This document shows, piece by piece, positions 1 through 35,646 of a stretch of DNA of 35,646 nucleotides. The stretch spans positions 1-35,646 of IMG/VR virus record IMGVR_UViG_3300023175_000115; one strand, given 5' to 3'. The notes under the pieces were generated by a model. It saw only the letters and a list, made by a program, of their open reading frames with translations. It was not told the DNA's origin and made no database searches. Numbering within the stretch: the first letter of the stretch is position 1; each line of letters starts with the position of its first letter. The DNA is from a virus. The position numbers were made by a program, and so were the translations under genes.

Positions 1-61
1 TAAGGATATATAGACCCCGCTGTAAGGATTGTGCTCGTATGCGTGTAGGAGTATTTTTTGG

Positions 62-208
62 TTATCTCTCGTCGCCATAACCATTTCCGGTAAAATCACC
101 CTTATCAACCACCGTAAATCCACGATTATGAACCGTAATACCACTTTTACCAGTTTTACCACTATTACCACCCCACCGTAGACCACCGTAAGAACATGGT
201 TTTTCACC
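62..208 (-). pseudogene. Gly/Thr-rich reading frame without a start codon
   Basis: On the minus strand an open frame of 48 codons ends at a TAA (62-64). It reads as a low-complexity Gly/Ser/Thr/Lys peptide in which GGT codons recur, so the plus strand looks like a run of ACC words. An in-frame TAG (209-211) lies immediately before it and there is no ATG near the top, so it is not an obvious complete gene. It may be the tail of a decayed gene or simple-sequence drift. I see no domain and no ribosome binding site. The rest of positions 1-318 holds a GC-rich hairpin (222-236) and an inverted repeat (267-314). Confidence 0.2.
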
Positions 209-221
209 CTAGATCCACAAT

Positions 222-236
222 GGCCCCTTCGGGGCC
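222..236. repeat. GC-rich inverted repeat with TTC loop
   Basis: A six-base inverted repeat, GGCCCC/GGGGCC, surrounds TTC. No T tract follows on either strand, so it does not look like a terminator. It is markedly more GC-rich than its surroundings. Confidence 0.4.
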
Positions 237-266
237 CCACTCTGCTCACTATGCTTACTACTCTCA

Positions 267-314
267 TATAGTGTGTATAGGTCTTTGAGCGGATCCTACT
301 GTATATACACTATA
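267..314. repeat. Imperfect 13-bp inverted repeat upstream of promoter
   Basis: The arms are 267-279 and 302-314 and match at 12 of 13 positions (TATAGTGT-TATA type). The right arm ends five bases before the -35 box at 319. The arms resemble the TATACT/TATAGT sequences found around the start points of several promoters here, so this could be an operator or a relic promoter. Confidence 0.4.
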
Positions 315-318
315 GGGG

Positions 319-346
319 TTGACAATACTGCATATGATGCTATACT
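319..346 (+). promoter_or_regulatory. sigma70-type promoter for the 375 gene
   Basis: TTGACA (319-324), 16-bp spacer, TATACT (341-346). The sequence after the -10 box continues into a TATAGT partial inverted repeat, as at several other promoters in this arm. Confidence 0.75.
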
Positions 347-374
347 GTATAGTATGTTAAGAAAGGCTGAATCA

Positions 375-608
375 ATGACCATCAATAGGCTTCTATCAAT
401 ATCAATACTATCAATATCAATACTGGCATCAACAGGCTGTTCATCAATAACTGATCAACGAGGGCGGGATGTCAATAGTCAATGGCTTTATCAAGGGGCC
501 TATCAATGGAGGGGTGTCAATGATGCTCCGGATTATGGGGCGAGGTTGCCGAACAATGTGGGAGATTATGACAGATTTTGCAGAGAGAGGCCGTGGAAGT
601 GTCGCTAG
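375..608 (+). CDS. Small predicted lipoprotein (77 aa)
   Basis: The ATG at 375 follows an AGAAAGG ribosome binding site and lies about 28 bases after the -10 box at 341-346; an upstream in-frame GTG (273) would precede the promoter and is unlikely. The first 20 or so residues are hydrophobic and end in a Ser-Thr-Gly-Cys sequence, a plausible though not ideal lipobox, so the product may be a lipid-anchored envelope protein of about 60 mature residues. The remainder is polar and rich in Trp, Tyr and Arg, with no recognised domain. The DNA is odd: the word TCAAT occurs 11 times between 371 and 530, in all three codon phases. It resembles small phage envelope proteins in size and layout only. Confidence 0.6.
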   Translation: MTINRLLSISILSISILASTGCSSITDQRGRDVNSQWLYQGAYQWRGVNDAPDYGARLPNNVGDYDRFCRERPWKCR

Positions 609-712
609 ACCAAAAACTCTAATAGAATCAAAGACTTATCCTGTTTGAACAGAGGAGGGGCTGTGTCTGACGTGGTCGTTCGTTCGTTCGCGTTCTTTTC
701 CGAAAAAACCGG

Positions 713-740
713 TTGACAAGAGTTGATTTGATGCTATACT
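713..740 (+). promoter_or_regulatory. sigma70-type promoter, no protein gene downstream
   Basis: TTGACA (713-718), 16 bp, TATACT (735-740), with ACCGG abutting the -35 box on its upstream side. The 22 bases at 730-751 recur exactly at 8225-8246. No credible plus-strand coding sequence follows before the next promoter, which suggests a non-coding transcript. Confidence 0.7.
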
Positions 741-877
741 ATATGTATAGTGAGAGATCTGGCCGGCCCCGCGTAGAAATTGCAGGCATCGGCAGTGTAT
801 TGGACTCCGGTATCTGGCTTTCGCTTAACGTTCCCGGCGGTGGAGTTTTTTGGCTTACCCCTCGCTCTCTTATTGTT
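740..877 (-). ncRNA. Candidate minus-strand transcript, antisense to the 747-852 RNA
   Basis: A strong promoter (883-911, minus) fires into this region and is followed by an AGAGAGCGAGG sequence like the ribosome binding sites of this arm. No ATG, GTG or TTG stands at the right distance; the frame that follows the binding site starts with GTA and runs about 39 codons to a TAG. It could be a decayed gene, a gene with a rare start, or an antisense RNA to the plus-strand transcript. Confidence 0.3.
747..852 (+). ncRNA. Candidate non-coding RNA with terminator-like 3' end
   Basis: This is the stretch between the promoter at 713-740 and a T tract at 846-851. An ACTCC/GGAGT pair (804-808 with 842-846) with inner CCGG pairing precedes the six Ts and resembles an intrinsic terminator. 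The predicted RNA is about 100 nt and fairly GC-rich, with a GGCCGGCC palindrome near its 5' end. The region is also transcribed from the opposite strand if the promoter at 883-911 is active. Together these elements account for the 383-base gap between the genes at 375 and 992. Evidence is architectural only. Confidence 0.35.
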
Positions 878-882
878 CTTAT

Positions 883-911
883 AGTATAACAAATAAAACC
901 GGTTTTGTCAA
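883..911 (-). promoter_or_regulatory. Minus-strand sigma70-type promoter with ACCGGT spacer
   Basis: Read on the minus strand: TTGACA (911-906), 17 bp containing AAAACCGGTTTT, TATACT (888-883). It is back to back with the plus promoter at 935 and faces the promoter at 713. It is the only minus-strand copy of this promoter class I found in the left arm. Confidence 0.75.
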
Positions 912-934
912 CCACTTTTTTGCAAATAAAATAG

Positions 935-962
935 TTGACAATTTGGATATAGGTGCTATACT
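935..962 (+). promoter_or_regulatory. sigma70-type promoter for the 992 gene
   Basis: TTGACA (935-940), 16 bp, TATACT (957-962). It is divergent from the promoter at 883-911, with 23 bp between the two -35 boxes. Confidence 0.75.
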
Positions 963-991
963 GTGTATAGTTAAAAAGAGGAGCGAAAACT

Positions 992-1129
992 ATGTATGTA
1001 CTACACGTTTTAAATGACGCAGGCGAATGGGAATTTATTACACGCAAATTCCGCACACCGTTTAATGCTGTTAAATTTTTCCACAGCAAATTGTCTATGT
1101 TTGCAGATTACACTATAACAAAAATTTAA
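992..1129 (+). CDS. Small hypothetical early protein (45 aa)
   Basis: The ATG is seven bases after AGAGGAGCGA, the extended Shine-Dalgarno sequence shared by this arm, and follows the promoter at 935-962. The product is a 45-residue soluble peptide with several aromatic residues (start MYVLHVLNDAG) and a basic middle. No domain is recognised. It stands alone between two promoters. The standard leader makes it a credible real gene even though it is short. Its binding site has the longest match, 11 nt, to the anti-Shine-Dalgarno loop at 10394-10410. Confidence 0.65.
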   Translation: MYVLHVLNDAGEWEFITRKFRTPFNAVKFFHSKLSMFADYTITKI

Positions 1130-1137
1130 AAAAACAG

Positions 1138-1165
1138 TTGACATTTTGGAAAATTGTGTTATAGT
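1138..1165 (+). promoter_or_regulatory. sigma70-type promoter for the 1200 gene
   Basis: TTGACA (1138-1143), 16 bp, TATAGT (1160-1165). The spacer has no ACCGGT. Confidence 0.65.
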
Positions 1166-1199
1166 AAAGCATAGTTAAAAAACAGCGAGAGGGCGTACA

Positions 1200-1454
1200 A
1201 TGTACACTTACACAATAGCACACAGCGAGGCGGGAGCAACTTGGGGCAATGGCAACAGTTGCATTAGGTTGGCTATTACAAATGAGGACACAGGCGAGAC
1301 TAAAGTGTGCGACGAGTTTACATACTTAGAGGACGACACACAAGAGACGCTAGAGTACTTGTTTGAAAACGGCTTTGAGGATGTAGCATTTGAGCACGAG
1401 TTGTACGATGTGTTGCTAGGGCACTTGGCTAAAATAGACGCACAAAAAAATTAA
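1200..1454 (+). CDS. Acidic hypothetical early protein (84 aa)
   Basis: The start ATG follows AGCGAGAGGGCG, a variant of the arm's ribosome binding site, and the promoter at 1138-1165. The product has about 18 acidic against 4 basic residues and two cysteines, with the acidic residues concentrated in the C-terminal two-thirds. No domain is recognised. It stands alone between two promoters. Small acidic early phage proteins often bind host proteins or mimic DNA; nothing here proves that for this one. Confidence 0.75.
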   Translation: MYTYTIAHSEAGATWGNGNSCIRLAITNEDTGETKVCDEFTYLEDDTQETLEYLFENGFEDVAFEHELYDVLLGHLAKIDAQKN

Positions 1455-1474
1455 AAAAAATGTGCATTTTGGAC

Positions 1475-1502
1475 TTGACAAGTGTGTAAAAGAGCATATA
1501 AT
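1475..1502 (+). promoter_or_regulatory. sigma70-type promoter for the 1538 gene
   Basis: TTGACA (1475-1480), 16 bp, perfect TATAAT (1497-1502). No ACCGGT is present. Confidence 0.7.
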
Positions 1503-1537
1503 AGTATATGTAAGTTAACAAAAGCGAGAGGTAAATT

Positions 1538-2011
1538 ATGCAAAAATTACAAAACTTTTTAAAAACACTAAAAGCAAACTGCAACAACATTGCACACATT
1601 AGCGATGAGGGCAACACAGCACAGGTGACTATTAGTTTAGGTACAGGCTGGGCTGGTGACTATGCAGGTGGTTATTGGGGTGACTGTGCTATTACAGACG
1701 ACGAACTGCAAATTACATTTACAGTAGGCGACGTATACGACGATGGGGACTTTACTATAGGTGAAGGCATTGTGCAATTAACATACAAAGGCGGTGTTGA
1801 GAACAACGGACTTGCTTACACGGGCGAACTTGATAAAGAGGTGGGCAACGTGCTACAACACGTGACAGGTGGTATGTTATATTGTAGCGGTAGCGAACAG
1901 GGTATGCAGGGGCACTACGACGAAGACGAAAGTTATTTGAGCGTAGATATGGAGATTGTGGATAACACAAAACAAAAGGCAGTTGTTGCGAACGTTGTTA
2001 GTATAGGTTAA
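1538..2011 (+). CDS. Hypothetical early protein, Gly/Asp-rich (157 aa)
   Basis: The start ATG follows GCGAGAGGTAAATT, the second ribosome-binding-site type of this arm, and the promoter at 1475-1502. After a helical basic N-terminus of about 20 residues, the protein is rich in Gly, Asp, Val and Thr in a pattern suggesting beta structure, with a Gly/Trp cluster around residues 35-50. It is strongly acidic overall. No known family is recognised and no signal peptide is seen. It is monocistronic. Confidence 0.75.
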   Translation: MQKLQNFLKTLKANCNNIAHISDEGNTAQVTISLGTGWAGDYAGGYWGDCAITDDELQITFTVGDVYDDGDFTIGEGIVQLTYKGGVENNGLAYTGELDKEVGNVLQHVTGGMLYCSGSEQGMQGHYDEDESYLSVDMEIVDNTKQKAVVANVVSIG

Positions 2012-2020
2012 ACAAATTGG

Positions 2021-2049
2021 TTGACAGTATAGCATTTCGGTGCTATACT
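2021..2049 (+). promoter_or_regulatory. sigma70-type promoter for the 2081 operon
   Basis: TTGACA (2021-2026), 17 bp, TATACT (2044-2049), followed by a TATATACAG partial inverted repeat at the start point. Confidence 0.75.
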
Positions 2050-2080
2050 GTATATACAGTTTAAAAAATAAGGAGCGAAT

Positions 2081-2452
2081 ATGACATTTTACGTTTATCA
2101 CAAAACAGATTCACGCATTGAGACTGGTAAGGGCAATACGCATTACGGTCAGCACGAATACAACACAGAGGGTCAAGCAAAAGCGGCGATCACTCGTATT
2201 GTAAAGAAGGCTCAAGCAAAGCACGATCGTCTAAAGGCAAGCAAATACAGTTGGGATAATGAAAGAGCACAAGAGGCTCTAGATCGTGTGGCGGATCTTG
2301 CTATTGCTGAGCATGATGATTATCACGCTAATATTGAACAGTTCGAAACAGTTTATTCAATCTTTGATAGTAAAAAAGAGAAACCTGTAGTACAGAGCGT
2401 GAACACACCTCATTTTATGAGTGTATCAAGCGAAAGTTATTGGTGTATGTAA
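2081..2452 (+). CDS. Hypothetical early protein (123 aa)
   Basis: The ATG follows AAGGAGCGAAT at standard spacing. The middle (about residues 30-85) is strongly charged and alanine-rich and should be helical, with Arg/Lys-rich and Glu-rich stretches; the C-terminus is Ser-rich and ends in Trp-Cys-Met. No domain is recognised. It heads a two-gene unit with the 58-aa gene at 2453, whose ATG directly follows its TAA. Confidence 0.75.
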   Translation: MTFYVYHKTDSRIETGKGNTHYGQHEYNTEGQAKAAITRIVKKAQAKHDRLKASKYSWDNERAQEALDRVADLAIAEHDDYHANIEQFETVYSIFDSKKEKPVVQSVNTPHFMSVSSESYWCM

Positions 2453-2629
2453 ATGAAGACTCTAGTCGAAACAACGGTTTGGGGTGACAATACCCCAAAT
2501 CATACCTACTTCTTAGAGAACGATCGCTGTGTAGGCTACATCAAAGCAGGCACAAGCGAGAAGATTATGTTCAAAAAGCCTATGCGTTTTGATAAAAGAC
2601 GTAGAACTTTTAAGGAAATTAGGGGTTGA
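2453..2629 (+). CDS. Small basic hypothetical protein (58 aa)
   Basis: The ATG immediately follows the stop codon of the 2081 gene, indicating translational coupling. The product is basic at its C-terminus (an Arg/Lys-rich run around residues 42-55) and contains a VWGDNTPNHTYFLEND stretch near the N-terminus. No family is recognised. Its TGA stop (2627-2629) lies inside the TTGACA -35 box of the next promoter, so gene end and promoter have been compressed onto the same bases. Confidence 0.7.
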   Translation: MKTLVETTVWGDNTPNHTYFLENDRCVGYIKAGTSEKIMFKKPMRFDKRRRTFKEIRG

Positions 2630-2654
2630 CAAAACCGGTAATGCCGTATATAAT
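2626..2654 (+). promoter_or_regulatory. sigma70-type promoter with ACCGGT, overlaps stop codon
   Basis: TTGACA (2626-2631), 17 bp starting AAACCGGT, TATAAT (2649-2654). The TGA stop of the upstream gene is part of the -35 box. Confidence 0.8.
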
Positions 2655-2677
2655 ATAAAAATAATGAAAGGAATGGT

Positions 2678-2923
2678 ATGGAAAAACTCAACTCAATAGT
2701 ATTAGCGATCACTGTAGGCATTGTGGCTTACTTGTTCGTTGAAGTGCAGGACTTGAAAGAGACAGATTCATTCTTCACCGAGTCTCAACCGGTGGTGACA
2801 TCATGTGGTGAGAAACCGGATATGGTGGTGAGAGATGTATTTGCTGAATTCAAAAATCTAGTCATCGAACTTAAGAAGTTGGAAGACGAAACCTTGCCCG
2901 ACGTTAAATTGGAGGACAAATGA
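2678..2923 (+). CDS. Small membrane-anchored hypothetical protein (81 aa)
   Basis: The ATG follows GAAAGGAATGGT and the promoter at 2626-2654. Residues 5-22 form one hydrophobic segment; the rest is a polar, Glu/Lys-rich domain likely to be partly helical, with one cysteine near residue 43. This is a single-pass, probably N-in topology. Its stop overlaps the ATG of the 2920 gene (ATGA), so the two small membrane proteins are probably made together. Paired small membrane proteins can be spanin-like, but the early promoter and absence of a lipobox argue against lysis genes here. Confidence 0.7.
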   Translation: MEKLNSIVLAITVGIVAYLFVEVQDLKETDSFFTESQPVVTSCGEKPDMVVRDVFAEFKNLVIELKKLEDETLPDVKLEDK

Positions 2924-3060
2924 GAATTCTAATTGGTATTGCAATTGGTGTCTTTGGAACTTTATTCTATGTGGATCCCTCGATGATCGATCCACTGTTG
3001 ACCCAAGCCCAAGAAGTAGTTAGAGCAATTGGACAATTTCTGGTTGACAAAACCGGTTAA
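2920..3060 (+). CDS. Small membrane-anchored hypothetical protein (46 aa)
   Basis: The start overlaps the previous stop as ATGA. Residues 2-17 are hydrophobic (start MRILIGIAIGVFG) and could be a membrane anchor or uncleaved signal; the rest is amphipathic helix. The last residues, VDKTG, are encoded by the -35 box and ACCGGT element of the next promoter (3044-3072), so the protein's end is shaped by regulatory DNA. No family is recognised. Confidence 0.65.
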   Translation: MRILIGIAIGVFGTLFYVDPSMIDPLLTQAQEVVRAIGQFLVDKTG

Positions 3061-3072
3061 TCCAGTTATAAT
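3044..3072 (+). promoter_or_regulatory. sigma70-type promoter inside the end of the 2920 gene
   Basis: TTGACA (3044-3049), 17 bp with AAACCGGTT, TATAAT (3067-3072). The -35 box and ACCGGT are coding sequence of the preceding gene. Confidence 0.8.
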
Positions 3073-3101
3073 ATAGTTATTGTTTAATTAAGGAGCGACC
3101 T

Positions 3102-3380
3102 ATGGAAAACAAGACTTATATCTTTCACACTGATCCCGGACACGGCTGGTTGGCTGTTCCGTTCAAAGATCTTATCGCATTCAACATCACAGATAAGATC
3201 TCAGGCTATTCATACATCAAAGGCAAGACTGCATACCTCGAAGAAGATTGTGATGCAGGAGTGTTCATTGATGCATTCAAACAACGCTTTGGTAAGATGT
3301 TTGAATACCGTACATCATATCAAGAGCGTACACAGATTCGCTATTTCGAAAACTATACAGCAGACAAGGTGGCGGCGTAA
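3102..3380 (+). CDS. Hypothetical early protein (92 aa)
   Basis: The ATG follows TTAAGGAGCGACCT and the promoter at 3044-3072. The product is a soluble mixed-charge protein rich in aromatic residues, with a short alanine-ending C-terminus. No domain is recognised. Its TAA shares an A with the ATG of the 3380 gene (TAATG), giving a coupled two-gene unit. Confidence 0.75.
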   Translation: MENKTYIFHTDPGHGWLAVPFKDLIAFNITDKISGYSYIKGKTAYLEEDCDAGVFIDAFKQRFGKMFEYRTSYQERTQIRYFENYTADKVAA

Positions 3381-3550
3381 TGTTTAAACTATATTGGAAA
3401 GGTGAGTGTATTGATCAGTTCGATACACTCGATGAGGCTCAAAAGATGCAAGCCGAATACAATATGGCATATGGTGGAGGAGTCATTATAGACGATGGCT
3501 CTAACGATGCTGAGTATGAACTAGCAATGGCTGAGTTTCACGGTAGTTGA
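3380..3550 (+). CDS. Small acidic hypothetical protein (56 aa)
   Basis: The ATG overlaps the stop of the 3102 gene by one base (TAATG), typical of translational coupling. The peptide is acidic, starts MFKLYWKGECIDQFDTLDEA and contains a helix-friendly DEAQKMQAEYNMA stretch followed by GGGVIIDDG. The sequence pattern recalls small phage proteins that carry a two-strand and helix fold, but no family can be assigned. Confidence 0.7.
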   Translation: MFKLYWKGECIDQFDTLDEAQKMQAEYNMAYGGGVIIDDGSNDAEYELAMAEFHGS

Positions 3551-3567
3551 TCACTGAAAAATAATGG

Positions 3568-3596
3568 TTGACAATACCGGTTTTGTCTGTTATAAT
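3568..3596 (+). promoter_or_regulatory. sigma70-type promoter with ACCGGT
   Basis: TTGACA (3568-3573), 17 bp with TACCGGTTTTGTC, TATAAT (3591-3596). It is nearly identical to the promoters at 4100 and 7754. Confidence 0.8.
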
Positions 3597-3627
3597 TATT
3601 ATATAATTTAACAATAAGGAGCGATAT

Positions 3628-3897
3628 ATGAAACTATCAACAATCATTGCAGAGATCCACTCTATGAACAGAGACGATCTTAACAAGGTAGTCGAGGCTG
3701 TGAAGTATGCGAGATCGCAGGCACACAGACAAGCGGCGAACTCACTCAAGGCAGGTGACACAGTATTCTTCGACGGTAGGTATGGTAAGACCGTTAAGGG
3801 CACGGTGATCAAGACTGCCATCAAGTATGTACAGGTTGACTGTGGCATAGATGGTCGTTGGAGAGTACCGGCGGCACATTTGAGGTTGGCGGCATAA
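3628..3897 (+). CDS. Small phage protein with probable SH3/KOW-like barrel (89 aa)
   Basis: The ATG follows TAAGGAGCGATAT. Residues 1-35 are helical (MNRDDLNKVVEAVKYARSQA) and residues 42-80 show the alternating pattern of a small beta barrel: a GDTVFFDGRYGK turn, then VKGTVIK and YVQVD strands, ending in WRVPAAHL. Similar helix-plus-barrel proteins are common in T4-like phages and are of unknown function; nucleic-acid binding is a guess. It is translationally coupled to the membrane protein at 3897 (TAATG). Confidence 0.75.
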   Translation: MKLSTIIAEIHSMNRDDLNKVVEAVKYARSQAHRQAANSLKAGDTVFFDGRYGKTVKGTVIKTAIKYVQVDCGIDGRWRVPAAHLRLAA

Positions 3898-4103
3898 TGT
3901 TAAACGTATTGAAGTGGGTGGCTACGGCCACCCTAATCATCGGCTTTGGTTTGATGAGTTCCGGCAACACAGATGGCTGGTACTTACAGATCACCGGTGG
4001 TATCCTATGGTTGATTGCGGCTGTGATGATGAAGGACAAACCCCTCATTGCCACAAATGCAACCATGACAATCGTAGGGATAATAGGCAGACTTTTCGGT
4101 TGA
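3897..4103 (+). CDS. Small integral membrane protein (68 aa)
   Basis: The ATG overlaps the preceding stop (TAATG); an earlier in-frame ATG at 3858 would run through the previous gene and is unlikely. Three hydrophobic stretches (about residues 6-20, 33-46 and 51-66) suggest two or three membrane passes, with a short loop containing Asn-Thr-Asp-Gly-Trp. The stop TGA (4101-4103) is embedded in the next -35 box. No family is recognised; it resembles the 4898 product in size and hydrophobicity. Confidence 0.65.
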   Translation: MLNVLKWVATATLIIGFGLMSSGNTDGWYLQITGGILWLIAAVMMKDKPLIATNATMTIVGIIGRLFG

Positions 4104-4128
4104 CAAAACCGGTTTTGTCTGTTATAAT
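4100..4128 (+). promoter_or_regulatory. sigma70-type promoter carrying an 18-bp palindrome
   Basis: TTGACA (4100-4105), 17 bp, TATAAT (4123-4128). Positions 4102-4119 form a perfect palindrome, GACAAAACCGGTTTTGTC, running from inside the -35 box almost to the -10. This is the cleanest copy of the ACCGGT element and looks like an operator. Confidence 0.85.
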
Positions 4129-4160
4129 GTAATTACAAAATAAAAAAATAGGAGCGAGAT

Positions 4161-4340
4161 ATGTCAGATAATTTTAAAGAAAACGTATTCGAATTTTTAG
4201 ACGACTTACGTGAGAGCGGCGCTGTTAATATGTTTGGCGCAGGACAATTTGTACAAGAAGCATTCGACGTTGATAGACGTGAAGCAAGAACGCTGGTAGG
4301 AGAGTGGATGGACACTTTCTCTGAGAGGCACTCTGTATGA
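4161..4340 (+). CDS. Small acidic hypothetical protein (59 aa)
   Basis: The ATG follows ATAGGAGCGAGAT. The product is helical and acidic (start MSDNFKENVFEFLDDLRESG). Residues 25-55 resemble a small helical unit in which the phrase FVQEAFDVDRREARTLVGEW recurs in many phage early proteins of unknown role. Its stop overlaps the next start as ATGA, so it is coupled to the 4337 gene. Confidence 0.7.
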   Translation: MSDNFKENVFEFLDDLRESGAVNMFGAGQFVQEAFDVDRREARTLVGEWMDTFSERHSV

Positions 4341-4837
4341 AGAAGGTTGGTTTAGACTTCTTCTTTAATAGAGAAGATGATTGGGGAGCCAACTACAACA
4401 ACATGGACTTCTATATGTACAATGTCCAAAGGCTTAGATGGCTTTTGGTCGATGCGGACTACCTAGAAGGCAACCCATTTGCTAAATGCGTGGACCTAGA
4501 CACATTAGAGATCAAGGACCAAGCAAGGTTCCAAAGCCTGCAGGAGAGGGATCACGATGCCCTAGTTGAAATGGTCGAGGACAAAGGTTGGGATTGGTTA
4601 GGCGATGACTTTGATCACATGGAAGCCTATCTATCCTTTATCATGCAACATGATAGAGCATTCTGTTATAGTGTAAAGGGTGAAGGATACAAATGCGACA
4701 GCGATTACCTACACATCGAGACTTGGAGCATACCAGAGAAGTTCCTCGAGAGTGATGCTCTGCGTGATGCCTACATTGCTGGATCCTCTAATGAAAGTGG
4801 CGACTACCATATGGATTCCGAGAGTCACGGCTGGTAA
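4337..4837 (+). CDS. Hypothetical early protein (166 aa)
   Basis: The start overlaps the preceding gene as ATGA. The protein is acidic, rich in Trp, Tyr and Asp, and soluble. It opens with MKKVGLDFFFNREDDWGANY and has a C-terminal stretch rich in Ser/Asp/His. No catalytic motif or known domain is seen. It is expressed with the 59-aa protein from the palindromic promoter at 4100. Confidence 0.75.
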   Translation: MKKVGLDFFFNREDDWGANYNNMDFYMYNVQRLRWLLVDADYLEGNPFAKCVDLDTLEIKDQARFQSLQERDHDALVEMVEDKGWDWLGDDFDHMEAYLSFIMQHDRAFCYSVKGEGYKCDSDYLHIETWSIPEKFLESDALRDAYIAGSSNESGDYHMDSESHGW

Positions 4838-4845
4838 TTTTTTGG

Positions 4846-4874
4846 TTGACAACTGGTAAAACCGGTGCTATACT
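4846..4874 (+). promoter_or_regulatory. sigma70-type promoter, ACCGGT next to -10
   Basis: TTGACA (4846-4851), 17 bp, TATACT (4869-4874). ACCGGT lies at the -10 side of the spacer, the same arrangement as at 6694. Confidence 0.8.
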
Positions 4875-4897
4875 GTAAGCATAATAAGGAGAGCGAA

Positions 4898-5092
4898 ATG
4901 AAACAATTGAAAACATATTTGGGATTCTTTTTTATCGTAGCAGGAATCATTATGATGGCTGGCTCAGCAGGCGACTGTGATGGTGCTTGTATGGAGAACG
5001 CTAATACGATAGGCGAGATGCTAATGATTGCATTCATTGGTCTATGCTTGTTTGGCACAGGCGCATTCATAGCCATTTCAAGTGAAAAATAA
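4898..5092 (+). CDS. Small integral membrane protein (64 aa)
   Basis: The ATG at 4898 follows AAGGAGAGCGAA; the longer frame would begin before the promoter's -10. Two hydrophobic helices (about residues 7-24 and 42-60) flank an acidic loop with a Cys-Asp-Gly-Ala-Cys pair, which could be disulphide bonded if the loop is periplasmic. No known family. It is monocistronic, between two promoters of the same class. Confidence 0.7.
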   Translation: MKQLKTYLGFFFIVAGIIMMAGSAGDCDGACMENANTIGEMLMIAFIGLCLFGTGAFIAISSEK

Positions 5093-5095
5093 TGG

Positions 5096-5124
5096 TTGAC
5101 AATACCGGTAATTCCGTGTATACT
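5096..5124 (+). promoter_or_regulatory. sigma70-type promoter with ACCGGT
   Basis: TTGACA (5096-5101), 17 bp starting ATACCGGTA, TATACT (5119-5124). Confidence 0.8.
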
Positions 5125-5156
5125 GTATATATAAATTGAAACAAAAGGAGCGATAA

Positions 5157-5669
5157 ATGGCTACAAGAGCACGAATTGGTCTACAGCAAGACAACGGCAC
5201 AATCATTGCCGCATATCAACATTGGGATGGTTATCCGGGTGGCTTAGGTTATACCCTATGCGAACACTGGGAAGATCCTGCAAAGGTAGAAGAAGGCATC
5301 CGACTAGGCGATGCTTCTAATTGGAAATACATCGTAGGCACGAAGGTAGACTTCGACGATAGGAATGATCCTATGCACGATGTCCAAAATGTCTACTACG
5401 GCAGAGACAGAGGCGAAAAGAATGTAGGCTTCCGTACTTACAAAGACGAAGCAGAGTTCATTGCTGAAGGCTTTAACACAGGTGAAGAATACATTTACCT
5501 AATGAAGAACACAGGTAAGAAGGATTACTTAGGCAAAGCAATAGGCGAATGGTTCTATTGTGCATACGACAAAAAGTTCTTTATCGAACTAGAGGAGGTT
5601 GCTATTAACGAGCATATCGAAATGCTCAAGCGACACCTAGAGTTGATGAAGCAACAGAAGGCGGCGTAA
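5157..5669 (+). CDS. Conserved phage hypothetical protein (170 aa)
   Basis: The ATG follows AAAGGAGCGATAA. The N-terminus carries the motif YQHWDGYPGGLG at about residues 20-31, which I recognise from a family of phage proteins that begin MATRA and have no assigned function. The rest is a mixed alpha/beta domain ending in a Lys/Glu-rich helix (about residues 145-168). Soluble, no membrane segment. It is probably monocistronic, since an inverted repeat follows 24 bases after the stop. Confidence 0.75.
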   Translation: MATRARIGLQQDNGTIIAAYQHWDGYPGGLGYTLCEHWEDPAKVEEGIRLGDASNWKYIVGTKVDFDDRNDPMHDVQNVYYGRDRGEKNVGFRTYKDEAEFIAEGFNTGEEYIYLMKNTGKKDYLGKAIGEWFYCAYDKKFFIELEEVAINEHIEMLKRHLELMKQQKAA

Positions 5670-5692
5670 ACCGAAATTATCAGCAAAGGCTT

Positions 5693-5727
5693 CGGGGTAT
5701 AGTTAAATAATAGCACACTATACCCCG
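5693..5727 (+). promoter_or_regulatory. 11-bp inverted repeat spanning a late-type promoter
   Basis: The arms CGGGGTATAGT (5693-5703) and ACTATACCCCG (5717-5727) are perfect. Between them lies TAAATAATAGCAC; TAAATA (5704-5709) is a T4-type late -10 element, and the 14-base word TAAATAATAGCACA is identical to 15456-15469. No T tract follows, so it is not a terminator. The predicted late +1 would be near 5715, so the late transcript would keep only the right arm, while a read-through early transcript could form the whole hairpin next to the GGAGG binding site at 5727-5731. Confidence 0.6.
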
Positions 5728-5738
5728 GAGGATAACAA

Positions 5739-6086
5739 ATGACAACAGAGTTTCAACATCAGCGAATTCAAGTGCCAACAGGCATTGAAACAAATGAAAA
5801 CGGTATCGTTGAGGCTGTGTGGGAAAGTCGTTTGGTGACCAGTTTGGAAGAATTGAAACAGGCCAATGCTGATATTAAGGCATTCCAGGAAAAGCATGGC
5901 GCTCGTAAGTTCAAGAACGCTACGAAGATCTTGGATAAGTTTGGATTGTCTGTAAAGGTGGCGAACACTGATCTTCCAGATGTGAAAGAACACAAACGGA
6001 ATCACCCGCACACCAAACCAAGAGCATTCATGGGCCCGAACTATGTTCCGGAAGACACTCATGATAATCATTTGGACAAGAAGTAA
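5739..6086 (+). CDS. Hypothetical protein (115 aa)
   Basis: The ATG follows GGAGGATAACAA, a different leader from its neighbours. This is the one gene in the left arm headed by a late-type TAAATA element within an inverted repeat rather than by TTGACA. The protein is soluble, basic at the C-terminus (His/Lys/Pro-rich from about residue 83) and helical in the middle. No family is recognised. The different promoter suggests expression later than its neighbours, or in two phases. Confidence 0.7.
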   Translation: MTTEFQHQRIQVPTGIETNENGIVEAVWESRLVTSLEELKQANADIKAFQEKHGARKFKNATKILDKFGLSVKVANTDLPDVKEHKRNHPHTKPRAFMGPNYVPEDTHDNHLDKK

Positions 6087-6105
6087 TTTTGGACAAAGTT
6101 TTTGG

Positions 6106-6134
6106 TTGACAGATTGGCCAAACTGTGCTATTAT
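6106..6134 (+). promoter_or_regulatory. sigma70-type promoter for the 6191 operon
   Basis: TTGACA (6106-6111), 17 bp, TATTAT (6129-6134). The spacer has TTGGCCAA instead of ACCGGT. Confidence 0.7.
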
Positions 6135-6140
6135 ATAATC

Positions 6141-6164
6141 ACAATGAGAGATCATTGTATTTTT
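6141..6164 (+). terminator. Leader hairpin followed by Ts (possible attenuator)
   Basis: ACAATGA (6141-6147), GAGA loop, TCATTGT (6152-6158), then ATTTTT. It sits between the promoter at 6106 and the start at 6191, so it could prematurely stop transcription or protect the 5' end. The stem is AT-rich, so the terminator call is tentative. Confidence 0.4.
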
Positions 6165-6190
6165 AATAACTCAAAATAGGAAAGGCAGTT

Positions 6191-6490
6191 ATGACAAACA
6201 AGACGTTCAAATATGCAGGTGTATCAACCAGCAATGGCAAAACTAAAATTAGGTTTGCAAACGATATCATGAGAATCAAAGTTCTGGATAAGAATGGTCA
6301 CGAAGGCGTGAACATCAAAGAACTTCCTACAGAGATGTTGAAAGGTGATGCTGTTAAGCACTTATCTTCAATCGGATTTGCAGGCGAAGATTCAAACATC
6401 AAAGCGGCTCTAGATAAAGCGGCTAAGAAGTATGGTGTAAGTCTTACACAACCTGCAGTTGAAACAGAATCAACTGTAAATGTTGCGTAA
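6191..6490 (+). CDS. Hypothetical early protein (99 aa)
   Basis: The ATG follows TAGGAAAGGCAGTT, a non-standard leader for this arm, downstream of the hairpin at 6141-6164. The product is a basic soluble protein starting MTNKTFKYAGVSTSNGKTKI, with helices in the C-terminal half (GEDSNIKAALDKAAKKYGVS). No family is identified. Its last 11 bases overlap the start of the 6480 gene. Confidence 0.7.
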   Translation: MTNKTFKYAGVSTSNGKTKIRFANDIMRIKVLDKNGHEGVNIKELPTEMLKGDAVKHLSSIGFAGEDSNIKAALDKAAKKYGVSLTQPAVETESTVNVA

Positions 6491-6707
6491 TTACATCACA
6501 GCACTTGTGGTAGTGGGGGCATTGATTGTCCCCACCCACGCTTATTCATTTGATTTGCTCACTGTAATTAAGAGGGCAATTCAAATCAATAACATCAACA
6601 ACAACCTCGATCGGTTGAACCTCCCACAGGAACTAGAAAAGATAGCCATAAAAACTGTGGAAAATTATCCTAAGCAAAGAGAAAGAAATAAGGTTGACAA
6701 TAGGTAA
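6480..6707 (+). CDS. Small exported protein with signal peptide (75 aa)
   Basis: The ATG at 6480 overlaps the previous gene by 11 bases. Residues 1-21 form a classic signal peptide (MLRNYITALVVVGALIVPTHA) with an Ala at the likely cleavage site. The mature part is about 54 residues, polar and Asn-rich, with an amphipathic helix. The C-terminal Lys-Val-Asp-Asn-Arg is encoded by the -35 box of the next promoter. Probably periplasmic. No family assigned. Confidence 0.65.
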   Translation: MLRNYITALVVVGALIVPTHAYSFDLLTVIKRAIQINNINNNLDRLNLPQELEKIAIKTVENYPKQRERNKVDNR

Positions 6708-6722
6708 AACCGGTGCTATAAT
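6694..6722 (+). promoter_or_regulatory. sigma70-type promoter inside the end of the 6480 gene
   Basis: TTGACA (6694-6699), 17 bp ending AACCGGTGC, TATAAT (6717-6722). It is closely similar to the promoter at 4846. Confidence 0.8.
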
Positions 6723-6756
6723 ATAAGAACAATTAAACAAAGCAAAGGAGCGAGCG

Positions 6757-7359
6757 ATGCCAAATTGGTGCAACAACACAATCAGGCTAACAGGGCCTAA
6801 AGAAAAGATCAAATCAATATTCGACAAAGCAAAAGAGTCGAATCAATTTCTACAACAACTACATCCTATGCCTGCAGAACTAGAAGGCACAACTTCACCA
6901 GCGCCTAAAGACGGAGAGCCACAACCGTTGGTAGATGGACACGACAACTGGTATGACTGGAGAGTTGACAACTGGGCAACCAAGTGGGATGTTGATATGG
7001 ACGGATTGGAACTTGTGGAGAACGATGACTCCGCAACCATCCAGGGTTGGTTCGATAGTGCATGGTCACCACCAACAGGTGCTTACGGGTATTTCCTAGC
7101 AAAGAATGAGGATTGCAGTATTCACTCTTACTTCTACGAAGGTGGTATGGACTTTGCAGGTGAATGGGATGACGGTTGTGATACAACGATCAATCCTAGC
7201 GAGTATAACGCGGACCAGATGGAAGATCCTAACGCTGGACTCATCTATGAACTCAACGAACACTTTGGTTTCTCGGATTGGGTGCGTGAGTATGAAGAAG
7301 AACAGAAAACAGATACAGAGAAGTTCATTGTAGACAAGGAGCCAGTCAATGTCGGATAA
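6757..7359 (+). CDS. Api92-like / DUF1281-type protein (200 aa)
   Basis: The ATG follows AAAGGAGCGAGCG. The N-terminal MPNWCNNTIRLTGP, the LHPMPAEL segment near residue 35, the YDWRVDNWATKWDV block near residues 66-79 and FDSAWSPPTGAY near residues 99-110 are hallmarks of the DUF1281/Api92-like family, which has a ferredoxin-like fold and is widespread in phages and plasmids without a known function. Length (200 aa) is normal for the family. The C-terminus is acidic. The next gene (7349) starts within the last codons of this one, so the two are coupled. Confidence 0.8.
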   Translation: MPNWCNNTIRLTGPKEKIKSIFDKAKESNQFLQQLHPMPAELEGTTSPAPKDGEPQPLVDGHDNWYDWRVDNWATKWDVDMDGLELVENDDSATIQGWFDSAWSPPTGAYGYFLAKNEDCSIHSYFYEGGMDFAGEWDDGCDTTINPSEYNADQMEDPNAGLIYELNEHFGFSDWVREYEEEQKTDTEKFIVDKEPVNVG

Positions 7360-7747
7360 CCTACCTAAGGATTTCAAAGACATGGAAGATGACGCAATCG
7401 TTGGAGAGGACAGTCGTTCTCTCCAACTGACCCACTATGTGTTGGCTGAGCGTTTGATGCAATGTGAATACGCTATCATCGCCAAAGAGATCGTAGAGCA
7501 ACCATGCAGTGACACGCTCATCTATATCTTAGAAGGCGGCCTCCGAGGCTACCACAAATGCACAGCAGGTGAACTGTGGAGTGAATGGAAGGATGGTGCC
7601 GAGGACAAGTGGTACGAGATGTATGAAGATGGCACCCTGCCATGGGAGGTCTTCGAAGACGATCCTATTCTCTCACTAGAAGAAGATGAGAATGGTGAAG
7701 TTGCAACCTACGGTAAGCGTTTGACTGATGCTTTTGGGCACGAATAA
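7349..7747 (+). CDS. Acidic hypothetical protein (132 aa)
   Basis: The ATG overlaps the end of the DUF1281-like gene by 11 bases, with a GGAGCCAGTCA binding site inside that gene. The protein is strongly acidic with many Glu/Asp/Trp residues and appears helical around residues 25-70. The C-terminus repeats short Glu/Asp clusters. No family is recognised. It is co-transcribed from the promoter at 6694. Confidence 0.75.
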   Translation: MSDNLPKDFKDMEDDAIVGEDSRSLQLTHYVLAERLMQCEYAIIAKEIVEQPCSDTLIYILEGGLRGYHKCTAGELWSEWKDGAEDKWYEMYEDGTLPWEVFEDDPILSLEEDENGEVATYGKRLTDAFGHE

Positions 7748-7753
7748 AAACGG

Positions 7754-7782
7754 TTGACAAAACCGGTATTGTCTGTTATACT
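7754..7782 (+). promoter_or_regulatory. sigma70-type promoter with ACCGGT
   Basis: TTGACA (7754-7759), 17 bp AAACCGGTATTGTCTGT, TATACT (7777-7782). The palindrome of the 4100 promoter is present with one mismatch pair. Confidence 0.8.
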
Positions 7783-7814
7783 GTAAGTATAAACAATAAA
7801 GAAAGCGAGGCAAT

Positions 7815-7973
7815 ATGAAGTTTGAATTTGATTACAGCAAAATGTCGGACGAAGAAGTAGTGATGACATATAACGCAGTGATGGCTAACGCTTACTTAGG
7901 TGACGAATGTGCGTTAGAAGATGAAATGGAAAAGCGTGGCTTAGACGCAGACAGTTTTAGCGGAGAGTACTAA
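7815..7973 (+). CDS. Small acidic hypothetical protein (52 aa)
   Basis: The ATG follows AAGCGAGGCAAT, the second binding-site type of this arm. The peptide is acidic, helical and Met-rich (MKFEFDYSKMSDEEVVMTYN). No family is recognised. Its TAA overlaps the ATG of the 7973 gene (TAATG). Confidence 0.7.
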   Translation: MKFEFDYSKMSDEEVVMTYNAVMANAYLGDECALEDEMEKRGLDADSFSGEY

Positions 7974-8188
7974 TGGCGACGAATTTGGAAAGCAGAACAC
8001 AGGGTGTAGCATTGACACGCTTTTGGGGCGGTGCAGAACGCGGAACCTGTGTGCAAGTTAATGCTCGAAAATGGCAAGGTCATGTGCAGTTGACACGCGA
8101 ACAAGCGGCTGAATTGGCACATGATTTGATGGCTTTTGCTGACGGTTTGGAAACTGAAGAGTGGTGCAGAGGCGCAGAAAAATATTAA
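7973..8188 (+). CDS. Small hypothetical protein (71 aa)
   Basis: The start overlaps the preceding stop by one base. The sequence opens MATNLESRTQGVALTRFWGG, then has strand-like WQGHVQLTREQAAELAHDLM, which suggests two strands packed on a helix. Phages carry many such small proteins of unknown function. It is coupled with the 52-aa gene. Confidence 0.7.
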   Translation: MATNLESRTQGVALTRFWGGAERGTCVQVNARKWQGHVQLTREQAAELAHDLMAFADGLETEEWCRGAEKY

Positions 8189-8207
8189 AAAAAGTTGAAA
8201 AAAATGG

Positions 8208-8235
8208 TTGACATTTTGGACAGCGATGCTATACT
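8208..8235 (+). promoter_or_regulatory. sigma70-type promoter for the 8268 operon
   Basis: TTGACA (8208-8213), 16 bp, TATACT (8230-8235). The 22 bases at 8225-8246 are identical to 730-751. No ACCGGT is present. Confidence 0.75.
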
Positions 8236-8267
8236 ATATGTATAGTAAGAAATAAGGAGCGAACAAT

Positions 8268-8603
8268 ATGAACACTTTTATCGTCACTACACAGGGTTTA
8301 GAAAACTACGGCGCACACGCAGAGAGCGGTAAGTTCTCCGATGGGCAGAACTATTGGAAGTTCAAGTCGGGCACTGACTACATGGTCACTGGCCTCGAGC
8401 GTCCTGCGGATGCTATGGCGTTCGTTGCCGCAATTGGCATCGAGAACGGCATTGGTTGGAAAGAGTTCCCAAGCCATGTGCAGACTCTTGAGGACTTCGA
8501 GAGTGAGTTCGATATGACCGATGAGTTCGATAAAGAGCACTTCGAGTTCAAGATGAAGTATATGCAGAAGGTCGACCCTCGAACCTACAAGAAGGCAGCC
8601 TAA
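8268..8603 (+). CDS. Hypothetical early protein (111 aa)
   Basis: The ATG follows AAGGAGCGAACAAT. The protein is soluble and acidic, with a VTTQGLENYGAHAESG N-terminus, an alanine-rich middle (about residues 45-60) and a Phe/Glu-rich helix near residues 70-95. No family is recognised. It shares one base of its stop with the 8603 start (TAATG). Confidence 0.75.
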   Translation: MNTFIVTTQGLENYGAHAESGKFSDGQNYWKFKSGTDYMVTGLERPADAMAFVAAIGIENGIGWKEFPSHVQTLEDFESEFDMTDEFDKEHFEFKMKYMQKVDPRTYKKAA

Positions 8604-8821
8604 TGGAGTATCGTGGATACACCTACGTGGAGGACCTGCAGGAGGAGGATGACAACCGTAAGATCTTCCACGAGATCGAGAGAGAGGATGGCTCCCGTGT
8701 TGAGTGGAGTCGAATCCCTCAGGAGTTCATCCAAATATCTCCATATCGATCAGCAACACGCGAAGAGTTCGAACGTGCTGTGGACCATGTATTTTTTATG
8801 GATTTAACGGTTGACAAGTAA
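8603..8821 (+). CDS. Small hypothetical protein (72 aa)
   Basis: The ATG overlaps the preceding stop. The protein is acidic, begins MEYRGYTYVEDLQEEDDNRK and contains the segment SRIPQEFIQISPYR. Its last residues, Val-Asp-Lys, and its stop lie in or beside the -35 box of the promoter at 8811-8838. No family is assigned. Confidence 0.7.
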   Translation: MEYRGYTYVEDLQEEDDNRKIFHEIEREDGSRVEWSRIPQEFIQISPYRSATREEFERAVDHVFFMDLTVDK

Positions 8822-8838
8822 GCATAAGATGCTATACT
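8811..8838 (+). promoter_or_regulatory. sigma70-type promoter inside the end of the 8603 gene
   Basis: TTGACA (8811-8816), 16 bp, TATACT (8833-8838). The -35 box encodes part of the upstream protein. Confidence 0.75.
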
Positions 8839-8862
8839 ATATAGATAATGAAGGAGCGAACA

Positions 8863-9093
8863 ATGTTAAAATTAGCGTATTGCGATAAGATTGCTGACAG
8901 CATTCAAAAGGCTTTAAAGCAAACTGATCCGGATGGTATAATTAAAGAAGTGAGCAAGATCGAATGGGACTTGCATCCAACAGAGGGTTATTTCATTTCA
9001 CCTAAGAAAATGATGACTGTGCATGACATGAACGGTAAGGCTTATGTTGTCACAATTGAAGAAGCACCAGTGCTTGATAAGGAGACGTTGTAA
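8863..9093 (+). CDS. Small hypothetical protein (76 aa)
   Basis: The ATG at 8863 is preceded by GAAGGAGCGAACA; the longer frame from 8848 would leave the binding site inside the gene. The product is a soluble alpha/beta peptide with a helical N-terminus (about residues 5-28) and a beta-rich second half (GYFISPKKMMTVHD, then KAYVVTIEEAP). No family is recognised. It is coupled to the acidic protein at 9093 (TAATG). Confidence 0.7.
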   Translation: MLKLAYCDKIADSIQKALKQTDPDGIIKEVSKIEWDLHPTEGYFISPKKMMTVHDMNGKAYVVTIEEAPVLDKETL

Positions 9094-9269
9094 TGATTGA
9101 TCCGTTTGAAAAGGTAAAGACGTTCGAAGACCTGATTGATGAAATCGAACAGAACGATACTTCAGATGATGTGTTCTCTGATATGGACAGCATTGAAGAA
9201 ATGCAGGACGAAGAATTTGGAGAATTTTCAGGCGTCGAAGGTATTGACAATTACGACGACTGGAATTAA
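9093..9269 (+). CDS. Very acidic small protein (58 aa)
   Basis: The ATG overlaps the preceding TAA. Of 58 residues, 22 are Asp or Glu and only two are Lys, with no Arg or His. The acidic residues are spread along a predicted helix in an i, i+3/4 manner over residues 12-50. Such composition is seen in DNA-mimic and anti-restriction proteins and in inhibitors of nucleic-acid enzymes, but no family is recognised. The last codons carry the -35 box of the promoter for the AAA ATPase gene. Confidence 0.7.
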   Translation: MIDPFEKVKTFEDLIDEIEQNDTSDDVFSDMDSIEEMQDEEFGEFSGVEGIDNYDDWN

Positions 9270-9272
9270 AAT
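9244..9272 (+). promoter_or_regulatory. Probable sigma70-type promoter for the AAA ATPase gene
   Basis: TTGACA (9244-9249), 17 bp, TAAAAT (9267-9272). It is wholly within or touching the end of the upstream gene, has no ACCGGT, and the -10 box is weaker than in its neighbours. Confidence 0.55.
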
Positions 9273-9302
9273 AATAATATAAACTGTTAACAAGGAGCGA
9301 AA

Positions 9303-10343
9303 ATGAAAACAGCACTAATTCAATTTAATGAGGGTACGTACAAGATCCGAGGCAACGACATGAGTGTGTCAGGTCTTAAGTTTCCTCTAATCCAACATTT
9401 CAAAGATGGCAAGAACGGCGCCTACGTCACAGTTGACGGCGCGGCACAGCCAGGCTTTCCAGAGCGTAGTATACGTATCAAAGTAGAGAGCCCACAGAGT
9501 TATGAAATCGTTGACAGCAACTTTGATCAGGTCAAGCAGGATGCATTAAAAGCAAGTGTCAAGGACACAGAAACTGATGAGCAGATCATGGAACGTATTG
9601 GTAAACGTTTTGAAATTCTAGACGAGATGACTCGTGCCAGTAAGGAAGGTAATGTACGTGCAATGATCGTAAGTGGCCCTCCAGGAGTCGGTAAGTCATA
9701 CGGTGTTGAACAGCAACTTGAAAAGGATTCACTGTTTGATGATGTATCAGGATCCAGGAGACGATATGAGATCGTTAAGGGTGCAATGTCAGCAATTGGA
9801 CTCTATGCTAAGTTGTTCAAGTACAGCGATCCAAAGAACGTAGTTGTGTTTGATGACTGTGACTCGATCCTACTAGATGACATCAGTCTGAACATTCTTA
9901 AGGCCGCACTGGACACTAGTAAGAAACGATACATTAGTTGGAACACTGATTCGCGTTTACTGCGTTCAGAAGGTATTCCAGATCGTTTTGAATTCAAAGG
10001 TTCAGCGATCTTTATTACAAACATCAAGTTTGAAAACGTGCGATCCAAGAAACTTAAAGATCACTTGGAAGCACTTGAATCACGTTGTCATTATGTTGAC
10101 CTAACAATTGACACAGAACGTGAGAAGATGTTGCGTATCAAGCAGATTGTGCGTGACGGTATGCTCGAAGAGTATGATATGCCTCAAGAGCGTAAAGACG
10201 ACGTGGTAGAGTTCATTGATGAGAACAGAACTCGACTACGTGAATTGAGTTTGCGAACAGTACTTAAATGTGCTGACCTCGCTAAAAGTTTCCCTTCAAA
10301 TTGGAGGGATTACGCGGCGACCACTGTGTTAAGAGCCTCTTAA
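9303..10343 (+). CDS. AAA-family ATPase (346 aa)
   Basis: The ATG follows CAAGGAGCGAAA. Residues 1-95 form an N-terminal substrate- or DNA-binding region; a Walker A motif GPPGVGKS lies at about residues 125-132 and Walker B VVFDDCDS at about 181-188. An Asn-bearing strand (AIFITNIKF, about 236-244) fits sensor 1, and residues after 270 form a helical lid with an arginine-rich end. This is the layout of single-domain AAA ATPases common in T4-like phages, often annotated only as ATPase. The role is unknown; protein remodelling or DNA-linked functions are possible. It is the only gene in the left arm with a clear enzymatic fold. Its stop codon lies in the first of two hairpins described separately. 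Confidence 0.8.
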   Translation: MKTALIQFNEGTYKIRGNDMSVSGLKFPLIQHFKDGKNGAYVTVDGAAQPGFPERSIRIKVESPQSYEIVDSNFDQVKQDALKASVKDTETDEQIMERIGKRFEILDEMTRASKEGNVRAMIVSGPPGVGKSYGVEQQLEKDSLFDDVSGSRRRYEIVKGAMSAIGLYAKLFKYSDPKNVVVFDDCDSILLDDISLNILKAALDTSKKRYISWNTDSRLLRSEGIPDRFEFKGSAIFITNIKFENVRSKKLKDHLEALESRCHYVDLTIDTEREKMLRIKQIVRDGMLEEYDMPQERKDDVVEFIDENRTRLRELSLRTVLKCADLAKSFPSNWRDYAATTVLRAS

Positions 10344-10427
10344 TCTCTTACCCTCGCTCAAAGGGGCTCAGTCGCGTTAACTTAGGGCAGTACTGGAATT
10401 CGCTCCTCTGGTACTGCCCTTCCTTTT
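10333..10427 (+). ncRNA. Tandem hairpins with loops complementary to the arm's Shine-Dalgarno boxes; second acts as terminator
   Basis: Hairpin I pairs GAGCCTCTT (10333-10341) with AAGGGGCTC (10361-10369); its 19-nt loop contains CTTACCCTCGCTC (10347-10359). Hairpin II pairs AGGGCAGTAC (10384-10393) with GTACTGCCCT (10411-10420) and is followed by TTCCTTTT, so it is also an intrinsic terminator; its 17-nt loop contains TTCGCTCCT (10399-10407), the exact reverse complement of AGGAGCGAA. That is the extended binding site of the AAA ATPase gene itself and six other genes, and 13 genes share the 8-base AGGAGCGA. Loop I is nearly complementary to the second binding-site type (GCGAGAGGTAA). A 3'-UTR-derived regulatory RNA is my inference; the pairing is directly visible. 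Confidence 0.6.
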
Positions 10428-10465
10428 GGCCACAAAATCAGTGACAAATTAATTGGAAAAACCGG

Positions 10466-10494
10466 TTGACAAACATCCAAAGTGAGCCTATAAT
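10466..10494 (+). promoter_or_regulatory. sigma70-type promoter, ACCGG abuts -35
   Basis: TTGACA (10466-10471), 17 bp, TATAAT (10489-10494). AAAACCGG directly precedes the -35 box, as at 713. Confidence 0.8.
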
Positions 10495-10527
10495 ATATGT
10501 ATAAGTTAAACAAAAGGAGCGAAACTT

Positions 10528-10869
10528 ATGACACAGGTAGCAGTAATTCATTCAGCATTTTCGGACAAGCACAATCCACACGTGGTAGCATTTGTAGAGG
10601 CTGGTGAGCGTACGGGCACTGAAGCATTGGAGTACGCATATCGCGTGACACAGAACATTGAGGGTTCATGGAGCAAGGGTCCTACATTTGAATGGGAAGG
10701 TGAAACACACACCAACCCAGACTTCAACCCAGACATCACAGTAATGGTTCCACTTACACTTACTCCGGAAGGCAAGGAGTACGGATTGCGTTCAACTTCA
10801 ATGGGCGACCAGATGCTGTTGGGCACAGACAAATATGAAGTAGCCGCATTTGGCTTTGACAAACTATAA
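10528..10869 (+). CDS. Hypothetical early protein (113 aa)
   Basis: The ATG follows AAAGGAGCGAAACTT. The protein is soluble and slightly acidic, with alternating strand-like segments (MTQVAVIHSAFS, then VVAFVEAGERTG) and a central Trp-Gly-rich loop. The C-terminus ends in a hydrophobic VAAFGFDKL. No family is recognised. The 10879 gene follows ten bases later with its own GGAGCGAAC site, so the two form an operon. Confidence 0.75.
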   Translation: MTQVAVIHSAFSDKHNPHVVAFVEAGERTGTEALEYAYRVTQNIEGSWSKGPTFEWEGETHTNPDFNPDITVMVPLTLTPEGKEYGLRSTSMGDQMLLGTDKYEVAAFGFDKL

Positions 10870-10878
10870 GGAGCGAAC

Positions 10879-11148
10879 GTGAAATTATCCAAAAAGAAAC
10901 TATTCAAAGCACTGGATCTATTCTTCAACACTGAAGCATATAGCACAGATGGATTGAATGCAAAGGGCATTGGTGATGAGACCTACGGTCGAGACAGTCG
11001 TATATACGTAGACACTAAAGGCAAACGAGGCGAATTGGAACGCTTCTTGCGTGGCTTAGGCTTTACTGTCAACACCAATTACAGCAAGGGCAGTGACTTC
11101 ACAGAAGTCTGTGTATCCTATTTCAAGGGCCGACACTGGGACGAATAA
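10879..11148 (+). CDS. Hypothetical protein with GTG start (89 aa)
   Basis: The GTG start is chosen because it stands three bases after AAGGAGCGAAC and begins a basic N-terminus typical of its neighbours (Lys-Leu-Ser-Lys-Lys-Lys). The rest is mixed alpha/beta, with Gly-rich turns and a C-terminal FKGRHWDE. No family is identified. It lies in an operon with the 10528 gene. Confidence 0.75.
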   Translation: MKLSKKKLFKALDLFFNTEAYSTDGLNAKGIGDETYGRDSRIYVDTKGKRGELERFLRGLGFTVNTNYSKGSDFTEVCVSYFKGRHWDE

Positions 11149-11152
11149 GGGG

Positions 11153-11181
11153 TTGACACAAACCCAAAGTGACTGTATTAT
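11153..11181 (+). promoter_or_regulatory. sigma70-type promoter for the 11214 gene
   Basis: TTGACA (11153-11158), 17 bp, TATTAT (11176-11181). The spacer has no ACCGGT but is similar to that of the 10466 promoter (CCAAAGTGA shared). Confidence 0.75.
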
Positions 11182-11213
11182 ATACTTACAAACTACAAAA
11201 CAAGGAGCGATAT

Positions 11214-11621
11214 ATGTTAAATTCAGCAACAGGTACAATGGCAACAGTAGCACAAGACATCAAGCAGTATACAGCAGATGACATACGTGCTATCAAAGCA
11301 GAAGCAGTAAGCGAAGCAAAGAAAGCAGTAGCCAAGTTCCTAGCAGAGTGGACAGAGAGCACAGGTGGCAATGAGTATGGTGAGCCTATGTATTGTGGCT
11401 TTGCTTGGACTAACATCTACAACATCAAAGGCAATACCAAACTAGGTAAAGCATTCAAAGCCGCTGGCATTGAAAAGGATTACAGTGGTGCGTATAGCAT
11501 TTGGGATCCTGCAGAGCACAGAGGACAGAGCATGGATGCTAAAGAAGTAGGTGCACAGGCTTGTGCAGATGTGTTCCGCAAGTATGGCTTTACTGCGTAT
11601 ATGGGTAGCAGAGCAGACTAA
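11214..11621 (+). CDS. Conserved phage hypothetical protein (135 aa)
   Basis: The ATG at 11214 follows CAAGGAGCGATAT; the longer frame begins inside the promoter. The first 60 residues form an alanine-rich helix with many Glu/Lys. The C-terminal half contains YCGFAWTNIYNIKGNTK and AYSIWDP, a pattern I associate with a family of phage proteins of unknown function that have a small alpha/beta fold. It is the last gene of the early arm and is followed by a strong terminator. Confidence 0.75.
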   Translation: MLNSATGTMATVAQDIKQYTADDIRAIKAEAVSEAKKAVAKFLAEWTESTGGNEYGEPMYCGFAWTNIYNIKGNTKLGKAFKAAGIEKDYSGAYSIWDPAEHRGQSMDAKEVGAQACADVFRKYGFTAYMGSRAD

Positions 11622-11624
11622 TCG

Positions 11625-11679
11625 CAAACGGTTCGCGAACGTTTGGAAATGAGCGGCAGAGATGTCGCTCATTTTTTTT
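11625..11679 (+). terminator. Intrinsic terminator closing the early arm
   Basis: AAATGAGCG (11647-11655) pairs with CGCTCATTT (11666-11674), followed by eight Ts to 11679. Just before it, CAAACG (11625-11630) and CGTTTG (11640-11645) make a second hairpin containing the palindrome GTTCGCGAAC. Both lie after the 11214 gene and mark the end of the plus-strand early block. Confidence 0.8.
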
Positions 11680-11741
11680 GGCTGAAGAATCTTTTTTGAA
11701 AATAAAAAAGGCGAGGGGCTTTATATATAAAACCATGGTGA

Positions 11742-11758
11742 TGCAGAATCACCAGGCA
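11742..11758 (+). repeat. Short hairpin in the 11.7-12.1 kb intergenic region
   Basis: GGTGAT-GCAGA-ATCACC is a perfect six-base-pair hairpin. It precedes AGGAGAAAAAATG, the start of a 22-codon frame. The 487-base stretch between 11622 and 12108 otherwise holds the terminator, the weak small frame, an 8-bp inverted repeat (11925-12007) and T-rich sequence; no clear gene is seen. Confidence 0.35.
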
Positions 11759-11767
11759 GGAGAAAAA

Positions 11768-11836
11768 ATGAAATTTAAAAAAATTGTAGCAGAAAATTTT
11801 ACATACTATATACCCCTCTCTAAACAAGGTATTTGA
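11768..11836 (+). CDS. Possible 22-residue peptide
   Basis: ATG to TGA gives 22 residues (start MKFKKIVAENFTYYIPLSKQ) with AGGAG seven bases upstream. It has no promoter of the class seen to the left, and a frame this short occurs easily by chance. It could be a leader peptide or not translated. Confidence 0.2.
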   Translation: MKFKKIVAENFTYYIPLSKQGI

Positions 11837-12108
11837 ATCGTTTGTATAACTAGTATTTTGGAATGCGTAAACAGTGTACATACTATCCAAAACTTCCTCT
11901 AACACAGTATCTACTGCGTACAGGCGCTATATTACCTCTTAAACAGTCTCGGGCAGTCAAACATACTCGTAAGGCTAGTAAGACCCGTGTATGACGCTTA
12001 TATAGCGTTTAAGACACCACTACGCACACACTGTAAAAGCAACCACCCCCCTGTAGAGTAGTGTATTCAAATTTTTTTTGTACAGATTTTTTTTGATTAA
12101 CTATACGT

Positions 12109-12354
12109 ATGGCTGAAGAATACTGCATATACACAAGAGACTTTGATCAAGCACAAGGCTTTATAACAGCACTAAGCAACATGGGTATTAGCATAGAACC
12201 ACACGCTAATCGTACACGTTTTTGGCTAGACTCAAAAGAGAAAGAACACTACTTGTTTTATCTGCGTTATAGTCACGTGCTACACCGTGTAAAGGAAGTC
12301 ACTGCAAGTACTATAACTGCTATACACGAAAATACTGTTAAATTCAAAGGTTAG
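12109..12354 (+). CDS. Small hypothetical protein (81 aa)
   Basis: The frame starts MAEEYCIYTRDFDQAQGFI and is soluble with mixed charge; the middle (ANRTRFWLDSKEKEHYLFYL) looks like strands, then a helix. No good Shine-Dalgarno sequence precedes the ATG; the upstream 50 bases are T-rich with a CTATACG sequence just before the start, so translation initiation is unusual or the start is elsewhere. It converges on the 12344 gene with an 11-base 3' overlap. Confidence 0.6.
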   Translation: MAEEYCIYTRDFDQAQGFITALSNMGISIEPHANRTRFWLDSKEKEHYLFYLRYSHVLHRVKEVTASTITAIHENTVKFKG

Positions 12355-12745
12355 GTGTGTGTACAGCGTATGTTATAAAGTCACGCACAGTGTATATATA
12401 ACGTTCCAAATCAACAAACAGATCCCTATTGTATAGTCGTTCAGTTGTCAAACGACTGTAGGCCATACGTCCAATCTCTGTCTTGTAGTTGCGTTGTGCT
12501 ACACCTGGATATACACCTGTAAGCCAAAGAGCACTGTCACCCAACAGTTTAGCACCTGTACTGCCTTCCATTTCCATTATGCTTTCTGCATAGGTTTTGC
12601 GTGGTTGGAGGCCGTCTGTCATGCGTTCTGCTAGGATCATTACAGTGTATGCTTTAAGGTGATATGGCAGTGTTAAACCTGTACGATTTTCCGTGTCTTG
12701 CACGAGGTTGGTGAAAGCATCGATGTAGTGTGCATCGGTTCCCAT
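12344..12745 (-). CDS. Conserved hypothetical protein with leaderless late start (133 aa)
   Basis: Read on the minus strand, the sequence CATAAATACTATTATG places the ATG exactly five bases after a T4-type late -10 element (12756-12751), so the predicted transcript starts at the A of the ATG. No Shine-Dalgarno sequence is present. The protein is soluble and mainly helical, with many Thr, Leu and Tyr residues; I associate its pattern with small proteins of marine T4-like phages without a known function. Its C-terminus overlaps the convergent 12109 gene. Confidence 0.7.
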   Translation of the reverse strand: MGTDAHYIDAFTNLVQDTENRTGLTLPYHLKAYTVMILAERMTDGLQPRKTYAESIMEMEGSTGAKLLGDSALWLTGVYPGVAQRNYKTEIGRMAYSRLTTERLYNRDLFVDLERYIYTVRDFITYAVHTPNL

Positions 12746-12750
12746 AATAG

Positions 12751-12758
12751 TATTTATG
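12751..12758 (-). promoter_or_regulatory. T4-type late promoter (leaderless gene)
   Basis: On the minus strand CATAAATACTATT matches the extended T4 late consensus almost base for base. The ATG of the 12344-12745 gene follows five bases after the A of TAAATA. Confidence 0.7.
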
Positions 12759-12779
12759 GTGGGAGTAAAAGTTTTGACC

Positions 12780-12866
12780 GCTAACCGCTACGCGGATTGC
12801 GTTGCTCTACCGCTACTGCTTCGCAGTCTAGAAAAAATTTCCGCGGACGCTTCGCTTGTTTTTGGC
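12780..12866. repeat. Cluster of small hairpins and CCGCTA repeats
   Basis: CCGCTA occurs three times; CCGC-TAC-GCGG and ACTGC-TTC-GCAGT form short hairpins. The region lies upstream of the candidate RNA at 12918. It is more GC-rich than its surroundings and has no credible coding frame. Its role is unknown. Confidence 0.35.
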
Positions 12867-12906
12867 TGTTTTGAGCCTATTTCCCGGTGTATATGCTTCA
12901 GTGTTT

Positions 12907-12912
12907 TAAATA
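12907..12912 (+). promoter_or_regulatory. T4-type late promoter for the candidate RNA
   Basis: TTTTAAATACTTGT is nearly the same as the late promoter at 14117. The predicted +1 is 12918, one base before the left arm of the 13-bp inverted repeat. Confidence 0.55.
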
Positions 12913-12917
12913 CTTGT

Positions 12918-13017
12918 ACGAGTTGTTTATTTGAGAGATCAACACACACTCAGTATGTACGTTGCGGTGACACCGTTAAATAGAATTAGGTTGTATAAAA
13001 CTTCAATAAACAACTCG
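12918..13017 (+). ncRNA. Candidate structured RNA closed by a 13-bp stem
   Basis: CGAGTTGTTTATT (12919-12931) is perfectly complementary to AATAAACAACTCG (13005-13017). Between them lies the symmetrical CGGTGACACCG (about 12965-12975) and no coding frame of note. The left arm begins one base after the +1 predicted from the late promoter at 12907, so the RNA would be a closed hairpin from its very 5' end. It does not match tRNA, and I do not recognise a known family. It lies in the 368-base gap between the genes ending at 12745 and starting at 13114. Confidence 0.5.
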
Positions 13018-13034
13018 ATCTACATACACTAGGC

Positions 13035-13040
13035 TAAATA
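13035..13040 (+). promoter_or_regulatory. Late-type TAAATA element
   Basis: GGCTAAATACAGTC, about 75 bases upstream of the 13114 gene. A 7-bp palindrome (TAAACAG-T-CTGTTTA, 13053-13067) follows just after the predicted +1. Confidence 0.45.
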
Positions 13041-13052
13041 CAGTCTATAAGT

Positions 13053-13067
13053 TAAACAGTCTGTTTA
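13053..13067. repeat. 7-bp inverted repeat
   Basis: TAAACAG and CTGTTTA flank a single T. It sits in the leader between two late-type elements and could be an operator. Confidence 0.4.
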
Positions 13068-13086
13068 CTATACACCCGCACTAGAT

Positions 13087-13092
13087 TAAATA
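13087..13092 (+). promoter_or_regulatory. Late-type promoter for the 13114 gene
   Basis: GATTAAATAATTAT with predicted +1 at about 13098; the leader contains AGGAGGG at a proper distance from the ATG. Confidence 0.55.
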
Positions 13093-13113
13093 ATTATATA
13101 GGAGGGTGTTATT

Positions 13114-13374
13114 ATGAAAACCCTAATCATACTATTCATAAGCGTTTGTGTTAACACAGACTGCGTATGGTTTGAAATACAAGATCCAGTGTTTGAATCA
13201 CCTGAACAGTGCATAGAAGCAGGTGGTAGAACAGCACAAGAGTTGCAAGAAGCAATGCCTTACTCTAGTGGTGAAATACACTGTGTACCTGAAAATAGTA
13301 TAGATGATTTTAAAGAATATCTTGAACAACGAGGATATAGATTAAACCCCAAAGAGACCGGCATTAAAGTATAA
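13114..13374 (+). CDS. Small Cys-containing, probably exported protein (86 aa)
   Basis: The ATG follows TAGGAGGGTGTTATT. The first 12-14 residues are hydrophobic (MKTLIILFISVCVNTDC) and could serve as a short signal. Four cysteines lie in the pattern Cys-Val-Asn-Thr-Asp-Cys, Glu-Gln-Cys near residue 33 and His-Cys near residue 57. The layout (hydrophobic start, aromatic-Cys, Phe-Glu-Ser-x-Glu-Gln-Cys, later Cys-x-Pro) resembles the convergent 13528-13749 product, so the two may be paralogues. Function is unknown. Confidence 0.7.
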   Translation: MKTLIILFISVCVNTDCVWFEIQDPVFESPEQCIEAGGRTAQELQEAMPYSSGEIHCVPENSIDDFKEYLEQRGYRLNPKETGIKV

Positions 13375-13379
13375 TAATA

Positions 13380-13391
13380 AAAACCGGTTTT
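13380..13391. repeat. AAAACCGGTTTT palindrome away from a promoter
   Basis: A perfect 12-bp palindrome identical to the core found in the left-arm promoter spacers, but with no TTGACA/TATAAT around it. It lies between the 13114 stop and the 13401 ATG and could be a binding site of the same putative repressor. Confidence 0.5.
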
Positions 13392-13400
13392 ATCAATTTA

Positions 13401-13556
13401 ATGAAGAATAAAAAACGTACCAATCCGCGTGAACGCATACGTGTTCTACAAGAACAAATACGCAAAACACTCGACACATATGACCGAGAAAGACTAGAAC
13501 AAGAACTGTTCCACTGGCAACAGGTTGTTAATCGTAAACCTCAATCGGACTCGTGA
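13401..13556 (+). CDS. Small basic helical protein (51 aa)
   Basis: ATG to TGA gives 51 residues, very rich in Arg, Lys, Gln and Glu (start MKNKKRTNPRERIRVLQEQI), a likely coiled or RNA/DNA-contacting helix. There is no clear Shine-Dalgarno sequence; the AAAACCGGTTTT palindrome precedes it. Codon pattern and composition look coding. Its 3' end overlaps the convergent 13528 gene by 29 bases. Confidence 0.5.
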   Translation: MKNKKRTNPRERIRVLQEQIRKTLDTYDRERLEQELFHWQQVVNRKPQSDS

Positions 13557-13749
13557 CCCAAATATAATTGTGTTCAAAACCCTGTGGTAGCATCACATAG
13601 TCTTGGTGTAGGCAACTCATGCCACCGTACTGTTCGCTTAACACAAGATCGTAATAGGTTTGTGCTTGTTCGCAGTTGCGGAATGTTCCTATATAGGTAT
13701 CGCAACACTGCTCCCATGCCAGGCTCACTGTGAGTATAAACTCCAGCAT
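13528..13749 (-). CDS. Small Cys-containing, probably exported protein (73 aa)
   Basis: On the minus strand the ATG follows GGAGAACAGCC and a late-type TAAATA element (13786-13781). The N-terminus is hydrophobic (MLEFILTVSLAWEQCC) and Cys residues follow in the pattern Cys-Cys, Arg-Asn-Cys-Glu-Gln-Ala, Ser-Cys-Leu-His. It resembles the 13114 product in layout and length. Possibly a secreted or envelope protein. It overlaps the 13401 gene tail to tail. Confidence 0.7.
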   Translation of the reverse strand: MLEFILTVSLAWEQCCDTYIGTFRNCEQAQTYYDLVLSEQYGGMSCLHQDYVMLPQGFEHNYIWVTSPIEVYD

Positions 13750-13780
13750 GGCTGTTCTCCATAATGGTTATTGGTGTGTT

Positions 13781-13786
13781 TATTTA
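13781..13786 (-). promoter_or_regulatory. Late-type promoter for the 13528-13749 gene
   Basis: On the minus strand AAATAAATAAACAC; predicted +1 at about 13775, about 26 bases upstream of the ATG, leaving room for the GGAG site. Confidence 0.55.
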
Positions 13787-13807
13787 TTTTGTGCATACCA
13801 CCTATGC

Positions 13808-13813
13808 TAAATA
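13808..13813 (+). promoter_or_regulatory. Late-type promoter feeding the riboswitch
   Basis: GCTAAATACGTAT; the predicted +1 (13819) is the base before the P1 stem of the glutamine riboswitch, so the aptamer is at the extreme 5' end of the RNA. Confidence 0.6.
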
Positions 13814-13818
13814 CGTAT

Positions 13819-13883
13819 ACGTTCAGCCACAAGGCCGGAAGTAGCATAATGCGAAGGAACGCACCTAAACTTTAACCGGGGAG
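13819..13883 (+). promoter_or_regulatory. Glutamine riboswitch (glnA / Downstream-peptide class)
   Basis: CGTTC (13820-13824) pairs with GAACG (13857-13861) as P1; GCC-ACAA-GGC (13826-13835) forms P2; the conserved GGAAGTAG follows at 13837-13844; GCAT-A-ATGC (13844-13852) forms P3; and CGAAGGAACGC closes the aptamer. These are the hallmark sequences of the glutamine-binding glnA and Downstream-peptide RNAs. Downstream, CACCT (13862-13866) can pair with AGGGTG in the Shine-Dalgarno region (13882-13888), a plausible expression platform. A short gene follows directly, as is typical of the Downstream-peptide type. Ligand response is inferred from class membership. Confidence 0.85.
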
Positions 13884-13889
13884 GGTGAC

Positions 13890-14084
13890 ATGAATAGATT
13901 CGATCATTTACATCGAATGTACCGCGAAGAAAAACAGCGTGAACGTAAACGTAAGATCCTAAATCATTCTAGATCTGAAGTTGATATAAACGCAAATGGT
14001 ACATCAGGATATGTTGTAAAGCACGGACCTAATGTGGGTAAGATACTCGCACATCGCAGTCCAAAGTCTACTAACAACTGGTAG
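13890..14084 (+). CDS. Riboswitch-controlled small basic protein (64 aa)
   Basis: The ATG follows GGGGAGGGTGAC, which lies in the expression platform of the glutamine riboswitch. The first 30 residues are a highly basic helix (start MNRFDHLHRMYREEKQRERK); the rest is polar with Gly and Asn. Short peptides downstream of this riboswitch class are known from cyanobacteria and marine phages; some regulate glutamine synthetase in cyanobacteria (the GlnA-inactivating-factor type). Whether this one does so cannot be decided from sequence. Confidence 0.7.
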   Translation: MNRFDHLHRMYREEKQRERKRKILNHSRSEVDINANGTSGYVVKHGPNVGKILAHRSPKSTNNW

Positions 14085-14116
14085 TCAAAACACAGCGTCA
14101 TGCAAGTCACAGATTT

Positions 14117-14122
14117 TAAATA
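14117..14122 (+). promoter_or_regulatory. Late promoter, leaderless nitrilase-family gene
   Basis: TTTTAAATACTTGTATG: five bases separate TAAATA from the ATG at 14128, so +1 is predicted at the A of the start codon. No Shine-Dalgarno sequence is present. Confidence 0.65.
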
Positions 14123-14127
14123 CTTGT

Positions 14128-14898
14128 ATGACGCAGTTAACAGCCACACAGATTCCTATTACACAAGACCTTGACACCAATGTTGAAACATTAATTTCTC
14201 TTATTGACAACAGTCAGGGTTTTGTGTTAACGGGTGAAGGTAGTCTAAGTGGATACTTTGCTCCTCCTGTAATTAATCAATGCAACAACTTTACAGAACT
14301 AAGCAGTGCAGAAAGATATGTAGTAGGTCACGCAACCACACAAGGTGTACATCTATTACTAGGAACTGGTTGGATGGAACCAGATGGTATGCCCTACAAT
14401 CAAGTAAGGATATATCACAATGGGTTTCAAGGTGCTTATTCAAAACGTCTACTCACAACTACTCTACAAGGTGGTGGAGAACGTAATGCTTACATACCTG
14501 GTTTTTCAAATAGTGTGTTTCCTCTAAACGACAGCACACTTGCAGGAGTATTGATCTGCAACGACATATGGGCAACACCTAGTGTGAGTCCAAATGGTAA
14601 TCCCTATTATGTAAATGAATATGCACAGCAAGGTGTTCGTGTATTGTTTTGTAGTGTTAACTGTAATGTAGGTGGGCGTGTTAGTTGGGATCCTGTAATC
14701 TATACGTGGCATGAAAATCATCTACAGATGTATGCTAAAACATTTGGAATGTACATTGTGGTAAGTGGTAGCAGTTTATCAATGACTGGCGAGCCTATAG
14801 AAAAACTACAATGTCCATTAGGTATCATTGGTCCTGACGGCGAGTGGATAGAAAAACTAGAACTTGGTCAAACGTCTTGTACCACTAAAATTCAATAA
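14128..14898 (+). CDS. Nitrilase-superfamily carbon-nitrogen hydrolase (256 aa)
   Basis: The start at 14128 is chosen because it follows a late promoter at the leaderless spacing; the open frame extends upstream through the previous gene. The Glu-Lys-Cys triad of the superfamily can be placed: Glu in VLTGEGSLSGY (about residue 35), Lys in YSKRLL (about 105) and Cys in GVLICNDIW (about 148). The alpha-beta sandwich family hydrolyses amides, nitriles or carbamyl groups, and includes the glutaminase domains of NAD synthetase and omega-amidase. Substrate is unknown. Its position just after the glutamine riboswitch gene suggests nitrogen metabolism, as inference. Confidence 0.75.
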   Translation: MTQLTATQIPITQDLDTNVETLISLIDNSQGFVLTGEGSLSGYFAPPVINQCNNFTELSSAERYVVGHATTQGVHLLLGTGWMEPDGMPYNQVRIYHNGFQGAYSKRLLTTTLQGGGERNAYIPGFSNSVFPLNDSTLAGVLICNDIWATPSVSPNGNPYYVNEYAQQGVRVLFCSVNCNVGGRVSWDPVIYTWHENHLQMYAKTFGMYIVVSGSSLSMTGEPIEKLQCPLGIIGPDGEWIEKLELGQTSCTTKIQ

Positions 14899-14901
14899 AT
14901 A
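14896..14901 (+). promoter_or_regulatory. Late promoter, leaderless YqgE-like gene
   Basis: CAATAAATATTACTATG: TAAATA ends five bases before the ATG at 14907. It overlaps the stop codon region of the nitrilase-family gene. Confidence 0.65.
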
Positions 14902-14906
14902 TTACT

Positions 14907-15452
14907 ATGGACATGACTGGAAGACTACTAGTATCACAACCCACGAGTAAATCGGAATTCTTTAAAGAAAGCGTTATACTCTTAGTGCAACACGACGAAC
15001 GTGGGGCATGGGGTATACAGATTAATAAACCTTTAGATACGTTGTCAATTAAAGATGTAATTACAGATCCTGAGGTGGGTATTACAAACGATACCAAATG
15101 TTATCTTGGCGGACCTGTAGAGCAACAGGCAATACATCTATTGCATTCAAGTGATTGCGTTATGAGTAATAGTTTGCCTATTACAGATACGCTTACAATT
15201 ACAAGCAATGCTACAATGTTTAAAGAAATGGAAATGGGCAGAGGCCCTAGTAAATGGATTTGTACACTAGGTATGTGTACGTGGGCACCAGGACAACTAG
15301 ATGGTGAAATGAGAGGTGAACATCCTTGGACACCTCAGCATCAATGGTTAGACACTGCTATACCAAAGGATTTACTTGATAGAAATCCTCGTATGCTATG
15401 GAAAGAGTGTGTTAAAACCTGTGTAGAAAATGCTACATCAACCTTCTTTTAA
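14907..15452 (+). CDS. YqgE/AlgH family protein (181 aa)
   Basis: The sequence opens MDMTGRLLVSQPTSKSEFFK, then SVILLVQHDERGAWGIQINKP, the signature of the YqgE/AlgH (UPF0301) family, followed by YLGGPVEQQAIHLLH and LGMCTWAPGQLDGE. Length is close to that of bacterial YqgE (about 187). The bacterial family is of uncertain function (linked by name to alginate regulation in Pseudomonas); phage copies occur in marine T4-like phages. The late promoter and leaderless start suggest late expression. Confidence 0.85.
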   Translation: MDMTGRLLVSQPTSKSEFFKESVILLVQHDERGAWGIQINKPLDTLSIKDVITDPEVGITNDTKCYLGGPVEQQAIHLLHSSDCVMSNSLPITDTLTITSNATMFKEMEMGRGPSKWICTLGMCTWAPGQLDGEMRGEHPWTPQHQWLDTAIPKDLLDRNPRMLWKECVKTCVENATSTFF

Positions 15453-15455
15453 CAA

Positions 15456-15461
15456 TAAATA
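15456..15461 (+). promoter_or_regulatory. Late promoter for the 15482 gene
   Basis: TAAATAATAGCACA (15456-15469) is identical to the element at 5704-5717. The predicted +1 is about 15467, just ahead of the AGGAG site. Confidence 0.6.
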
Positions 15462-15481
15462 ATAGCACAGGAGAAACCAAG

Positions 15482-15667
15482 TTGTATACACTAACAAGAG
15501 ATAAATCACCGCAAGGCATAATCTATTATTATGTCACCGGTCGTGCGAGTAATAAAGATCTAGAAGAATACTGGAAGACGCAGTATCCTAGTATTAAAAC
15601 GTATGCGTATACGACTGAAATTTTAGAAAACGGAGATACTAGAATTAAAGTATTTCAAACAAGATAG
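15482..15667 (+). CDS. Small hypothetical protein, TTG start (61 aa)
   Basis: A TTG start is chosen because it follows CACAGGAGAAACCAAG at a normal distance and no in-frame ATG occurs for about 16 codons. The peptide is Tyr-rich and polar (after the start: YTLTRDKSPQGIIYYYVTG), with a strand-helix-strand pattern. No family is assigned. It is followed by two virion-like genes at short spacing, so it is probably part of the same late operon. Confidence 0.65.
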   Translation: MYTLTRDKSPQGIIYYYVTGRASNKDLEEYWKTQYPSIKTYAYTTEILENGDTRIKVFQTR

Positions 15668-15676
15668 GAATAGACA

Positions 15677-15916
15677 ATGGCGGCAAATGGTATATCAACA
15701 CTAACAACTAAGAGAGCAAGACAAGATGCTAAACTTGCTCTAGCAGAAACAGACAGAACAAATCGTAATGCTGTTGAGCCAGGACGTTATGCTGATACAA
15801 CAGCAGATGCAACACAACTTCCAACTCGCTATGCTGTTGGTGATAACGACACAAACAATGTAGTTGACAATGCAAATACTGGCGGATTAAAAACTGGTAG
15901 GCCTTGGGCAACTTAA
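15677..15916 (+). CDS. Small Ala/Thr/Asn-rich late protein (79 aa)
   Basis: The ATG follows AGGAATAGACA. The product is rich in Ala, Thr, Asn and Asp, has no Trp except at the end (GRPWAT), and looks extended or repetitive. Its place between a late promoter and the beta-rich 15920 protein points to a minor virion or assembly role, as inference only. No family is recognised. Confidence 0.65.
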   Translation: MAANGISTLTTKRARQDAKLALAETDRTNRNAVEPGRYADTTADATQLPTRYAVGDNDTNNVVDNANTGGLKTGRPWAT

Positions 15917-15919
15917 TAG

Positions 15920-16678
15920 ATGGCTAATAGAAAGCACTACGATCTAAAACAAATGGTAGCATCAGGCTACTCATCAGATCACACATTCAATCACAAGTTT
16001 GGTGCTGTACCGCAGTTAAGCATCAACACCACAGGCACAATCTGGGACGTATCTAACACACTGTATCCTTGGACGGCATTGGACACACCAGCAGTAGTAA
16101 ATGTAGAACGCAACGATGCCGCAGATAACGGATTGGTTGTCACAGTACAAGGATTAGATGCCGACTGGAACTTCCAAAGCGAAGACATCACAATCACAGG
16201 TGCAGACCAAGTAGGCACCAAACTATGGCGTAGGGTGAATAGAGCCTACGTCAGTTCAGGCACAGCCGTAGTGAACGTAGGCAACATTGACATCGAAGCA
16301 GGAGCCGCAGGCGGCACCACAGTTGCTCGTATCACAGCCGACCTTGGACAGACACTGATGGCTGTCTATACTATACCAGCAGGATACATTGGATACTTGT
16401 ATCACGGAACTATGACTGTACAGGCCAACGCAGATGCCACAGGCTTTATGTTTATTCGCAGAAACACAGTAGGCACAACCTTCCGTGTTGCTCATACCTT
16501 TGAAGTTGCTGGCGGATCACAGTATATGTACGATTTTGCTTTTCCGCCACCAATACCAGAGAAAAGCGATATTGATGTAAGAGCCACAGTTAGAAGTAAT
16601 AATGCTAGGGTCACAGCCGCTTTTGATATCTTGCTTGTCGAGAACGATCCAGAAGCACCAATTACTGATTTAATCTGA
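15920..16678 (+). CDS. Probable virion structural protein, beta-rich (252 aa)
   Basis: The ATG follows the 15677 stop by three bases. After a short basic start (MANRKHYDLKQMVASG), the protein is dominated by alternating Val/Thr/Gly/Asp strands, with few charged helices, including GLVVTVQGLDADW and TTVARITADLGQ. This suits a beta-sandwich decoration, neck or tail-associated protein of the kind found in marine T4-like phages. GC content is slightly higher than its neighbours, as is common for highly expressed virion genes. The last codons overlap the convergent DnaB gene by nine bases. Confidence 0.65.
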   Translation: MANRKHYDLKQMVASGYSSDHTFNHKFGAVPQLSINTTGTIWDVSNTLYPWTALDTPAVVNVERNDAADNGLVVTVQGLDADWNFQSEDITITGADQVGTKLWRRVNRAYVSSGTAVVNVGNIDIEAGAAGGTTVARITADLGQTLMAVYTIPAGYIGYLYHGTMTVQANADATGFMFIRRNTVGTTFRVAHTFEVAGGSQYMYDFAFPPPIPEKSDIDVRATVRSNNARVTAAFDILLVENDPEAPITDLI

Positions 16679-18097
16679 TTCAGTATTAATTGATTTAATA
16701 AGATCTCTAAGTTTAGTTGATTGTGTTTTACCACTAACTTTACCTACTGTTGATCCTTCTGTTGGATCACTTCTAGTAGTTTCTTCACTGTTATCAACTG
16801 TACTTTGTTTTTTGATGTTATTGTATATTGAAGAGCCTGTACTTGTATATGTTGATGATTGCGAATCTTCTTCTGCAAGATCACTAATACGTAAAGTATC
16901 AATATTAAAATCTAAATCTACTTTTTGTCCTACACCACTTGAACTACGTGTTTTCATAAACTGTATTTGATAACGTCCACGTTCTTTCATTGCTCGTGAT
17001 GTAAAGATACCAATCACGTTATCAGCAGTTTGAATCTTACTCAAACCACCTGAGATATGCGAATGATCAAATTCAATTTCTTCAACAGCCGCTCTGTTTA
17101 ACTGCGATGCTGTCACAAATACTGTTTGTGTTTCCATTGCTAAGTTTCTTAGTTCTTCAGATACATACTTGTCTTTAATAAACAAGTCACTCGGTGAAAC
17201 TTTTCTACTCATAGGCATCAACAAGTCTAAGTAATCAATTAGTAATACATCTGCTTGTACACCGTTTTTAATTTGCCACTCTTTAACATAAGAACGTAAG
17301 TCATTTGCAGTCTTACCACTTGGCATATATTTGATTTGAATCTTTCCTGCTTTCTTACCTTGCACTTTAACTTTCATTTCAACATCGTCAATATTTTTAA
17401 ATATGTCACGTGTTGCCATTCCTGTTAACATTGCATCAACACGCATTGCTACAAGTTCTTCACTAAGTTCTAATGATATGTACAATACGTTCATGCCGTC
17501 AAGTGCAAAGTTAACAGCCATATTTTGTAGGAACAACGATTTACCTGCACCTGAACCACCTGCCCAAATGTTTAGTTCACCTCTGTTGAATCCACCAAAC
17601 AACTTCTTATCTAAACTTGGCCATCCTGTGCTTACTTGTCCGTTGTTGTCTTTTAGTTTCATTAGTCTTGCTCTTGGGTCTAAGAAATAATCAGTACCCA
17701 TGTCTTTTGCAAGACCAATTTGGATTGCGTCTTTAATTAAACCTTCTACTGGACCATACTCACCTTTTTCAAGTAAGTCAGCACTTTGTAAAATTGCACG
17801 TTCAAGTGCTTTCTTTCTACTAAACTTTTCAAATGTATCTAATAGCCAATCGTGATGCTCTTCTCCAACATTACTTGCATCTTGTAAACCAACACCACAA
17901 CTTTTGTTAACAATATCAAGTTCAGGCATAACTTTATATTCATCAACATATGTTTTAATAAATGTTGCTGTGTCTTTTAGTTTTTGGTCAAAGTTATCTG
18001 GATCAAATATTCCTTGACAACGCACATAACTTTCTGCATTGCTTAGAAACATTTCTAAAAACAGTTTTTGTATATCTTCTTTAAATTCTTCAGCCAC
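16670..18097 (-). CDS. Replicative DNA helicase, DnaB/gp41 family (475 aa)
   Basis: The start is GTG at 18097, preceded on the minus strand by AAGGTAAAG. An N-terminal helical domain (residues 1-150) precedes the RecA-like core: TGWPSLDKKLFGGFNRGE, Walker A GGSGAGKS near residue 190, Walker B VLLIDYLDLL near residue 290 and an Arg-finger-type region near SRAMKERGRYQ (about 395). The last 70 residues are Ser/Thr-rich and polar. This is the T4 gp41 layout and length (T4 gp41 is 475 aa). It unwinds DNA ahead of the replication fork and pairs with the primase at 21517. A sigma70 promoter lies in the end of the upstream gene. Confidence 0.95.
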   Translation of the reverse strand: MAEEFKEDIQKLFLEMFLSNAESYVRCQGIFDPDNFDQKLKDTATFIKTYVDEYKVMPELDIVNKSCGVGLQDASNVGEEHHDWLLDTFEKFSRKKALERAILQSADLLEKGEYGPVEGLIKDAIQIGLAKDMGTDYFLDPRARLMKLKDNNGQVSTGWPSLDKKLFGGFNRGELNIWAGGSGAGKSLFLQNMAVNFALDGMNVLYISLELSEELVAMRVDAMLTGMATRDIFKNIDDVEMKVKVQGKKAGKIQIKYMPSGKTANDLRSYVKEWQIKNGVQADVLLIDYLDLLMPMSRKVSPSDLFIKDKYVSEELRNLAMETQTVFVTASQLNRAAVEEIEFDHSHISGGLSKIQTADNVIGIFTSRAMKERGRYQIQFMKTRSSSGVGQKVDLDFNIDTLRISDLAEEDSQSSTYTSTGSSIYNNIKKQSTVDNSEETTRSDPTEGSTVGKVSGKTQSTKLRDLIKSINTESD

Positions 18098-18109
18098 TAA
18101 TTCTTTACC

Positions 18110-19093
18110 TTATTTGTTTGTATTATTATACCATAAATCTTGCGGAATGTCAACCTGTGTTTTTGTTTTGGCGAAAACAGCACCTAAACAACTGCCGGGA
18201 TCGCCTGGATGTTTTGGAACGTGTATTTTCTCAAACATACCGGCTTCACGTACTTTGTCAATAGCAGGTTTGTTTAATGCACACCCGCCCATAAAACATA
18301 CTTGATCATATAGGTGTTTTTCTTTTAACCAAACACTAATGCCCATAATTAATTCTTCAAATTTCTTTTGTACACTTGCCGCTAAATCTCTTACGTTAGC
18401 ATCTGGAAGCCAAGCATTTAATCCTCTATGCATATTAACATTGAATTTAATGCTAGGATATTTTATATCAAACAGTTCGTTAATCTCTTTCATATAACGA
18501 TCTGGATCTCCTTCTTTAGCCATTTCAGCAATAATGTATTCATCTCTATTTGCTTTTAATCCAATGCGTTGAGTCATTGCACTGTACCACAATCCAATTG
18601 AGTGAGGATAGCCTTGACTGTGAATACGTTTGATGCGTCCACCTAGTCCGTCCCATATAGTATACGTTTCAAACTCGCCAATACTATCTAGTACAACTAT
18701 ACCCCAACGAGTATTTCCTTTTGGTGCAGAGTAATATCCATATGCCGCATGACTCTCGTGATGTTTTGTAAAAGATAGTTTACAATCCTTGCTTATTCCG
18801 TAGTTTTGTAAATAATAGTTTACATTTGTATCACTGTAAGGAATACCTTGTCCTGCCCATAATTGACGCAACCATTTTAGTTTTGGATACTCGTACCATA
18901 CTATCTCATCTGGCATACCGTAAGATTCTTTTGCTACACTTACCATTGTGTAATTTAAATGAGGATCATTTTCAACGCCAGTGAAGTCTTTTGCTAAACA
19001 GGCCCATACAGGGTGTATACCTTTAAACACAGCCAAACTAGCATCGTGACTGTTTGCTACTATACCCCAACGTGTTTTATAATCGTTTATCAT
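18110..19093 (-). CDS. Carbamoyltransferase (NodU/CmcH/TobZ type, Kae1-like domain only; 327 aa)
   Basis: Residues such as HHESHAAYGYYSAP (about 110-123), VVLDSIGEFE (about 133) and CFMGGCALNKPAIDK (about 270) mark the Kae1-like carbamoyltransferase fold. Bacterial NodU/CmcH enzymes are around 570-600 aa with a second C-terminal domain; here only the N-terminal half is present. The metal-binding His-His-x-x-His and the Gly-Gly-Cys motif are kept, so it may be active on carbamoyl-adenylate with an unknown acceptor, such as a sugar or a DNA base. Its start overlaps the end of the 19090 gene (ATGA), and its last codons contain the DnaB promoter. Confidence 0.85.
   Translation of the reverse strand: MINDYKTRWGIVANSHDASLAVFKGIHPVWACLAKDFTGVENDPHLNYTMVSVAKESYGMPDEIVWYEYPKLKWLRQLWAGQGIPYSDTNVNYYLQNYGISKDCKLSFTKHHESHAAYGYYSAPKGNTRWGIVVLDSIGEFETYTIWDGLGGRIKRIHSQGYPHSIGLWYSAMTQRIGLKANRDEYIIAEMAKEGDPDRYMKEINELFDIKYPSIKFNVNMHRGLNAWLPDANVRDLAASVQKKFEELIMGISVWLKEKHLYDQVCFMGGCALNKPAIDKVREAGMFEKIHVPKHPGDPGSCLGAVFAKTKTQVDIPQDLWYNNTNK
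18125..18153 (-). promoter_or_regulatory. sigma70-type promoter for DnaB
   Basis: On the minus strand TTGACA (18153-18148), 17 bp, TATAAT (18130-18125). It lies within the last codons of the carbamoyltransferase gene. Confidence 0.75.
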
Positions 19094-19335
19094 GATATAC
19101 CCTTATACTTTTTCCAAAACGAGTGTAGTACATAAAACCATACGCCGTTAATGATAGGTTCAACAACAGCATCAACAGCCGCTAATTCAAAAGAAGCACC
19201 TGTAATTACATTATTGCTAATCATTGCAATAACAATATGTCCAAGTGTATAGATAACAGCAAGTGTAAAACTACTACCACCTATAAGTCTTTTTAGTAAA
19301 TTAAAAATACCTTCTTTAAATTCTGTCATAAACAT
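19090..19335 (-). CDS. DUF2061-like small membrane protein (81 aa)
   Basis: Two hydrophobic segments (about residues 20-40 and 50-72) flank a polar loop; the pattern WFYVLHSFWKKYKG at the C-terminus and the helix starting FKEGIFNLLKRLIG fit DUF2061, a family of two-helix membrane proteins. The in-frame ATG at 19329 is an alternative start. The gene follows the 37-aa gene without a gap and overlaps the carbamoyltransferase start. Confidence 0.75.
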   Translation of the reverse strand: MFMTEFKEGIFNLLKRLIGGSSFTLAVIYTLGHIVIAMISNNVITGASFELAAVDAVVEPIINGVWFYVLHSFWKKYKGIS

Positions 19336-19449
19336 CTACTTGTATATAAAAGGATCCTTCTCCTGTAATTTTTTAAGTTTCTTTTTTAATGCTCTCTTTG
19401 ATTGCCATGTCACGTACCAAAGTTTAATTTTTATCCAATAGTGTTTCAT
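19336..19449 (-). CDS. Tiny Lys-rich protein (37 aa)
   Basis: On the minus strand ATG (19449-19447) overlaps the stop of the SGNH gene as ATGA, and the TAG (19338-19336) is immediately followed by the ATG of the DUF2061-like gene. The product is very basic (13 of 37 residues are Lys or Arg) with an aromatic N-terminus, MKHYWIKIKLWYVTWQ, then a Lys/Leu helix. The tight packing on both sides argues for a real gene. A membrane-surface or nucleic-acid contact is possible. Confidence 0.6.
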   Translation of the reverse strand: MKHYWIKIKLWYVTWQSKRALKKKLKKLQEKDPFIYK

Positions 19450-20210
19450 AAGTTTTCCTCGATATATTTTACGAGCAAACGACTATAATCACCGTGTGCT
19501 TTTTCTACAGGATGATGTAAAGCCATTCTATTATAATTGTTTGTTGTTGCCCATTCGTTAAAACTTTCGCCGGTTGGGTCGTAATAGTTAACAGTATCAT
19601 ACACATCACTACGTACTTCACAAGGATGTATATTATTATGAAACAAAAAGTTGCCTACATTGTTTTGTAAGTAGTTTCTTAACAATAAAATGTTTGTATA
19701 CCACTTTTCGTATTCAAGTTCATAGTCCCACATATACTTACCAAAAAAGTTTCTTGCTTGCCAGTAAGTGTCAATAAAAATTTCACCATCACCTTTTGTC
19801 TTATTAGGAGTCACATTAGGGTTAATAAACAGTGTATCAAAGTGATTCATTTCAGCACACACTATATCAGATGTAAATTCTAATTTAAGATCTTGATCGT
19901 GCTGTACACTGTCTTTGATAGATCTAATACTAATTTCTCCTCTATTAATACTACTCCAACCTACTATAACAAAATAGTTTTTTAAATCTTCTCCTGCACG
20001 TTTAAATTCTTCTAAATCTTGAACACAACGTCTAGCAATCCATTCATTGTTTGCACCCGGCAATGCTCTATTAATACATTCGTCGTAGTTTAATTTGTTA
20101 GCAACGTACATAGGATAAGCATGGCGTTTGTTTGCTTCTGACATATCGCTGTCAGCAATACATTCGGCACCTGCTGTTAAACTGTCTCCTATTGCATATA
20201 TTTTTTTCAT
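19446..20210 (-). CDS. SGNH/GDSL-like hydrolase, copy A (254 aa)
   Basis: Block I is IGDSLTAG (Gly8-Asp9-Ser10). LPGANNEWIAR (about residues 50-60) supplies Gly and Asn, and a His-bearing C-terminal block HHPVEKAHGDYSRLL (near residue 235) can give the catalytic His. The SGNH fold includes esterases, lipases and carbohydrate deacetylases. It is a close paralogue of the next gene: both share HAYP(M)..., LPGA-NEWIAR and FVIVGWS-INR. The genes overlap by four bases. Probable action on glycans or lipids of the envelope or virion, as inference. Confidence 0.75.
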   Translation of the reverse strand: MKKIYAIGDSLTAGAECIADSDMSEANKRHAYPMYVANKLNYDECINRALPGANNEWIARRCVQDLEEFKRAGEDLKNYFVIVGWSSINRGEISIRSIKDSVQHDQDLKLEFTSDIVCAEMNHFDTLFINPNVTPNKTKGDGEIFIDTYWQARNFFGKYMWDYELEYEKWYTNILLLRNYLQNNVGNFLFHNNIHPCEVRSDVYDTVNYYDPTGESFNEWATTNNYNRMALHHPVEKAHGDYSRLLVKYIEENL

Positions 20211-20995
20211 AGACAGTGTTCCTTTATGTATGGCAATATTAGGTTTTTAAATTCTGTATGCACTTGCTTGTTAAAGTGTCCTTCGCGACGCATACCATAG
20301 TTGTGATGTTGTTTTGCCCATTGACTAAAACTAAACGTATCGAACTTATAGTAATGTTCGTCAAATGCTTTATCTATTAAAATGTTAGGTCTAATTTTAA
20401 GTCCTCTGTTCCATTCATGAACGTTATTATGCATAAAGTATTTGATGTTATTTGATTCACAAAAGTTCTTTACAAGCATTATATAACCAAACCATTTTTC
20501 GTGTTCTAGGTCTTCGTCCCAAAGAAACTGAGCACAAAACATTTGTGCATCGTCACCAAAATTACAAACTAGTTCACCGTTGCCGTCTTTCATCCATTTA
20601 GTAGTATTCGGGTTAACAAAGTTGGTTCCAAACATTTCAATTTCAGTTGATAGCATACCAAGTGGAGGCCATGCTCCAATCTTTTTTAAATTTTTAATTT
20701 CTTCTTTTGCTGTAATTTCTAATCTGTTAATACCACTCCAACCTACTATAACAAATACTTTAGAAAGATCTTGTCCTTCCTGTTGAAGTTTCATTAAATC
20801 TAATACAGTTGTACGTGCAATCCATTCATTAGGCGCACCAGGCAATGCACTGTTCATATTATTTGCAATACCTAGATCATCTGTAATTTGCATTGGATAA
20901 GCATGGTATTTGTTTTCTTCGCTAACGTTAGCATCACCTAAAATTTCCATTCCGTGTGTAAAACTATCACCACAAGCATAAACTAAATCAAACAT
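20207..20995 (-). CDS. SGNH/GDSL-like hydrolase, copy B (262 aa)
   Basis: Block I is CGDSFTHG (Gly9-Asp10-Ser11); LPGAPNEWIARTTVLD and FVIVGWSGINR follow, and the C-terminal GHFNKQVHTEFKN gives candidate catalytic His residues. It aligns along its whole length with copy A, so the pair arose by tandem duplication. Short stretches differ most between residues 110 and 200, the likely substrate region. The ATG is preceded on the minus strand by AGGTGAAAAA. Confidence 0.75.
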   Translation of the reverse strand: MFDLVYACGDSFTHGMEILGDANVSEENKYHAYPMQITDDLGIANNMNSALPGAPNEWIARTTVLDLMKLQQEGQDLSKVFVIVGWSGINRLEITAKEEIKNLKKIGAWPPLGMLSTEIEMFGTNFVNPNTTKWMKDGNGELVCNFGDDAQMFCAQFLWDEDLEHEKWFGYIMLVKNFCESNNIKYFMHNNVHEWNRGLKIRPNILIDKAFDEHYYKFDTFSFSQWAKQHHNYGMRREGHFNKQVHTEFKNLILPYIKEHCL

Positions 20996-20999
20996 TTTT

Positions 21000-21524
21000 T
21001 CACCTATAATTAAACGTTATTACAAACCTATATCCAGGCTGTCTTGGACTGCTACTGCTATGATATTGTAGTCCGTTAAATGTAATTAGCGTATTTTCTT
21101 GTGGCTTAACAGTGTTTTGAACTGTGTAGTTTTTAGCCGTTGTAGGGTAAAACTCGTTGTAAAACACAGTTGGAGCATCGCTATTGTTTACGTAAAATAA
21201 ACTAGTTGTATGTTCAGTTTCAAAGTCAACGTGCGGAGAATGATATTCATTTTCTTTTTGTCCTGAATAAAATATAAATCCTACACGACAACGTATAAGT
21301 TGCTTATTATTTAAATGTTCTAAAATAGGATTTAACAAATATGCTAGACTTGGATTTTCTAATTTATTATCGTCAAACACAGTTGTACTAAACCCATATT
21401 CCATATTTCCGCTTCCGTAAGCAACGTTATGATTAAACGTCCACGGAATAAGATTGCTAGTTAAATTTTGTTGTAGCAATAACAGATCTGTTTTTTCTAG
21501 TACGTTTTCCTTAATATCAATCAT
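21000..21524 (-). CDS. 2OG-Fe(II) oxygenase-like protein (174 aa)
   Basis: The His-x-Asp iron motif is SPHVDFE (about residue 99), the distal His is YHSSSSPRQPGYRFVITF (about 155) and the Arg ten residues later would bind 2-oxoglutarate. The double-stranded beta-helix core spans residues 85-170. Such enzymes hydroxylate proteins or small molecules and are abundant in marine T4-like phages, mostly with unknown substrates. The start overlaps the primase gene's end by eight bases. Confidence 0.75.
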   Translation of the reverse strand: MIDIKENVLEKTDLLLLQQNLTSNLIPWTFNHNVAYGSGNMEYGFSTTVFDDNKLENPSLAYLLNPILEHLNNKQLIRCRVGFIFYSGQKENEYHSPHVDFETEHTTSLFYVNNSDAPTVFYNEFYPTTAKNYTVQNTVKPQENTLITFNGLQYHSSSSPRQPGYRFVITFNYR

Positions 21525-22521
21525 TGAAATATGTCTTTGCTACTACTTCTATTTTAAGTTTATTTGTTTCAATACTGTTTATAATTTGTTTTAGTGTATA
21601 TATTCTACCATACTTTCTAACAGCATCATTAACATCTTTTATGTCTTTATCCCACGGCGGAAAACTAACACACCAACCATAGTGCAATGCACTTTCTACA
21701 AGATCCTGTCCTGCTTTATCTCTATCAGGAACAACAACTACTTGCCGTTGTAAACTGTTAATTAACATTGCTTGTTGATCGCTGATGTCATTACGTAGTA
21801 CAGCAACACCGTCAATTGAAATAGCATCAATTGGTCCTTCAACAACAAAACAATAACGTCTATAATAGTTTTGTCTATCTAAATTAAAAACATACCCCGG
21901 TTGGCTATCTGTAATATATTTGGGGGAGCCGTCTCCTATCTTTCGAGCAGTGTATCCGACTATGTCCCCTTGATAATAGAATGGTATAATCAGCCTTGAC
22001 TTATATGAACCCTCTGGAGTCCACATAAAATCATAATCATCTACCATCAGGCCTCTGCCTAAAATATATTCAACGGCTCCTATGAATTCTGATTCTAAGT
22101 CTTCAGGTTTAACATCATCTCGTCTTAACCTGTCTGCTATTAGACTAGCCCCTGACGCAAGTTTCTTAGTTTCAAATGTTGGTGTAATAATTACGTGTTC
22201 ATCATTTGAATTCTCTTTTAATTTTAAAGCCTCAAGACTGATTCTTGTAATCTCAGAATCTGGCATACCTAACCATCCTAATAGTTTACGCATCTTATAA
22301 GATATGTTTCTACCAGGAACATAACTGGTTGTATACCCGCAGTTAAAGCAATGATAACTTATAGTACCATCACCATTAAACATCATACCACCACGCTTAC
22401 GCTTGTCTGCACCTTCGCCATTGTGTATACAGCAAGGTGCATCAAAAGAAATCCACCCACTAGGAGTTTGTTTTCTTTTCGAAGGTAATGCGGCGGTGAC
22501 ACTAGATTGAATCGAATTCAT
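21517..22521 (-). CDS. DNA primase, gp61/DnaG type (334 aa)
   Basis: An N-terminal zinc-binding region (Cys-Cys-x-His near residues 30-33 and HCFNCGYTT near 55-63) precedes a TOPRIM core: FVVEGPIDAISI (about residue 230) with the catalytic Glu, and VVVPDRDKAGQDL (about 263) with the Asp-x-Asp. Length is close to T4 gp61 (342). It synthesises primers at the fork together with the gp41-type helicase. The ATG directly follows a promoter (-10 TAAAAT, 22533-22528) with only six bases between, so the primase mRNA is probably leaderless. Confidence 0.93.
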   Translation of the reverse strand: MNSIQSSVTAALPSKRKQTPSGWISFDAPCCIHNGEGADKRKRGGMMFNGDGTISYHCFNCGYTTSYVPGRNISYKMRKLLGWLGMPDSEITRISLEALKLKENSNDEHVIITPTFETKKLASGASLIADRLRRDDVKPEDLESEFIGAVEYILGRGLMVDDYDFMWTPEGSYKSRLIIPFYYQGDIVGYTARKIGDGSPKYITDSQPGYVFNLDRQNYYRRYCFVVEGPIDAISIDGVAVLRNDISDQQAMLINSLQRQVVVVPDRDKAGQDLVESALHYGWCVSFPPWDKDIKDVNDAVRKYGRIYTLKQIINSIETNKLKIEVVAKTYFND

Positions 22522-22527
22522 ACTAGT

Positions 22528-22556
22528 ATTTTACGATCTTACGAGGACTTTGTCAA
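22528..22556 (-). promoter_or_regulatory. sigma70-type promoter for primase
   Basis: On the minus strand TTGACA (22556-22551), 17 bp, TAAAAT (22533-22528). The ATG at 22521 lies where +1 is expected. The sequence AAAATACTAGTATG also has the five-base spacing of the leaderless late starts. Confidence 0.65.
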
Positions 22557-23337
22557 GTGTTCCGGTGTTCGAAATGGAAGGAATATGTTTAATTCTTAGC
22601 CAACTATATACTCCATTTACATTTATATAATTGGTTTCTGTAGAATTAGATAGTGCTACACTTTTAACTTCAACCCAATCTGTTCCATTACTAGGTTGTA
22701 CATCAAGTGTTGCTTCAACGTATAAAGTTCCGTCATATCCAGTAGTTTCATATTGGATAGTATGCAATGGGTTTGCTCTTTTAAATCTTGCATTTGCATC
22801 AATATGACTGCTTGTGTATGTTGTTATATTTGTATCATAATCTGTAATACCACTAAACGTTGTAATACTATCGCTTTCAGTGTGCGTAGTAAAGCAGTTG
22901 TCTACAATAGCAATTCTACCACAAGCATCATGATATGTGTTCGTATATGTAGGTTTCTGAACATTATTTACTGTACGTTTGATAGAAAATCTATAAGTTT
23001 GTGATACTAGATCAACAGTATCGCTTTCGCTTAAATCTATTGTAATAACACCTTTAGTAGAACGTGTACTTCCGTCATCGACAACAGTCATCGACTTATT
23101 TAAAAACGTTGATCCTGTTTCCTTGTCTAGCAACATAAATGTGAATGTGTTTCCTGAACTAATGTCAATAGGTTTTTGGTCTTGATTTTTGACCGTAAAT
23201 TTAAGGGTATTTGACACCCCCTTAAACACTTTTAAATCGCTTTGATACATAGGTGCATATCCTTGTTCTACTCCGGAGTCCAAATCACTGTAAATGGTAC
23301 TACCGGTTTCATAAATATATATTGGTACTTTGAGCAT
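22531..23337 (-). CDS. Probable virion protein, BppU-like N-terminus (268 aa)
   Basis: Residues 30-130 (FKGVSNTLKFTVKNQDQKPI, then GNTFTFMLLDKETG) resemble the N-terminal beta-sandwich of baseplate upper proteins of the BppU type, and the rest is a Thr/Ser/Asn-rich beta domain, as in receptor-binding or tail-fibre-associated proteins. No enzymatic motif is seen. A TATAAATA late promoter (23366-23359 on the minus strand) and an AGGATG site precede it, as expected for a structural gene. It stands between primase and a divergent plus-strand gene. Confidence 0.65.
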   Translation of the reverse strand: MLKVPIYIYETGSTIYSDLDSGVEQGYAPMYQSDLKVFKGVSNTLKFTVKNQDQKPIDISSGNTFTFMLLDKETGSTFLNKSMTVVDDGSTRSTKGVITIDLSESDTVDLVSQTYRFSIKRTVNNVQKPTYTNTYHDACGRIAIVDNCFTTHTESDSITTFSGITDYDTNITTYTSSHIDANARFKRANPLHTIQYETTGYDGTLYVEATLDVQPSNGTDWVEVKSVALSNSTETNYINVNGVYSWLRIKHIPSISNTGTLDKVLVRS

Positions 23338-23358
23338 ATCATTGTGTCATCCTACTTG

Positions 23359-23366
23359 TATTTATA
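23359..23366 (-). promoter_or_regulatory. T4-type late promoter (TATAAATA)
   Basis: Perfect TATAAATA on the minus strand, predicted +1 near 23353, 16 bases before the ATG at 23337. It is the only perfect octamer among the late-type elements listed here. Confidence 0.75.
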
Positions 23367-23375
23367 TGAAAGACT

Positions 23376-23747
23376 ATGGCAATTAGAAACGAAGAATTAG
23401 AACAATCAATACCGTTTATTAGCGGTATCAAACACGCAAACAACGAGTACGTTGGGATCATTATTAATCAAGATCACAGCGTCACAAGTATTTACGATCT
23501 TGCGAATTGCACTGACGAAGAAAAAACATTAATCTTACAGTGCGGTGAAGTATGGTGGTGGGAATCAAACAGAAAACTTCCTATTAACATTTTCCTTAAA
23601 AGAGAAATGCAGTTGTTCAAACACATGATTAAAAGTTTCAATACAAAAGATGTTGAGATACTTTTTGGTCCTGTTGTTAGATTACACGATATTGCACAAA
23701 AACGTGTTAAACGCAAAAGCATTCAACTAGTTCGTAAATTAAAGTAA
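23376..23747 (+). CDS. Conserved hypothetical protein (123 aa)
   Basis: The only plus-strand gene in this part of the map. The ATG follows GAAAGACT. The protein has a compact alpha/beta start (MAIRNEELEQSIPFISG), a Trp-Trp-Trp cluster near residue 70 (GEVWWWESNRKLPINIF) and a basic C-terminal helix (residues 95-123). I have a sense of similar proteins in marine T4-like phages but can give no function. It converges on the zinc-finger gene at 23748 with no space between stops. Confidence 0.7.
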   Translation: MAIRNEELEQSIPFISGIKHANNEYVGIIINQDHSVTSIYDLANCTDEEKTLILQCGEVWWWESNRKLPINIFLKREMQLFKHMIKSFNTKDVEILFGPVVRLHDIAQKRVKRKSIQLVRKLK

Positions 23748-24005
23748 TTAGTTAAACTTTTCGTGTAGGTTAGCACAGTCTACACACAGTTCCACTCCCG
23801 GTACTACTTTTCTTCTTGCTTCAGGAATTTCATTTCCACACTCAATACATTCTTCTAAACTTGGTTTAGATTGCTTTTCACTCATCATATCTCTATGCTT
23901 TCGTAATGCGGCTTCGTTTTCAAATAGTGCGGCAACTTGTGCTACTTCTGCCTCTTCTTCGTTATTGTATTCAAAAATAAAATGTTCTTCGTTGTTATTA
24001 TTCAT
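23748..24005 (-). CDS. DksA/TraR-type C4 zinc-finger protein (85 aa)
   Basis: The C-terminal half contains CIECGNEIPEARRKVVPGVE followed by LCVDC, the four-cysteine zinc finger of the DksA/TraR family. Residues 1-45 form a helical, acidic N-terminus. Full DksA is about 150 aa; small phage and plasmid TraR-like proteins are about 70-90 aa, matching this one. Family members bind the secondary channel of RNA polymerase to alter promoter use. A role in reprogramming host transcription is therefore likely. It overlaps the next gene by eight bases. Confidence 0.8.
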   Translation of the reverse strand: MNNNNEEHFIFEYNNEEEAEVAQVAALFENEAALRKHRDMMSEKQSKPSLEECIECGNEIPEARRKVVPGVELCVDCANLHEKFN

Positions 24006-24567
24006 ATAGTTCTTCGCAAATTAAATTCATATGTACCACAATCGCATGAGCATATGCTACTGCGTGTGCTTTTTTAAAATAATAGGATCCGTCTTCAGGT
24101 TTCGTCCAAACGTTCTTCATCACCGTATCCCACGGTTGTCCAAGCAAACTCCTCTTCGCGGGACGTATAATCGCTAGTACCGCCGCCAGTTGCTCTATGC
24201 TCGTTGGTTTCATTTCTTTTAGAATGTCGCTGTGTTCTGCGACGTGAAATAAGTTGTTGCTGAAGTCTGGCTCGGTAAGTAATTCCCATAACGGTTCCTT
24301 TTGTAATAGTGTATTTAAATGATTTTCGTCTTTTACTTTCTCATAGATATGAACATTTAACATATCTATTTTAAAATATCCTCTTTCGTCTGCTTCTTTG
24401 TGATCGATAGTACAGATATCTGTAAAAGGATTGACAGGTGCATTATGAAAATAAATTCCTGTGTTGTGCTTTTTAAGAGTTCCTTTTTCTATTCGCGAGG
24501 CCTTAATGTGCTTGAAATTTTCTAGCACTTTTTCACGATCAAAAAAATCTAAATCAACATCAGGCAA
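23998..24567 (-). CDS. Miniature DnaE-like protein (DNA polymerase III alpha palm remnant, 189 aa)
   Basis: MPDVDLDFFDREKVLENF matches the DnaE palm motif (PDxDxDF) with the first two catalytic aspartates. GYFKIDMLNVHIYEKV at about residues 63-78 matches the KFDFLGL segment with the third, and EQLAAVLAIIRPAKRSL (about 124) and YYFKKAHAVAYAHAIVV (about 158) match the downstream RPG and NKSHAxAYA segments of bacterial alpha subunits. The protein has about one-sixth of the usual length (about 1100-1160) and lacks the PHP and most of the finger and duplex-binding regions. Neighbours are a zinc-finger protein and gp62-like genes. It could be a structural or regulatory replication factor, or a cryptic polymerase. 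Confidence 0.7.
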   Translation of the reverse strand: MPDVDLDFFDREKVLENFKHIKASRIEKGTLKKHNTGIYFHNAPVNPFTDICTIDHKEADERGYFKIDMLNVHIYEKVKDENHLNTLLQKEPLWELLTEPDFSNNLFHVAEHSDILKEMKPTSIEQLAAVLAIIRPAKRSLLGQPWDTVMKNVWTKPEDGSYYFKKAHAVAYAHAIVVHMNLICEELYE

Positions 24568-25243
24568 TGTTTGCTTCCTTTATTATTTCTTTTACTAGTT
24601 TAACATCATCTTTGTTATTTGTAAAGTGTTTTTTCCAATATATAATATCTAAAACAGGTTCAATAATATTCAAGTGTTCGTCGTTAAAACTTTCTAAAAG
24701 TTGAACACCTTCTGCAGAATTTAATAACATCCATGGACTAATACGACCATATCTAATATCATTAACTGCTCTATTATGATTTACATATTTGAAATAATCG
24801 TTATATGGTGCTTGGTTTTTATCTCCCCAATCCATCATAGTTTCTAACGAACGTTTAACTGCACCCTCTACAGGTTCTACTTTGATCATCTCAAATAGAT
24901 ATGTGTCATACAATTCATCACGACACCAATGATCTAATTTAACTCCGCTTTTAATTACAAAGTCAATAAATTTCTCTGGGTATATACAACTTACGTTTGT
25001 CACAAAACTACCAAATTTAACAAACGCATTATAGTAAGAACTTTTACAAAATTCTTCGTATGTTTTAGGTTTACTCTTTTGTACAGTTTGATAGAACTTA
25101 TTAAATGTTAAAAAGCCAACTTGTACACGCTTTTCATCTTTTTGCAAATGTCGTCTCTTTGGTTCGCACAAGTGAGCAACAAGGGTCTTTTCTTTTTGAA
25201 ACCCTTTGCCACAATGTACACACTCAAAGTCACGTTTATTCAT
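24560..25243 (-). CDS. C2H2 zinc-finger protein (227 aa)
   Basis: The ATG at 25243 overlaps the end of the previous gene and gives MNKRDFECVHCGKGFQKEKT, a C2H2-type finger (Cys-x2-Cys, His near residue 24) at the N-terminus; the remaining 190 residues are helical with many aromatic residues and no known motif. A longer frame runs back inside the upstream gene. Its place between the DnaE-like protein and gp62-like gene points to DNA replication or its control. This combination of finger and helical body recurs in marine T4-like phages, from memory. Confidence 0.7.
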   Translation of the reverse strand: MNKRDFECVHCGKGFQKEKTLVAHLCEPKRRHLQKDEKRVQVGFLTFNKFYQTVQKSKPKTYEEFCKSSYYNAFVKFGSFVTNVSCIYPEKFIDFVIKSGVKLDHWCRDELYDTYLFEMIKVEPVEGAVKRSLETMMDWGDKNQAPYNDYFKYVNHNRAVNDIRYGRISPWMLLNSAEGVQLLESFNDEHLNIIEPVLDIIYWKKHFTNNKDDVKLVKEIIKEANIA

Positions 25244-25685
25244 TTGGATCACGTTCTTCCATATATTCTTTTTGTTCGCTTTTTGACATAATAGTTGATA
25301 AGGCTGTTGCATCGTCTACCTTCATATTAGGATTTTTATCTAGTACGTATTGTTCAAATTTATTCTTTGCTTGTTTCTTTGGAGCCGCAACATACTGATG
25401 GAAAAAGTTTTCATAAGCACCACACATTGCCATTAGTTTCCATAGCAGTCCTTTGTGATTTTTGCTTAATGTCCAATGATGCTTATTGACAAATTCGTTT
25501 GTCATTTCTAAATAATGTTCTTGGAAAAACTGATCGCCTTTTACATTGCTTACATAACGCATTGCAATAAACGGTGCAAATAACTTTTTATCGTCATCAC
25601 TAAGTTTATTATACCAGTCTTTGTCTCTACGATCAACTGCTCGTAGCATTGCTTTTAAATCAAGAAACTTTTTCTTTTCAGCCAT
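25236..25685 (-). CDS. Probable clamp-loader small subunit, gp62-like (149 aa)
   Basis: The segment KKLFAPFIAMRYVSN (about residues 32-46), followed by helices NEFVNKHHWTLSKNHKGLLW and a C-terminal basic region, resembles the gp62 proteins of cyanophages and pelagiphages (PF-x-x-x-R-x-x-S, then HH-x-LD-type motif). T4 gp62 is 187 aa, marine versions about 120-150. gp62 works with gp44 to load the gp45 clamp; neither is in this window. The assignment is by pattern only. Confidence 0.55.
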   Translation of the reverse strand: MAEKKKFLDLKAMLRAVDRRDKDWYNKLSDDDKKLFAPFIAMRYVSNVKGDQFFQEHYLEMTNEFVNKHHWTLSKNHKGLLWKLMAMCGAYENFFHQYVAAPKKQAKNKFEQYVLDKNPNMKVDDATALSTIMSKSEQKEYMEERDPNE

Positions 25686-26274
25686 GCTTTACTCCTACAA
25701 TATTCATACTCATTACAATTCTATTTTCACTTACAGTGTTTTCCTGTACTCTATGTGATAACCAAGCAGGAAATAATAATATATCGTTAGTATTACATTT
25801 TACTTCCTGCCAGAAGTCTTGTCTACTGAAATCTGCATGACTTCTTGGCATATATGTCCAACTTGAATGCAATGGATTTCTAAATTCAATATTTCCACTG
25901 TTTTGGGGTTTTTCTAAGTAGATACTTGCCGCCATATGTGCAGGACTATGATCGTGTTCAATTACGTATCCACCTTTATTAGTTATATTTGTCCAACTGT
26001 TCATTACTTCTAACGGAATATCTTGCATATCCCATTCTTTCCAAACTGATTCTACAACTGGTTGAAGCCATACCATAAAGTCGTGTAGTTCTTCCCACAT
26101 ATGTGGATCTTGGTCGTTATGATTAGCGTTTGTTTTTCCACCACCACGCATACTACCTGCATCTGATGGCATAAGCATTGTTTGTTTAGTAGCACGAACA
26201 ACCGCAGATGAGAAATCTCCTGGATAAGTTGCTTTCCATACTAGCGTTGGTGTTGTGCTAATTGGTTGAATCAT
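25678..26274 (-). CDS. 2OG-Fe(II) oxygenase, TIGR02466-type (198 aa)
   Basis: The iron ligands are in EHDHSPAHMAASIYLEKP (His-x-Asp at about residues 107-109, with the His-Ser-Pro pattern) and DILLFPAWLSHRVQEN (His near 177), with Arg in ENRIVMSMNI for 2-oxoglutarate. The N-terminus has WKATYPGDFSSAVVRATK and a Trp-rich helix. Family members occur in many marine phages; the substrate is unknown. The gene overlaps its neighbours at both ends (8 and 17 bases). Confidence 0.8.
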   Translation of the reverse strand: MIQPISTTPTLVWKATYPGDFSSAVVRATKQTMLMPSDAGSMRGGGKTNANHNDQDPHMWEELHDFMVWLQPVVESVWKEWDMQDIPLEVMNSWTNITNKGGYVIEHDHSPAHMAASIYLEKPQNSGNIEFRNPLHSSWTYMPRSHADFSRQDFWQEVKCNTNDILLFPAWLSHRVQENTVSENRIVMSMNIVGVKHG

Positions 26275-26491
26275 TTTCTTTACTCAAATCATAAACTGTT
26301 TTAATTTGTTTGAACATTTTTTGCAATGTTCTATTACCTTCGTTTGCCATTTCTTGCATTTCAATAAATTCGTAATTATCAATATGCCATTCAGGACAAT
26401 GTGGTTCGCAAACAAGTACACGAGTCCCGGTATCAGTGTCACGTTCATAAACAGTTTCACCACCATCCGGAGACTCGTATATCTTGACCAT
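26258..26491 (-). CDS. Small hypothetical protein (77 aa)
   Basis: Starts MVKIYESPDGGETVYERDTD, then strand-like RVLVCEPHCPEWHIDNYEFI and a helical, Glu/Met-rich C-terminal half (about residues 40-75). I have seen similar small proteins in marine T4-like phages, function unknown. It overlaps the 2OG oxygenase start by 17 bases and follows the transporter gene by one base. Confidence 0.65.
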   Translation of the reverse strand: MVKIYESPDGGETVYERDTDTGTRVLVCEPHCPEWHIDNYEFIEMQEMANEGNRTLQKMFKQIKTVYDLSKENDSTN

Positions 26492-26492
26492 A

Positions 26493-27113
26493 TTATCCTT
26501 GTTCTTTATCTGCTAACTTGCCCTTAAGGTAGTTAAGTAGAACACCGTATGCTGGTAAGAAAATAATCAAACCAACTACAATTTTAAGAACAACTTGTGA
26601 GCCTGCAATTTCAACCCAATGTGTTGCCATATATTCATCAGCACTGTTATTAAATGCAACAGCGAAGAATGTATACGTGTCAATTACGTTAGCAACAATA
26701 GTTGATAATGCCGGTGCCGCCCACCATGCTTTTGTATATGCTTCTCTGATATATTGAAAAACATAAACGTCTAAAAATGTACCAATAGCATAAGCAGTTG
26801 CTGATGCAAAGCCAATACGTAGTGCTACACTTTCAGGTGCACCTTCAGCAAGTACTACTGCAATAGATCCAATAATGGCTAAAGGATATGCCGCCGCAAT
26901 AGTTGCTCGTGCAATTGATTTACCTAACAATCTAACTGTTAAGTCAGTTGCTAAGATTACTAACGGGAACGTAAATGCCGCCCAAGTTAGTTTAACGCCT
27001 GCGATCTCAACTGGAATGTTGACTAGGGCGTTTGAGATTGTGATAACAACAACATGAAGAAATGCTAATTTCAACATCATTGCTTTATCAACGTCTTTAA
27101 AAAGTCCAAACAT
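26493..27113 (-). CDS. Queuosine precursor transporter, YhhQ/VUT family (206 aa)
   Basis: Five to six hydrophobic helices are visible. Signature stretches include FPLVILATDLTVRLLGKSIA (about residues 49-68), GFASATAYAIGTFLDVYVFQ (about 101-120) and WWAAPALSTIVANVIDTYTF. Length 206 aa is typical (E. coli YhhQ is about 221). YhhQ imports 7-deazaguanine precursors for queuosine in tRNA. In phages it could feed tRNA Q synthesis or 7-deazaguanine DNA modification; no preQ0-to-DNA enzyme is visible in this window. Confidence 0.85.
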   Translation of the reverse strand: MFGLFKDVDKAMMLKLAFLHVVVITISNALVNIPVEIAGVKLTWAAFTFPLVILATDLTVRLLGKSIARATIAAAYPLAIIGSIAVVLAEGAPESVALRIGFASATAYAIGTFLDVYVFQYIREAYTKAWWAAPALSTIVANVIDTYTFFAVAFNNSADEYMATHWVEIAGSQVVLKIVVGLIIFLPAYGVLLNYLKGKLADKEQG

Positions 27114-27114
27114 A

Positions 27115-27480
27115 TTACTTCTTTCCTTTTACTATGGAGCCGACTGTTCGACGAACAATATCGTCATGATTAAATTCTGCCCAGTATAGTTCAAAAGCGA
27201 CTCCATCTTCCAAACCTTCAAACTGGTGAATTTTGCCGGGTTTCACTTGCGTGAACTCCCCTGGACCAAGTATAGTTTCATCAACTAATCCATCTTGGTC
27301 ATCCTGCCAAACACGGACAATCATCTTGCCCGATTCAACAAAGAATCCGTTCCATTTATATTTGTGTTCATGTTCTGAACATTTATACCCTGCCTTATAT
27401 TCAATGCGATGAAACTCTAGTACACCATTTGCATGAATAAGTTCTGTTTGTCCCCATATCTTACCTGCCTTCATAGTCAT
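27115..27480 (-). CDS. Small cupin-domain protein (121 aa)
   Basis: A single cupin: motif 1 residues are in SEHEHKYKWNGFFVESGKM (about 36-54; His-x-His and Gly), and motif 2 in PGEFTQVKPGKIHQFEGLED (about 75-95; Pro-Gly and His). The metal ligands His-x-His and the later His are present. The size suits a mono-cupin such as a sugar isomerase-like or dioxygenase-like protein; the substrate is unknown. The start overlaps the stop of the next gene (TAATG). Confidence 0.75.
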   Translation of the reverse strand: MTMKAGKIWGQTELIHANGVLEFHRIEYKAGYKCSEHEHKYKWNGFFVESGKMIVRVWQDDQDGLVDETILGPGEFTQVKPGKIHQFEGLEDGVAFELYWAEFNHDDIVRRTVGSIVKGKK

Positions 27481-28187
27481 TACCCTTTCTCCTTCTGTAA
27501 TCGTAGACGTTCTTTAAAGTTATTAATTCTCCATCCTTTGTAGTTGTCTAGGCGATGAAGTTCCTCTGTTGTAATTAAATGATGATTAATTTTAATAGGT
27601 CTATTGCTTAAAGGAATTAGTTGAGCAACAGGTTCTCCTGGTTTAATTGATAATCTACTTCCTTGCGGTAAAAAGAAATTAAACTCAGCAACGTGTGTAT
27701 ATTTAAAATCAATTGTTCCAGGACTTGACCAATGACTTAAAGGATTTGATTGATGCCATGTTGGTTGTGTCCACAGCCATTCAATACTCTCGCTTGTTTT
27801 AATTCTCCAAGGTAGCGGAAACTTAATATGATGAAAACCTGGTTTGTGATCAGCATAGTCATCAGATGTATGACTGCTAGGTTGTTTGAATTTTTCAGGT
27901 AAGACATCAAAAGCAATTTTTCCGTCCATAAATCTTTGAACAACAAAACTTGCTGGACTAGGCATAATAATACCTTGTTTCATATAACCAATAATTGCTG
28001 GACAGGTTTTCATACCTGCAACATCTAGGTCCTGTACATGAACGTGTGGGTGATTGTCTTCTCTACTAGTAGGAAGTTTTTTCCACCACTCAGGAATAAA
28101 CTTTTTTGATAAGTCTGGTTTAAACAAATCAAAAGAATGTTGATCGTCAGTATAAAAATCTACTGTTATTGGTTTTTTAAAAAACAT
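27480..28187 (-). CDS. Conserved phage hypothetical protein (235 aa)
   Basis: A soluble protein rich in Pro, Trp and His. Notable stretches are CPAIIGYMKQGIIMPSPASF (about residues 62-81), FHHIKFPLPWRIKT and LPQGSRLSIKPGEPVAQLIP, and the C-terminus is basic. The pattern matches a family present in many marine T4-like phages annotated only as hypothetical (perhaps DUF6065-like; I am not certain). It is tightly coupled on both sides. Confidence 0.65.
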   Translation of the reverse strand: MFFKKPITVDFYTDDQHSFDLFKPDLSKKFIPEWWKKLPTSREDNHPHVHVQDLDVAGMKTCPAIIGYMKQGIIMPSPASFVVQRFMDGKIAFDVLPEKFKQPSSHTSDDYADHKPGFHHIKFPLPWRIKTSESIEWLWTQPTWHQSNPLSHWSSPGTIDFKYTHVAEFNFFLPQGSRLSIKPGEPVAQLIPLSNRPIKINHHLITTEELHRLDNYKGWRINNFKERLRLQKEKG

Positions 28188-28188
28188 A

Positions 28189-28692
28189 TTAAAACAATAA
28201 ACTGTAATCCAATGTTTCGCAAGACCTTGAAACTTCTTTTACAAAGAAAACACATTCAGGATTTTCTCCGTCATGTAAAGGCGTAGTTAGTAGTTGTCCT
28301 GCTTTAAGTTTAGGAAAATACCATTTTACATCTTGATAAACATTAACAACGTCTACTGGTGTAAAGTCTGGTCTAAAGCCTGTTAACGGATTAAAAGTAT
28401 ATGCTTCAAACCCTCTATCATTTAAACTTGTTAAAGGCAATACTTCTAAATCATTTCCTTCACTGCCACCAATTAGCATTGACCATTCTAACGGCATTTG
28501 TACTTGATGTTTACCTATTTGTAAAACAACTGCTGGCGATGAAAAACTTTCTAAATAGATCAACGGCATAAAGAAATAGTCTGGTTCTTTAGGATCACTG
28601 TTGTCTAAGACACTGTACCTAATATCTTCATTTATTTCTTTAGGAAGATTATTTAGATTAAACATTTTATTTTCTAGTGTTAGTATATTCAT
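28189..28692 (-). CDS. Conserved phage hypothetical protein (167 aa)
   Basis: The ATG follows the TAA of UvsW without a gap; an alternative ATG lies ten codons on (28665). The region from residue 40 has beta-rich, Pro/Leu-containing segments (YFFMPLIYLESFSSPAVVLQ and MPLEWSMLIGGSEGNDLEV), then LKAGQLLTTPLHDGENPE. No enzymatic motif is seen. It is co-transcribed with the helicase gene. Its place in T4-like genomes next to uvsW is from memory; function unknown. Confidence 0.65.
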   Translation of the reverse strand: MNILTLENKMFNLNNLPKEINEDIRYSVLDNSDPKEPDYFFMPLIYLESFSSPAVVLQIGKHQVQMPLEWSMLIGGSEGNDLEVLPLTSLNDRGFEAYTFNPLTGFRPDFTPVDVVNVYQDVKWYFPKLKAGQLLTTPLHDGENPECVFFVKEVSRSCETLDYSLLF

Positions 28693-30147
28693 TTAATCAA
28701 TTTCAATCCTTTCTATTGTAAAGGGGTAATTAGCCTCTTTATAAAACTTTTTACGTTGTGTAAGATGTCGTTTGGCATACTTACATCTGCTTGTAATGTC
28801 CCAAATTTGGACATGGTCTTTGTCCTCAGCCTTTCTAATTCCGCGGCCAATTGACTGAATAACACGTACAAAAGACTTACCAGGCTCAATAAGAATAAGG
28901 TTAAAAATGCGAGGAATATTAATGCCAACTGCGGCAACACCGTAAGTTGCAATAATAACTTTTTTATCAGCAGTTTTAACTTCATCATAATGTTCTTTCC
29001 TTGTGTCTGCTTTTGTTTCTCCACTAATGAAGACACTGTCATTAATATATGATTGTAGCATATTACCTGCAGAAAGTCTATCAACAAGTACCAAAGTATT
29101 GCCATTTTCGCTTATTTTGGCAATTAATTTTGAAACCCATTCCATTCTTTTTTCGTTTGTTGTTAAATATTTTAATTCTTCTTGGTATGATCTAAACTCT
29201 TGTACATCTTCAGTTTGAATAATGTTTACATCACATTGTGCAAGTACACCCTTTGCTTGTAGATCACTTGCACTAATGTTATTAATAACATCACCTAAAC
29301 TTGCTCTAATGCCTTGAAACTCAAATTGCTCTTTAGGTATAGTACCTGTTAGTCCCCAGCGAATAGGAACGTGTGCAAAGTTTTGTGTAAGCAAGTTTTT
29401 AAGTACATCTGCTTTTGCTTGGTGTACTTCGTCAACAATAATACAACGAACATCTTCCATTGCTTCTTGGAAAGTCACTGCCGCTTCGTGATTCTTAGTT
29501 TTCTTGCTAAGAATGTTTAAACTTTGCCAAGTACAAATTGTATGAGTGTGACCCAACTCTTTTCTATCACCAAAGTACACACCTACGTCTAGGCCGCAAT
29601 TGACATAGTCTTCTTCTGTCTGCGTCACCAACGATTTGTTAGGAACAATAACTAGGCTACGCCCATATGGTTCACATAAACGCGAAAGTGTAGCAGTGAT
29701 AATAGTTTTACCTGCACCAGTTGCAACTTCTTGTAGTGCTTGTGGATTAGATAAAAAGTTATTAATAACTTCAAGTTGGTAGTCACGTAAACGAATAGGT
29801 TGTCCTTCTGCAGGATGTCCTTTAGGCCAACAAGTGTCACCCCAAAACTCTTCATCAATTGTTGCAAAGTTAAGTTGTGTTGGTTCACGCAAATCTTCTA
29901 CTTCTACATATACTCCTTTGCTATCTAGTTCAACAAGAACTTCTTCAAGCATACTAATATATGTTGTACCACCTAGTCCAAAGAAACTTACAGTACCGTC
30001 CCATCGTCCTAGTTTATATGCAGGCAAATATCTTGCATACGGAATCTCATATTTAAATTTGTTTACAAGATGTTTACGCATTTGAAGATCAAGACCTTCA
30101 AACTTTACGTTTACTTCATCTTTAATAATAAGTTTACAAGATGCCAC
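28693..30147 (-). CDS. uvsW: SF2 helicase UvsW-type (484 aa)
   Basis: Residues 1-110 form the N-terminal double-stranded-DNA-binding domain of UvsW (GRWDGTVSFFGLG). The helicase core has Walker A EVATGAGKTIITATL (about 140-154), the DEVH box CIIVDEVHQAK (about 234), motif III WGLTGTIP and motif VI IQSIGRGIRKAEDKDHVQIW (about 435). Length is close to T4 UvsW (503 aa). UvsW unwinds branched and R-loop DNA and drives the late switch from origin-dependent to recombination-dependent replication. The start lies within the end of the 30134 gene, 14 bases overlapping. Confidence 0.93.
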   Translation of the reverse strand: MASCKLIIKDEVNVKFEGLDLQMRKHLVNKFKYEIPYARYLPAYKLGRWDGTVSFFGLGGTTYISMLEEVLVELDSKGVYVEVEDLREPTQLNFATIDEEFWGDTCWPKGHPAEGQPIRLRDYQLEVINNFLSNPQALQEVATGAGKTIITATLSRLCEPYGRSLVIVPNKSLVTQTEEDYVNCGLDVGVYFGDRKELGHTHTICTWQSLNILSKKTKNHEAAVTFQEAMEDVRCIIVDEVHQAKADVLKNLLTQNFAHVPIRWGLTGTIPKEQFEFQGIRASLGDVINNISASDLQAKGVLAQCDVNIIQTEDVQEFRSYQEELKYLTTNEKRMEWVSKLIAKISENGNTLVLVDRLSAGNMLQSYINDSVFISGETKADTRKEHYDEVKTADKKVIIATYGVAAVGINIPRIFNLILIEPGKSFVRVIQSIGRGIRKAEDKDHVQIWDITSRCKYAKRHLTQRKKFYKEANYPFTIERIEID

Positions 30148-31339
30148 TATTGGTATCCCCTTTGTGTGTAAAATTTACAACTAACGGCTTGTTAGCAATA
30201 TACGATTGTGTTTTATAATGACTTGGTTCCACAGGCAAATCAACTAAAACTAAATTTGGTTTTATATCATTTTTAACAAATGTTTTAGGAATCTTTTCAT
30301 TTGTAATTAGTATTTTATTTGTAGGATCAAACAAATTAACACCCTTTTCTTTTATAAACGTGTTTGCTTCGTTGTCTTTTTTGTATCTAAAACACACAGA
30401 TGTTTTGTTAGTTAAATTATGTAGTTCAAACATATTGATCCACTCATACAAACTATCAACATCAGTTGAACTAACAAGAATAACAGTTTGCTTACTTGCT
30501 TTGATAATGTTCATCAAGTCTGAACGTTTATGAACTTTTTTGTTAACAATATATTTGTTTTTATGATCTAACAATATTTTGTTAAGTGGATGGTTTTTTA
30601 ATTGTACTGCAACGGCATCATCATAAACATAACAACCTAGCATTTTACTAAACATAATTGCTTGAGCAGGATCTGTAATACTTGCTAGTTCTGAAGCATA
30701 CGGTTCAGGTATATTAACATTTTTAACAATAAATTTATTATCATGCGTAAGAACAGGATAATAGTCTAATCCGTCGTGCTTAATTTGTTTTGTTTTATCT
30801 TCAATTTTTTTAAGTTGAGGATCAATGTCAAACCCCTTACCTTTTGTAGCATTTAATAAAAACTGCACGTTTGTTTCATTAAGTTGAAACGACCACGATT
30901 TGTTTTCACCGTCATATACTCCTGCGGTATAACTAGGCTTCTTTCTTTTCTTAAATTTGTTAACTAGGTCAGCAATGAATGGACTTTTACAAACAATATA
31001 CTCTCCATCAATGTGTAGTGTTTTTGTTTTATCAATAACTCTAAATGGTTTTGAAAAAGGTTTCTTTGTAAGTAATTCGTCTGTATCAAACCCATATTTT
31101 TTAAGAATTGGTTGATAATTTTTTACAAGTCTAACACCAATAGTTCCTTGTTTCTCAGTCAACGCAAGACCTCTTTCAAGTTGTTCAGAAAGACTTTTTA
31201 CAATAGGCAAGTCGTATTGATTAATTGCTATTGTTGTTATTTCCCAAGAGTTAGTGTATCCAATACCACGTCCTCCAAGAAACATGATTGCGTCGTCGAT
31301 TGTGTTAGTTGCCCCTTCGGGTAATGTGGAATTCACCAT
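30134..31339 (-). CDS. UvsW-companion protein with HARP-like segment (401 aa)
   Basis: The region 110-160 (IDGEYIVCKSPFIADLVNKF, then YDGENKSWSFQLNETN) resembles the HARP/SMARCAL1-type DNA-annealing module, in which a hydrophobic strand is followed by Lys-Ser-Trp-Ser-Phe-x-Leu. The C-terminal 150 residues could be a divergent RecA-like helicase domain (KQTVILVSSTDVDSLYEW, NKILITNEKIPK), but no Walker A or DEAH motif is seen, so ATPase activity is unlikely. It shares the promoter at 31377 and overlaps uvsW. A replication-fork annealing or accessory role is inferred. Confidence 0.65.
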   Translation of the reverse strand: MVNSTLPEGATNTIDDAIMFLGGRGIGYTNSWEITTIAINQYDLPIVKSLSEQLERGLALTEKQGTIGVRLVKNYQPILKKYGFDTDELLTKKPFSKPFRVIDKTKTLHIDGEYIVCKSPFIADLVNKFKKRKKPSYTAGVYDGENKSWSFQLNETNVQFLLNATKGKGFDIDPQLKKIEDKTKQIKHDGLDYYPVLTHDNKFIVKNVNIPEPYASELASITDPAQAIMFSKMLGCYVYDDAVAVQLKNHPLNKILLDHKNKYIVNKKVHKRSDLMNIIKASKQTVILVSSTDVDSLYEWINMFELHNLTNKTSVCFRYKKDNEANTFIKEKGVNLFDPTNKILITNEKIPKTFVKNDIKPNLVLVDLPVEPSHYKTQSYIANKPLVVNFTHKGDTNSGIL

Positions 31340-31376
31340 GACTATGTCACCAATGTTTATTAATTATATATCTTAT

Positions 31377-31404
31377 ATTATAACAGATTCCTATGAAAAG
31401 TCAA
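31377..31404 (-). promoter_or_regulatory. sigma70-type promoter for the 30134-uvsW operon
   Basis: On the minus strand TTGACT (31404-31399), 16 bp, TATAAT (31382-31377). It lies between the 31391-32236 gene's end and the 31339 start, overlapping the last codons of the former. It has one mismatch to the left-arm class and no ACCGGT. Confidence 0.7.
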
Positions 31405-32236
31405 CCAATTTTGGCATTAATCTTTCCAAAGGTTTTCCAGTTGCTATTTCTTCAACTGTCCATTCTGTATGTGCGTAATCGTTGAGCCATTGCTCTCTGT
31501 CGGGTTTGATTGGATTTACAATAGTATCAAATGTTTGATTAGCAACTGGCCATGCTAAACTACTAGGGCCAACAAAAGCAGGAACTCCACCTATAATACT
31601 TTGTATTCCTGGATTACTAGTCCAACTTACAACTGCGTGAGCATCTTTAAATGAAAAATCAAAATCATCATATGTGCCTGTAATGTGTATTGGTATTTGC
31701 CTGTATACATTTTTAAACTCGTGTTCAATGCCAGGCAATGTACAACGTGGATGTGGTCTAAAGTAAACAGTCATGTCTGTGTGTTTTCTAATTTCGTCAA
31801 TAACGTTAGAAACCCACGCACTCATAGGAGGCATATCTCTCCATTGATGACTCTTATCATGTTGACCACATACAACAATATGTTTTCCAGTTGTCCAGGG
31901 TTTTAGTTCTAATCCGAGTCGTTGAGCCCGACTGCTATCATTACCGCTATTGCCAAAAAAAGCATCTCTATTGATTCCATTTATACCTACCTTCCATGTT
32001 GTGCCTCTTTTAATTCCGCCAACTTCTAAAACAATTACAGGTTTATTATTTTGCTGACAATAATCCCAAATTGGTTTATTCTTTGACATACGACCGTTCC
32101 ACAGAACACTCCAAATAACAGCCACATCAAAATCTTCGTGTTCTGTATGGCCTAATTGTGTTAATCCTGTGCTAAATGCATCAAACACAGGTTGACTGTT
32201 TAATGCACCATTCTCTCTGAATAATTTGAACTTCAT
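31391..32236 (-). CDS. Capsule-type glycosyltransferase-like protein, copy A (281 aa)
   Basis: The C-terminal half has TVYFRPHPR (about residue 155), then AVVSWTSNPGIQSIIGGVPAFVGPSS and a PDREQWLNDYAHTEW block, as in KpsC/LipB-type and related GT-B glycosyltransferases, where His-Pro and the Ser/Thr-Ser segment bind sugar nucleotide. Exact activity cannot be named. It shares the C-terminal PxRPDREKW-like block with the partial protein at 35296. It is divergent from the GT-A gene at 32283, with a shared, symmetrical late promoter. Confidence 0.6.
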   Translation of the reverse strand: MKFKLFRENGALNSQPVFDAFSTGLTQLGHTEHEDFDVAVIWSVLWNGRMSKNKPIWDYCQQNNKPVIVLEVGGIKRGTTWKVGINGINRDAFFGNSGNDSSRAQRLGLELKPWTTGKHIVVCGQHDKSHQWRDMPPMSAWVSNVIDEIRKHTDMTVYFRPHPRCTLPGIEHEFKNVYRQIPIHITGTYDDFDFSFKDAHAVVSWTSNPGIQSIIGGVPAFVGPSSLAWPVANQTFDTIVNPIKPDREQWLNDYAHTEWTVEEIATGKPLERLMPKLVDFS

Positions 32237-32247
32237 CTAATACCTAC

Positions 32248-32253
32248 TAAATA
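32248..32253 (+). promoter_or_regulatory. Late promoter, plus strand, of an overlapping pair
   Basis: CTAAATATACGT; the predicted +1 is 32259. It forms an 8-bp inverted repeat (TAAATATA 32248-32255, TATATTTA 32263-32270) with the opposite promoter. Confidence 0.6.
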
Positions 32254-32264
32254 TACGTATATTA

Positions 32265-32270
32265 TATTTA
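32265..32270 (-). promoter_or_regulatory. Late promoter, minus strand, of an overlapping pair
   Basis: On the minus strand TAATAAATATAATA; predicted +1 near 32259, the same base as the plus-strand start. Confidence 0.55.
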
Positions 32271-32282
32271 TTAGAGGATAAA

Positions 32283-33098
32283 ATGTCAAGAAAATTTGCG
32301 GTAGTCACAACGTTCAATGAAGATGGTATGAACTTGTACGGGCAGAATATGATCGACAGTTTTGAAAAAAATTGGCCCGAAGAAATCGATTTATATGTGT
32401 ACGCAGAAAACTGTGCACCACTACACACTAAAACTAATATTCATATTAGAAACTTGATGGAGAATCCGGGTATTGTAAAGTTTAAAGCAAAATGGAAAGA
32501 TGTACCTAAAGCAAATGGTAAAGAAAATCCAAAAGGTAGAGTAGATTCACACAAAGGATTTAAATGGGACGCTATTCGTTTTTGTCATAAAGTTTTTGCA
32601 ATATTTGATTGTGCAAAAAGTTTAGAAGGATCAGATGTGGATACATTAATTTGGATGGACGCTGATACACTGTGTCATAGTGCAATGCCAATTAATTTTT
32701 TAGAAAACTTTGTTCCAGCAAACAAACATATTTGTTATTTTAGTAGAGAACCAAAATGGCCAGAATGCGGGTTTTATTCTATGGCAATTAAAGAAGAAGT
32801 TGTTAAACGTTTCTTAAGTAGATTCCAATGGGTTTGGGATCATGCAGAGGAAGGAATTTTTACAATGAAAGAATGGCACGACAGTTTTGTGTTTTATGAA
32901 ATTGTAAAAGAGTTTAGAAATGTAGAAGGCTTTATGGAACATAGTTTAAGTAATGTTTCAATCCAAGGAGAAGGACACCCTATTATCAACAGTAGTATTG
33001 GTGCATACATTGACCATATGAAAGGTAATAGAAAAGTAGATGGAAAATCCTATAATAAAGATCTTAAAGTAGAACGCACTGAGAGTTATTGGAAATGA
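32283..33098 (+). CDS. GT-A-type glycosyltransferase-like protein (271 aa)
   Basis: The ATG follows AGAGGATAAA. The N-terminus is a GT-A Rossmann start (RKFAVVTTFNEDGMNLYGQN), and a DxD-type site occurs as LIWMDADTLCHS (about residue 125), which in this superfamily coordinates the metal and nucleotide sugar. CGFYSMAI and WHDSFVFYEIV follow. It may transfer a sugar to phage or host surface glycans. It begins a five-gene plus-strand cluster with overlapping ends. Confidence 0.7.
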   Translation: MSRKFAVVTTFNEDGMNLYGQNMIDSFEKNWPEEIDLYVYAENCAPLHTKTNIHIRNLMENPGIVKFKAKWKDVPKANGKENPKGRVDSHKGFKWDAIRFCHKVFAIFDCAKSLEGSDVDTLIWMDADTLCHSAMPINFLENFVPANKHICYFSREPKWPECGFYSMAIKEEVVKRFLSRFQWVWDHAEEGIFTMKEWHDSFVFYEIVKEFRNVEGFMEHSLSNVSIQGEGHPIINSSIGAYIDHMKGNRKVDGKSYNKDLKVERTESYWK

Positions 33099-33727
33099 AA
33101 AAACATCTGTTTGTGCCGTGGATGCAATTACTAGACAAGGTGTTTAGTGACAGCGAAGAACTAACAATTTGTGAAATAGGAACACATAGAGGTAAGACAG
33201 CAGAACAATTATGTAAGTATGTACTTGATAATCATTCTAGCAAATTACACTATGTTGGCTATGATGCATTTGAACTTGCAGATCAAGATACAGATTTAAA
33301 AGAGATTAACGGTAAAGGTCCGGGCGACTATACTTACGCAAACCATTTATTAAAAAGAATATCTAATAAAAGATTTACATACGAACTTGTTAAAGGATGG
33401 ACACAAGATACCCTAAAAGAAAGCAAGTATGATTTAGTTTACATTGATGGCGGACACAGTTATGAATCTGTAAAACACGATCACGAAAAACTTGAGATGA
33501 GTAAAGTTGTTGTGTTTGATGACTATCAAATTCCTGATGTAAAAAGATATGTAGACGAATATATTCATAAACATAAACTTCCACAAGTTGCTTGGGACTT
33601 AAATGCAATTAAAGAATTAAAAGACGACACAGTGTACACTTTTATGCCACACAAACAAAAAATGAAAAAAGAATTTAAGTTAGGTCAAAAAGTAGATCAC
33701 ATTCAGCCAATTATTTTTAGGACATAA
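33095..33727 (+). CDS. Class I SAM-dependent methyltransferase (210 aa)
   Basis: The ATG at 33095 overlaps the preceding TGA as ATGA and is preferred over an in-frame TTG six bases earlier. Motif I is TICEIGTHRGKTAEQL (about 25-40), and YDLVYIDGGHSYESVKHD (about 112-129) has the acidic loop and His typical of the Methyltransf_24 type. An HKHKL-basic C-terminal end follows. The acceptor is probably a sugar or a glycan intermediate, considering its neighbours. Confidence 0.75.
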   Translation: MKKHLFVPWMQLLDKVFSDSEELTICEIGTHRGKTAEQLCKYVLDNHSSKLHYVGYDAFELADQDTDLKEINGKGPGDYTYANHLLKRISNKRFTYELVKGWTQDTLKESKYDLVYIDGGHSYESVKHDHEKLEMSKVVVFDDYQIPDVKRYVDEYIHKHKLPQVAWDLNAIKELKDDTVYTFMPHKQKMKKEFKLGQKVDHIQPIIFRT

Positions 33728-33728
33728 T

Positions 33729-34598
33729 ATGATCATTGATGCTTTTCCTTACTTTAACGAAAAAGAGTTGTGTACTATTAGACTTAATTACCTAAGTGAT
33801 GTAGTAGATAAGTTTATTATTGTAGAAAGTAATCAAACATGGAGATGTCGTCCAAACAAACAAAAGTTTTTAGAAGTTTTAGAATCATTACCGCAAACAA
33901 TTAAAGATAAAATTGTATATAAATGGGTTGAACATCCTGATGAATATTTAGATAGTGAAGAACACACAAATCTTAAAACAATACAAAATATTACACGTGA
34001 TCATTTAGTATATGAAGCACGTAAAATAACTGATAAAGCAATTTTCTTTTACAGTGACCTAGATGAAATTTGGGATAAAAGAGGATTGGCAGAAATTAAA
34101 CGTTTGTTAAAAGCAGGCGAAAAACAAATTGTTTGTGATCAAGATTTAAGAGTTGTATATCTTGATTGGTATGCACGTATGCGTAATTGGCCAGGTACAC
34201 GAATTACTAATTTAGAAAACCTACCAGAAGAAAAGCCATTAAGCACAGGTGCGTTCAAGTACACAAAAGCAGGTGCTTTTAAAAGACACACTGTAATTAA
34301 AAACGGTTGGCATTTTAGTTATTTTGGAAATGATACACAACGTACAGAAAAAATTGCAAACATTAAAAATGCAATGGACTGGGAACGCAAAGCAGGAATG
34401 AGTTATGCACAAATCGCCACTAAGGTGCAAACAATACAAGACTGGAATAGAGTGGTTAGAAAAAAGAAAATTCAAGGACGTCAACTGGAAACAGATTTAC
34501 AAGTAGATTCTTTATTATTAAAAGAATTTTTAAAATATAACTTGTTTAGTCCTTGGTATAAAGATAGATACGGAAAGCACTTACGAGGAGACAAATAA
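33729..34598 (+). CDS. GT17-type (MGAT3-like) glycosyltransferase (289 aa)
   Basis: The sequence opens MIIDAFPYFNEKELCTIRLN, then VDKFIIVESNQTWR, matching glycosyltransferase family 17 (beta-1,4-N-acetylglucosaminyltransferase-like), with the DxD at FYSDLDEIWDKRG (about residues 99-111) and WHFSYFGN later. GT17 occurs in bacteria, phages and eukaryotes. Length is normal. It likely modifies a glycan made by this cluster. It follows the methyltransferase gene with one base between. Confidence 0.8.
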   Translation: MIIDAFPYFNEKELCTIRLNYLSDVVDKFIIVESNQTWRCRPNKQKFLEVLESLPQTIKDKIVYKWVEHPDEYLDSEEHTNLKTIQNITRDHLVYEARKITDKAIFFYSDLDEIWDKRGLAEIKRLLKAGEKQIVCDQDLRVVYLDWYARMRNWPGTRITNLENLPEEKPLSTGAFKYTKAGAFKRHTVIKNGWHFSYFGNDTQRTEKIANIKNAMDWERKAGMSYAQIATKVQTIQDWNRVVRKKKIQGRQLETDLQVDSLLLKEFLKYNLFSPWYKDRYGKHLRGDK

Positions 34599-35299
34599 TG
34601 AAAAAATCAGGCGATTGGTGGATATGTGACGAAGAACAAAATATGATGAAGTATACAGAGGTAGCCATGCGTGGTGATCCTAGTTGGCAAGGAAACTTTC
34701 CTTTATACTTAAACAAGTTTGTACCTGAAGATAAACGAGGAGTATTTGTTGACATTGGTGCTAATTATGGATTTATGGCAACTGCTATGTCAAAGTTTTA
34801 TGACACAGTAGAAGCATTTGAAGTTATTCCTAAAACATTTGATTGTTTAAAATTAAACTGTGAAGGCTATGATAATATTGTATTACATGACTGTGGCTTA
34901 GGTGAAACAAATGATAAGATGTATGCTAAACGTAGAAAAAAGACAGCAGGACACAGTCAAATTATTAATGATCCTGAGCAGTTAGAGTTGTATCTAGCAG
35001 GTAAACATCCTAAACAACATATGGTAGAAATTGTTGAAATTCCTATTAGAACCCTTGACAGTTTTAATTATGATAGAATTGATTTAATAAAAATTGATGT
35101 AGAAGGTTTTGAAGAATTTGTACTTGCTGGTGCAGAAGAAACTATTAAAAGATGTAAACCTGTAGTTGCACTAGAAGTCACACGAAGCAAGAAAACAACT
35201 GTACGACGTAGCAGTATTGATACTGTAAAATTAGTTGAAAGTTGGGGGTATAAGTTTGCAGAACAACGTAAAGATGACTTTATGTTGATCCCTAATTAG
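34598..35299 (+). CDS. FkbM-family methyltransferase (233 aa)
   Basis: The ATG shares a base with the previous TAA (TAATG). Motif I is VFVDIGANYGFMATAMSKF (about residues 50-68), the FkbM post-I region is YDRIDLIKIDVEGFEEFVLA (about 160-179) with Asp-Val-Glu-Gly, and GAEETIKRCKPVVALEVTRS follows. FkbM enzymes O-methylate sugars or polyketides. The acceptor here is probably a sugar hydroxyl. The 3' end overlaps the convergent gene by four bases. Confidence 0.85.
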   Translation: MKKSGDWWICDEEQNMMKYTEVAMRGDPSWQGNFPLYLNKFVPEDKRGVFVDIGANYGFMATAMSKFYDTVEAFEVIPKTFDCLKLNCEGYDNIVLHDCGLGETNDKMYAKRRKKTAGHSQIINDPEQLELYLAGKHPKQHMVEIVEIPIRTLDSFNYDRIDLIKIDVEGFEEFVLAGAEETIKRCKPVVALEVTRSKKTTVRRSSIDTVKLVESWGYKFAEQRKDDFMLIPN

Positions 35300-35646
35300 A
35301 CGTATTTTTTCATATGGCGCCAACAGTTGCCATTTTTTAGATCGTCTAAGTTCCAATGACTAGCACAAAGTTTCCATAACCACTTTTCTCTATCAGGACG
35401 TGTTGGATTTTCAATTTGAGTAAGGTCTGTATTTGCTAACGGTCCTGCTTGACAATAATTGCGATCAGTCACAAAAATTGGAACACCGTTCATTAGTGAC
35501 GCAACTGTTGGACTACTATTCTTAACAACCATTGCCCAACACTTATCTAAATCATCCAATAAAGAAACTTTTGTAGTATCGCTTACACGAACACCAAATT
35601 CTTTTTCAATTTGTTTTCCGTAATGTAATGCAGTTTTATCTCCCGG
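35296..35646 (-). CDS. Capsule-type glycosyltransferase-like protein, copy B (partial, cut by window edge)
   Basis: The frame is open to the right edge of the window, so only the last 116 codons are present. The block NSSPTVASLMNGVPIFVTDR, then PLANTDLTQIENPTRPDREKWLW, aligns with the C-terminus of copy A (31391-32236). This indicates two related proteins at the two ends of the cluster, possibly using different acceptors. The 5' part lies outside the window. Confidence 0.6.
   Translation of the reverse strand, partial: PGDKTALHYGKQIEKEFGVRVSDTTKVSLLDDLDKCWAMVVKNSSPTVASLMNGVPIFVTDRNYCQAGPLANTDLTQIENPTRPDREKWLWKLCASHWNLDDLKNGNCWRHMKKYV

Follow-up and report, generated by a model that had tools for sequence, protein, structure and literature searches.

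The 3′ end of the AAA ATPase transcript in the window (the whole stretch of viral DNA that was analysed, 35,646 nucleotides) is predicted to form two hairpins, the loops of which are complementary to leaders of the phage's own early genes. It is likely that this 3′ end represents a two-hairpin riboregulator, which acts in trans on the early leaders and reduces translation of the early regulon. Base pairing between loops and leaders is well supported by the sequences compared; that the RNA is a separate fragment, that it represses rather than activates, and that it does so in a timed manner is what we infer. The element and its carrier gene comprise the following features:

9303–10343, plus strand: carrier gene, AAA ATPase (phrog_1250, T4 NrdC.10-like), with its own leader AGGAGCGAA
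10333–10369, plus strand: hairpin I, by folding, 9-bp stem and 19-nt loop (10342–10360)
10384–10420, plus strand: hairpin II, 14-bp stem and 9-nt loop ATTCGCTCC (10398–10406), anti-leader to AGGAGCGA(A)
10421–10427, plus strand: T-rich tract TCCTTTT, directly 3′ of hairpin II

Sequences and coordinates of both hairpins and of the T-rich tract agree with an earlier note on this DNA, which had placed them in the 3′ untranslated region (3′UTR). This placement is right for hairpin II. The 5′ arm of hairpin I, however, extends over the final codons of the ATPase gene and its stop codon (10341–10343), and the element is thus not purely 3′UTR. Hairpin II and TCCTTTT probably form a transcription terminator, so that the element occupies the 3′ end of the mRNA and closes at this intrinsic terminator; the T tracts at the same site are longer in relatives (T5–T8), and the promoter of the following gene (10466) is situated just 3′ of hairpin II. 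The twin-hairpin fold has a z-score of −3.6, with none of 200 shuffles equally stable. Within the loop of hairpin I, CTTACCCTCGCTC (10347–10359) is anti-leader to AGCGAG(A)GG leaders. The loop bases are unpaired with values of about 0.8–1.0; the one exception is the final T of TCGCTCCT, by which the stem is closed.

A consensus promoter search detected no promoter inside the ATPase ORF, and the RNA would therefore be the terminated 3′ end of the mRNA, processed or not. Distant homologues of the ATPase are numerous among cultured phages (49% identity in PA5oct, about 34–36% in T4-type phages); no direct nucleotide relatives were found among cultured phages and no ATPase relatives in GTDB genome contigs. 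Comparison of the element with Rfam covariance models gave no gathering-level match, the best low-threshold matches being unrelated chance hits, and a known Rfam RNA was rejected as an identity of the window hairpin since no Rfam model fits. Elsewhere in the window, a glutamine riboswitch (RF01739, 13818–13865, plus strand, 50.1 bits, above the gathering score) is located just 5′ of a small ORF (13890–14084), and the replication arm holds a NolO-like carbamoyltransferase gene (phrog_1601, 18110–19093, minus strand).

Seventeen leaders of two types are found in the window, and loops I and II jointly cover all of them. The box AGGAGCGA occurs in 13 forward copies in the 35.6 kb, every one a gene leader 3–12 nt 5′ of the start codon, and seven of these extend to the full nine bases AGGAGCGAA, in line with the 13 leaders named before. 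Its sole reverse copy, at 10400, lies in the unpaired loop II, which is indeed the exact reverse complement of the leader box. The control pattern, AGGAGCGA read backwards, does not occur in the window. The earlier list of targets was incomplete, as gene 4898 (loop II) and genes 1200 and 7815 (loop I) have to be added:

979–986, plus strand: leader AGGAGCGA (AGGAGCGAA) of gene 992, loop II target
1184–1192, plus strand: leader AGCGAGAGG of gene 1200, loop I target, −9.2 kcal/mol net
1523–1531, plus strand: leader AGCGAGAGG(TAA) of gene 1538, loop I target, −14.2 kcal/mol net
2071–2078, plus strand: leader AGGAGCGA(A) of gene 2081, loop II target
3091–3098, plus strand: leader AGGAGCGA of gene 3102, loop II target
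3617–3624, plus strand: leader AGGAGCGA of gene 3628, loop II target
4150–4157, plus strand: leader AGGAGCGA of gene 4161, loop II target
4887–4896, plus strand: variant leader AGGAGAGCGA of gene 4898, target of loop II (−12.0) and loop I (−10.3)
5146–5153, plus strand: leader AGGAGCGA of gene 5157, loop II target
6746–6753, plus strand: leader AGGAGCGA of gene 6757, loop II target
7804–7810, plus strand: leader AGCGAGG of gene 7815, loop I target, −10.7 kcal/mol net
8255–8262, plus strand: leader AGGAGCGA(A) of gene 8268, loop II target
8852–8859, plus strand: leader AGGAGCGA(A) of gene 8863, loop II target
9293–9300, plus strand: leader AGGAGCGA(A) of the ATPase gene 9303, possible autoregulation
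10515–10522, plus strand: leader AGGAGCGA(A) of gene 10528, loop II target
10869–10876, plus strand: leader AGGAGCGA(A) of gene 10879, the only target that lacks a promoter of its own
11203–11210, plus strand: leader AGGAGCGA of gene 11214, loop II target

With the exception of gene 10879, a consensus promoter is situated just upstream of each leader (16 of 17). Internal operon genes mostly have ordinary Shine-Dalgarno sequences, and the two leader types are almost confined to promoter-proximal genes. On contigs measuring up to 364 kb, AGGAGCGA leaders are concentrated mainly in one stretch of about 10–20 kb, which is rich in small genes and dense in promoters like the left arm of the window and which, judged by this architecture, is taken here as the early region. 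Between positions 700 and 12000 of the window, many early promoters have AACCGG or ACCGGT in or beside the −35 box or spacer, e.g. TTGACAAAACCGGTTTT. AACCGG is present in 11 copies in 1–12000 versus two in the remaining 23.6 kb and is a possible operator of a phage transcription regulator.

The RNA-RNA interaction check proposed in the earlier note separates these leaders from other sites of the window. Net of the cost of opening the leader, loop II averages −12.0 kcal/mol on leader regions, −4.4 kcal/mol on other start regions and −2.4 kcal/mol on random windows, with about −11 to −18 kcal/mol on the AGGAGCGA leaders. For loop I, the mean is about −9 kcal/mol on its leaders and about −2 kcal/mol on other starts, and the near-complementarity to the leader of gene 1538 pointed out before is borne out by the energy given above. 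As loop II takes the AGGAGCGA leaders and loop I the other type, the leader set is divided between the two loops. Part of the complementarity is due to the Shine-Dalgarno-likeness of the leaders, since the loop cores (CUCC, CCUC) resemble the ribosomal anti-Shine-Dalgarno sequence; the 16S anti-Shine-Dalgarno on six leaders yields −6.3 to −9.2 kcal/mol, opening cost not included. A minus-strand consensus promoter (911–883) is followed by GAGAGCGAGGGGTAAG (700–905, minus strand), which is nearly complementary to loop I and has no start codon close by. Its transcript could be a non-coding RNA or a sponge for loop I.

In close relatives, seven IMG/VR contigs (L001–L007) with ATPase identities of 84–99%, the hairpins at the ATPase 3′ end are kept, with rewritten stems and preserved loops, apart from the loss of loop II in L002. 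Loop I reads TTACCCTCGCTC in all seven. Loop II reads ATTCGCTCC, the form ATTCGCTCC(T) included, in L001 and L003–L005, and ATCCTCGCTCC in L006 and L007. The latter sequence is complementary both to GGAGCGA and to AGCGAGGA, and L006 and L007 have both leader types. L007 possesses three anti-leader hairpins in a row after the ATPase gene (1700–1950), and the hybrid loop ATCCTCGCTCC is present in two of these. In L002 (90% ATPase identity), AGCGAGG(T) mostly replaces AGGAGCGA, which is nearly gone; loop I is kept, loop II is lost, and the terminator loop is now GTTCTGTTTAGCAC.

Covariation in related phages, a further check suggested before, is seen on a larger scale: leaders and loops switch together, in the pairs AGGAGCG/TCGCTCC, GAGGGCA/TGCCCTC and AGCGAGG/CCCTCGCT, and several clades without leader are also without loop. 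Leader versions named beside AGGAGCGAA are AGCGAGAGGTAA and GAGGGCAA. A sister ATPase clade around L064 has GAGGGCA(A) leaders, and its ATPase 3′UTRs usually contain two to four hairpins with the loops TGTGCCCTCG and AGCCCTCACG (GCCCTC). Phages with related ATPases (L199, L208, L215–L217, L219, L220) combine AGGAGCG leaders with loops GATTCGCTCC in the same place, and no such loops were found at the ATPase 3′ site of those among L183/L186 and L193–L213 that have neither leader type.

In more distant AGGAGCG phages, the next gene follows directly 3′ of the ATPase gene and the element is located behind other genes, for which reason the view that the ATPase alone serves as carrier was abandoned. 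The carriers there are a small HTH-like gene, a small homologue of 6191–6490 of the window, or both, and the anti-leader hairpins lie 4–35 nt from the carrier stop codon, usually before a T tract. The carriers lack an AGGAGCG leader for 66 of the 75 elements in AGGAGCG phages, which supports action in trans rather than merely autogenous action, and a U-rich tract is found near 56 of the 75. Where the HTH-like gene occurs in phages without nearby AGGAGCG leaders, it is followed by a plain terminator only. L150 had been considered as a leader-rich phage without loop and was rejected, because its leaders and loops occur together elsewhere in the genome: the anti-leader loops at 13001, 17940 and 17984 of L238 adjoin the AGGAGCG cluster behind other genes, and this placement is a further change of carrier. 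In cultured phages, the search for small carrier genes yielded no more than a distant homologue, that of Pelagibacter phage HTVC008M, where the homologue of the HTH-like gene adjoins a gene for bS21 (91237–91392). bS21 (PF01165) is also encoded by several of the long contigs behind L066, L139, L150, L163 and L109. This protein is located near the 16S anti-Shine-Dalgarno in the ribosome and might influence the use of extended leaders.

A census was carried out on a dereplicated set of 102 contigs of at least 6 kb, comprising 49 AGGAGCG, 12 GAGGGCA and 41 other contigs. A 3′UTR copy was defined as TCGCTCC within 200 nt after a stop codon, and antisense copies of leaders were removed since they could inflate the counts. 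A hairpin finder that accepts only perfectly paired stems overlooked elements with internal loops and was abandoned in favour of this census combined with folding. The 49 AGGAGCG contigs contain 404 TCGCTCC, of which 319 are leader antisense, 74 follow a stop codon within 200 nt and eight lie in long ORFs. A 3′UTR copy is present in 47 of the 49 AGGAGCG, two of the 12 GAGGGCA and ten of the 41 other contigs, most members of each leader class being mutually related; at least five of these ten are fragments with few leaders and a typical hairpin. The case that had been named as refuting, a leader kept with complementarity lost, is limited to the two remaining AGGAGCG contigs, both short fragments (9.2 and 6.1 kb). 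Conversely, TGCCCTC is found in a hairpin loop in 10 of the 12 GAGGGCA versus eight of the 49 AGGAGCG contigs.

The match between loops and leaders is equally apparent when leaders are picked by their promoter and not by motif. The AGGAGCG-class loop reaches a median duplex energy of −13.1 kcal/mol on leaders of its own class and −6.7 kcal/mol on GAGGGCA leaders, and the GAGGGCA-class loop −14.7 kcal/mol on its own and −7.6 kcal/mol on AGGAGCG leaders. Matched pairs are thus about 6 kcal/mol better than mismatched ones, and either loop yields about −7 to −8 kcal/mol on leaders of other phages. Moreover, the 10-bp stem of the HTH-gene element shows 32 compensatory cells versus 12.8 in shuffles (0 of 500) and at most 16 when slid, while the loop letters TCGCTCCCGG do not vary. 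With the 15-mer CCGATTCGCTCCCGG as sole criterion, the viral loci retrieved, some on contigs overlapping the earlier contig set, have 3.12 AGGAGCG leaders per 10 kb, compared with 0.05 at cellular matches. The latter, about the chance number in 257 Gb, were rejected as true elements and served as control. On the ATPase tree, AGGAGCG leaders give five independent contrasts, about three concordant with the loop and none opposite, which is not significant by a sign test; with few independent leader switches, phylogeny-corrected tests lack power. What makes the case strong is that different kinds of evidence converge: stems change while loops stay constant, both partners switch, the element moves between carriers, and leader and loop are lost together.

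Several other explanations were weighed against these data. Many copies lie in or beside intrinsic terminators, as the U-rich tracts indicate, and the loop might be a protein-binding site or merely part of a conserved terminator, its match to the leaders reflecting coincidence or composition. This is very improbable: a protein that recognises one strand would need no reverse complement of the leader, a terminator alone would not keep its loop invariant while the stem covaries, and the loops change with the leader class in an association absent from class N and from the cellular control loci. Since the loops contain CUCC/CCUC cores and host-directed phage sRNAs exist (review PMC12197685), they could instead mimic the ribosomal anti-Shine-Dalgarno against host mRNAs, with the likeness to phage leaders being secondary. 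A generic target, however, would not make the loop track lineage-specific extensions (CGA versus GCA), nor would loops be expected to be absent where phage leaders are absent, which leaves this explanation improbable.

If pairing with the leaders is accepted, its reach and direction have to be considered. In the window and in the GAGGGCA clade, the ATPase carriers mostly have a matching leader, and each loop could pair in cis with the leader of its own mRNA (5′–3′ closure), autoregulating just the carrier. The predominantly leaderless HTH-like and MATEKK carrier genes make such an arrangement hardly probable as the whole explanation. Pairing could also be positive or neutral for translation, the loops shielding the 5′ ends of early mRNAs against decay or a nuclease, or delivering them to a processing factor. 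The sequence supports pairing and not its direction, and nearly all targets are promoter-proximal leaders near mRNA 5′ ends. However, the duplex spans the Shine-Dalgarno core 4–12 nt before the start codon, a position at which pairing blocks initiation in icaR (PMC3868564) and NfeR1 (PMC10746234), and a positive or neutral role is therefore considered unlikely. By the same analogy, occlusion of initiation is the natural reading of an anti-leader that covers the Shine-Dalgarno core together with its extension, and repression or early shut-off is the most likely outcome.

Comparison with known systems revealed partial parallels. The alpha-r14 or 'cuckoo' sRNAs of Alphaproteobacteria (NfeR1; PMC10746234; Reinkensmeier and Giegerich 2015, as cited therein) present an anti-Shine-Dalgarno motif in several unpaired loops on strongly divergent stems, and have redundant seeds that bind mRNAs where translation is initiated and silence them. 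The phage element likewise has multiple hairpins (two in the window) with the same loop motif and divergent stems. However, the cuckoo motif is the plain anti-Shine-Dalgarno CCUCCUCCC in a cellular gene with its own promoter and host metabolic mRNA targets, whereas the phage loops, TCGCTCC(T/C), CCCTCGCTC or (T/A)GCCCTC, read a phage-specific extension, sit in early-gene 3′UTRs and have several lineage versions that follow the leaders. Because CCUCCUCCC is absent and Rfam gives no match, the element was not filed as a member of this family. In the icaR mRNA of Staphylococcus aureus, a 3′UTR motif also pairs with the Shine-Dalgarno region, blocking initiation and inviting RNase III (PMC3868564), yet there the single target is the same mRNA; this holds for the window ATPase, but not for the many elements with leaderless carriers and multiple targets. 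The CiaR-controlled csRNAs of streptococci (PMC3091779) are similarly short, often with two stem-loops and unpaired stretches against Shine-Dalgarno and start codon, but their complementary part lies between the stem-loops, includes an anti-AUG and belongs to free-standing cellular sRNA genes. As in 3′UTR-derived trans-acting sRNAs, an accessible seed, multiple mRNA targets and covariation are found, with limited phylogenetic independence.

In T4, RegA and RegB likewise exert post-transcriptional control of many early mRNAs at initiation regions, RegB reading GGAG in Shine-Dalgarno sequences; these agents, however, are a protein repressor and an endoribonuclease (PMC3014915), while the phage element is a predicted RNA. 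RegA (PF01818) was not found in 13 long, possibly incomplete contigs by a search which finds the RegA of HTVC008M, and the RNA may thus do part of RegA's job in these phages. RegB (PF10715) was likewise not found; that search lacked a positive control, and no weight is given to it.

On the preferred reading, the riboregulator would consist of about 10330–10427 of the ATPase transcript. Each loop would offer a single-stranded anti-leader of 9–13 nt for pairing in trans with promoter-proximal early leaders, loop II with AGGAGCGA(A) and loop I with AGCGAG(A)GG(TAA). Such a duplex would cover the Shine-Dalgarno core together with an extension (CGA, AGCG, GCAA) that is specific to the phage and not read by the ribosome, and inclusion of this extension would render it stronger than ribosomal pairing and selective for the phage's own early mRNAs. 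With accumulation of the carrier mRNA or of its terminated 3′ fragment, translation of the early regulon would fall, in this clade including that of the carrier itself. The earlier note had proposed an antisense regulator that also controls its own gene. Pairing and trans action are supported, and autoregulation is possible in the window's clade, but it is not a general rule given the leaderless carriers. Since hairpin I contains the ATPase stop codon, it should be kept open by ribosomes that complete the ATPase; if the ATPase is poorly translated, hairpin I would be set free, a possible feedback. On a more tentative and rather doubtful level, leader and anti-leader may form a diversifying code without cross-regulation between codes, in which the RNA could silence related superinfecting phages and drive diversification.

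For virulent T4-like phages, there is almost no documentation of small RNAs that act in trans on the early programme of the phage itself, and no phage RNA of the present design was described in the literature searched, a scope outside which most subscription papers fell. For T4, no small trans-acting RNA was reported as functionally characterised, with the suggestion that related genomes might reveal candidates (PMC3014915), and the element is a candidate of this kind. It has a readable code, more than 12 targets per genome and natural covariation experiments (L002, GAGGGCA clade), and it is broadly distributed in aquatic metagenomes. If the proposal is true, it would equip the early-to-late switch with an RNA analogue of RegA/RegB, account for the constant non-ribosomal extension of the early leaders, and be a source of orthogonal riboregulator parts. 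As the leaders change between phages and the loops change with them, this T4-like phage family probably possesses an RNA switch that turns down its own early genes.
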